This document shows positions 1-43,455 of a DNA stretch of 43,455 bases, in pieces. This DNA is from Alloalcanivorax mobilis. Lineage in GTDB: Bacteria > Pseudomonadota > Gammaproteobacteria > Pseudomonadales > Alcanivoracaceae. Location of the stretch: assembly GCF_002864685.1 (NCBI RefSeq), contig NZ_NMQZ01000045.1:1-43455 (forward strand), written 5' to 3'. Under the pieces are notes generated by a model that was not told where the DNA came from, ran no database searches, and saw only the letters and a program-made list of their open reading frames with translations. Position numbers and translations under genes: made by a program. Numbering within the stretch: the first letter of the stretch is position 1; each line of letters begins with the position of its first letter.

Positions 1-31
1 GAACACTGAACACTGAACACTGAACACTGAA
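1..31. repeat. Heptanucleotide tandem repeat (GAACACT)x4
   Basis: The window opens with four perfect copies of the 7-mer GAACACT plus a partial fifth, directly upstream of galU. The array may extend left of the window. A degenerate relative (GAACACT, then GAAAACC, then GAACACT) occurs near 22615-22635. The role is unknown. It does not resemble a CRISPR because there are no spacers. Confidence 0.9.
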
Positions 32-73
32 TCCCCGCCCAATAAACGGATTTGAGAAAAGAGGCCCTTTTCG

Positions 74-952
74 ATGGTATCGAAAGTCGTGATTCCCGTG
101 GCCGGCTTTGGCACGCGCATGTTGCCGGCGTCGAAATCCATTCCCAAGGAAATGCTGCCGGTGGTGGATCGTCCGGCCATCCAGTATGTGGTGGACGAGG
201 CGATCCGCGCCGGTCTCACCGAGATCATTCTGGTGACCCACGCCGCCAAGGGCGCGATTGAAAACTACTTCGATGGCCACCCGGAACTGGAAGCGCAGCT
301 CAAGGCCAAGGGCAAGACGACGCTGCTGGAGCAGGTCAGCCGGCCGTTGCCGGACGGGGTGCAAGTGATCAGTGTGCGCCAGGGCCCGCCGCTGGGCCTG
401 GGCCACGCGGTGCACGCCGCCCGCCAGGTGGTGGGCGGCGAGCCGTTCGTGGTGATTCTGCCCGATGTACTGGTGGACGCTGGTGACGGCGCCGAGGACC
501 TGAGCACCATGATCGAGCGCTTTCAGGCCAGCGGCCGCGCGCAGATCATGGTGGAGCCGGTGCCTGAAGAGCGGGTCGAACAGTACGGCATCGCCGCCCT
601 GGACGGGGCCGCCCCGGCGGCCGGCGAGAGCGCGCCGATGCGCGCCGTGGTGGAGAAACCCAAGCCCGCCGATGCACCCTCGAACCTGTCGGTGGTGGGG
701 CGCTATGTGCTGCCCGGCGCGGTGATGGATCTGCTCGCGGAAACCGCACCCGGCGCCGGCGGCGAAATCCAATTGACCGACGCCATTGCCGCGTTGATCG
801 AGCGCGAAACCGTGGAGGCCTACGCGATGCGCGGCCAGACCTTTGATTGCGGCAGCAAGGCGGGGTACCTGGAAGCGATTCTGCACTACGCCCTTAAACA
901 TCCTGAGCTGGCGGACGCCACCCGGGCTTTGCTGCGTCGCTACCAGGATTGA
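74..952 (+). CDS. galU: UTP--glucose-1-phosphate uridylyltransferase
   Basis: Makes UDP-glucose from UTP and glucose-1-phosphate in the cytoplasm, the entry point for the UDP-sugars used by the polysaccharide locus downstream. The 292-residue product has the bacterial GalU length. It opens with the nucleotidyltransferase signature (G11-F-G-T-R15 followed by LP and the substrate-binding lysine in SIPKEMLP), and the later VEKP and GGEIQLTDA blocks are typical of GalU. The ATG at 74 gives the canonical N-terminus MVSKVVIPVAG; a purine-rich AAGAGG lies about 8-10 nt upstream. The ugd-like gene starts 3 nt after the stop, so the two are probably cotranscribed. Family assignment is secure by motif and length. 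Confidence 0.96.
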   Translation: MVSKVVIPVAGFGTRMLPASKSIPKEMLPVVDRPAIQYVVDEAIRAGLTEIILVTHAAKGAIENYFDGHPELEAQLKAKGKTTLLEQVSRPLPDGVQVISVRQGPPLGLGHAVHAARQVVGGEPFVVILPDVLVDAGDGAEDLSTMIERFQASGRAQIMVEPVPEERVEQYGIAALDGAAPAAGESAPMRAVVEKPKPADAPSNLSVVGRYVLPGAVMDLLAETAPGAGGEIQLTDAIAALIERETVEAYAMRGQTFDCGSKAGYLEAILHYALKHPELADATRALLRRYQD

Positions 953-955
953 ACC

Positions 956-2266
956 ATGCGCATTGATCTTTTCGGCGACACCCTGTGTGCCCAGGTTACC
1001 GCCGCCGCCTTGGCGCAAAGCGGCCACCGGGTCAACTGGTATCTTCCCACCGGCCGCGTGGACCAGGCGCTGCGCGATCAGGGCCGGGTGCTCTATCAGG
1101 AACCGGGCCTGGCGGAGCTGGTGGCGCAGCAACGCGACGCCGGGCGGCTGCGTTGCCTGGGGTTCAACGAGCAAGGCGATGCGCCGGCGCCGGTGGTGTT
1201 TCTGGCCCTGCAGCCGGGCACTTTCGATCAGGCCCGCGCGGTGGTCGACCGGGTGGCGGCGGGCAGCGCCTGCCGGTTGCTGGTCAACCAGAGCACCTTC
1301 CCGGTGGGCAGCAGCGAGAAACTGCAGGCGCGCCTGATCAAGGCTGGCGTGGACACGCCGGTGGCCTGCCTGCCGGACACCCTGCAAGAAGGCATGGCGC
1401 TGCAGACCTTCACCCGCCCCAACCACATTCTGCTGGGCTGCAACGACGACGCCGCCGAAGTGCTGATCCGGGAAATTCTGCGCCCTTACAACCGCCGCCG
1501 CGACGTGATCCAGGTGATGCAGCCCCGCGAGGCGGAATTCGCCAAGCTGGCGATCAGTGGCATGCTGGCGACCCGGCTGAGTTACATGAACGACATGGCG
1601 CTGCTCGCCGAGGCGCTGGGCGTGGACATCGATATGATCCGCCAGGGCATGGGCTCGGACCCGCGCATTGGCGAGGCGTATCTGTACGCCGGTTGCGGGT
1701 TTGGCGGACCGGGCTTCAGCAGCGACGTAATGAGCCTCACCGATACGCTGCGCGACAAGCGCATCAGCGCCGAGCTGCTCAGCGATGTGTTGCGCATTAA
1801 CGAGCGTCAAAAAGAGGTCTTGTTTCGCAAATTCTGGCGCCACTTCGACGGCGACGTGAAAGGCCGCCGGGTGACCCTCTGGGGCGCCGCCTTTAAGCCC
1901 AATACCGACCGCATCGACAACGGCCCGGCGTTGAGCCTGATCGAGGCGCTGTGGGCCCAGGACGTGGACGTGCACGTGCACGATCCGCTGGCCATGCCGG
2001 AGCTGCAACGCTGGGCAAACGGGCACGGCGAACTGACCTGCCACGACGACCCTTATCAAGCGGTTCGCGGCAGCGACGCGCTGATGGTTGTGACCGAATG
2101 GAAAGCCTATTGGAGCCCGGATTGGGACGACCTGCACGCCGCCATGCGCACCCCGCTGATTCTCGATGGGCGCAACATTTTCGACCCGGACTATGTGCGT
2201 GGTCATGGATTCGACTATCAAGGCATCGGGCGCGGGCAGCGCCGTCCGGCGCGACCATCAAAATGA
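956..2266 (+). CDS. UDP-glucose/GDP-mannose dehydrogenase family protein with substituted active-site residues
   Basis: The 436-residue protein has the overall build of UDP-glucose 6-dehydrogenase (N-terminal NAD domain, central dimer helix around FAKLAISGMLATRLSYMND, C-terminal UDP-binding domain with WGAAFKPNTDRIDNGPAL). Canonical enzymes oxidise UDP-glucose to UDP-glucuronate using a cysteine in GFGGSCFPKD. Here that segment reads GFGGPGFSSD, so the catalytic Cys position is Gly253 and the Pro-Lys pair is Ser-Ser; a Cys sits six residues earlier (C247). The N-terminal dinucleotide loop is G7-D-T-L-C-A rather than GxGxxG. The gene lies 3 nt after galU and 27 nt before pgi. Membership in the family is clear; whether it is an active dehydrogenase is doubtful. 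It could be a structural or regulatory paralogue, or act on another sugar nucleotide. Confidence 0.85.
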   Translation: MRIDLFGDTLCAQVTAAALAQSGHRVNWYLPTGRVDQALRDQGRVLYQEPGLAELVAQQRDAGRLRCLGFNEQGDAPAPVVFLALQPGTFDQARAVVDRVAAGSACRLLVNQSTFPVGSSEKLQARLIKAGVDTPVACLPDTLQEGMALQTFTRPNHILLGCNDDAAEVLIREILRPYNRRRDVIQVMQPREAEFAKLAISGMLATRLSYMNDMALLAEALGVDIDMIRQGMGSDPRIGEAYLYAGCGFGGPGFSSDVMSLTDTLRDKRISAELLSDVLRINERQKEVLFRKFWRHFDGDVKGRRVTLWGAAFKPNTDRIDNGPALSLIEALWAQDVDVHVHDPLAMPELQRWANGHGELTCHDDPYQAVRGSDALMVVTEWKAYWSPDWDDLHAAMRTPLILDGRNIFDPDYVRGHGFDYQGIGRGQRRPARPSK

Positions 2267-2293
2267 GTGTGAACAGGCCCTAACGAGCTGATT

Positions 2294-3931
2294 ATGGATT
2301 TTCCCCGTCACGACACCGACACCGCCCGCGCCGCCCACCAGGCGTTGCGCGAGCACGCCCAGCAGACCGGCGAGCGCCATCTGGCGGCGCTGTTCGAGGA
2401 CGACGCCCAGCGCTTTGAGCGGCTTTCGCGCAGCGGCTGCGGCCTGCTGGCGGACATCAGCAAACAACGGCTGACCACCGAGACCCTGTCTCTGCTCAGC
2501 GAGCTGGCCCGCGCCCGCGGCCTGCAAAGCTGGATCGAGTGTTTGTTCAAGGGCGAGGACGTCAACTGGACCGAACAACGGCCGGCCATGCACTGGCGCC
2601 TGCGTGACACCAAGGACCGGGCGCCGGACGTGCACGCCCAACTGGCGCGCATGGAACGCATGGTGGACCGTATTCTGCGCGGCCAATGGCGCGGCTGCGA
2701 GGGCGATGCGATTACCGATGTGGTGAATGTGGGCGTCGGTGGCTCGGATCTGGGGCCGTTGATGGCCTCGTTCGCGCTCAGTGAGCAGCGTCCGCCGCGC
2801 GGTCATCGGCCCAGGGTGCATTTCGTGTCGTCCATGGACGGCAGCCAGGTCGCCCCTTTGCTGCAAGAGCTGAACCCCGCCACCACCCTGATCGTGGTGT
2901 CCTCGAAATCGTTCACCACCGTGGACACCCTGACCAACGCGGCCACCGCGCGGGGCTGGCTGGAACGGGAAATGCCCGGCCGTAATGGCGCCGTGCTGCG
3001 CTGTCACTTTGTGGGTATTTCCGCCCAGCCGGAGCGCATGAGCCGCTGGGGCATTCACGAAGATAACCAGCTTCAGTTCTGGGAATGGGTGGGCGGGCGC
3101 TACTCACTTTGGTCGGCGATCGGGCTGCCGATTGCCCTGACCATTGGCATGCAAGGCTTCCGCGAACTGTTGGCCGGCGCCCACGACATGGACCGCCACT
3201 TTCAGGACACGCCCTGGCAGGACAACCTGCCGGTGATGATGGGCCTGGTGGACGTGTGGAACCTGAATTTTCTCAACATCACCGCCCGCGCCGTATTGCC
3301 CTATGACGGCCGTCTCAAACACTTGCCCTCGTACGTGGAGCAGTTGGAGATGGAGTCCAACGGCAAATCCGTGACCCGCGCTGGCGAGAACGTCACCCAC
3401 CACACCTGCCCGGTGATCTGGGGCGAAGTGGGGCCGAACGCCCAGCACGCGTTTTATCAGCTTCTGCACCAGGGCACCCAGCCGGTGGCCTGCGAATTCA
3501 TCGTCGCCGCCCGCCACGACCGGCTCAACGCCGATGGCAGCGAATTCAAGCAGCTTGAGGATCAGCACCAGCTCACCCTGGCCAACTGTCTGGCGCAATC
3601 GCGGCTGCTGGCGCTTGGTGAGCACGCCCTGCCGGCGGATCTGGAATTGCCGGCGTTCAAGCGTTACCGGGGCAACCAGCCGAGCACCACGCTGATGCTC
3701 GATGAACTCTCGCCACGGCATCTGGGCTCATTGCTGGCGTTGTACGAACACAAGGTGTTCGTACAGGCGGTGCTGTGGGGCATCAACCCATTTGATCAAT
3801 GGGGCGTGGAGATGGGCAAGGTGATCGCCACCGACATGATCCAGGTGCTCGAGAGCGGGCAGGGCGGCGACAATCTGGACGCCTCCAGCCGTGCCCTCGC
3901 CGAACGCGCACGGCGCTTGAACCAGGACTGA
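2294..3931 (+). CDS. pgi: Glucose-6-phosphate isomerase
   Basis: Interconverts glucose-6-phosphate and fructose-6-phosphate, linking glycolysis or gluconeogenesis to sugar-nucleotide synthesis. At 545 residues it matches bacterial Pgi. Both family signatures are visible: [14 protein letters not shown] near residue 265 and [13 protein letters not shown] near residue 500. The phosphate-binding VSSKSFTT and the active-site ESNGKSVTR segment are also present. It follows the ugd-like gene by 27 nt. A weak hairpin at 3966-3985 separates it from algC. Oceanic gammaproteobacteria often use gluconeogenic growth, so the flux here may run towards glucose-6-phosphate for polysaccharide synthesis; that is inference. 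Confidence 0.97.
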
Positions 3932-3965
3932 ACCCGCCGATCACGAACGCGGGTTGAACCAACAG

Positions 3966-3985
3966 AGGCTCTGTTCGCGGAGCCT
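3966..3985 (+). terminator. Weak stem-loop between pgi and algC
   Basis: Six-bp stem AGGCTC/GAGCCT with an 8-nt loop and no following T-run. It could attenuate readthrough from pgi, but on sequence alone it is not a convincing terminator. Confidence 0.3.
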
Positions 3986-4010
3986 TCAAGGACGACATTG
4001 AAAGGAAAAC

Positions 4011-5387
4011 ATGATGGCGAACGCGCTGCCCGAGACTCTGTTCCGGGCCTATGACATCCGTGGCATTTACGGTGACACTCTGACCGAGGACGGCGCCCGC
4101 CTGATCGGCCGGGCGATCGGCTCCGAGATCCGCGAGCAAGGCGAAAACGCGGTGGCCCTGGCCCGCGACGGGCGGCTCTCTGGCCCCACCCTGCTGAACG
4201 CCCTGGCGGAAGGCCTGCAGGCCTCCGGTTGCACCGTCATCGACGTGGGTATGGTGCCCACTCCGGTGCTGTACTTCGCCACCCACCATTACCCGGAAAC
4301 CCGCTCCGGCGTGATGGTCACCGGCAGCCACAACCCGCCGGATTACAACGGCTTCAAGATCGTGATCAACGGCGTCACCCTGTCCGGCGACGCGATCCAG
4401 GCGCTGAAGACCCGCATCCAGGAGCAGCGCTTCAGCGCCGGCCCCAGCGAGCGCGTCAGCCGCGACGTGCTGCCCGCTTACCTCAATGCCCTGCAACGCC
4501 GCCACCAGCTTGAGCGCCCGCTTAAAGCGGTGGTCGATTGCGGCAACGGCGTTGCCGGCGTGGTGGCGCCCGAGGCCCTGATGCTGCTCGGCGTGGACGT
4601 GGTGCCGCTGTTCGCGGAAGTCGACGGCACCTTTCCCAATCACCACCCCGACCCGGGTGACCCGCACAATCTTCAAGACCTGATCGCCGCCGTGAAGCAG
4701 GAAAACGCCAATCTTGGCCTGGCGTTCGACGGCGACGGCGACCGCGTGGGCGTGGTGCTGCCCAACGGCGAAATCGTCTACCCGGATATTCTACTGATGG
4801 CGCTCGCCGAAGACCTGGCCAGCCGCCGCCCCGGCGCCAAGGTGATCTTCGACGTGAAATGCACCGGCGCCCTGTTCGATGTGATCCGCGCCGCCGGCGG
4901 CGAACCGGAAATGTGGCGCACCGGCCATTCGCTGATCAAAGCGCGCATGAAAGAAACCGGCGCCCTGTTGGCTGGGGAAATGAGCGGCCATATCTTTTTC
5001 GCCGAAGACTGGTACGGCTTTGACGACGCCATTGTCGCGGCGGCGCGCCTGCTGCGCATTCTCAGCCGCCACCACGGCGACGCCGTCGATTACTTCTCCC
5101 GCTTTCCGGTGCTGTGCACCACCCCCGAGATCAACATCACGGTCACCGAAGAGAACAAATTCCGCATCATCGAATACCTGCAAGAGCGCATCGACTTCGG
5201 TGACGGCGAGCGCACCGTGTTGGACGGCATTCGCATGGACTACGGCGACGGCTGGGGCCTGTGCCGCGCCTCCAACACCTCGCCGAAACTGGTCACCCGC
5301 TACGAAGCCACCGAGCCCCAGGCGCTGGCGCGCATCCAGACACGCTTCGAACAGGCCATCGACGAGGCGATCAAAGCGGTCGGCTGA
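4011..5387 (+). CDS. algC: Phosphomannomutase/phosphoglucomutase (AlgC type)
   Basis: Moves phosphate between C6 and C1 of mannose or glucose, supplying glucose-1-phosphate for GalU and mannose-1-phosphate for GDP-mannose. The 458-residue alpha-D-phosphohexomutase shows the phosphoserine loop TGSHNP with Ser106, the Mg loop D240-G-D242-G-D244-R, and the sugar-selecting loop GEMSGH (E323, S325, H327). These positions are each two less than the residues I recall for Pseudomonas AlgC. Two adjacent ATG codons (4011 and 4014) are possible starts; the AAGGAAA just upstream suits either. It sits between pgi and galE in the sugar-nucleotide block. Confidence 0.93.
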   Translation: MMANALPETLFRAYDIRGIYGDTLTEDGARLIGRAIGSEIREQGENAVALARDGRLSGPTLLNALAEGLQASGCTVIDVGMVPTPVLYFATHHYPETRSGVMVTGSHNPPDYNGFKIVINGVTLSGDAIQALKTRIQEQRFSAGPSERVSRDVLPAYLNALQRRHQLERPLKAVVDCGNGVAGVVAPEALMLLGVDVVPLFAEVDGTFPNHHPDPGDPHNLQDLIAAVKQENANLGLAFDGDGDRVGVVLPNGEIVYPDILLMALAEDLASRRPGAKVIFDVKCTGALFDVIRAAGGEPEMWRTGHSLIKARMKETGALLAGEMSGHIFFAEDWYGFDDAIVAAARLLRILSRHHGDAVDYFSRFPVLCTTPEINITVTEENKFRIIEYLQERIDFGDGERTVLDGIRMDYGDGWGLCRASNTSPKLVTRYEATEPQALARIQTRFEQAIDEAIKAVG

Positions 5388-5441
5388 AACCACGGCCGAC
5401 CTTGGCCGAACACTTCACGCACCGGCCGTGACCAACGTCAC

Positions 5442-5464
5442 GGTTCCCCCCGTAAAAGGGAACC
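5442..5464 (+). terminator. Stem-loop downstream of algC
   Basis: Inverted repeat GGTTCCC/GGGAACC (7 bp) with a 9-nt loop, about 55 nt after the algC stop. There is no T-run, so it is only a candidate terminator. Confidence 0.35.
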
Positions 5465-5538
5465 TTCGCGGCGCCACGGTCTCCCAAACAGCCTCCGTGC
5501 TGGCCCGGGCGCCTGCTCACCGCGGGCCGCCAGGCGGG

Positions 5539-5566
5539 TTGGCAAAAGACGGTTCTGTTACACTAT
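5539..5566 (+). promoter_or_regulatory. Possible promoter for galE and the export genes
   Basis: A TTGGCA hexamer is followed after 16 nt by CACTAT in the 205-nt gap before galE. The match to sigma-70 consensus is fair at -35 and poor at -10. The position fits a start for the galE-wzm-wzt transcript. Confidence 0.3.
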
Positions 5567-5592
5567 CGCGTTGCTAGTCACAAGGATGCGCA

Positions 5593-6609
5593 ATGAACAC
5601 TGTTCTGATCACCGGCGGCGCCGGTTACATCGGTTCGCACACGGTCTTGCTGTTATTGGAAGCCGGCCACCGTGTACTGGTGCTGGACAACCTCAGCAAC
5701 AGCAGCCGCGAAGCGCTGCGCCGGGTGGAGAAGATCACCGGCGCCAGCCTCACCTTCGTGGAAGGCGACATCCGCGACAGCGCCGGCCTGGATCTGTTGT
5801 TCCAAACCCATGACATCGGCTCGGTGATTCACTTCGCCGGCCTCAAGGCGGTGGGCGAATCCGTCGCCAACCCCCTGGCGTACTACGACTGCAACGTAGT
5901 CGGCACCCTGCGCCTGCTGGAAGCGATGGAGCGCGCCAACGTGCGCACCCTGGTGTTCAGCTCCTCCGCCACCGTCTACGGCGACCCCGCCAGCGTACCG
6001 ATCCAGGAAGACTTTCCGCTCAGCGCCACCAACCCCTACGGCGCCACCAAACTGCACATCGAAAACATGCTGCGCGACCTGCACCGCGCCGACCCGCGTT
6101 GGAACCTGGCCCTGCTGCGCTACTTCAACCCCGCCGGCGCCCACCCCAGCGGGCAAATCGGCGAAGACCCCGGCGGCCCCCCCAACAATCTGATGCCGTA
6201 CATCGCCCAGGTCGCCGTCGGCAAACTCGAACGCCTGAACGTCTTCGGCGGCGACTACCCCACCGAAGACGGCACTGGCGTGCGCGACTACATCCACGTC
6301 ATGGACCTCGCCCAGGGCCACCTCGCCGCCCTGCAAGCGCTCGAGCGCCACGACGGCACCCTGATCACCACCAACCTGGGCACCGGACGCGGCTACAGCG
6401 TGCTGGAAATGATCCAGGCCTTCGCCAAAGCCAGCGGCCGCGACATTCCCTACCAGATCGTCGACCGCCGCCCCGGCGACGTCGCCACCTGCTACGCCGA
6501 CCCGGGCCACGCGGAGCAAGTGCTTGGCTGGCGCGCCGAGCACGGCATCGAGGCGATGTGCGGGGATCACTGGCGTTGGCAAGAGCGGAATCCGAGCGGT
6601 TACGAATGA
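5593..6609 (+). CDS. galE: UDP-glucose 4-epimerase
   Basis: Converts UDP-glucose to UDP-galactose with bound NAD, providing the substrate that Glf (13300-14445) turns into UDP-galactofuranose. The 338-residue extended SDR protein begins with the NAD loop [10 protein letters not shown]. It has the SSSATVYG segment and the catalytic YxxxK with Tyr149 and Lys153, the same numbers I recall for E. coli GalE. The later [13 protein letters not shown] and RRPGDVA motifs are typical. An AAGGA Shine-Dalgarno lies about 7 nt before the ATG. Its stop codon overlaps the start of the permease gene (ATGA), implying translational coupling to export. Confidence 0.97.
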
Positions 6610-8090
6610 ATAACAATCCCTCTCTCCAGACTGATAATGAGGATCGGGCTGCCCCCGAGGAAGCGTTTCAATGGGCCTGGGGAGCGATGTCGGCCCACCA
6701 TTGGGAGCAGGCGGCCAGGCGTTGGGCTACCCTGCGTGTTGTCTACTCGGACCATGCGCCGGTGTGGATTCAGGCGGGCGTGTCCTTGAGGCATCTGGGT
6801 CGTTATGACCAGGCCGCCACGTTGCTTCGCGAAGCTAGACATCGTTTTCCGGATCGCCCTGGTGGTTGGATAGACGGGGCCGAGGTGGAACTGGAGCGTT
6901 CCGACCACGAAGAGGCGGATCGTCTATTGCATGAAGCCCGTATTCGCTTTCGCGATGAGCCGCCAGTGTGGCTGCGCAGCGCCGACTTGGCCTGGGCGCG
7001 GGGCGATGTTGATACTGCTCTTCGATACAACCAGCATGCCCGGGATAGTTTCCCTGACAAACCCGGTGGTTATGTTCAATACGCCGAGTTCGCGATGGCG
7101 GGCGGTGATTGGGAGGCCGCTGGCGAACGTTGGACACGGGTACGGGAACGTTTCCCTGCCTTGCCGATGGGATACCGCCGGGCCGCTGAGGCAGAGGAGC
7201 GGCTGGGGCGCCACCGCGCAGCGCGCCGGCTGCGTCTGGCGGAAGAGTATGGGATGGATTGGCTGTCGGAACTGGAGGATACGGAGAGGGAGGTGACTGC
7301 GCCGGTTATGCCGCCCCGACGCCGGGATTGGCGCAGCTTCGTTGACTTGGTCTGGACCAAGGCACGCCTTAATCTGAAATCCGAGGCCAACCGCAACCAT
7401 CTGCGTTATATGTGGTGGGTTATCGATCCTCTGCTGTACATGTTGGTGTTTTACATCGTTTTTGGCATGTTAATGCAGCGTGGAGGAGAAGGGTACGTCG
7501 CTTATCTTCTTACAGGATTGGTTCCGTTTCAGTGGTTCGCTAAGACGATCCAGCACACTTCAAATTCTATTATCCAAGGCAAGGGCTTAATGCACCAGGT
7601 GCGAATCTCGCCACTCTTTTTCCCTTTGGTGGGCATTGTGCAGAACACCGGGAAGCAGCTGCTGGTTTTCCTGATGCTGGGTCTTTTCCTTGTGTTCTAT
7701 GGCTTGCCCCCCACACTGCACTGGGTCGCCATACTTCCTGTCGTGCTACTACAGCTGCTACTAATGGTGGTGGTAAGCTGCGCCGTGGCGATGTTGGCTC
7801 CCTTTGTACGGGATATCATCAATTTGGTGCCTACGGGTATCCAATTCACGATGTTTGTAAGTGGTATCTTCTACACGCTTGATCGTATCCCCGAACAGTG
7901 GCGCAGTCTGTTTTTTCTCAATCCGGTGGCCAATATTCTTCATCAGTATCGTCTGATACTGGTCGAAAACCAATGGCCTGACTGGAGTTCCATGTGGTGG
8001 GTTACGCTTGGATGCCTGCTGGCGTTGGCGGTTATTGTTCTGCTCTATCGTCGTCTGGAATCTATCTTCCCGCGGGTGGTAATAGAGTGA
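6606..8090 (+). CDS. wzm: TPR-Wzm fusion: polysaccharide ABC exporter permease with N-terminal TPR domain
   Basis: The C-terminal part (about residues 241-494) is an ABC-2 polysaccharide exporter permease: a basic amphipathic lead-in ([18 protein letters not shown]), [15 protein letters not shown], then several membrane helices and the family-typical [12 protein letters not shown] segment. The N-terminal 220 residues are unusual. They form about six 34-residue TPR-like repeats, each ending near RFPDxPxG(W/Y), with A/W at helix-packing positions. Ordinary Wzm/KpsM permeases are roughly 260 residues and have no such domain. I place the start at the ATG that overlaps the galE stop, because the longer upstream reading is galE in another frame. 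The stop overlaps the wzt start (TGATG). The TPR part may recruit glycosyltransferases or sense chain length; that is inference. Confidence 0.88.
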
Positions 8091-8746
8091 TGAGTCAGAA
8101 GAAAGGCGACATTATCATTGGTTTACGCGACGTTGGAGTCCGCTATAAGCGTCGCGGAGGGTTGTTTAGGCGCCCTGAATACTTTCAGGCACTGGAAGGC
8201 GTCACGTTCGACATCTACCGTGGTGAAACTCTGGGAATCGTAGGACGTAATGGTGCTGGGAAATCCACGTTGCTAAGGGTCGTGGCCGGCATAATCCGTC
8301 CGGATGACGGAGAAATAGTCAATAGCGGCGTAACGGTATCGTTGCTTGCGCTGCAGGCAGGTTTTGATCCAGAGCTGTCCGGACGGGACAACGCGATAAT
8401 GAGCGGCATGCTGATGGGGTATACGCGAAAACAAGTCGAAGCCCGTTCGAGTGATATCACTGAATTCTCCGAGCTGGGTAGTTTTATGGATGAGCCGGTG
8501 AAAACCTATTCATCAGGTATGCGGGCCCGTCTGGGCTTCTCCGTGGCTGTTTTCATGACGCCGGACGTGTTGTTGCTCGATGAGGTCCTGAGTGTCGGAG
8601 ATAAAGAGTTTCGCAAGAAGGCTGAATACGAAATGATGAAGAAGATTCACTCTGATCAAACAGTGCTGCTGGTATCACACTCAGAGCAGCAGGTGAGAAG
8701 AGTATGTGATCGCGTGATCGAGTTGGAAAAGGGTGTAAGATCGTAA
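8090..8746 (+). CDS. wzt: Polysaccharide ABC exporter ATP-binding protein (short Wzt/KpsT type)
   Basis: ATPase that powers export through the preceding permease. Walker A GRNGAGKST lies at residues 52-60, the signature is YSSGMRARLGF (the variant typical of Wzt/KpsT), and Walker B with the switch region reads DVLLLDEVLSVGD. At 218 residues it has no C-terminal carbohydrate-binding domain, so it resembles KpsT and the short Wzt of galactan-type O antigens rather than long Wzt proteins that read a modified chain end. The ATG overlaps the permease stop by one base. Base composition drops visibly from about here onwards. Confidence 0.93.
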   Translation: MSQKKGDIIIGLRDVGVRYKRRGGLFRRPEYFQALEGVTFDIYRGETLGIVGRNGAGKSTLLRVVAGIIRPDDGEIVNSGVTVSLLALQAGFDPELSGRDNAIMSGMLMGYTRKQVEARSSDITEFSELGSFMDEPVKTYSSGMRARLGFSVAVFMTPDVLLLDEVLSVGDKEFRKKAEYEMMKKIHSDQTVLLVSHSEQQVRRVCDRVIELEKGVRS

Positions 8747-8861
8747 TTCAACCAACTGAGATGGCTTGCTCGCCTTGGAATAAATGGTTTGTGTATGTGA
8801 ATGGACCGTTGTGCGGCCCGGTACTGGCCGCACCGCCTAAATTGCTTAGCTCGGTGCTTTT

Positions 8862-9797
8862 ATGAAAATCATTCTGCACTATGGTATCCATAGGACTGGA
8901 AGTACGTCCATTCAGGAATGCCTGAGTAATAGTCATAACATCTTAAAAAGCCATGGTTATCTCTATCCGAGAGTACGGGGCATGAATGGCCATGTGCGGC
9001 TCCCTTGGATGTTGAACTCCGGTCAGATAACTTTCGAGGATATCGTTAAGGATATTGAGTCGCAAGCGAACGCCCTGACGCATACTGTTATTCTTTCCGC
9101 GGAAGATTGGTGTTTGGTTAAGAATGATAGTTTCTTTGACAGGCTTGGGGCCGAGTATGACCTGGAGGCAATCCTATATCTGAAGCGTCAAGATCTCTGG
9201 CTTGAATCCTGGTATAATCAGCATGTCAAGTGGCCATGGGAAAAGCGATTTTCATCGGCGACCCCGCAAGAGTTCTTGAGTGACTATAAAGATGATTTTT
9301 GGTGGATGTCGTACGACAAGCTAATTGAAAAGATCGAGCGAAATGTGGGGAATGGGCGCCTGCATATAGATGTGGTTGATCCGTTGGGCACCAGTGATAC
9401 CGTGGAAGATTTTCTCAAATGCGTTGGGATAGAGCCGTTGTGGATGAACTCCTATAAGAATGAGAACACTTCCCTCTCTTCAGCCAAGCTGGATTTGCTA
9501 AGACGAATAGATCTGTATGAACTCTCCGCGCCAGAAAGAGTAAAAATGCTCGATGCAATTAACGCTCTCGATATGCCGGAAGATAATGGCAGGAAAGAGG
9601 TGTTCAGTAATGAGCAGCTAATCGACATCAGTCAATCGTATGAAAACTCCAATGCGCTAGTGGCAAAAAAGTATTTTTCAAGAGACAGACTGTTTTCCCC
9701 GAGGGGCGAGCGTAGTGCTGAGCCCGTATTCCTTTCCGACGAGGTGGCGTACAAGCGGTACATTCCGGAATTGTTGAAGATTCTGGTCGCCCGGTAA
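8862..9797 (+). CDS. Sulfotransferase-like protein
   Basis: The 311-residue protein begins with HYGIHRTGSTSIQ, which looks like the 5'-phosphosulfate (PAPS) loop of P-loop sulfotransferases (a TGST core with a helix after it). A later strand-helix ILYLKRQDLWLESWYNQHVK carries the arginine-rich 3'-phosphate site pattern. The intervening LSAEDW fits the conserved Ser/Glu strand of bacterial sulfotransferase-like proteins. It lies between wzt and glycosyltransferases in the lower-GC cassette, so it may sulfate the exported glycan. No strong Shine-Dalgarno is visible. The fold is fairly sure; donor and acceptor are inferred. Confidence 0.65.
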   Translation: MKIILHYGIHRTGSTSIQECLSNSHNILKSHGYLYPRVRGMNGHVRLPWMLNSGQITFEDIVKDIESQANALTHTVILSAEDWCLVKNDSFFDRLGAEYDLEAILYLKRQDLWLESWYNQHVKWPWEKRFSSATPQEFLSDYKDDFWWMSYDKLIEKIERNVGNGRLHIDVVDPLGTSDTVEDFLKCVGIEPLWMNSYKNENTSLSSAKLDLLRRIDLYELSAPERVKMLDAINALDMPEDNGRKEVFSNEQLIDISQSYENSNALVAKKYFSRDRLFSPRGERSAEPVFLSDEVAYKRYIPELLKILVAR

Positions 9798-9820
9798 TAG
9801 CGGTTTTCCAAGGTTGTGTG

Positions 9821-10842
9821 ATGTCTATTAAATGGCGGTATCAGTGGTTTAAGGATCTCGTTTGCATGGGGCTTCGCCTCATGAAGGTCCATGCCATGGC
9901 TCAAAGAAAGTCCAAGGAGTTGTGGCTCGTTCAGGACAACCTGAAAAAAATAGAAAAGGGGGATCTTCTGCTATTCTCGGTAATGAAGAATGAGTCTCAC
10001 CGGCTTCCTTTTTTTTGGAGTATTATAGGAAACTGGGGGTGGATCATTTTATATTGGTGGATAATGAGTCGGAAGATGATTTTCGGGGGATCACATCAGG
10101 CCAAGAAGATGTGACTTCCTTTCATGCAAAGGGAAGTTACAAGGACGCGAACTTTGGAATGCATTGGGCCAATTATCTTTTGAGAAAATATGGCTCGGGA
10201 CATTGGTGTCTGACCTGTGACCCCGATGAGTTTATTGTCTATCCCGAAATGGAGAGCCGGGGTCTTCACGAGCTCACCGATTACCTGGCCTCTATTCGTG
10301 AAGAGTCATTCTTTTCCTGCATGATCGATATGTATGGCGATAAGCCGATTGAGTTTTGCCACTATAAGCAGGGAACCGACCCTCTGGATGTTTGTCCTTA
10401 TTTTGATCGCTTCGGGTATGCCAAGACATATATCGATGATTTGCGTAATGTTTGGGTGCAGGGGGGGGTGAGGCGCCGGGTTTTTTCCAGTGCGAATCCT
10501 TCAGGTGCTCCTGCGCTGAATAAAATTCCATTGGTGAAATGGCAGCGACACTTTGCTTATGTTGAATCCATGCATATGGCTATTCCAAGGCGGCTCAACG
10601 AATCCATTTCCAGAAATAAGACCACAGGGGCTTTGTTGCATTTTAAGTTTATTAGTCAGTTGCGGCAGAAGGTAGATGAAGAGCTGGAGGCCAAGCAGCA
10701 TTTCAACGATTCGGCGGAATATAAAAGATATGATGTGCTTATAAATAGCCATCAAACGCTATTTTGCCCTTCCGTTTCAGGGCGATACGAAAATTGGCGT
10801 ACTCTGGTCAGGCTGGGTTTGATGAATAAAGGGGAGTGGTGA
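9821..10842 (+). pseudogene. GT2-type glycosyltransferase interrupted by a frameshift at a T8 tract
   Basis: Two overlapping readings make one protein. The first, from the ATG at 9821, gives an N-terminus ending FSVMKNESHRLPFF and then goes out of frame at eight Ts (10009-10016). The second frame continues at once with LEYYRKLGVDHFILVDNESEDD and runs to 10842. Adding one T restores a continuous reading of 340 residues. KNE, VDNES and CDPDEF are hallmarks of the GT2 subfamily with DxDEF catalytic carboxylates (Glyco_tranf_2_4-like). AAGG lies about 8 nt before the ATG. The gene may be a true pseudogene, phase-variable, rescued by slippage at T8, or a sequencing error. It also contains a G8 tract at 10461-10468. 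Confidence 0.8.
10009..10016 (+). repeat. T8 homopolymer at the glycosyltransferase frameshift
   Basis: Eight consecutive Ts lie exactly where the two halves of the glycosyltransferase change frame. Nine Ts would give an intact gene. Confidence 0.9.
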
Positions 10843-10848
10843 AGAAAC

Positions 10849-12396
10849 ATGAAGATTTCATTCGCTCTTCTGGCTCACGAAACCCCTGAAAATTTAAGGC
10901 ACCTGATCACTTCCATTCTCTCGTCGGGGGCGGATATTTTTGTTCATTATGATGCTTCTTCCCCTCATGATTTGGCTGGAGCAGCGATGGAGTGGGGACT
11001 CAATCGGTTGTCTGGTAAGCTTTATTTTGTCGAAAGAGTTCCGGTGGTGTGGGGTGAATGGTCTATTGTTCAAGCAACACTAAATTGTTTGCGGTTGGCC
11101 AGTGCAAAAGGCTATCAGTGTGATTACTTAATGCTGATCTCAGGTTCATGTATGCCTGTGAAGCCTATTGATATTTTAGTGAACCACTTGGCCAGTACGG
11201 ATATTGATCATATAGAGGTCGTGAATGCGGAGACGACGCAATGGGTAACGGATGGTATTCAGCGCGAACGCTGGGAGTACTACCACTTCTTTAACTGGCG
11301 TTTTCAAAGATTTCGTTTTCGCGCGGCTAATAAGGTGCAAAAGTTGTTGCGCGTAAAGCGCAAGCTGCCCCTCGGGCATACTCCTCGTATGGGTTCCCAG
11401 TGGTGGTGTCTACGCACTCGAACCGTGGATGCCATTCTTAATCTGATTGATGAGCACCCCGAGCTCATTCAGTTTTACAGGCGAACCTGGGTCCCTGATG
11501 AGCTGTTTTTTCAGACATTGGTAGCCAGTCTGGTGCCAAAGAATGAGATTGGCATGGCTCCATTGACACGCTACCAGTTTAATAGCTGGGGGGTTCCTCG
11601 TGTCTATTATAATGATGCCCTGCCTGAATTGTTGGGAGAGTCTCGTTTTTTTGCGCGGAAGATTTCTCCTGATGCTTGTTTTCTTAAGGAGTCATTGGCT
11701 GAAATTGGCGCGATGTCAGAACCGGAATACAGATGTTACATGAAGGAGAATTTTTCGGAATTCAGTCGGAGATATAAAGAATCTCTGGATCTGGATTTCG
11801 AGTCTCGGCGCGGTGCCTGGCACTCTTTGGCAGTGTCGCCGAATACCGCTGACGAATACTTTATGTCAATTCCGGTACCGATAGTCGTCATCTGCTCCCT
11901 CAATGACTTAGCCAGGAAAGATGCGGTGGCTTCTCTCAAGGAAACTTCGGCCACCGCTGTTTACGGAGATGTGCTGAGTCCCAAGCCGGATGCTTATAAT
12001 AACGGCAAGGAAATTGTTGTGGGTTACCATAGGGCGCACCCTGAGGTTGCTCGCCATCGATGGTTCTTTTTTTTAGGCGATTTGGCCGCCCAGCATCCGA
12101 CGTGTGAACGTCTGGTACTAACCATGGGGGCGGAGGCAGTCGAGTATCTAAAGGTGATGCGCTGGAGTCGTAACCTGTCGGTTATTTTATTGGATGAGCG
12201 CTCGCCATCGTTGGTGCCCGAGTGTCACGATCTGAGCTCGATGTTCCGAGTGAGTCGATCTCAGCGGCAGGAACATGAATTCAATCGCCGCATTCAACGT
12301 CTGATGCAGCATAGACGGTGTGACTACCATCTGGCCAAACCGGGATGTCATGATCGTATCAGCGAAATTGTATTGGCGCGGGCGGCGGGGTGTTAA
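10849..12396 (+). CDS. Core-2/I-branching enzyme-type glycosyltransferase (GT14-like)
   Basis: The first roughly 290 of 515 residues look like the bacterial core-2/I-branching beta-1,6-N-acetylglucosaminyltransferase family. Landmarks are LLAHETPENLRHLI, FVHYDASS, WGEWSIVQATLNCL, LISGSCMPVKP, GSQWWCLRTRTVDAIL and WVPDELFFQTL, in the usual order. The C-terminal ~200 residues (from about PVPIVVICSLND) are a separate domain I do not recognise; similar tails are known on marine family members. The acceptor sugar is unknown. It starts 6 nt after the frameshifted glycosyltransferase and precedes the GT2 gene by 4 nt, so it belongs to the same transcript. A T8 tract at 12067-12074 lies within it. 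Confidence 0.78.
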   Translation: MKISFALLAHETPENLRHLITSILSSGADIFVHYDASSPHDLAGAAMEWGLNRLSGKLYFVERVPVVWGEWSIVQATLNCLRLASAKGYQCDYLMLISGSCMPVKPIDILVNHLASTDIDHIEVVNAETTQWVTDGIQRERWEYYHFFNWRFQRFRFRAANKVQKLLRVKRKLPLGHTPRMGSQWWCLRTRTVDAILNLIDEHPELIQFYRRTWVPDELFFQTLVASLVPKNEIGMAPLTRYQFNSWGVPRVYYNDALPELLGESRFFARKISPDACFLKESLAEIGAMSEPEYRCYMKENFSEFSRRYKESLDLDFESRRGAWHSLAVSPNTADEYFMSIPVPIVVICSLNDLARKDAVASLKETSATAVYGDVLSPKPDAYNNGKEIVVGYHRAHPEVARHRWFFFLGDLAAQHPTCERLVLTMGAEAVEYLKVMRWSRNLSVILLDERSPSLVPECHDLSSMFRVSRSQRQEHEFNRRIQRLMQHRRCDYHLAKPGCHDRISEIVLARAAGC

Positions 12397-12400
12397 GGCT

Positions 12401-14445
<2,045 letters not shown>

Positions 14446-14459
14446 CAGCAGGGCAATCG

Positions 14460-15419
14460 ATGAGTAGTTCCTTGGTCGTCGTGGTGGTGACCTACAACCG
14501 CCTTTCCCATCTGAAGGTGGGCATTGAGGCGCTGGGCCGGCAAGACTGTGACGCCATCGTGGTGGTGGACAACTGCTCCACCGACGGCACGCAGGAATGG
14601 CTGCTCGAAGAGGCGGTGCGGAACGAACGGCTTGACGTGGTGCTGGCGCCGCGTAACCTGGGCGGCGCTGGTGGTTTCGAATTGGGTTTTCGCCACGCTA
14701 TGGAGCGTTACCACGCAGAGTGGTTGGTGTGCTTCGATGACGACGCCTATCCACAGCCCGGAGCTTTTCGGACTTTTCTGGATTCCGATCTAGAAGGCGT
14801 TGATGCGGCGGCGGCGGCGGTGTATCTCCCCGATGGCGAGATCTGTGAGATGAATCGGCCCAGCCTCAATCCTTTTTGGCATCGGCGCTTGTTTCTGAAA
14901 ACCGTGCTCGGTAAAGGTCGCCAGGGTTTTCATCTGGAGGATAGGGATTACTGCTCGAAGATGCCGGTAGACATCGACTCCACATCCTTTGTGGGATTTT
15001 TTGTGCGTAGGGACATGATCCAGCGTGTCGGATTGCCGGAGGGGCGGCTGTTTATTTATGGGGACGATGTGCTCTACACTTTGAAAGTGTCCGATTCGGG
15101 GGGGCGCATTTGCTTCCTGCCTTGGGTCACATTCACCCACGATTGCTCTACCTTTGCAAATCATCGAAGCACTTATGCGCCATTATGGAAGGCCTATTAC
15201 ACTTACCGAAACGGCTTGCGTGTCTACCATACCGCAGCCGGCTGGTTATTCTGGCTGTTCGCACCGCTGAAGATTGCACAGTGGCTGCTGAATGCACGCC
15301 TTTACGACCATCCCACGACTTATCTAAAGGTAGTATATCTGGCAGTGCGGGATGCGATGACCGGCCATTATGGTCGCCGCCACGAAGACGTGGTCAAAAT
15401 GTGCGAATCGAGGCGTTAG
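14460..15419 (+). CDS. GT2 family glycosyltransferase, possible galactofuranosyltransferase
   Basis: The 319-residue GT-A enzyme opens with VVVVVTYNRLSHLKVGIEAL, VVVDNCSTDGT and NLGGAGGFELGF, and has the metal-binding FDDDAYP. This pattern is shared by rhamnosyl- and GlfT-like galactofuranosyltransferases. FIYGDDVLYTLKV carries the probable catalytic acid region. Being the last gene, right after glf, it is the best candidate for a galactofuranose transferase, but that is by position only. The ATG at 14460 was chosen because the residues before it are non-conserved and overlap glf. A hydrophobic C-terminal segment (AGWLFWLFAPLKIAQWLL) may touch the membrane. Confidence 0.85.
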   Translation: MSSSLVVVVVTYNRLSHLKVGIEALGRQDCDAIVVVDNCSTDGTQEWLLEEAVRNERLDVVLAPRNLGGAGGFELGFRHAMERYHAEWLVCFDDDAYPQPGAFRTFLDSDLEGVDAAAAAVYLPDGEICEMNRPSLNPFWHRRLFLKTVLGKGRQGFHLEDRDYCSKMPVDIDSTSFVGFFVRRDMIQRVGLPEGRLFIYGDDVLYTLKVSDSGGRICFLPWVTFTHDCSTFANHRSTYAPLWKAYYTYRNGLRVYHTAAGWLFWLFAPLKIAQWLLNARLYDHPTTYLKVVYLAVRDAMTGHYGRRHEDVVKMCESRR

Positions 15420-15596
15420 TCACATAAGGTTTTCGGAGGATGGTTGCCCCATTCGGCACCAGTACTGCCAACGCCCCAAATCCCATCACGACACAATCCA
15501 CACACCTTCAGAATATCAAGCACCAAGCCCGATGCCGAAATGGGCGCTGTGCTATGCTCCGGCACGAGTTTTCGAGGCCACATTAAGGAAGTCGCC

Positions 15597-16568
15597 ATGT
15601 CTCACGACGTCACCGCTGCATTCCCCGCGTTCCCCACCCCAACGCCGCTGTGCGGCCCTCTACGCCAGCCTCGGCAAATGCTTGCCGAGCAGACCTACGA
15701 CGGCCATAAGTCGATCCACGACGATGCGACGGCGGGCGATCTGGGCTTGCGCGCCGGTCCTATTGAAGGGCCGACTCATTTCAGCCAGTTCGATCCGTTG
15801 TTGTTTCAGTTGTTCGGCCAGCGCTGGTTTGAGTCCGGTTGCATCAGTTCGCATTACCAGAACATGGTGGTCGAGGGCGAGGAGGTGCGTGCCTTTGTGC
15901 AGCCGCCGGCGGCGGGTGAGAGCGTGGCGCGCATTTGGGCGGAGAAGAGCGATGGCACGCCGGTGTTGTCGGGGACTGCGTCGGTGGGCGATGTGCCGGA
16001 CGAGGCGCATGAAATTCCACAGCGTATTGCTCGATTGCGTCCGGCCACCGGGTTGGTGATCAATCGGGATTTGAAGGTGGGGCAGCGCGGTGCGCAGCCT
16101 GAGCAGGTGTCCATGGATTTTGAGCAGCACATGGGCGATTACTATCCGTTTACCCTGGCGGACAAGCTCAGGGTGATCACCGAGCTGTCGCCCTGGTACA
16201 CCCCGGAGGGCGGGCCGGCTTCGCCTTGGGGGCGGGCGATTGTTCCCATCGAGATGATCAGCGTGCTGCTGGGCAGCAGCGGCGACCGCGCCGGGTTGAA
16301 GGGGCGCGGGCCGGCGGTGGGGCTGTTCGCCGGTCAGCAGATCCGGTTGATCAATGGCCCGGTGTTGGTGGGTCAGGCTTATGATCTGGAGCGTGAAATT
16401 ATCGCCTTGAGCGAGAGCAAGCGCACCGAGTCGGTGTGGGTGCGCACGCAGGTGTTCGAGGCGGGCACGCGCACGCTGGTGGCGGAGATGATTCTCAATG
16501 GGGCGACGTTGAAGGCGTCCTATGCGAAGTACGAAGAAGAAGCGCGGGCGCTGGGGTTGGCGACCTGA
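15597..16568 (+). CDS. MaoC/hotdog-like protein of unknown substrate
   Basis: The 323-residue product starts at an ATG with TAAGGAA six nt upstream; longer in-frame readings lack such a site. The stretch with IEGPTHFSQF, LFGQRWFESG and VEGEEVRAFV resembles MaoC-type double-hotdog hydratases or thioesterases, where a substrate-binding helix precedes the G-E-V strand. I see no clear catalytic D/H pair, so the enzyme activity is not established. It is 177 nt after the polysaccharide cassette and GC-rich again, so it probably belongs to the host backbone rather than the cassette. Confidence 0.6.
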   Translation: MSHDVTAAFPAFPTPTPLCGPLRQPRQMLAEQTYDGHKSIHDDATAGDLGLRAGPIEGPTHFSQFDPLLFQLFGQRWFESGCISSHYQNMVVEGEEVRAFVQPPAAGESVARIWAEKSDGTPVLSGTASVGDVPDEAHEIPQRIARLRPATGLVINRDLKVGQRGAQPEQVSMDFEQHMGDYYPFTLADKLRVITELSPWYTPEGGPASPWGRAIVPIEMISVLLGSSGDRAGLKGRGPAVGLFAGQQIRLINGPVLVGQAYDLEREIIALSESKRTESVWVRTQVFEAGTRTLVAEMILNGATLKASYAKYEEEARALGLAT

Positions 16569-16583
16569 GGCAGGGGCAGGGCG

Positions 16584-16606
16584 TGCCCGTCGCGGAGTGA
16601 CGGGCA
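16584..16606 (+). terminator. Hairpin downstream of the hotdog-like gene
   Basis: Perfect 8-bp stem TGCCCGTC/GACGGGCA with a 7-nt loop, 16 nt after the stop codon. It lacks a real T-run, so termination is plausible rather than certain. Confidence 0.45.
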
Positions 16607-16650
16607 GATTCGTTGGTTGCGATCGCGGCCCGCCTCGCCCTTCGGGCTCG

Positions 16651-16676
16651 GTTCGCGGTCAAGGACCGCTCCCACA
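16651..16676 (+). repeat. REP-like palindrome, copy 1
   Basis: Core GCGGTC-AAG-GACCGC stem followed by TCCCACA. It lies within the 49-nt direct repeat whose other copy carries REP copy 2. Confidence 0.8.
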
Positions 16677-16796
16677 GCGGCTGCGTTGCAGAGGCGGCGC
16701 CAGACTGCACACAGCAACCGGACTCGCAACGATGCGATCTGGAGGGTCTCCCCCTTGTTGTGTCGCCGAGTCGCCCGCCTCGCCCTTCGGGCTCGG

Positions 16797-16821
16797 TTCG
16801 CGGTCAAGGACCGCTCCCACA
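16797..16821 (+). repeat. REP-like palindrome, copy 2
   Basis: Same core GCGGTC-AAG-GACCGC and TCCCACA tail as copy 1, in the second copy of the 49-nt direct repeat. Confidence 0.8.
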
Positions 16822-16879
16822 TCAAGATTGCCCTGATGCCTTTAACCTGTCTTCTGCTCCGGCCCGGCTACAACGCCGC

Positions 16880-16904
16880 TGTGGGAGCGATCCTTGATCG
16901 CGAA
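16880..16904 (-). repeat. REP-like palindrome, copy 3 (inverted)
   Basis: Inverted relative to copies 1 and 2. The stem reads GCGATC-CTT-GATCGC, so both arms have changed together compared with the GCGGTC/GACCGC form. Confidence 0.8.
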
Positions 16905-16995
16905 ATCTTTTGGCCGAGTGGCACAGCGGTTTTGCCCTGAGCCTTAGGAGGCCGGAGTAGGAAACGGAGCGGATGAGGCGAGTCTGGGCAAGCCA

Positions 16996-17020
16996 TTCGC
17001 GGTCAAGGACCGCTCCCACA
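16996..17020 (+). repeat. REP-like palindrome, copy 4
   Basis: Core GCGGTC-AAG-GACCGC with TCCCACA, 45 nt from the 3' end of the convergently read sugar-phosphate transferase gene. Confidence 0.8.
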
Positions 17021-17065
17021 TCAAGATCAAACCCGGCAGCCGTTCCTGCCAACAATGGCCGATCC

Positions 17066-18391
17066 TTACCGCGCCCCGAATCCTGTCAGAACGGTGCGCA
17101 CCGTCTTCAGCAGAATCAGCGTATCCAGCCCGAAGCACAGGTGTTTGATGTAGTAGAAGTCGTGTTCCACTTTCTTGCGGGTTTCCGCTAGGCCGGACAC
17201 ATAGCCCTGCTGAACCTGCGCCCAGCCGGTGATGCCGGGTTTGATGATGTGCCGGTAGCTGTAGAACGGCACTTTGCGGTCGAATTGCTTGGCGAACAGC
17301 GGTTGTTCCGGACGTGGGCCGATCAGGCTCATGTTGCCGATCAGCACGTTGAACAGTTGCGGCAGTTCGTCCAGGCGGGTGCGGCGCAGCCAGCGGCCGA
17401 ACGATGTAATACGGTGGTCATCTTCGTCTGCGAACCTGGGGTTGTCGTTTTCGCCGTCGTCCAGATGCATGGAGCGGAACTTGAGCATGCGGAAGGGGAC
17501 GTTGCCGGTGCCCATGCGCCGCTGGATGAACAGGGCCGGGCCGGGGGATTCCAGGCGGATGGCGGCGGCGATCAGGACCATCAGCGGCAGGGCGATGGGC
17601 ATCAGCAGCAGCGCGCCGACCAGGTCCAGGGCGCGTTTGCCGAGCATGTACAGGGGGTTGGGCTGCAGGGTGCGCAGGTCGGAGCTGTTGAGGGCGTCCA
17701 GGTCGACGCTGCCGTCCAGGGATTCGTGCAGGTATTTGCCGCTGAGCACGGGGATCTGGCGGGAGTTGTTGAGGGCGATGAAGCGCACCCATTCGTCGCT
17801 GAGCGGGGCGTCCATGTCCACCACCAGGGCGTCGAAGCGGCGGCGGTCCTTGGGGGAGCGCAGCTCGAAGAAGCGGGCGTTTTCCTGGCAGGGACTGGGC
17901 TCGGCCAGGTTGCCGCCGGGCACCAGGGCGAATTTGGTGTAACGAAAGCGCCCCTTGACGGCGAAGGCCAGCATTTGCGTGAGCGCCAGCAGGGAAAAGC
18001 CGATGAACAGGGGCTTGCGGGCGTAGCCCAGGCGCAGGGCGGTGATGGTGGCCAGGGCGATGCCAATGGTCAGGGCGCTGATGGCGAGCTGGTAGGTTAC
18101 CAGATTGCCGCCGGGGTATTGCATCAAGGCCCTGGAGAGCAACACATTGATCACGAAGGTGCCGGCCAGCACCGACAGGGTGAGAAACTGGTTGGGGTCC
18201 GCGGGCAGGCCCCAGCGGCCATAGGCCAGGCAGAAGGGCATCAGCAGCACCAGCGCCAGGGAAATCGCGTAGCCGAGCGGGGTGTTAAGCAGAATACGCT
18301 CGTACCAGCGCTGGTGGCGGCGCGGCTCCAGCTCCAGAAAGTTCTGTGATTCTTGTGACTCGACGGACAACACCGCACCATCCTGGCGCAT
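17066..18391 (-). CDS. Undecaprenyl-phosphate sugar-1-phosphate transferase (WbaP/WcaJ-like)
   Basis: Polyprenyl-phosphate hexose-1-phosphate transferase that starts glycan assembly on the inner membrane. The 441-residue protein has N-terminal membrane helices (from about residue 36), a soluble middle region, and a C-terminal catalytic domain starting KRALDLVGALLLMPIALPLM. The domain shows ESPGPALFIQRRMG, FRMLKFRSMH, RRTRLDELPQLFNVLIGNMSLIGPRPE and KPGITGWAQV, in the usual order. GAGG lies 7 nt before the ATG. It is on the opposite strand from the polysaccharide cassette, separated by the REP spacer. It may prime the same glycan or serve another exopolysaccharide. Confidence 0.92.
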   Translation of the reverse strand: MRQDGAVLSVESQESQNFLELEPRRHQRWYERILLNTPLGYAISLALVLLMPFCLAYGRWGLPADPNQFLTLSVLAGTFVINVLLSRALMQYPGGNLVTYQLAISALTIGIALATITALRLGYARKPLFIGFSLLALTQMLAFAVKGRFRYTKFALVPGGNLAEPSPCQENARFFELRSPKDRRRFDALVVDMDAPLSDEWVRFIALNNSRQIPVLSGKYLHESLDGSVDLDALNSSDLRTLQPNPLYMLGKRALDLVGALLLMPIALPLMVLIAAAIRLESPGPALFIQRRMGTGNVPFRMLKFRSMHLDDGENDNPRFADEDDHRITSFGRWLRRTRLDELPQLFNVLIGNMSLIGPRPEQPLFAKQFDRKVPFYSYRHIIKPGITGWAQVQQGYVSGLAETRKKVEHDFYYIKHLCFGLDTLILLKTVRTVLTGFGAR

Positions 18392-18468
18392 ACAACAACC
18401 TCACTGGGAGCGACCTGGTAGCGATACCGGGGTTCGTTCAGGCCAAGCCGGCTTCACAAGGCCGTCAC

Positions 18469-18497
18469 ACTATAGACTTTCGCCCACAGTCTCCACG
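18469..18497 (-). promoter_or_regulatory. Possible promoter for the sugar-phosphate transferase
   Basis: On the minus strand TATAGT stands 17 nt after CGTGGA, about 78 nt upstream of the start codon. The -10 is good and the -35 weak. Confidence 0.3.
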
Positions 18498-18671
18498 GAA
18501 TCCCCCCGCCGCGCGGCGAACCGATGTCGCAAAACGGTCATTTTAACAATCTTTTCAGGACGTTTTCGAGCATTACCATCGAGCGCCGACAGAGCGGCGG
18601 CGGCTGATGTCCTTTGATGGCAGCCGCGGGGGGGGATGATGCCCCGCCAGCGGCCGTTGAGGAGGGCGAAA

Positions 18672-20687
18672 TCAGCGCATAAAGGCCTGCTCGCGCAGAG
18701 TGTGAATACGGTCACGAATGGCCGCCGCCTGCTCGAACTCCAGGTTCTTGGCGTGTTCCAGCATTTCCGCTTCCAGTTTGCCGATCTCCTTGGTCACCTG
18801 GGCCGGTGAGCGGACCACGTATTTCTCTTTCTCTTCCGCCACTTTGCGGGTGCGCTTGCGCTCCGGCTGGCCGGCGCCGGTGGTGTAGGCGTCGTCCATG
18901 ATGTCGCGAACGCGCTTTTTCAGCGCCTGCGGGGTGATGCCCTGCTCTTTGTTGTGCTGGGTCTGCTTGTCGCGGCGCCGTTCGGTTTCGTCCATGGCCC
19001 GTTGCATCGAGCCGGTCATCTTGTCGGCGTAGAGAATGGCGCGGCCTTCCAGGTTCCGCGCGGCGCGGCCGATGGTCTGGATCAGCGAGCGATCGGAGCG
19101 CAGGAAGCCTTCTTTGTCGGCGTCCAGGATCGCCACCAGGGCCACCTCCGGCATGTCCAGGCCCTCGCGCAGCAGGTTGATGCCCACCAGCACGTCGAAC
19201 TTGCCCAGCCGCAGGTCGCGAATGATTTCCACCCGCTCCACGGTGTCGATGTCCGAATGCAGGTAACGCACTTTGACGCCGTGTTCGTTGAGGTATTCGG
19301 TGAGGTCCTCGGCCATCCGCTTGGTGAGCGTGGTGACCAGCACCCGCTCGCCTTTCTGCACGCTTTCGCGCACCTCGCCAAGCAGGTCGTCCACCTGGCT
19401 GCTGGCCGGGCGCACCTCGATGGCCGGGTCCACCAGGCCGGTGGGGCGCACCACCTGTTCCACCACCTGGCCGGCGTATTTCTGCTCGTAGGGCCCCGGG
19501 GTGGCGGAGACGAACACCATCTGCGGCGCCAGCGCTTCCCATTCCTCGAAGCGCAACGGCCGGTTGTCCAGCGCCGAGGGCAGCCGGAAGCCGAATTCCA
19601 CCAGGGTTTCCTTGCGCGAGCGGTCGCCTTTGTACATGCCGCCGAGCTGCGGAATGGTGACGTGGGATTCGTCGACGATCAGCAGGGCGTCCTTGGGCAG
19701 GTAATCGAACAGGGTAGGGGGGGCTTCCCCGGGCTGGCGCCCGGAGAACAGCCGCGAGTAGTTCTCCACGCCGTTGCAGTAGCCCAGTTCCTGGAGCATT
19801 TCCAGATCGAAGCGGGTGCGCTGCTCCAGGCGCTGGGCCTCCACCAGTTTGTTGTTGTCCTTGAGCACTTTGAGCCGATCAACCAGCTCTTCCTTGATCA
19901 TTTCGATGGCGCGCAGCACCGTGTCCCGTGGCGTCACGTAGTGGCTTTTCGGGTAAATGGTGATGCGGCCGACGCGCTTGAGCACCTCGCCGGTGAGCGG
20001 GTCGAACACGCTGATCGCCTCGACCTCGTCGTCGAACAGCTCAATGCGCACCGCCTCTTTTTCTTCCTCGGCGGGGAAGATGTCGATCACATCGCCGCGC
20101 ACCCGGTAGGTGGCGCGGCGGAAATCCATTTCGTTGCGGGTGTACTGCAATTCCGCCAGGCGGCGCAGCAGGTCGCGCTGATCAATGCGATCACCGCGCA
20201 CCAGATGCAGCACCATGGCGTGGTAGCTGGCCGGGTCGCCGAGGCCGTAAATCGCCGACACCGTGGCCACGATGATGGTGTCGCGCCGCTCCAGAATCGC
20301 TTTGGTGGCGGACAGCCGCATCTGCTCGATGTGCTCGTTCACCGACGAATCCTTCTCGATGAAGGTGTCGGAGCTGGGCACGTAGGCTTCCGGCTGATAG
20401 TAGTCATAATAAGAGACGAAGTACTCCACCGCGTTGTCCGGGAAGAACTCCTTGAACTCGCCGTAGAGCTGCGCCGCCAGCGTCTTGTTGGGCGCCAGGA
20501 TCAGAGTCGGCCGCTGAGTCTGCTGGATCACATTGGCCATGGTGAAGGTCTTGCCCGAGCCGGTCACGCCGAGCAACGTCTGGTGGCTCAGGCCATCGGC
20601 GATGCCGTCCATCAACCCGGTGATGGCGGTGGGCTGGTCGCCGGCGGGCTGGTAATCCGATTGCAGTTTAAACGCGGTGTCTGCCAT
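18672..20687 (-). CDS. uvrB: UvrABC excision nuclease subunit B
   Basis: DNA-damage verification helicase of nucleotide excision repair, loaded by UvrA and cut-activating with UvrC. The 671-residue protein has Walker A GVTGSGKT near residue 40 and the beta-hairpin region [23 protein letters not shown]. Helicase motifs such as [15 protein letters not shown] and QTIGRAARN follow, and a C-terminal UVR domain ([27 protein letters not shown]) is present. All are canonical. The promoter region is the 165-nt gap shared with the divergent aminotransferase; I did not find an unambiguous LexA box there. Confidence 0.98.
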
Positions 20688-20852
20688 TTGTGTCCCGGTG
20701 ATGTGTGAAGCGGTGGCGGGCCGGTGCCTTTGGTGGTGCTACCTCACCCGAATGCGGTAGTATTACCGGCCCCTTCCGTGCCACGGGCACGGCCAGGTCA
20801 GGCGTCTTTCCAAGGCCCCTGGGCCCCAACTCATTAGCTAAATGAGGAGTGC

Positions 20853-22043
20853 ATGTCCGATATCAACCTTTCCGACCGCGTGCAACGCATCAAACCCTCC
20901 CCGACTCTCGCAATCACCTCCAAGGCGGCTGAATTGCGGGCACAGGGTAAGGACATTATTGGTTTGGGCGCGGGCGAGCCGGATTTCGACACCCCCGATC
21001 ATATCAAACAGGCCGCCATCGAGGCGATCAACGCCGGCAAAACCAAGTACACGCCGGTGGACGGCACTCCCTGCCTGAAAAAGGCCATCATCGACAAGTT
21101 CAAACGCGACAACGACCTGAGCTACGAAGCCAACCAGATTCTGGTTTCCTGCGGTGGTAAGCAGAGCTTCTTCAACATGGCGCTGGCGCTGCTCAATGAC
21201 GGCGACGAGGCGATTATCCCCGCCCCGTACTGGGTCAGCTACCCGGACATGGTGAAAGTGGCCGGCGGCGTTCCCGTGGTGCTGGAAACCGACGTCGACA
21301 GCCGCTTCAAGATCACCGCCGAACAGCTGGAACAGGCGATCACGCCGAAAACCCGCCTGTTCGTGATCAACAGCCCCTCCAACCCGTCCGGCATGGCGTA
21401 TACCCAGGACGAACTGGCGGCGCTGGGCGAGGTGCTCAAGAAGCACCCCGAGATCGTCATCGCCACCGACGACATGTACGAGCACATTTTGTGGACCGGC
21501 CAGCCGTTCGTGAACATCGTCAACGCCTGTCCGGAGCTGTACGACCGCACCGTGGTGATGAATGGCGTTTCCAAGGCCTATTCCATGACCGGCTGGCGGA
21601 TCGGCTACGTGGGCGGCCCGCAGAAGCTGGTGGCGGCGATGAAGAAGGTGCAAAGCCAGAGCACCTCCAACCCGGCCTCGATCAGCCAGGCGGCCGCGGA
21701 AGCGGCCCTGGCCGGTGATCAGAAGTGCGTGGCCGACATGGTTAAGGCGTTCAAGGAGCGTCACGACTACGTGGTGGACGCCCTCAACAAACTGCCCGGC
21801 GTCACCTGCGCGGCCGGTGATGGCACCTTCTACGCCTTCCCGGACTTCTCCCAGGCGATTGCTGACATGGAGGGTGTGGAAAGCTGCACCGACCTGGCCG
21901 CCCAGCTTCTGGAAACCGCCGAAGTGGCCCTGGTGCCCGGTTCCGCCTTCGGCGCGCCCGGTTGCCTGCGGCTTTCGTTCGCGGTGGGCATGGATACGCT
22001 GAAAGAAGCCATCCGCCGTATCGAGCAAGCACTGGCCAAATAA
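20853..22043 (+). CDS. Pyridoxal-phosphate aminotransferase, aspartate aminotransferase family
   Basis: Class I/II aminotransferase of 396 residues, subgroup I-gamma by its features: GLGAGEPDFDTPDHIKQAA, KYTPVDGTPCLKKAI, NSPSNPSGMAYT and the PLP-lysine segment NGVSKAYSMTGWRIGY. It probably interconverts aspartate/oxaloacetate and glutamate/2-oxoglutarate, though tyrosine or prephenate are also used by relatives. AGGAG precedes the ATG by 5 nt. That site lies in a small hairpin, CTCATT/AATGAG at 20830-20846, which might affect initiation. It is divergent from uvrB and followed closely by tRNA-Asn. Confidence 0.93.
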   Translation: MSDINLSDRVQRIKPSPTLAITSKAAELRAQGKDIIGLGAGEPDFDTPDHIKQAAIEAINAGKTKYTPVDGTPCLKKAIIDKFKRDNDLSYEANQILVSCGGKQSFFNMALALLNDGDEAIIPAPYWVSYPDMVKVAGGVPVVLETDVDSRFKITAEQLEQAITPKTRLFVINSPSNPSGMAYTQDELAALGEVLKKHPEIVIATDDMYEHILWTGQPFVNIVNACPELYDRTVVMNGVSKAYSMTGWRIGYVGGPQKLVAAMKKVQSQSTSNPASISQAAAEAALAGDQKCVADMVKAFKERHDYVVDALNKLPGVTCAAGDGTFYAFPDFSQAIADMEGVESCTDLAAQLLETAEVALVPGSAFGAPGCLRLSFAVGMDTLKEAIRRIEQALAK

Positions 22044-22051
22044 ACGGCAAA

Positions 22052-22084
22052 CGGCCTCCGGGGTGTTGACGACCCCGAAGGCCG
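22052..22084 (+). terminator. Hairpin after the aminotransferase, overlapping the tRNA promoter
   Basis: Thirteen-bp stem (22052-22064 with 22072-22084) with one mismatch and a 7-nt loop. The loop contains the -35 hexamer of the tRNA promoter. The sequence after the stem is A/T-rich rather than a pure T-run. Confidence 0.6.
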
Positions 22085-22094
22085 ACACTAATAT
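22066..22094 (+). promoter_or_regulatory. tRNA-Asn promoter
   Basis: TTGACG, a 17-nt spacer, then TAATAT: a near-consensus sigma-70 promoter. Transcription would start near 22101 in a GC-rich stretch, as expected for a stringently controlled stable-RNA promoter. Confidence 0.8.
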
Positions 22095-22111
22095 ACGCGG
22101 CCTCAAGACAT

Positions 22112-22187
22112 TCCGCCTTAGCTCAGTTGGTAGAGCAAATGACTGTTAATCATTGGGTCGCTGGTTCGAGCCCAGCAGGCGGAGCCA
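22112..22187 (+). tRNA. tRNA-Asn (GTT)
   Basis: Complete 76-nt cloverleaf with encoded CCA. The acceptor stem is TCCGCCT/AGGCGGA, the D-arm is AGCTCAGTTGGTAGAGC, the anticodon stem AATGA/TCATT encloses GTT at 22145-22147, and the T-arm is GCTGGTTCGAGCCCAGC. Confidence 0.97.
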
Positions 22188-22192
22188 AATTC

Positions 22193-22220
22193 AAAGGGCT
22201 TACCGAAAGGTAGGCCCTTT
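22193..22220 (+). terminator. Rho-independent-type terminator of tRNA-Asn
   Basis: AAAGGGCTTACC-GAAA-GGTAGGCCCTTT: a 12-bp stem with one G-T pair, a GAAA tetraloop and a terminal TTT. An identical hairpin recurs at 22452-22479. Confidence 0.85.
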
Positions 22221-22233
22221 GTCGTTGTGGGTC

Positions 22234-22315
22234 CCAATGATTGGGCCCCGCTGGGGCCGGTTAATCATTGGCGAATGCATGCATTCGCCTAGTTCGAGCC
22301 CAGCAGGCGGAGCCA
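22234..22315 (+). pseudogene. Decayed tRNA-Asn copy 2 with inserted hairpins
   Basis: The last 24 nt (22292-22315) match the tRNA-Asn 3' end exactly, and the anticodon 3' arm GTTAATCATTGG is kept. The 5' half (acceptor and D-arm) is missing. Where the anticodon loop should be, a hairpin with CCAATGATT/AATCATTGG outer arms and GGCCCC/GGGGCC inner arms appears. A perfect 20-nt palindrome (22270-22289) sits in the variable-loop position. It cannot fold as a tRNA. Confidence 0.75.
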
Positions 22316-22323
22316 AACAGAAC

Positions 22324-22352
22324 AAGGGGTTAGCGAAAGCTAGCCCCTTTTT
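22324..22352 (+). terminator. Terminator after tRNA-like copy 2
   Basis: AAGGGGTTAGC-GAAA-GCTAGCCCCTT, an 11-bp perfect stem with a GAAA loop and a T-run. Confidence 0.85.
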
Positions 22353-22358
22353 CTTTGC

Positions 22359-22446
22359 CCAATGATTGGAGCGGCCTGGCGGCCGCTGGTTAATCCTTGC
22401 GCGAACGCAGTGCGTTCGCCTGGTTAGATTCCAGCAGGCGGAGCCA
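22359..22446 (+). pseudogene. Decayed tRNA-Asn copy 3 with inserted hairpins
   Basis: Built like copy 2: CCAATGATT, an inner hairpin AGCGGCC/GGCCGCT, GTTAATCCTTG, then a hairpin GCGAACGC/GCGTTCGC, a degenerate T-arm and the tRNA-Asn 3' end (22431-22446). The hairpin positions are shared with copy 2 while their sequences differ. From 22431 a 63-nt block, including the terminator, repeats 22172-22234 exactly. Confidence 0.7.
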
Positions 22447-22451
22447 AATTC

Positions 22452-22479
22452 AAAGGGCTTACCGAAAGGTAGGCCCTTT
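22452..22479 (+). terminator. Terminator after tRNA-like copy 3
   Basis: Same hairpin as at 22193-22220, inside the 63-nt duplicated block. Confidence 0.85.
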
Positions 22480-22647
22480 GTCGTTGTGGGTCCGAAAAAT
22501 ACTCAACGTCGCTACTACGTCGCGTGGTTCAGGCTGCAAGCTTCAAGCGACAACACGACTGACGCCAGGGTGGCGGCAGAGGCCGTGCCCGCGCGCCAGC
22601 CCCGCGCTCCTTCTGAACACTGAAAACCGAACACTCTGCAGCGCCGA

Positions 22648-22672
22648 TTCGCGGTCGATGACCGCTCCCACA
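22648..22672 (+). repeat. REP-like palindrome, copy 5
   Basis: Stem GCGGTC-GAT-GACCGC with TCCCACA. The arms match copies 1, 2 and 4 and the loop differs. Confidence 0.75.
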
Positions 22673-22756
22673 TAAGATCAAAATATGTCGCTGGCAAGGC
22701 CTGCTCCTACGCGGCGCTGTAGAGGGCTGTCAGCGGTATGGTGCGCTTGGTGCCGC

Positions 22757-22925
22757 TCTGGAGGGCCTCCCCTTGTTGTGTCGCCGAGGCGCGGGAAATT
22801 GATAGGGTCAGTTGGCCAGGGACGGCCAACTGAGGCGGCGGACGACAGGATGTCGTCTCGTCGCCGACCCGGCCATCAATTTCCCGCGACTCGGGCACCC
22901 GAAGGGCGACACAGCGGGGTGTCCT
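22757..22925. repeat. Composite palindromic element
   Basis: Outer 13-bp arms GCGGGAAATTGAT (22791-22803) and ATCAATTTCCCGC (22875-22887) enclose two hairpins: GTTGGCC/GGCCAAC (22811-22830) and GACGACA/TGTCGTC (22841-22857). Outside the arms, TTGTGTCGCC and GGCGACACA form a further imperfect inverted pair. The left flank recurs at 16738-16770. It could be a non-autonomous palindromic repeat or a structured RNA. Confidence 0.7.
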
Positions 22926-22931
22926 TCTTTG

Positions 22932-22978
22932 CCTACTTTCTTGGACAAGCAAGAAAGTAGGACGCCCAATAGGGCGTC
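22932..22978. repeat. Two adjacent strong hairpins
   Basis: A 12-bp perfect stem CCTACTTTCTTG/CAAGAAAGTAGG with a 6-nt loop (22932-22961) is followed, sharing one base, by GACGCCC/GGGCGTC with a 4-nt loop (22961-22978). Similar TTTCTT...AAGAAA hairpins are common intergenic repeats in pseudomonads. Confidence 0.75.
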
Positions 22979-23139
22979 AACAGCGGTAAGAGGTATCTTC
23001 TCACGATCATTGCTCTTACAGGACACCATAGAATCTCCCACACCAGAATCCAATCCCGGCGCAGGTCTGGCTGTTCCCTTCAACCTGTTCCCTGTTCCCG
23101 CCTTGCCACAACGCCGCCGTAAGACCGGCCGGGCGCCGT

Positions 23140-23466
23140 TCAAGCCGCCAGTTTGTGGCAGGCCTGAGCGCAGGCGCGGCAGGCGTCGGCGCACGCCTGG
23201 CAATGCTCCATATCGTGTTGACCACATTCTTCCGCGCAGCTTTCACAGACCCGCGCGCACACCGACGCAAGGTCTTCAGTGAAGCGGCTGTCCTGGGCGA
23301 GGTACTGGGCCATTAACTGGCAGATGCCGGCGCATTCCGCGTCCAACTGAATGCAGGCCGCCATCGCGTCGGTGTTGCGCTCTTCCAGGCAGGCGGCGAG
23401 ACAGTGATGGCACTGCACGGCGCACTGAGTGCAGGCTTCGATAACGGATTGATGGGCGAGTGGCAT
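23140..23466 (-). CDS. Four-helix-bundle copper-storage protein (Csp/DUF326 family)
   Basis: The 108-residue Cys-rich protein has CxxxC/CxxC pairs spaced along predicted helices: CTQCAVQCHHCLAAC, CIQLDAECAGIC, CARVCESCAEEC and CQACADACRACAQAC. This is the Csp pattern in which cysteines lining a four-helix bundle bind many Cu(I) ions. There is no signal peptide, so it resembles the cytosolic Csp3 subgroup. AGGAGA lies about 7 nt before the ATG. It is monocistronic, divergent from the lipoprotein gene at 23751 with about 285 nt between them. No copper-responsive operator was recognised by eye. Confidence 0.88.
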   Translation of the reverse strand: MPLAHQSVIEACTQCAVQCHHCLAACLEERNTDAMAACIQLDAECAGICQLMAQYLAQDSRFTEDLASVCARVCESCAEECGQHDMEHCQACADACRACAQACHKLAA

Positions 23467-23750
23467 GGGGTTCTCCTGGCTCGGCCGGCGAAACAGGCCG
23501 GGCTGACTGCGGTGAGAAATCCGATCTGACGCACTTCAACGTCATCCATTGACGCTAGCAGCGCCGCCGGCCAATGCCAATCGGCGGAGTGGCGGAGTGT
23601 GAGGGGCAGTCGGTTAAATCGGTAAAAGTTCGTTAGATGGCGGCCGCAACAGCACAAGCGCTTTGACGCTTTCTTCGTGGGGGAAGATTCTCGGTCTTGG
23701 ATAAGACAACCGGGGTCTCTGCGGCGGAGACACCTCGACAGGAGAGTGCG

Positions 23751-24476
23751 ATGGCGGGTGGGCGTGTTGTTACCGGATGGTGTGTGGGCGCGCTGGCGGT
23801 GCTTCTGCTGGCGGCGGGCTGCCGCTATCCCAGGGACGTGGAACAAACGCTGCAGCGGGTACAAGGCGGTGTGCTTGATGTGGGACTGACCGAGAACGAG
23901 CCCTGGGTGGTGCGTGGCGCCGAGCCGGGCGGGGTGGAGGTGGTGCTGGTGCGCCGCTTGGCCCGGCAGCTTAACGCGCGGGTGCGCTGGCATTGGGGCG
24001 CGGAAAGCGAGTTGATCCCGGCGTTGCGGGATCGGCAGATCGATCTGCTGGTCGGCGGGTTGGTGGAAAGCCCTTGGCTGATGGATCAGGTGGCGTTGAT
24101 CAAACCCTATCAGGAGAGCCGCGTGACGGTGGGGTTCGCCGCCGGCGCGGCGGTGCCGCCGTCGCTGGAAGGGGTGCGCGTCGCGGTGCCGGTGATCAAT
24201 AAAGTGTTCCTGGCGCTGCGCGACGAAGGCGCCATCGCGCGGCGCTACGCGGACCGCCCGCCCACCGGCGAGCCACTGGCCGCCGCCGACTGGTGGTTGC
24301 GTGCCCACGGCTATCGGCCGGGCCCCTGGACGTTGATCACCGACAAGCATGTGGTCGCGCTGCCGCCCGGGGAGAACGCCTGGTTGCTGCGTGTTCAGAA
24401 ACACTTCAGCGACGCGGCGGATGTGGATGCCCTGTTGCGTGCCGAGACCGGCGGGGAGCGTCGTCATGAGGGTTAG
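23751..24476 (+). CDS. Lipoprotein with a family-3 solute-binding-like domain
   Basis: The start at 23751 follows AGGAGAG at 6 nt; the longer in-frame reading adds a non-signal N-terminus. The signal segment GWCVGALAVLLLAAGC ends in a lipobox with Cys24, predicting an outer- or inner-membrane lipoprotein. The mature part resembles a periplasmic amino-acid-type solute-binding protein (VLDVGLTENEPWV, LVRRLARQLNARVRW, DLLVGGL). No ABC permease or ATPase is nearby. Instead its stop overlaps by 11 nt a cation-diffusion-facilitator-like gene. A ligand-sensing or metal-delivery role is possible but not shown. Confidence 0.7.
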   Translation: MAGGRVVTGWCVGALAVLLLAAGCRYPRDVEQTLQRVQGGVLDVGLTENEPWVVRGAEPGGVEVVLVRRLARQLNARVRWHWGAESELIPALRDRQIDLLVGGLVESPWLMDQVALIKPYQESRVTVGFAAGAAVPPSLEGVRVAVPVINKVFLALRDEGAIARRYADRPPTGEPLAAADWWLRAHGYRPGPWTLITDKHVVALPPGENAWLLRVQKHFSDAADVDALLRAETGGERRHEG

Positions 24477-25431
24477 ACAAGGTTATCGGCTGCCGGCGGA
24501 CAAAGAGCGCGCCTTGGGCCGGTTGATCCGGCTGGAGTGGATCAATTTGTGGGTGCGCGGCTCCATCGTGTTGGTGCTGTTCTTGACCATGGGCAGCAGC
24601 CAGGCGATGAAGGCGAGCTGGTACGAGGATGTGCTGTCGTTGCTGCCACCCATCGCGTTTCTGGTGGCGATGCGGTTTCGTCACCGCGAGCCGGATGTGG
24701 AGTACCCCTATGGCTATCAGCGTGCCTCGGTGATCGCCTTCCTGGTGTCGGCGGTGTCGTTGTTTCTGCTCGGCGGATATCTGCTGGTCGACTCGGTGAG
24801 CAAGCTGGTGATGGCGGAGCATCCGATCATCGGTGGCATTACGCTGTTCGGGCACACCGTCTGGATGGGCTGGTTGATGCTGGCGGCGCTGATTTACGGG
24901 ACCATCCCGCCGTTGATCCTGGGTTACTACCAGGAGAAAGCGGCCATTGCGGTGCACGACAAAACGGTGTTCTCGGACGCCAAGATGAGCAAGGCGAACT
25001 GGCTCACCGGCCTGGCCGCCATCGCCGGCATTCTGGGTGTGGGCATGGGCTGGTGGTGGGCGGATGCCCTGGCCGGCGCGCTGATCGCCGTGGACGTGAC
25101 GTTCGATGGTCTGAAAATGCTGCGCGAAGCGGTTGGCGACCTGATGGACCGGCGGCCCCGCTTCACCGCCAAGGCCCGGCCCTCGCCGTTGGGGGGCGAA
25201 TTGGAGAGCCTGTTGCGACGGATGCCATGGGTGGCGGCGGCGCAGGTGCGCCTGCGCGAAGAAGGCCACGTGTTCGGTGGCGAGGCCTTCGTGGTGCCCA
25301 GCAGTGACGACAACCTGACCGGCAACATCGCCGCCGCCGCCCGTCAGCTGAACGCCTACGATTGGCGCATTCACGAGATCGTGATCATGCCGGTCCCGGA
25401 TCTTGAGCAGAGTTTCGCGCCGCGCCCCTGA
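24466..25431 (+). CDS. Cation-diffusion-facilitator-like transporter with atypical metal site
   Basis: The 321-residue membrane protein has about six helices and the CDF landmarks PYGYQRASVIAFLVS and a C-terminal cytoplasmic domain after LMDRRP. In canonical CDF exporters, the metal sits between DxxxD in helix 2 and HxxxD in helix 5. Here helix 2 reads SWYEDVLSLLPPI, with only one of the two carboxylates, and helix 5 reads DAKMSKANWLTG, with Met174 and Asn178 where His and Asp are expected by my alignment. The substrate is therefore unclear. The gene overlaps the lipoprotein gene; GGGGAG is a fair ribosome-binding site. Confidence 0.75.
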   Translation: MRVRQGYRLPADKERALGRLIRLEWINLWVRGSIVLVLFLTMGSSQAMKASWYEDVLSLLPPIAFLVAMRFRHREPDVEYPYGYQRASVIAFLVSAVSLFLLGGYLLVDSVSKLVMAEHPIIGGITLFGHTVWMGWLMLAALIYGTIPPLILGYYQEKAAIAVHDKTVFSDAKMSKANWLTGLAAIAGILGVGMGWWWADALAGALIAVDVTFDGLKMLREAVGDLMDRRPRFTAKARPSPLGGELESLLRRMPWVAAAQVRLREEGHVFGGEAFVVPSSDDNLTGNIAAAARQLNAYDWRIHEIVIMPVPDLEQSFAPRP

Positions 25432-25476
25432 GCGCCCCCGGCAACGCCGGCGGCACACTCCTGAGCGCCCGGGGAA

Positions 25477-25488
25477 CATGCTAGCATG
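25477..25488. promoter_or_regulatory. Palindrome/possible extended -10 before cysZ
   Basis: Perfect 12-nt palindrome CATGCTAGCATG, 28 nt before the cysZ start. It contains TGCTAGCAT, which could act as an extended -10. Confidence 0.3.
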
Positions 25489-25516
25489 GCCGTTTTGAGC
25501 CAGCCGCGAGGACGCC

Positions 25517-26326
25517 GTGTCGCAGATCAGCCGTGCTTTAAACTACCTGGCCCAGGGCCTGACTCTGGCGAAAAGCCGGGGAATGCGGGCCTATGTCGTG
25601 ATTCCGATGATCTTCAACGTGCTGGTGTTCGGGGCGCTGTATTGGCTCTCGGGGCACTGGATCGGAGAGTGGATCGCCGGGTTGACCGCCGGCTGGCAGT
25701 TCGAGGGCAGTTGGAGTTTCCTCAACGGCGGCATTCATTTCCTGGTCAACGCCGCGGTGATTCTGATCTGGATTCTGCTGCTGGGCCTGTTCGCCAGTGT
25801 GTTCACCTTGGGGGTGCAGTTGCTGGCGGCCCCGTTCATGGGGTTTCTCGCGGAAAAAGTGGACGTTCAGGCGACCGGCCGGCCGATGCCGGAGGAGTCG
25901 ATCCTGGCGATGACCGCGCGCACCTTCAAACGGGAGTTGCGCAAGACCTGGTACTGGCTGTGGCGGGCGGTGCTGATTCTGCTGGTGGTACTGGTGATCT
26001 ACTTTATTCCGGTGGTCAACGTGCTGGCGTCGGCGCTCTGGTTCTTCTGGTCTGGCTGGCTGATGGGCATGCAGTACATCGATTACGCCGCCGACAACCG
26101 GCAGACGCCGTTTCCGGTGATGCTGGAGCGGCTCAAGACCCGCCGTTGGCTGGTGCTGACGTTCGGCTCGGTGGTGCTGGGGCTGACCATGCTGCCGCTG
26201 GTCAATCTGTTCATCATGCCGGTGGCGGTGATTGCCGGCACCCTGATCTGGGTGCACGAGTTGGCGCCGGGGGCGGTGCCCCCGGCTGGGCGGATTGATC
26301 ACCGGTCATCAGCCCGGCCAGAGTAG
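25517..26326 (+). CDS. cysZ: CysZ/EI24 family sulfate permease
   Basis: CysZ mediates sulfate entry for cysteine synthesis. The 269-residue product has the family layout: a short N-terminal segment ALNYLAQGLTLAKSRGMRAYVVIPMIFN leading into the first helix, then paired long hydrophobic helices around GLFASVFTLGVQLLAAPFMGFLAEKV, a charged cytoplasmic stretch, and two further helical pairs. Translation starts at GTG 25517 with GAGGA five nt upstream. It is convergent with the sulfatase gene, a strong hairpin lying between. Its place next to two sulfatases may be functional, since they would release sulfate, or coincidental. Confidence 0.85.
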   Translation: MSQISRALNYLAQGLTLAKSRGMRAYVVIPMIFNVLVFGALYWLSGHWIGEWIAGLTAGWQFEGSWSFLNGGIHFLVNAAVILIWILLLGLFASVFTLGVQLLAAPFMGFLAEKVDVQATGRPMPEESILAMTARTFKRELRKTWYWLWRAVLILLVVLVIYFIPVVNVLASALWFFWSGWLMGMQYIDYAADNRQTPFPVMLERLKTRRWLVLTFGSVVLGLTMLPLVNLFIMPVAVIAGTLIWVHELAPGAVPPAGRIDHRSSARPE

Positions 26327-26331
26327 AGCGG

Positions 26332-26351
26332 GGGCCGCCGGCGGGCGGCCC
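26332..26351. terminator. Bidirectional terminator-like hairpin between cysZ and sulfatase 1
   Basis: Perfect 8-bp stem GGGCCGCC/GGCGGCCC with a GGCG loop in a 39-nt convergent gap. It lacks a T-run in either direction. Confidence 0.55.
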
Positions 26352-26365
26352 TGCGTCGTGCGTTG

Positions 26366-28636
26366 TCAGAGCCGGCAGTCGTTGCCGAAATTGGCGTCGA
26401 TAATGGCTTTATCCGCTTCGTCGGTGTGGCCGTCGCGGTTAAAGTCATACCAGCTGGACATACCGTTGTTACTGGTGCTGAAGCGCTGCCAATTGGCAAG
26501 ATCCTGCTGGTCGACCCGCTGATCCAGGTTGCCGTCACCGGGGCACTCGGCGGCGCTGGCCAACAGGGTGGTGATGTCCGCTTTCAGGGCCGCGTAGTTG
26601 GCGCGCGGATCGAGTCCATCCTCTGGCAGACCATCGGGTGCGGTGTCGGCAAGCAGATCCTCGGCGGCTCTGTCGATTTCCGGCACCGGCGTCTCTTCGT
26701 TCACTGAGTAAAATTCCTCACTGAGCACCGATTCACCGGTCGGTTCACCGGCTTCGCACTGCGGCCGTTCCAGTTGCACCAGCTTAAAGTGCGCATTGCG
26801 GATTGCGCGCTGAGAAGTAGGCATGATGTCCACCGCTTCCTCGCCGAGGAAAGCGTTGACCGCGCAGCAGGAATCAAAGCCCGAGTCCGGCACGCCGCCC
26901 ATCTCGCTACCGGGGCCGTACCAGCTGCCGCCCTGGTCCTCGCACACTTCCTGCTGTGGGAAAATCTGTACGCAAACGTTGTAAGAAGGGATCACGCAGG
27001 GCGGCGCTGGCGCGGCGGCCAGGTTGGCGCCCATTTCCGTATAGTTGACGTCGCGGATGCCGGTGCTGCCGCTGCTCGAATAAACCGGCTCGGTCAGGTA
27101 GGGCAGCAGCGATTGCGCATCCAGGTCTCTCTCCGCGGGTACCGCCTGCTCCAGGTCGATGCCGGCGATCTCGGCGAACAAGCTGTACAGATCGGTGCTG
27201 TTGACCAAATGCCCAATGTCGCGGTCCGGTTGGTTGACCATCGGGCCGGCCACGATCAGTGGTACCCAGACACCGGTTTGATAGGGAAAGCCCTTGGAGC
27301 GGGTCGGATCGAAGGGCCAGCGCACGCTGGGGGCGTAGGTGCCGTTGTCGCCGACAATAATGACCACGGTATTGCTGTGCGGATCGTATTGCAGGCTGTC
27401 TCCGTCTGTCCGGGCGACACCGGATTGAATCAGAAGACGACGGATTTCATGATCCATCGCTTCGAGCATTTGTTTGGTCATCACCCGTTGCTGGCGGATA
27501 TTGGACAGATCCGTGCAGTCGTAGCCGCCGGTTTGCTCGGCGTCGCTGGGTAACAGAGCGCGCGGCGGCGGTTGCAAGGGGGTGTGGATGGCGGAATAAC
27601 CGACACTGAGCATCCACGGGTGATCCGGTTGCTGCTCGCGAACCTGAGCCAGCCAATCCAGGGCGCGGTCGGTTTCCAGGACGGTGCGGTAACCCCGGGA
27701 GCGGCTGTCGGCGACAGGGGCCCGGTCGTCGCTGCCGTCCATGTTATTGATGATCCAGTCGCCGGTGTAATAGCCGTTCTGGAGGTCGAAGTCGGGCGCC
27801 GCCGCCACGCCGGTGGGGACGAAGACGCCCCCCTGTTCCAGGCAGGCCTGCCCCGGGGTGTCGTAATCATCGATGCTCATCGACGACTCGCCGCCACCGG
27901 GCAGGTGGCAGATGCCCTGGTCGGCGCCGTTGGCGGCGTCCCGGGTGTTGGGCACGAAACCGCACGGGTAGTCGCCGCTGTCACCAACGCCGCCGGCGCT
28001 GGTGTCGATGGGGTAGGGGCCGCCATCCAGGTAGCCGTCGAAGTAATCCCAGCCCAGCTCGCGCATCACGTCATCGCCCAGCGGGTTATTGTCCGGGTTG
28101 AGGTCGGAGCCAGACAAATGCATCTTACCCACGACCGCGCTGACGTAACCCTTTTGGCGCAGCAGCCGGGGCGTGGTGATCTCGTACGGCGACACCTGCG
28201 AATTGGCCAGGTCCAGCGTGACAATGGCGTTCCTCACGTTGGTGCGAAACGGATAGCGGCCTTCGAAAAAGGTGGCCCGGCTGGGTGAGCAGGTGGGCAT
28301 CGCCCAGGTGTTGCGAAAGCGCACACCCTGGTCGGCGATGGCGTCGATACTCGGTGTCAGTGCCGGCGAGATCGCGGCGGCGCCGCTGAAGTCGGCGTCC
28401 CAGAGCGGCGCGCGTTGGCGGATCATTTCCTCGAACGCCGCCCGCTGTTCCTCGTTCTGTGCGACCAGGCCGCCGTAACCGAACGATTGCAGTTGGTCGA
28501 CGCCCACGTCGTCGAGCACGATAAACAGAATGTTGGGTGGCTGGGCGTCTTGCTGCGCCGTTGAATCAGAGTCGGAGTGGCAGCCACTCAGAACCGCTGC
28601 CGTCACCAACAGCCCAAGGCTGTATAACGCTTTCAT
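26366..28636 (-). CDS. Lipoprotein sulfatase with dockerin-like C-terminus (sulfatase 1)
   Basis: Predicted sulfate-ester hydrolase of 756 residues. The signal peptide ends in the lipobox LSGC with Cys19. The sulfatase fold starts NILFIVLDDVGVD (metal Asp42, Asp43), and C116-S-P-S-R120 is the canonical formylglycine motif. K171/H173, H351 and D430-N431 fit the remaining active-site residues. The last ~60 residues form two EF-hand-like calcium loops (DGNLDQRVDQQDL and DFNRDGHTDEADK) resembling a dockerin type I module. GGGGGA precedes the ATG. It lies 37 nt after the histidine kinase gene, probably in the same operon. The substrate is unknown. Confidence 0.88.
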   Translation of the reverse strand: MKALYSLGLLVTAAVLSGCHSDSDSTAQQDAQPPNILFIVLDDVGVDQLQSFGYGGLVAQNEEQRAAFEEMIRQRAPLWDADFSGAAAISPALTPSIDAIADQGVRFRNTWAMPTCSPSRATFFEGRYPFRTNVRNAIVTLDLANSQVSPYEITTPRLLRQKGYVSAVVGKMHLSGSDLNPDNNPLGDDVMRELGWDYFDGYLDGGPYPIDTSAGGVGDSGDYPCGFVPNTRDAANGADQGICHLPGGGESSMSIDDYDTPGQACLEQGGVFVPTGVAAAPDFDLQNGYYTGDWIINNMDGSDDRAPVADSRSRGYRTVLETDRALDWLAQVREQQPDHPWMLSVGYSAIHTPLQPPPRALLPSDAEQTGGYDCTDLSNIRQQRVMTKQMLEAMDHEIRRLLIQSGVARTDGDSLQYDPHSNTVVIIVGDNGTYAPSVRWPFDPTRSKGFPYQTGVWVPLIVAGPMVNQPDRDIGHLVNSTDLYSLFAEIAGIDLEQAVPAERDLDAQSLLPYLTEPVYSSSGSTGIRDVNYTEMGANLAAAPAPPCVIPSYNVCVQIFPQQEVCEDQGGSWYGPGSEMGGVPDSGFDSCCAVNAFLGEEAVDIMPTSQRAIRNAHFKLVQLERPQCEAGEPTGESVLSEEFYSVNEETPVPEIDRAAEDLLADTAPDGLPEDGLDPRANYAALKADITTLLASAAECPGDGNLDQRVDQQDLANWQRFSTSNNGMSSWYDFNRDGHTDEADKAIIDANFGNDCRL

Positions 28637-28673
28637 GATGTTCCCCCTTATGTAACATCCACCACGGATGTTT

Positions 28674-30506
28674 TCAAAGCAGCGTTCCCGTCAACGGCCG
28701 TTGCGACTCCGCCACCGTGGGTTCCGGCAGGCGAAGGGGCAGAAGCAGGGATAACCGCGTGCCGCTTTCCAGCGGCTCAATATAAATATCGCCATGGAGC
28801 TGGCGCACACGCCGGCGCATATTGCGCAGCCCGCTGCCGCCCCGGTCAGCTTGACGGGGGAAGGGCAGGCCATCGTTTTCCACCGCGATGCGTGCCCGGC
28901 CATCGTCCTGCCGGTCGCCGGACACCAGGATGCGTGTGGGTTGGCCGTGCTTGATGGCGTTGGTGATGGCTTCCTGGACAATGCGCAACACATTCAAGGC
29001 GTGCGATGGCGTAACGCCGGCGATTTCCGGCAGCCGTGCCATCGACCATTCCAGGCCGATGCCGGTGCGTTTCAGTTGCCGCTCCAGCCGCTCACGCAGC
29101 CCCGCCAAGGCCACGGGCAGTTCGCGGTCATCGATATCCAGGGATTGGACCACCAACCGCAGATCGTCCAGGGCCTCGCGGGCGGCACGTTCCACTTGCC
29201 GCGAATTTTCCCGTTCGGATAAAGCAATGATGGATGCCAGATGGCCGGACAACCCGTCATGCAAATCGGCGGTAAGGCGGGCGCGCTCCTCGCTGAGTAC
29301 CTGCTGTGCGGCTTTGCGGCGATCCGCCTCATGCAGGCACGCCAGCTCCCGTTCGCGCTGCTCCAGGCGATCCGTCAAATAACCGTTGACGTTGTCCAGG
29401 CGTGTCAGGCTGATGCCCAGACGGCGCATCAGAATCATGGCGATACCAATCAACATCAGCGGCCGGTAATACATCGACAGAAGAATCGGGTTGCTCAGTT
29501 CACCGAGCAGCACCAGCAGATCGTGGAGCCCGGTAATCGTCATCAACGACAAAGGCAACACCAACAGCCAGGCTTCGTGTAGTCGGCGGGCAAACGCCGC
29601 CCAGGCGACGATGCCCGACGCCACCAGCATGCTGAGAATATTGAGCGGCGCGCTGACAAGCAGCACCAGACGATGTGCCGGCACCAGCCCGCTCAGACCC
29701 AGCAGCACGCACACCGAGGGAATCGCCACCGTCGCCATTTTCAGCCAGCGCGGCGGTGGCTGCCCGGCGATCAGCAACACCGTGATCACCAGGATCAGGC
29801 TGGCCGAAGAGCCGGCCATCACCAGATAGGGCATCACCGCCATGAAGTTCGGAACCAGCTCCCAGACCATGCCCAGATAGATCACCATGGACATAAGCAG
29901 CAGCGAGAACATCCAGCCAAACAACGCTTCCGCCGGCCGGTATAACCAGACCACCCCGACCACCAGAGCGATCAGCAATTGCGCGGCCAGCACCATGAAA
30001 CGCAGATATTCGAGCACGAACACCCGCACCCGATAGTGCACCGCCAGCTGCTCGATACCGCCCACGTAAGCCCGGGACAAACCGGTGGGCAGCAGATCCA
30101 CGGAACGCAACGACACCTCGATAACATTGCGACCGACCTTGAGACTCTCCAGTGGCAAACGGATCAGCACCGGTGTGCCGGAGGCCATGCCCACCATGGA
30201 GATACGATCCTCGGCATTGCCGACCGGTTGCCCGGCGAGTTCAAAGGTGGCCTGCTGGCTGGCCACCGGAATGAACAAATAGCTCGGCGCCACCTGATCA
30301 AGCTCGAAGCTCAGACGGTAATGCTCATGGCCACCGGCTTTGCGGCCGACCAGCGGCAGGTTCACCGGAACCTCGCCGTGCGGCTCCACGCGCACCGCCT
30401 GGGTGATGGCCCGGGCGTCGGGCTCCGGCAGGGTCAGCCACAGCGGCACGCTGGCCAGGATGGCCAGAAGTCCCCACAGTAGTCCCACCCCCCAAGCGCG
30501 CTTCAC
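28674..30506 (-). CDS. 7TM histidine kinase (NarX/DesK-like HisKA_3)
   Basis: Membrane sensor kinase of 610 residues starting at a GTG that overlaps the response-regulator stop (GTGA); a more upstream ATG would overlap the regulator by 124 nt. The layout is an N-terminal helix, a periplasmic beta-rich domain of ~160 residues, a block of about seven helices (7TMR-DISM-like), a coiled coil, then HisKA_3 with ADLHDGLSGHLASI (His416). An HATPase with EAITNAIKHG and GGSGLRNMRRRV follows. Such sensors detect extracellular ligands, often sugars, or membrane state. Here the likely output is the LuxR-type regulator next door and the flanking sulfatases. Confidence 0.88.
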   Translation of the reverse strand: MKRAWGVGLLWGLLAILASVPLWLTLPEPDARAITQAVRVEPHGEVPVNLPLVGRKAGGHEHYRLSFELDQVAPSYLFIPVASQQATFELAGQPVGNAEDRISMVGMASGTPVLIRLPLESLKVGRNVIEVSLRSVDLLPTGLSRAYVGGIEQLAVHYRVRVFVLEYLRFMVLAAQLLIALVVGVVWLYRPAEALFGWMFSLLLMSMVIYLGMVWELVPNFMAVMPYLVMAGSSASLILVITVLLIAGQPPPRWLKMATVAIPSVCVLLGLSGLVPAHRLVLLVSAPLNILSMLVASGIVAWAAFARRLHEAWLLVLPLSLMTITGLHDLLVLLGELSNPILLSMYYRPLMLIGIAMILMRRLGISLTRLDNVNGYLTDRLEQRERELACLHEADRRKAAQQVLSEERARLTADLHDGLSGHLASIIALSERENSRQVERAAREALDDLRLVVQSLDIDDRELPVALAGLRERLERQLKRTGIGLEWSMARLPEIAGVTPSHALNVLRIVQEAITNAIKHGQPTRILVSGDRQDDGRARIAVENDGLPFPRQADRGGSGLRNMRRRVRQLHGDIYIEPLESGTRLSLLLPLRLPEPTVAESQRPLTGTLL

Positions 30507-31168
30507 AAACGAATAAGCCCCCGTTTCGACGCCTCGTAAACGGCCTCCGAACGATTGTTGGCGGCCAGCTTTCGGTAGATATTTTTTATATGCACCGGCA
30601 CCGTCTGATGCGAAATATTCAACCACTCGGCCAGCTCGGCGTAGGTGAACCCTTTGGCGATGCCGCGCAGGATTTCCGTTTCCCGAGGCGTCAACGCCGG
30701 CCCCGTCGGGTTTTGCGCCGGGGCCCCCATGCGCCGTACCAGGACCCGGGCAATGGATGAGGAAATCGGCGAACGCCCGGCGCGCACCTCCTCAATCGCC
30801 TCTAGCAGCTCAATCGAGTCGGCGTCCTTGAGCAGATACCCCACCGCGCCGGCTTCAATGGCTTCCAACACGGTTTCGTCATCGGCCAGCACCGAAATCA
30901 CCAGGGCGTCGGCGTTCGGATTGAGCCGGCGCAACTGGCGGATGGCCTCGGTGCCGTGACCGTCCGGCAGGCGCAAATCCGTCAGCAACAGATCAACCTT
31001 GTGCTTGCCCAGTGCCGCCAGGGCCTCGCCAAGCGTGGCGCACGCCGTCACCAGCCTGCCACCGGGCCAGCCTGCCAGAATGCGCGCGAAGCGCTCTCTC
31101 AGCGGAGCATCGTCCTCAAGCAGAAGGATTTGCGCCACCGGGTCTTGAGTGGACGGGTTGTGTTCCAT
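30503..31168 (-). CDS. LuxR/NarL-family response regulator
   Basis: Receiver domain with acidic pocket LLLEDD (Glu-Asp-Asp) and phosphoacceptor Asp64 in LLLTDLRLPDG, then a C-terminal GerE-type helix-turn-helix: LTPRETEILRGIAKGFTYAELAEWLNISHQTVPVHIKNIYRKL. The first gene of a minus-strand operon with the kinase and sulfatase 1. I place the start at 31168, which gives 221 residues and puts the receiver near the N-terminus. An in-frame ATG at 31231 would add 21 non-conserved residues; neither has a strong Shine-Dalgarno. Likely regulates the divergent sulfatase 2 transcript too; that is inference. Confidence 0.87.
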   Translation of the reverse strand: MEHNPSTQDPVAQILLLEDDAPLRERFARILAGWPGGRLVTACATLGEALAALGKHKVDLLLTDLRLPDGHGTEAIRQLRRLNPNADALVISVLADDETVLEAIEAGAVGYLLKDADSIELLEAIEEVRAGRSPISSSIARVLVRRMGAPAQNPTGPALTPRETEILRGIAKGFTYAELAEWLNISHQTVPVHIKNIYRKLAANNRSEAVYEASKRGLIRL

Positions 31169-31231
31169 GAGCGGCTCATGATGATTTGCCCGTGACTGTG
31201 CGGCACAGGGCGGACGATCAATATACCCCAT

Positions 31232-31401
31232 TTATGGTATGCCCCCCTGCGGCCGCCGATGGCGATACTGGGCGATATGAATAATGTAACCGGCCTGGCT
31301 CATGACACCGCGACGGAAAAGGGGCTTAATAGCCGCATCGTCGCCGGAAAAAGGGTGCCGTCGAACAACCAATCGCAAGCCGGGATTTTTTTGAGCGCCT
31401 G
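31232..31401. promoter_or_regulatory. Divergent control region of the sulfatase module
   Basis: About 170-245 nt separate the regulator gene (minus) from sulfatase 2 (plus), so both promoters must lie here. A/T-rich patches (around 31215-31240 and 31272-31290) are the best places for -10 elements. I could not identify a repeated operator by eye. Confidence 0.4.
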
Positions 31402-31413
31402 ATGGGGGATACC

Positions 31414-33606
31414 ATGAAACGGTGCCAATCGTTGATAAAAGGGGCTGCGCTTTGGCCTTGTCTGTTGGTCTTGCTGTTGGGAGCGTGCGGGGGAGGCGGC
31501 GGCGATTCGTCGCCCGAGGTGGCCGAGGCACCGCCCAATTTCCTGCTGGTGGTGGTGGACGATGTCGGCATTGATCAGTGGCGGCTGTTTGGTTACGGCG
31601 GTTATACGCCAGCGCAGACTCCGAACATTGACGCCATCGCTCAGGGTGGCGTGCGTTTCCAGAATTTGTGGTCGATGCCGGCCTGCTCGAATGGTCGTGC
31701 TGCTTTATTTACCGGCCGTTATCCGTTTCGCACTCAGGTCTATACCGCGCTGGGCAACAACGACCTGGCCAATTACATGCTCAACCCCAACGAGACCACC
31801 TTGCCCCGGCTGCTCAAGCCGCTTGGCTATAAGAGTGCGTTGTTTGGCAAATACCATATGGGGATCCAGGCCAATCACCCCGATGGCGAAGCCATGGTGC
31901 ACGCCAGTGGCTTCGACTATTTCGAAGGCTGGCTGGACCAAACCGGCGACCCGTCGTCCATCGACACCACCGCCGGCGGAGTGGCGCCGGAGGGTAGCTG
32001 GTCGTGTGGTTTCGTGCCCGACGCCGCCCATGGCGGTGCCAACAGCGGTGCTTGTTACACGCCGGACGGTGCCTGCCAGGCGTTGAGCAAGACCGGCGCC
32101 CAGGCACCGGGCCGGGTGTGCCGGGACAGCGGTGGTATTTTCGATCCCGGCGCTGCCTGCCAGGCGCCGACGCCGGGCAACATCGATTTCAATCGGCTCA
32201 GCGGCCACTATGTGTCGCCGCTGGTGATCAACCACGAAGACGGCTCGGTGGAGCAGGTGCCACTCACCGACCGGCGCGCGCGCACCTGGCGCGGCAGTGA
32301 GCCGATCGACGCCGCGCTGGGCTGGCTTGATCGTCAACCGCAAGGGCAGCCCTGGATGATCGCGCTCAGCTTCGCCACCGATCACACGCCATTGATGCAA
32401 CCGCCCAGCGCCACCTTGCCCGACGACCAGCCGGACTCCAGCCATCTGGATTGCGCCTCCATGGTGGACCAGCGGATTCTTTCCAATCAGATGGAAGAAT
32501 CGATGGACCACGAACTGGCGCGCTTTATGGTCAACGCCGGCCTGGCTCGCTACGGCGCGAGCGGCGAGCTGATCTATGACCCCAAGGCCAGCAACACCTA
32601 TGTGGTGCTGGTCAGTGACAACGGCAGCCTGGGCACCGTGGTCAAGGCGCCGTTCGAGCCCACCCGCGCCAAATCCACCGCCTACCAGACCGGCATCTGG
32701 AACCCGGGCATCGTCGCCGGGCCGGGCATCGCGGAGCCGGGCCGCTCGGTGGACGCCATGGTCAACATCGTCGATCTGTACCAACTGATCGGTGAGCTGG
32801 CGGGTGTCGAGGATGTGCACGCGGCGGTACCCCGGCCGCTGGATTCGCAAGCCATGAGGCCGTATCTGGAAAGCGCCAACCAGAGCGCCATTCGCGCCAG
32901 CAATTTCTCCGAGATCGGCACCAATCTGCACGCCAACGGCGAGCTGAACGGGCCCTGTGTGTACAGCACCACCACCTGTACTCAGATCGCCCCGAGCAAA
33001 GGCGTGTGCAACGACAACGGCGGCACCTGGTGGGGCGAAGGCCCGGACAACGCCAGTGCGCCTCCGGAGGGCTTCGGAAAGTGCTGCGAGCTGGCCCAAT
33101 GGCAAAACGACAACGGGCTGACCGTGGCCGACAATATCTACCCCAAGGCCGCCTACGCGATCCGCAACGAGATCTACAAGCTGGTACGTAACGAGTACGA
33201 CGCTTACGACGCCAGCGCCGATGCCTGCGCGGACGACACCGTGGTCTACGAGCTCTATCAGATCGACCAGGCCGTGCCGTCCCCGACCCTGGACCGGGAA
33301 GAGGCCAACCTGATGCCGGCGTCCACCGGCGTATCGCTTACCGTGGAGCAGCAGCAAAATTACGATGACCTGAACAATCAGATGGATACGCTGCTGGCGT
33401 CGCGGGCGTCCTGCCGGGGCGATGTGGACCTAAACGGAACCGTCGATGAAAACGACATCGCCCAATGGAGTGACCTCAAGGCGAAGTCCGGTGGCCGCTC
33501 GAGCTGGGCCGACATCAACCAGGACGGCATCACCGACGACACCGACCGGACCTTGATACAAGAGAGCTTCGGCGCCTGTTCGTCTTCCGGCGACAACGGC
33601 GGCTGA
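31414..33606 (+). CDS. Lipoprotein sulfatase homologue with altered CxPxR motif and dockerin-like tail (sulfatase 2)
   Basis: Paralogue of sulfatase 1 on the opposite strand, 730 residues from the ATG at 31414 (GGGGGA just upstream; another ATG 12 nt earlier lacks this site). The signal ends LLGAC with Cys25, then a Gly-rich linker. The metal site starts FLLVVVDDVGID. The formylglycine motif is C91-S-N-G-R95, not CxPxR or CxAxR, so Pro is replaced by Asn. SDNG and GKYHMG motifs are present. The tail DVDLNGTVDENDI and DINQDGITDDTD forms two EF-hand-like loops. It is followed by the octaheme cytochrome gene after 57 nt. Confidence 0.85.
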   Translation: MKRCQSLIKGAALWPCLLVLLLGACGGGGGDSSPEVAEAPPNFLLVVVDDVGIDQWRLFGYGGYTPAQTPNIDAIAQGGVRFQNLWSMPACSNGRAALFTGRYPFRTQVYTALGNNDLANYMLNPNETTLPRLLKPLGYKSALFGKYHMGIQANHPDGEAMVHASGFDYFEGWLDQTGDPSSIDTTAGGVAPEGSWSCGFVPDAAHGGANSGACYTPDGACQALSKTGAQAPGRVCRDSGGIFDPGAACQAPTPGNIDFNRLSGHYVSPLVINHEDGSVEQVPLTDRRARTWRGSEPIDAALGWLDRQPQGQPWMIALSFATDHTPLMQPPSATLPDDQPDSSHLDCASMVDQRILSNQMEESMDHELARFMVNAGLARYGASGELIYDPKASNTYVVLVSDNGSLGTVVKAPFEPTRAKSTAYQTGIWNPGIVAGPGIAEPGRSVDAMVNIVDLYQLIGELAGVEDVHAAVPRPLDSQAMRPYLESANQSAIRASNFSEIGTNLHANGELNGPCVYSTTTCTQIAPSKGVCNDNGGTWWGEGPDNASAPPEGFGKCCELAQWQNDNGLTVADNIYPKAAYAIRNEIYKLVRNEYDAYDASADACADDTVVYELYQIDQAVPSPTLDREEANLMPASTGVSLTVEQQQNYDDLNNQMDTLLASRASCRGDVDLNGTVDENDIAQWSDLKAKSGGRSSWADINQDGITDDTDRTLIQESFGACSSSGDNGG

Positions 33607-33663
33607 CGTGTTCGACGGCCTGGGTGCGAAGCGATTATCCGGCCGGGGCCGGACGGGGTACCG

Positions 33664-35994
33664 GTGACCGACAGGGAAAAGGAAGCCGGGGTCTTGGCGA
33701 GCGGCCGTGCGCAGCGCTGGAATCGGGGGCTGTTGCTGGTCGGTGCCGGGTTAATGATCCTGGTGGTGTCCCTGGCTCTGCACAGCGCCTGGCGTGACCC
33801 GGCCGCGGGCGGCCCGACCATCGACCGGCGCGGCACCGGCGACGGCGCGCCTGACTTCGTTGGCTCGCGGGCCTGCGCCGGCTGCCACGCTGAACAACAC
33901 CAGGCCTGGCTCGGTTCCCATCATCAACTGGCGATGCAACCGGCCAGCGAAACCAGCGTGCTCGGTGATTTCAATCAAGCGCGCCTGGCGGATGGCGACG
34001 GCGCCACCTTTTTTCGCGATGGCGACGCCTTCATGGTGCGCACCACCGGTCCTCAGGGCACCGTGCGCGACTACCCGATCCACTACACCTTCGGAGTCGA
34101 GCCCCTGCAGCAATATCTGATCGCACTGCCCGGTGGCCGCTTGCAGGCCTTCGGCACCGCCTGGGACAGCCGCCCCCGCGAACAGGGCGGCCAGCGCTGG
34201 TTCGCGCTGTATCCGGAGTCCCAGGGGCAGCCTTCCAGCCCGCTGCACTGGAGCGCCATCGACCAGAACTGGAACGGCGCCTGTGCGCACTGCCATTCCA
34301 CCGGGCTGCGCAAGCATTACGATGCCAAGACACAGCGCTACGCGACCACCTTTTCAGAGGTCAGCGTCGGTTGCGAAGCCTGCCACGGGCCCGGCTCGGC
34401 CCACCTGGCCTGGGCCCGCGATCCCCACGGGCACGCCAACATCGGCCCCGGCCATGGCCTGAGTCTGGATTTCGGCAAAGACGCTCGCGGCCACTGGCGC
34501 TATGACGCCAGCGCCGGGCGGGTGATCGGGCAGGGCCCGCGCAGTGGCGCATTGGAAGTGGAAACCTGCGCCCGCTGCCACGCCCTCGGCACGCCGATTC
34601 ACGAAGACCCGGTGCACGGCCAGCCGGTCAGCGACGAGATCCGCGTGGCGTTGCTCGACCCCGAGCTTTATTTTCCGGACGGGCAGATCAAAGGCGAGGT
34701 GTTCGAATACGGCTCCTTTATCCAGAGCCGCATGTTCCACGCCGGCGTCACCTGCGCCAATTGCCACGAGCCGCACAGCGCCCGGTTGCGTGCCGAGGGC
34801 AACGGCCTGTGCACCCAGTGCCACCAGGCCGCCGCCTATGACACGCCGGCTCACTCACACCACCCGGCCGGCTCCGCGGGTTCGCAGTGCGTGGCCTGCC
34901 ACATGCCCGAGCGCACCTATATGCGCATCGATGGGCGCCGCGATCACAGCATTCGTGTGCCCCGGCCGGATCTGTCGGCGTCCCTCGGCACGCCCAATGC
35001 CTGTAACCAGTGCCACCAGGACCGAAGCCCGGCCTGGGCGGCGGGCCGCATCGACCACTGGCGTGCTGCTCACACCAAGGGCTTACAGCGGTTTGGGCCG
35101 GCATTGTGGGCGGCGGGCGAAGGCGCGCCCGGCGCCGGGCAAAGTCTGGAGCGGCTGATCGGCGACCCCGAGCAACCGGCGATCGCCCGTGCCACCGCCC
35201 TGTCATTGCTCGCCGACAGCGCCGCCGGCAACCAAATCGACGATGCCGGCTCGCTGTTCCGGCAGGCCGCCGACGACCGGTCGCCACTGGTAAGGCGCGC
35301 CGCCGCGCGCCATCCGTCGGCGGCGCTTGCCCTGCTCGACGATCCGGTGCGCGCGGTGCGCATCGCGGCGGCGGAATCGCTGGCCGCGTTGGCGGCGCCA
35401 CCGTCATCGCGGGCCGCGTCGCAAACCCTGCAGGCGGCGGCGGGCCAGTACCGTCAGGCCCAGGCGTTGAACGCCGACCGTCCCGAGGCGCACCTGGGGC
35501 TGGCCGGTTTTCACGCCGCCCAGGGTGATCTGGAACGCGCCCAGGCCGAGCTGGAAACCGCGCTGGCCCTGGACCCGGCTTTTGTGCCAGCAGCGATCAA
35601 TCTGGCCGATTTCCACCGCGCTCAGGGTCACGATGACAGGGCCGAAGCGGTGCTGCGCGAAGCGCGGCGCCATGCCCCCGAGGCGCCCGCCTTGAGCTAC
35701 GCACTGGGCTTGCTGGAAGTGCGCGGCGGGCATCACAAGCAGGCCCTGGAAGCGCTCGCCGCCGCCCGGCGCCAAGCGCCCGATAACCCCGAATACGCAT
35801 ACGTCTATGCCTTGGCGCTGAACGAACGCGGTGACAGCGCCGGGGCCATTGAGGTTCTGGAAGCATCCCTGGGTCAGCATCCCTTCCACCGGCCCTCCAT
35901 CGCCGCGCTGGCCAGCTTTTACGACCAGCTTGGCCAGCCCGACCAGGCGATGCGCTATCAGCGGATGTTGCGGCAATGGGGGCAGGTTCCGTAA
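33664..35994 (+). CDS. Octaheme c-type cytochrome with TPR domain
   Basis: Predicted periplasmic electron-transfer protein of 776 residues, anchored by an N-terminal helix (about 21-40). Eight CxxCH haem sites start at residues 71, 207, 237, 302, 364, 383, 409 and 447. After about residue 465 there is a helical repeat region with HEAT-like pattern (ARATALSLLADSA), then TPRs (for example PEAHLGLAGFHAAQGDLERAQAELETALALDP). The start is GTG with a GGGG-rich site upstream. Related cytochrome-c554-like/TPR proteins are known without clear function. It probably shares the transcript of sulfatase 2. A link between electron transfer and sulfate-ester breakdown is not obvious. Confidence 0.87.
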   Translation: MTDREKEAGVLASGRAQRWNRGLLLVGAGLMILVVSLALHSAWRDPAAGGPTIDRRGTGDGAPDFVGSRACAGCHAEQHQAWLGSHHQLAMQPASETSVLGDFNQARLADGDGATFFRDGDAFMVRTTGPQGTVRDYPIHYTFGVEPLQQYLIALPGGRLQAFGTAWDSRPREQGGQRWFALYPESQGQPSSPLHWSAIDQNWNGACAHCHSTGLRKHYDAKTQRYATTFSEVSVGCEACHGPGSAHLAWARDPHGHANIGPGHGLSLDFGKDARGHWRYDASAGRVIGQGPRSGALEVETCARCHALGTPIHEDPVHGQPVSDEIRVALLDPELYFPDGQIKGEVFEYGSFIQSRMFHAGVTCANCHEPHSARLRAEGNGLCTQCHQAAAYDTPAHSHHPAGSAGSQCVACHMPERTYMRIDGRRDHSIRVPRPDLSASLGTPNACNQCHQDRSPAWAAGRIDHWRAAHTKGLQRFGPALWAAGEGAPGAGQSLERLIGDPEQPAIARATALSLLADSAAGNQIDDAGSLFRQAADDRSPLVRRAAARHPSAALALLDDPVRAVRIAAAESLAALAAPPSSRAASQTLQAAAGQYRQAQALNADRPEAHLGLAGFHAAQGDLERAQAELETALALDPAFVPAAINLADFHRAQGHDDRAEAVLREARRHAPEAPALSYALGLLEVRGGHHKQALEALAAARRQAPDNPEYAYVYALALNERGDSAGAIEVLEASLGQHPFHRPSIAALASFYDQLGQPDQAMRYQRMLRQWGQVP

Positions 35995-36380
35995 AGGGCC
36001 AGGGTCGGGCGCAGGGCGACTGACGTCTGCCTCTCGTAACTCAACGGCTCGACGTGTAGCCATAATAGCTGCGTAGTCGCACCGCTTCCCGTAATGGGTT
36101 TTGATCCTGGCGTCCGACGTCCGACGTCCGACGTCAAACGTCAAACGTCAGACGAACCGACCCACGCCCCCAGCCGCCCGCCCCGAACACGCGAGGCCGG
36201 CTCTCGGTAAATCTTCCGATCTCGCCGCCAGGGTGCGCAAAATGGGCCCGGCGTGGTGAATTCGACCGCTGTTAAGGCTAGACTGGCAGGCTTTACGGTC
36301 GCACCTCGGGCCGCTGATGAACGTGGCGGCGGGCCTCGTTTCGCGGACCGCGTCGGCGGTTTTGCTTTTTCCGGAGCGGC
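35995..36380. other. Intergenic region before smc
   Basis: 386 nt without a credible gene. It contains the 7-nt repeat array at 36111-36154 and presumably the smc promoter, for which no good -35/-10 pair is visible. Confidence 0.7.
36111..36154. repeat. Heptanucleotide tandem array CGTCCGA/CGTCAAA
   Basis: Six consecutive 7-mers: CGTCCGA three times, CGTCAAA twice and CGTCAGA once, then CG. Same period as the array at 1-31 but a different sequence. Confidence 0.9.
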
Positions 36381-39300
36381 ATGAGCCGCGATGCGTACTC
36401 TATGAGACTGAAAACCATAAAACTGGCCGGGTTCAAATCCTTCGTGGACCCCACCTCGGCCCTGTTCCCCGACAACCTGACCGCGGTGGTGGGCCCCAAC
36501 GGCTGCGGCAAGTCCAACATCATCGACGCCGTGCGCTGGGTGATGGGGGAGTCTTCCGCCAAGCATTTGCGCGGCGAGTCCATGGCCGACGTGATCTTCA
36601 ACGGTTCCAACGCCCGTAAGCCGGTGGCGCAGGCCTCCATCGAGCTGGTGTTCGACAATTCCGACGCCACCGTCAGCGGCGAGTACGGCAAATTCAACGA
36701 GATTTCGGTAAAGCGCCAGGTCACCCGGGATGGGCAATCCAATTACTACCTCAACGGCACCAAATGCCGGCGCAAGGACATCTCCGACATTTTTCTCGGC
36801 ACCGGCCTGGGGCCGCGCAGCTACGCGATCATCGAGCAGGGCATGATCTCCCGGCTGATCGAAGCCAAGCCGGAAGAACTGCGCGTCTATATCGAAGAGG
36901 CCGCCGGCATTTCCAAGTACAAGGCGCGCCGCCGCGAGACCGAAAACCGCATGCGCCGCACCCGCGAAAACCTGGAGCGGCTCACCGACATCCGCGACGA
37001 GCTGGCCCGCCAGTTGGAGCGGCTCAGCCGCCAGGCGTCGGCGGCGGAAAAGTACAAGCAGTTCAAGGAAGAGGAACGGCACAAGAGCGCCCAGCTCAAG
37101 GCCCTGCGCTGGCGGGGCCTGGACGCCCAGGTGAAACAACTGGATGTGGTGATCGGCGAGCTGGAAGTGGCCACCGAGGCGAAGATCGCCGAGCAGCGCC
37201 ATGTGGACGCCGAGATCGAGCGCCTGCGCGAAAATCACAACGAGGTGCAGGAGCAGTTCAACCAGGTGCAACAGCGGTTCTATGCGCTGGGCGCCGAGGT
37301 GGCGCGTCTGGAACAGAGCATCCAGCATCAGCGTGAGCGGCGTCAGCAGCTGTATGAAGAGCTGGAGCAGGTCACCGCCAGTTGGCGCGAAGCGGATCAA
37401 CACCAGAGCACCGACGCCCAGACCCTCGCCGAACTGGAACAAACGCTGGCCGGGCTGGAACCGGACCTGGACCTGGCCAGCGAGCGCCAGGAGAGCGCCA
37501 GCGAGGCGTTGGCGCTGGCCGAAGAGGCGATGCAGGAGTGGCAGCAGGCTTGGGAAACCTTCAACGGGCGAGCGGGGGAATCGCGCCGCCAGGCCGAGGT
37601 GGAGCAGTCGCGCATTCAGCATCTGGAAAAATCCATTGAGCGGCTGCGCGATCGCGCCGAGCGGCTCACTAAAGAGCAGGCCTCGCTGGACGCCGGCCCG
37701 CTGGCGTCCGAGATGCGCCAGTTCGAAGAACAGGTGGCGCAATTCCAGGAGCAGCGCGAGGAAAGCGAGCTGCGCGCCGAGAGCCTGCAGGAAGAGATCA
37801 ATCAGCACCGCCGGCAAAACGGCGAGCGCGGCCGCGAGCTGGACGACGCCCGGGAAAAACTGCAGGCCCTGAAAAGCCGGCACACCTCGCTGGAGGCGCT
37901 GCAGAAGGCGGCGATGGGCGACGACGGCGCGGTCAGCGACTGGCTCGCCGAGCACGATCTGGATGACAAGCCGCGGCTGGCGGATCGCATTGACGTGGCC
38001 GAAGGCTGGGAAAACGCCGTGGAGGCGGTGCTCGGCGACGCCCTGCAGGCGATCAGCGTGGAAGGGCTGGACGCGGTCAGCGACTGGCTGGCCGACCTCA
38101 CCCACGGGCGCGTGGCCATGGTGCAACCGATGGTGCAGCCCTCCGCCGTCGCCGGCGGCGACGCCCACGGCGCGCTGCTGCGCGATCAGGTCTCCGGCGC
38201 CGTGCCCGAAGGCCTGCTGGCCGGCGTGCACGCGGTGGACAGCCTGGCCGACGCCCTTGCCCTGCGTGCCCGGCTCGCCGCCGGGCAGTCGGTGGTCACC
38301 CGCGATGGCATCTGGCTGGGGCCGGACTGGCTGAAGGTGGCCCGCGAGCGCGACCAGGAAGCCGGCGTTTTGGAACGCCGCCGTGAACTGGAGACGCTGG
38401 GCGGGCAGATCGACGACGCCGAACAGCGCGTCGAGACCCTCAAGGCGCAGCTCGAAGAAACCCGCGAGCAAGTCGCGGCGATGGAAGAAGAGCGTGAAGA
38501 AGTGCAGCGCCAGGCCAGCCGGCTGAGCCGCGAACTGGGCGAGGTCAGCGCCCAGGTGAGCGCCCGTCAGGTGCGTCTGGAGCAGATCACCATGCGCCGC
38601 GAGCGGCTTGGCAAGGAACTCGAAGAGACCGGCGAACAGCTCGAACAGGAACAGCAACAGATCAAAGAGGCCCGCGCCGTGCTGGCCGAGGCGCTGGACG
38701 CCATGGAGCAGGATTCCGGCGAACGTGAAGCGCTGCTCTCGCGCCGCGACGAAACCCGCCTGCGCCTGGACGAAGCCCGCCAGCAGGCGCGCCAGCAGCG
38801 CGACCTGGCCCATCAGGTGGAAATGCAGGCGCAGGGCGCGCGCACCCAGGCGCAATCATTGCGCCAGAATCTGGACCGTCTGGAATCCCAGGTGGCGAGC
38901 CTGGCGGAACGCAAAGCGCTGCTGGAAAGCCAGGCCAGCGATGGCGATGACCCCAACACCGAGCTTCAACAGCAGTTGGAAGAAAAGCTGGAAATGCGCC
39001 TGCAAGCGGAGCAGAACCTGGTCGAGGCGCGCCGTGGTCTGGAAGACGTGGAACACCAGATGCGCGACCTGGAAGGCCGCCGTGGCCAGTTTGAACGGCA
39101 GGCCCAGGACGTGCGCGACACCATGAACGCCAAGCGCATGCAGTGGCAGGAACTGAGCACCCGCCGGCAGACCGTGGCGGAACAACTGAGTGAGCAGCAT
39201 TTTGACCTGCAAACGGTGATCGCCAACCTGCCCGAGGACGCCGACGAGCAGCTGTGGTCCGAGGAGCTGGAGCAGATCGGCCAGCGCATCGCCCGGCTGG

Positions 39301-39911
39301 GCCAGATCAACCTGGCGGCGATCGAGGAATACCAGCAGCAATCCGAGCGCAAACAATACCTGGATCAGCAGAACGACGATCTGGACGACGCCCTGAAAAC
39401 CCTGGAAAACGCCATTCGCAAGATTGATCGCGAAACCCGCACCCGCTTCAAGGAGTATTTCGACCGCATCAACAAAGGGCTCCAGGAGCTGTTCCCCAAA
39501 GTGTTTGGCGGTGGCCACGCCTATCTGGAGCTGACCGGTGATGACCTGCTCGATACCGGGGTGACCATCATGGCGCGCCCGCCGGGCAAGCGGAACAGCA
39601 CCATCCACCTGCTTTCCGGTGGCGAAAAGGCGCTGGTGGCGTTGTCGCTGGTGTTCAGTATTTTTGAACTCAACCCCGCGCCTTTCTGTCTGCTCGACGA
39701 GGTGGATGCGCCACTGGACGACGCCAACGTGGGTCGGTTCTGTAATCTGGTGCAGGAAATGTCGACGCGGGTGCAATTTATCTATATCACCCACAACAAG
39801 ATCGCCATGGAGATGGCGCACACCCTGATGGGCGTGACCATGCACGAGGCCGGCGTATCGCGGCTGGTCTCGGTGGACGTGGAAGAGGCCGCCGAGATGG
39901 CGGCCATGTAG
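36381..39911 (+). CDS. smc: Chromosome segregation protein SMC
   Basis: Condensin ATPase that organises the chromosome together with ScpA/ScpB. The 1176-residue protein has an N-terminal ATPase half with Walker A G38-P-N-G-C-G-K-S, long coiled coils (Gln/Glu/Arg-rich, about 170-500 and 680-1020), a globular hinge around 520-680, and the C-terminal half with LLSGGEKALVALSL near 1077 and Walker B CLLDEVDAPLDDANV near 1105. GGAG lies 4-5 nt before the ATG at 36381. Homologues commonly start at the internal MRLKTIKL (36402), which has no ribosome-binding site here. Followed by zipA as in pseudomonads. Confidence 0.97.
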   Translation: MSRDAYSMRLKTIKLAGFKSFVDPTSALFPDNLTAVVGPNGCGKSNIIDAVRWVMGESSAKHLRGESMADVIFNGSNARKPVAQASIELVFDNSDATVSGEYGKFNEISVKRQVTRDGQSNYYLNGTKCRRKDISDIFLGTGLGPRSYAIIEQGMISRLIEAKPEELRVYIEEAAGISKYKARRRETENRMRRTRENLERLTDIRDELARQLERLSRQASAAEKYKQFKEEERHKSAQLKALRWRGLDAQVKQLDVVIGELEVATEAKIAEQRHVDAEIERLRENHNEVQEQFNQVQQRFYALGAEVARLEQSIQHQRERRQQLYEELEQVTASWREADQHQSTDAQTLAELEQTLAGLEPDLDLASERQESASEALALAEEAMQEWQQAWETFNGRAGESRRQAEVEQSRIQHLEKSIERLRDRAERLTKEQASLDAGPLASEMRQFEEQVAQFQEQREESELRAESLQEEINQHRRQNGERGRELDDAREKLQALKSRHTSLEALQKAAMGDDGAVSDWLAEHDLDDKPRLADRIDVAEGWENAVEAVLGDALQAISVEGLDAVSDWLADLTHGRVAMVQPMVQPSAVAGGDAHGALLRDQVSGAVPEGLLAGVHAVDSLADALALRARLAAGQSVVTRDGIWLGPDWLKVARERDQEAGVLERRRELETLGGQIDDAEQRVETLKAQLEETREQVAAMEEEREEVQRQASRLSRELGEVSAQVSARQVRLEQITMRRERLGKELEETGEQLEQEQQQIKEARAVLAEALDAMEQDSGEREALLSRRDETRLRLDEARQQARQQRDLAHQVEMQAQGARTQAQSLRQNLDRLESQVASLAERKALLESQASDGDDPNTELQQQLEEKLEMRLQAEQNLVEARRGLEDVEHQMRDLEGRRGQFERQAQDVRDTMNAKRMQWQELSTRRQTVAEQLSEQHFDLQTVIANLPEDADEQLWSEELEQIGQRIARLGQINLAAIEEYQQQSERKQYLDQQNDDLDDALKTLENAIRKIDRETRTRFKEYFDRINKGLQELFPKVFGGGHAYLELTGDDLLDTGVTIMARPPGKRNSTIHLLSGGEKALVALSLVFSIFELNPAPFCLLDEVDAPLDDANVGRFCNLVQEMSTRVQFIYITHNKIAMEMAHTLMGVTMHEAGVSRLVSVDVEEAAEMAAM

Positions 39912-39987
39912 GCTGGTCAATACCCTGCTTTGACAAGCATCTCCCCGGTGACGAATTATTGGGGCCAAATTTGAAAGGAAGAGGCAA

Positions 39988-40923
39988 ATGGGCCTGAATC
40001 TGGAAACATTGATCGGCATTCTGGTTATTCTGATCCTCCTGATTCTCGCTGACGGCGTGCGGCGCATGATCCGTGAGCGGCACGGTCGGTTGCGCATGCG
40101 CATCGACCGGCGTTTTCGGGATCAGGGCGTGGACGACGAGGATGACGGCTACCCCTCCGAGCTGATGGGCGGGCCACGGGTACGCAACCGGGACATCGAC
40201 CCGGAGAGCGCCGACGACGATGGCGCGCCGCCGATGATGATGGACGAAGCGCAACAGCCGCCACCGAGACCGAGTGCCGAGCAGCAAAGCCTGTTCGACA
40301 GCGAGCCCGAGCCCGAGCCGGAGCTGGAACCCGAGCCGCCCACGGCGCAGCCGGAACCGGCGCGCGCGCCGACGGCCCCGGCCGCCGCCGCGACCCGGCG
40401 GGAAGCGCCGGTCAGAGAGCCGGCGCCACGGGAAGCACCCCGTCGCGAAACCGCCGAGCCGCCGCGCCAATCGGCGCCGAACCAGCCGGTGCTGGAGGTA
40501 ATCGTATTCCATCTGATCGCCCGCCGGCCCGAGCGCTTCGATGGCCAGGCGATGCTCAGTCTGCTGCTGGAAGGCGGTCTGCGCTATGGCGATATGCACA
40601 TCTTTCACCGGCACCGTGAAGTGGCGGGCGCCGAGCAATTGGAATTTTCGGTGGCCAACGCGGTGGAGCCGGGCACCTTCGACATCGACACCATGGAAGA
40701 GCAGCAATTCGCCGGCATCACCTTCTTTATGAAGCTGCCCGGCCCCGGCGAGCCGCTCGGCTCGCTGGATCGCATGCTCTCGATTGGCCGCCGCATGGCC
40801 GAGCAACTGGACGGCGAACTCAAGGATGAGCAACACAGCGTGCTCACCCCGCAAACCATGGAACACCTGCGCCAGCGAGTGCAGGAATTCGAGCGCCGCC
40901 AGCGCGTTTCCCACGGCGCTTGA
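39988..40923 (+). CDS. zipA: Cell division protein ZipA
   Basis: Membrane anchor that tethers FtsZ at the division site. The 311-residue protein has the typical three parts: an N-terminal helix (about 5-22, TLIGILVILILLILADG), a basic then Pro/Glu/Ala-rich unstructured linker to about residue 165, and the C-terminal FtsZ-binding domain (VLEVIVFHLIARRPERFDGQAMLSLL through RMAEQLDGEL). AGGAAGAGG before the ATG is a strong site. Gene order smc-zipA-ligA supports the call. Confidence 0.95.
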   Translation: MGLNLETLIGILVILILLILADGVRRMIRERHGRLRMRIDRRFRDQGVDDEDDGYPSELMGGPRVRNRDIDPESADDDGAPPMMMDEAQQPPPRPSAEQQSLFDSEPEPEPELEPEPPTAQPEPARAPTAPAAAATRREAPVREPAPREAPRRETAEPPRQSAPNQPVLEVIVFHLIARRPERFDGQAMLSLLLEGGLRYGDMHIFHRHREVAGAEQLEFSVANAVEPGTFDIDTMEEQQFAGITFFMKLPGPGEPLGSLDRMLSIGRRMAEQLDGELKDEQHSVLTPQTMEHLRQRVQEFERRQRVSHGA

Positions 40924-40963
40924 CGCGCACGCGGCTTCGCCGCGAGTTGCGAGCGACAAGCCT

Positions 40964-40977
40964 CAAGCTGCAAGCTG
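40964..40977. repeat. Short heptamer repeat (CAAGCTG)x2 before ligA
   Basis: Two tandem CAAGCTG units within a stretch rich in AAGC/GCTTG words. The related GCTGCAAGCTTCAAGCG occurs near 22532. Weak as an array by itself. Confidence 0.5.
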
Positions 40978-41013
40978 CCCAGTCGGCACGGCCAGCTTGT
41001 CGCTTGCCGCTGA

Positions 41014-43368
<2,355 letters not shown>

Positions 43369-43407
43369 GGGCTGCGGTTTGCGAACCAGGGCCCGCTACA
43401 GTGCCCC

Positions 43408-43432
43408 TGTGGGAGCGATCCTTGATCGCGAA
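43408..43432 (-). repeat. REP-like palindrome, copy 6 (inverted)
   Basis: Stem GCGATC-CTT-GATCGC, matching copy 3. The flank beyond it (to 43455) is an inverted, diverged copy of the flank of copies 1 and 2. It lies just after ligA and may act as its transcript end. Confidence 0.8.
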
Positions 43433-43455
43433 CCGAGCCGAAAGGCGAGGCCGGC

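Follow-up and report, generated by a model that had tools for sequence, protein, structure and literature searches.

A two-component-controlled sulfatase locus of Alloalcanivorax mobilis with an octaheme cytochrome as putative partner of exported sulfatases

What does an octaheme c-type cytochrome do beside two exported sulfatases and a two-component system? The question is raised by a locus of the marine bacterium Alloalcanivorax mobilis (contig NZ_NMQZ01000045.1, positions 1-43,455); this whole stretch of 43,455 nt is the window, to which all coordinates refer. Sulfatases need formylglycine, and two maturases are known, FGE and anSME. A first-pass annotation had read the locus as a self-contained, regulated surface system that removes sulfate from external or self glycans, possibly coupled to electron transfer. 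In the reading favoured here, to which we give a probability of roughly 0.35, the locus would be a module of exported Cys-type sulfatases under two-component control, with the octaheme cytochrome (cyt8) as their constant redox partner, possibly in maturation.

The five genes reported by the annotation were all found (Table 1), response regulator, kinase and sulfatase 1 being divergent from sulfatase 2 and cyt8. The GTGA overlap between regulator stop and kinase start is present in the sequence, and the sulfatase 1 gene lies 37 bp downstream of the kinase gene. The module sits between cysZ and smc-zipA-ligA. The cysZ gene, described earlier as lying just outside, is genuine (NCBIfam cut-off 140 bits). 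Around the sulfatases of seven other genomes, including five with the module, the stretches read contain no cysZ homolog; CysZ is probably not a module member and looks like a housekeeping neighbour.

Table 1. Features of the sulfatase locus, in window coordinates
Feature	Position	Strand	Description
CysZ sulfate permease	25517..26326	+	Convergent neighbour, probably outside the module; NCBIfam 188 bits
Sulfatase 1	26366..28636	-	756 aa; LSGC lipoprotein-type N-terminus; PF00884 79.2 bits (cut-off 25)
Sulfatase 1, dockerin-like C-terminal tail	26396..26542	-	PF00404 E 0.0014, 19.3 bits (cut-off 22.9)
Sulfatase 1, active-site motif	28277..28291	-	CSPSR, Cys residue 116
Sensor histidine kinase	28674..30506	-	610 aa; HisKA_3-like and HATPase_c
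Response regulator	30503..31168	-	221 aa from ATG 31168; LuxR-type HTH; Response_reg 74.0 bits, GerE 62.6 bits
Operator-like inverted heptamers	31224..31239	-	TACCATA-AA-TGGGGTA, 55 bp upstream of ATG 31168
Sulfatase 2	31402..33606	+	734 aa; LGAC lipoprotein-type N-terminus; PF00884 99.8 bits (cut-off 25)
Sulfatase 2, active-site motif	31684..31698	+	CSNGR, Cys 95
Sulfatase 2, dockerin-like C-terminal tail	33418..33561	+	PF00404 E 0.0072, 16.9 bits (cut-off 22.9)
Octaheme c-type cytochrome cyt8	33664..35994	+	N-terminal hydrophobic segment, HEAT-like stretch, TPR tail

By sequence, both sulfatases are exported Cys-type enzymes and lipoproteins, as annotated, with lipoboxes read by eye and PF00884 scores over the cut-off. 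The sulfatase signature is given as (C/S)-X-(P/A)-X-R in PMC6189696. The C-X-P/A-X-R form holds for sulfatase 1 and fails for sulfatase 2, whose motif, common to an A. balearicus protein, carries N at the P/A position; the assignment of sulfatase 2 accordingly goes no further than the PF00884 superfamily. The tail similarity to dockerins stands, while the class assignment does not, since both tails score below the PF00404 cut-off; hence the term dockerin-like. Selenocysteine for TGA was rejected in two sulfatase relatives: in genome G026 the TGA is simply the regular stop codon beyond the C-terminus, and in G029 (locus L012) the correct frame ends alike.

Both regulator domains, Response_reg and GerE, are over their cut-offs. 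In the kinase, HATPase_c reaches 42.9 bits, above its cut-off, and HisKA_3 20.1 bits, below its cut-off of 24, so that the protein is filed as HisKA_3-like; residues 1-200 have no Pfam match and include multiple hydrophobic segments (read by eye). The longest regulator start, ATG 31231, falls inside the operator-like element. In each of the six module loci the regulator gene is preceded by an element like TACCATRAATNGGGTA, and in the window and three relatives it lies between the divergent arms, which fits joint control of both. The pattern had 11 matches in six sources, nine of them with two mismatches at most; eight of these nine best matches are upstream of the regulator, and the remaining one, at locus L037, is between kinase and cyt8, outside the segments used to build the pattern. 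With this conserved element and the recurrence of the five genes described below, the regulated module of the annotation is well supported. A Rhizobium two-component system was discarded as homolog: similarity of the regulator is generic (31%) and the kinase gave no hit at 1e-3, so that two-component system, sulfatase and cyt8 were seemingly assembled there separately.

The annotation had made the module depend on the five genes occurring together elsewhere. They do so in 6 of 46 genomes of the family, with rearranged gene order, and all six family genomes with a full-length sulfatase pair carry the complete set, a co-occurrence beyond chance. Intact cyt8 is present in 10/46, with a sulfatase gene close by in every case. 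A single clade for the six module cyt8 proteins was rejected (AU test, p 5e-5): the window cyt8 belongs to a lineage different from that of the other five modules, the other four genes having kept kin, and both window sulfatases cluster with module sulfatases. The GC content of cyt8 is 69.5%, against 63-63.4% for its four partner genes. As read from these sequences, the cyt8 slot is conserved and its occupant was exchanged. A window cytochrome from another lineage means an exchangeable part, and "self-contained" is accordingly too strong a description.

The octaheme assignment agrees with the count of eight CXXCH motifs in cyt8, which span 33874-35016; exactly eight are kept in 52 of the 54 homologs compared. 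The protein matches PF13435 (Cytochrome_C554-type) over the cut-off and reaches 23.2 bits against PF02335 (NrfA-like cytochrome c552), below the cut-off of 24.1. Local similarity was found to 6i5b (E 1.5e-12) and 6qvm (E 1.8e-9), the latter listed as a multiheme cytochrome; we take both to be OcwA. An AlphaFold model built from two sequences gave the TPR tail with high confidence and a heme domain that is not usable. Across the 54 homologs, conservation of at least 93% is reached by seven His outside CXXCH, against eight hemes; a heme without a distal His is no more than suggested by this, since alignment errors could account for the shortfall. Cyt8 is predicted to face the periplasm.

The earlier "coupled to electron transfer" can be recast as a widespread pairing of cyt8 with sulfatases of many kinds. 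A sulfatase lies within 5 kb of cyt8 in 15 of 36 order-level regions and in 11 of 17 taxonomic families, the expectation being about 2-3% per region (the strongest PF00884 matches, those listed for 80 genomes, were used only for counts per genome). Cyt8 homologs occur in 146 plasmid records; in 13 of the 15 examined, including Alphaproteobacteria and one Bacteroidota, a sulfatase is within three genes, and in the other two no sulfatase was listed. Among the gene families within three genes of cyt8 at 44 loci, sulfatase recurs in 11/17 taxonomic families and the next in 3. The 40 neighbouring sulfatases have a median length-scaled pairwise identity of about 15%, and the presence of cyt8 beside such different enzymes indicates a role that they all share. 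Each of the 39 neighbours that could be read is of the Cys type, which may only reflect the rarity of Ser-type enzymes in these bacteria; two motifs, CSNGR and CTSSR, depart from C-X-P/A-X-R. Against a partnership, the 5 kb around cyt8 are free of sulfatases in 21/36 order-level regions, and one genus has nearly identical cyt8 with a sulfatase (L136) and without (L156). For the nearest sulfatase kin outside the family (L117-L121), the 6-9 kb read on each side contain no cyt8; L120 alone has one, 12 kb away. On balance, this genomic association makes cyt8 probably a partner of exported Cys sulfatases. No description of the pairing or of the five-gene combination was found in the literature searched, in line with the earlier remark on its novelty.

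Deletions of aslB and ydeM in E. coli (Benjdia 2007) reportedly led to a third maturase being suspected. FGE-family proteins (PF03781) were judged here by the catalytic Cys pair GGSxxC-x4-C, taken from the printed S. coelicolor FGE alignment. The six module genomes yielded eight such proteins, all of them lacking the pair, and anSME (TIGR03942) was over the cut-off in none of eight genomes, the six module genomes among them. In cyt8-bearing genomes the Cys pair is present in 2 of 30 FGE-family loci read, and anSME is over the cut-off in 3/80. Mutual exclusion of anSME and cyt8 was rejected, as cyt8 is present in 3 of 13 genomes with anSME, a share close to its base rate (128/390). Three genomes lacking cyt8 (G020, G021, G027) have only split PF03781 hits, EgtB-like by hit pattern alone; a missing FGE seems to be common in this order and is not confined to genomes with cyt8. 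PMC6189696 credits S. meliloti, a species with cyt8 hits on its plasmids, with a putative FGE. Genome G000 itself encodes another two Cys sulfatases, of which one lacks a signal peptide and the other begins with a Tat-like N-terminus, so some other maturation route probably exists.

We propose the following model for the locus. The kinase would respond to a signal from the periplasm or the membrane, and the regulator, by binding the inverted heptamers, would switch on both arms. Cyt8 would act on a feature common to all partner sulfatases, as redox partner in the post-export conversion of their active-site Cys to formylglycine; the client sulfatase would be held by the TPR/HEAT part while the hemes take or deliver electrons. 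There are hints that cyt8 helps sulfatases to work in cells in which neither of the known maturases was detected. That its role is the Cys-to-formylglycine step itself is a tentative proposal. Its wider form, in which cyt8 would be a third, periplasmic, heme-based maturase of Sec-exported sulfatases, tolerant of CSNGR and spread over Proteobacteria and at least one Bacteroidota plasmid, is rather improbable as a whole.

Another possibility, itself doubtful, is that maturation follows some other route and that cyt8 is a TPR chaperone or tether, gives redox protection to the thiol or serves periplasmic assembly. The confidently modelled TPR tail would suit such a task, Tat-like Cys sulfatases do occur in genomes without cyt8 (G002, G008, G023), and a third maturation system in E. 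coli is suspected in PMC6189696 and still called unidentified in PMC8379841; yet eight hemes would be superfluous in a chaperone or tether, and their number is almost invariably kept. The surface system of the first-pass annotation, with the cytochrome as electron conduit, is unlikely. Lipoprotein-type sulfatases with dockerin-like tails would fit it, as would a beta-barrel gene between the sulfatases of L040/L041, DUF481/DUF2490 genes downstream of cyt8 at other loci, and a family-1 glycosidase, alpha-L-fucosidase or TonB receptors about 6-12 kb away in some plasmid loci, which leaves some chance of a link to glycans. However, the absence of glycan-degrading enzymes noted earlier was borne out, no glycosidase, lyase or TonB receptor being found among the module and flanking window genes scanned, a set smaller than all open frames; the window cyt8 carries a hydrophobic anchor at its N-terminus, and hydrolysis of a sulfate ester yields no electrons by itself. 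The self-glycan version gained no support: the scanned genes of the polysaccharide cluster (0-18.4 kb) include no sulfotransferase, two of them (8862-9797 and 15444-16568) having no Pfam match.

Electrons would be supplied if the alcohol or phenol freed by the sulfatase were oxidised by a dehydrogenase and cyt8 passed them on to the respiratory chain. In Methylosinus, genes for a 2Fe-2S protein and a molybdopterin-binding protein do come after the sulfatase-cyt8 pair, and in three genomes of the f21 group a heme-motif gene, F17, precedes cyt8 with no sulfatase, two of the three having a flavin-dehydrogenase-like gene (read by eye) before F17. We nevertheless hold this explanation to be improbable: no neighbour family except sulfatase extends to more than three taxonomic families, and the sulfatases beside cyt8 are too diverse for one product. 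Least probable, and indeed very unlikely, is a shared ecology, in which sulfatase and cyt8 were co-transferred horizontally as genes suited to habitats rich in sulfate esters, with no functional contact. The abundance of cyt8 on plasmids and the variable surroundings and order of the module in several genomes agree with it, but same-strand gaps between sulfatase and cyt8 of 0 to about 200 bp at many loci (a 4-bp overlap in Methylosinus), the operator-like copy before cyt8 in A. balearicus and the refilling of the same slot from another lineage speak for a functional tie. The redox partnership of cyt8 with exported Cys sulfatases is the reading that we retain.

If correct, the fact that cyt8 tracks diverse exported Cys sulfatases where FGE and anSME are seldom found would make it a concrete candidate for the third maturase. 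Should the maturation idea fail, the sulfatase-cytochrome pairing would still be a recurrent functional link, and the module, with its predicted operator, a defined regulon under two-component control.

The module can be placed among known systems as follows. With type I (formylglycine) sulfatases (PF00884/S1) its enzymes share the Pfam match, the Cys at the nucleophile position and export as predicted; they differ in the CSNGR of sulfatase 2, the dockerin-like tails and the octaheme partner. Sulfatase loci for the utilisation of polysaccharides such as carrageenan, fucoidan and similar ones resemble it in having exported sulfatases under dedicated regulation, whereas the scanned window genes lack glycosidase, lyase and TonB receptor, and the module partner is a cytochrome. 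NarL-type two-component systems offer the same Response_reg and GerE regulator and, presumably, the 7-2-7 form of the inverted-heptamer element; the kinase of the module departs from them in its first 200 residues and in its HisKA_3 score. OcwA and the NrfA/octaheme families are similar to cyt8 in the Cytochrome_C554-type hemes and the local match to 6i5b/6qvm, while cyt8 has eight CXXCH, a C-terminal part with TPR and HEAT-like stretches and no defined substrate. With FGE and anSME cyt8 would share the task, oxidation of the active-site Cys; it belongs to other Pfam families, and it is found in six module genomes in which neither maturase was recognised.

The five genes claimed by the first-pass annotation, namely a response regulator, a kinase, two sulfatases and an octaheme c-type cytochrome with a TPR tail (cyt8), were all located in the window, which corresponds to contig C40 in an assembly of 4.1 Mb and 92 contigs (G000). 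By our reading of their N-termini both sulfatases would be lipoproteins, and the dockerin tails that had been ascribed to them score under the Pfam cut-off and can only be called dockerin-like. In cyt8 the TPR repeats score above the cut-off and a HEAT match under it, and the N-terminus reads as a hydrophobic segment.

Coordinates of the features discussed (G, genomes; L, fetched loci)
Feature	Source	Position	Strand	Remark
Sulfatase 1	window	28636-26366	-	motif CSPSR
Kinase	window	30506-28674	-	GTGA overlap with regulator
Response regulator	window	31168-30503	-	
Operator-like element	window	31224-31239		between divergent arms
Sulfatase 2	window	31402-33606	+	motif CSNGR
cyt8	window	33664-35994	+	eight CXXCH
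Surface polysaccharide cluster	window	74-18391		
Further Cys-type sulfatase	G000	C9:66121-67356		CSATR, no signal peptide
Further Cys-type sulfatase	G000	C6:30825-31895		CSPSR, Tat-like N-terminus
Partial cyt8	G009	C31:126205-126711		
Sulfatase fragment	G006	C2:873658-874038		143-aa frame
RND pump, then two CTAGR sulfatases and cyt8	L042	1757-11943		
Consecutive cytochrome b, Rieske protein and cyt8 genes	L163	3338-8190		beside sulfatase
Outer-membrane-barrel-type gene	L040	11259-12047		
Outer-membrane-barrel-type gene	L160	8227-9015		
Outer-membrane-barrel-type gene	L163	8474-9175		

With sulfatase 2 as query, a full-length sulfatase pair was found in six of 46 family genomes (G000, G018, G026, G029, G034 and G035), and in regions of up to 20 kb round the other five pairs the regulator, the kinase, cyt8 and both sulfatases were present in 5/5. 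The original observation was right and the module is real. Gene order is not constant: in the window a regulator-kinase-sulfatase 1 operon diverges from sulfatase 2-cyt8; in G018, G026 and G029 the order is regulator-kinase-cyt8-sulfatase with the second sulfatase divergent; in G034 and G035 the whole module lies on a single strand, the sulfatases being separated by a beta-barrel gene (OMP_b-brl, 31.0 bits against a cut-off of 28.7 in one of the two; L041 holds its counterpart). Retention of the five genes together despite rearrangement argues for function. The module looks regulated. No match to CysZ, the CDF transporter, the solute-binding protein or SMC of the window was found in the five other module regions. 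In two genomes from another genus of the family (L042 and L043), genes for an RND pump, a fusion protein and an AcrB-type component, come ahead of two CTAGR sulfatases and cyt8, with no match to the window kinase and regulator. Elsewhere in the window, the polysaccharide cluster encodes a nucleotidyl transferase, UDP-glucose/GDP-mannose dehydrogenase, PGI, PGM/PMM, an epimerase/GDP-mannose dehydratase, an ABC-2 exporter, glycosyltransferases, UDP-galactopyranose mutase and a sugar transferase; its core at 8-14 kb has a GC content of 47-51%, against 62% overall.

The partnership of the cytochrome with sulfatases is a weightier point than the module itself. Within the order, cyt8 was matched in 128 of 390 genomes (E <= 1e-30, alignment of seven cytochrome domains), and the sulfatase alignment matched 13 of the 390, four by partial matches only. 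Forty order-level regions were fetched and their genes delimited by open frames and mutual similarity; 36 held cyt8, these having been chosen non-randomly and for the most part from the top of the list, one of them (L135, from G019) belonging to the window's family. Of the 36, 12 have a sulfatase within 1 kb of cyt8 and 15 have one within 5 kb, against a chance expectation of about 2-3% per region, calculated from 559 PF00884 matches in 80 genomes on the assumption of 3-4 Mb genomes and of independent regions, which these are not fully. Counted over 44 loci, 11 of 17 taxonomic families have a sulfatase no more than three genes from cyt8, and the runner-up gene family is that close in 3; the 36 order-level regions alone likewise give 11 of 17. 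The other 21 regions have no sulfatase within 5 kb, and no constant substitute neighbour was seen in them; near-identical cytochromes in G155 and G053 occur one with a sulfatase and one without. In the window's family cyt8 is found in 11 of 46 genomes, and all ten full-length matches have a sulfatase gene nearby. G009 holds a partial cyt8 only, its single PF00884 match sitting on a different contig, and G006 has a sulfatase fragment and lacks cyt8; both are possible remnants. The Cys-type sulfatases read from cyt8-less family genomes (G002, G008 and G023) have Tat-like N-termini.

Homologs of cyt8 also occur in 146 of 72,556 plasmid records (E <= 1e-20). Fifteen were opened, selected for spread, and 13 have an annotated sulfatase within three genes of cyt8; in H43 and H44 none is listed in the gene table, which is incomplete. 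Since five of the 15 copy one Rhizobium leguminosarum-group locus, about nine of 11 independent contexts agree. In all five of the Rhizobium loci (L160, L166, L247, L248 and L249) a sensor kinase and a regulator diverge from arylsulfatase-HAD-cyt8; this pair shows no close homology to that of the window, and the combination of two-component system, sulfatase and cyt8 seems to be a convergent assembly. In Methylosinus, cyt8 shares 4 bases with the sulfatase gene. On an Aureibacter (Bacteroidota) plasmid (L163) cytochrome b (the N-terminal protein) and a Rieske protein separate cyt8 from a sulfatase whose annotation is split in two pieces. Outer-membrane-barrel-type genes (OMP_b-brl, DUF481, DUF2490) adjoin cyt8 or separate sulfatases at several loci.

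Forty neighbour sulfatases were compared, 31 from genome regions (within three genes of cyt8) and nine from the first ten plasmid records; sulfatase 1 of the window, four genes from cyt8, falls outside this set. They are highly divergent: length-scaled identity has a median of about 15% and is below 25% for 65% of the 780 pairs. Cys is first in all 39 readable motifs (CTAGR, CSPTR, CTPGR, CSPGR, CTPTR, CSNGR, CAASR and CTSSR), the fortieth (L132) being truncated, and by our reading most N-termini appear Sec-like or lipoprotein. One and the same cyt8 clade may stand beside differing sulfatase types (CTAGR and CSPTR in family f47, CTAGR and CTPGR in f16), as would be expected of a general helper. 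Exchange is also seen within the module. In a quick tree of 53 cytochromes (one short row of 54 excluded), the five other module cytochromes form one clade (SH-aLRT 100) with that of the window outside, and a single clade of all six, a group set from gene context prior to the tree, was rejected (p-AU 5.1e-5). Three module sulfatases share a group (97) with window sulfatase 1, and the protein of Alloalcanivorax balearicus, the only relative of sulfatase 2 returned from the named genome collection, groups with sulfatase 2 (100). The kinase and regulator of the window are 61-63% and 80-84% identical, respectively, to those of the other modules; the GC content of cyt8 is 69.5% against 63-63.4% in the other four genes. 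The cytochrome being outside the module clade, its partners close to their module counterparts, together with the GC gap, indicates that the slot was kept and its occupant changed.

What unites all these sulfatases lies in the Cys nucleophile and the two-electron oxidation of this residue rather than in the substrate. We propose, tentatively and with a probability of roughly 0.25-0.3, that cyt8 takes part in this oxidation, that is, in sulfatase maturation: it would be an anchored, periplasm-facing multiheme protein whose TPR tail grips exported clients as a redox helper. Electron flow could run in either direction, and the Aureibacter cytochrome b-Rieske pair suggests a quinol-linked path. 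Rival readings are that cyt8 serves oxidation of the product, that it is a helper without redox function, that the genes serve surface desulfation of glycans, or that cytochrome and sulfatases share no more than an ecology. No description of the pairing was found in the titles and abstract openings searched, which covered few subscription journals.

Two sulfatase maturases are known, FGE (PF03781) and anSME. The six module genomes encode eight PF03781 proteins, namely one EgtB-like protein per genome (in G000, DinB_2 plus FGE domain) and, in G018 and G029, an extra 252-253-aa protein, probably NirV, beside a copper nitrite reductase-like gene; none of the eight has the catalytic Cys pair, as defined by alignment with S. 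coelicolor FGE, and anSME was above cut-off in none of the eight genomes scanned. Among 80 cyt8-bearing genomes, all with PF00884 (a set differing from that of the chance estimate by one genome, G022 for G046), PF03781 matched 67 at 1e-25, the Cys pair was present, as far as readable, in two of 30 FGE-family loci (G374 and G120, one locus per genome), and anSME exceeded the cut-off in three. Order-wide, anSME did so in 13 of 390 genomes, three with cyt8, near the base rate. Known maturases thus seem to be generally rare in this order, and their rarity alone does not speak for cyt8. Since G000 encodes two further Cys-type sulfatases and no recognised FGE or anSME, a route independent of cyt8 probably exists there as well.

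When the DNA preceding the regulator gene was compared among the six loci, a common element emerged, TACCATRAATNGGGTA, whose window copy, TACCATA-AA-TGGGGTA, consists of inverted heptamers with a 2-base spacer. A scan of the window and the five module loci allowing up to 3 mismatches returned 11 matches (1, 3, 1, 1, 2 and 3 per source), against 0.15-0.53 per source expected by chance. Of these, nine depart from the pattern at no more than 2 positions, and eight of the nine are upstream of the aligned start of the regulator; the two with 3 mismatches, both in L041, lie upstream of the regulator (1290) and within cyt8 (4403). In L040 both upstream matches fall inside an open frame on the opposite strand. 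Because the pattern was derived from regulator-upstream segments, the only independent match is the L037 copy (10393-10408, at most 2 mismatches), between the kinase stop at 10351 and the cyt8 start at 10461. NarL sites have a 7-2-7 arrangement, which the two inverted heptamers of the candidate operator, 2 bases apart, resemble.
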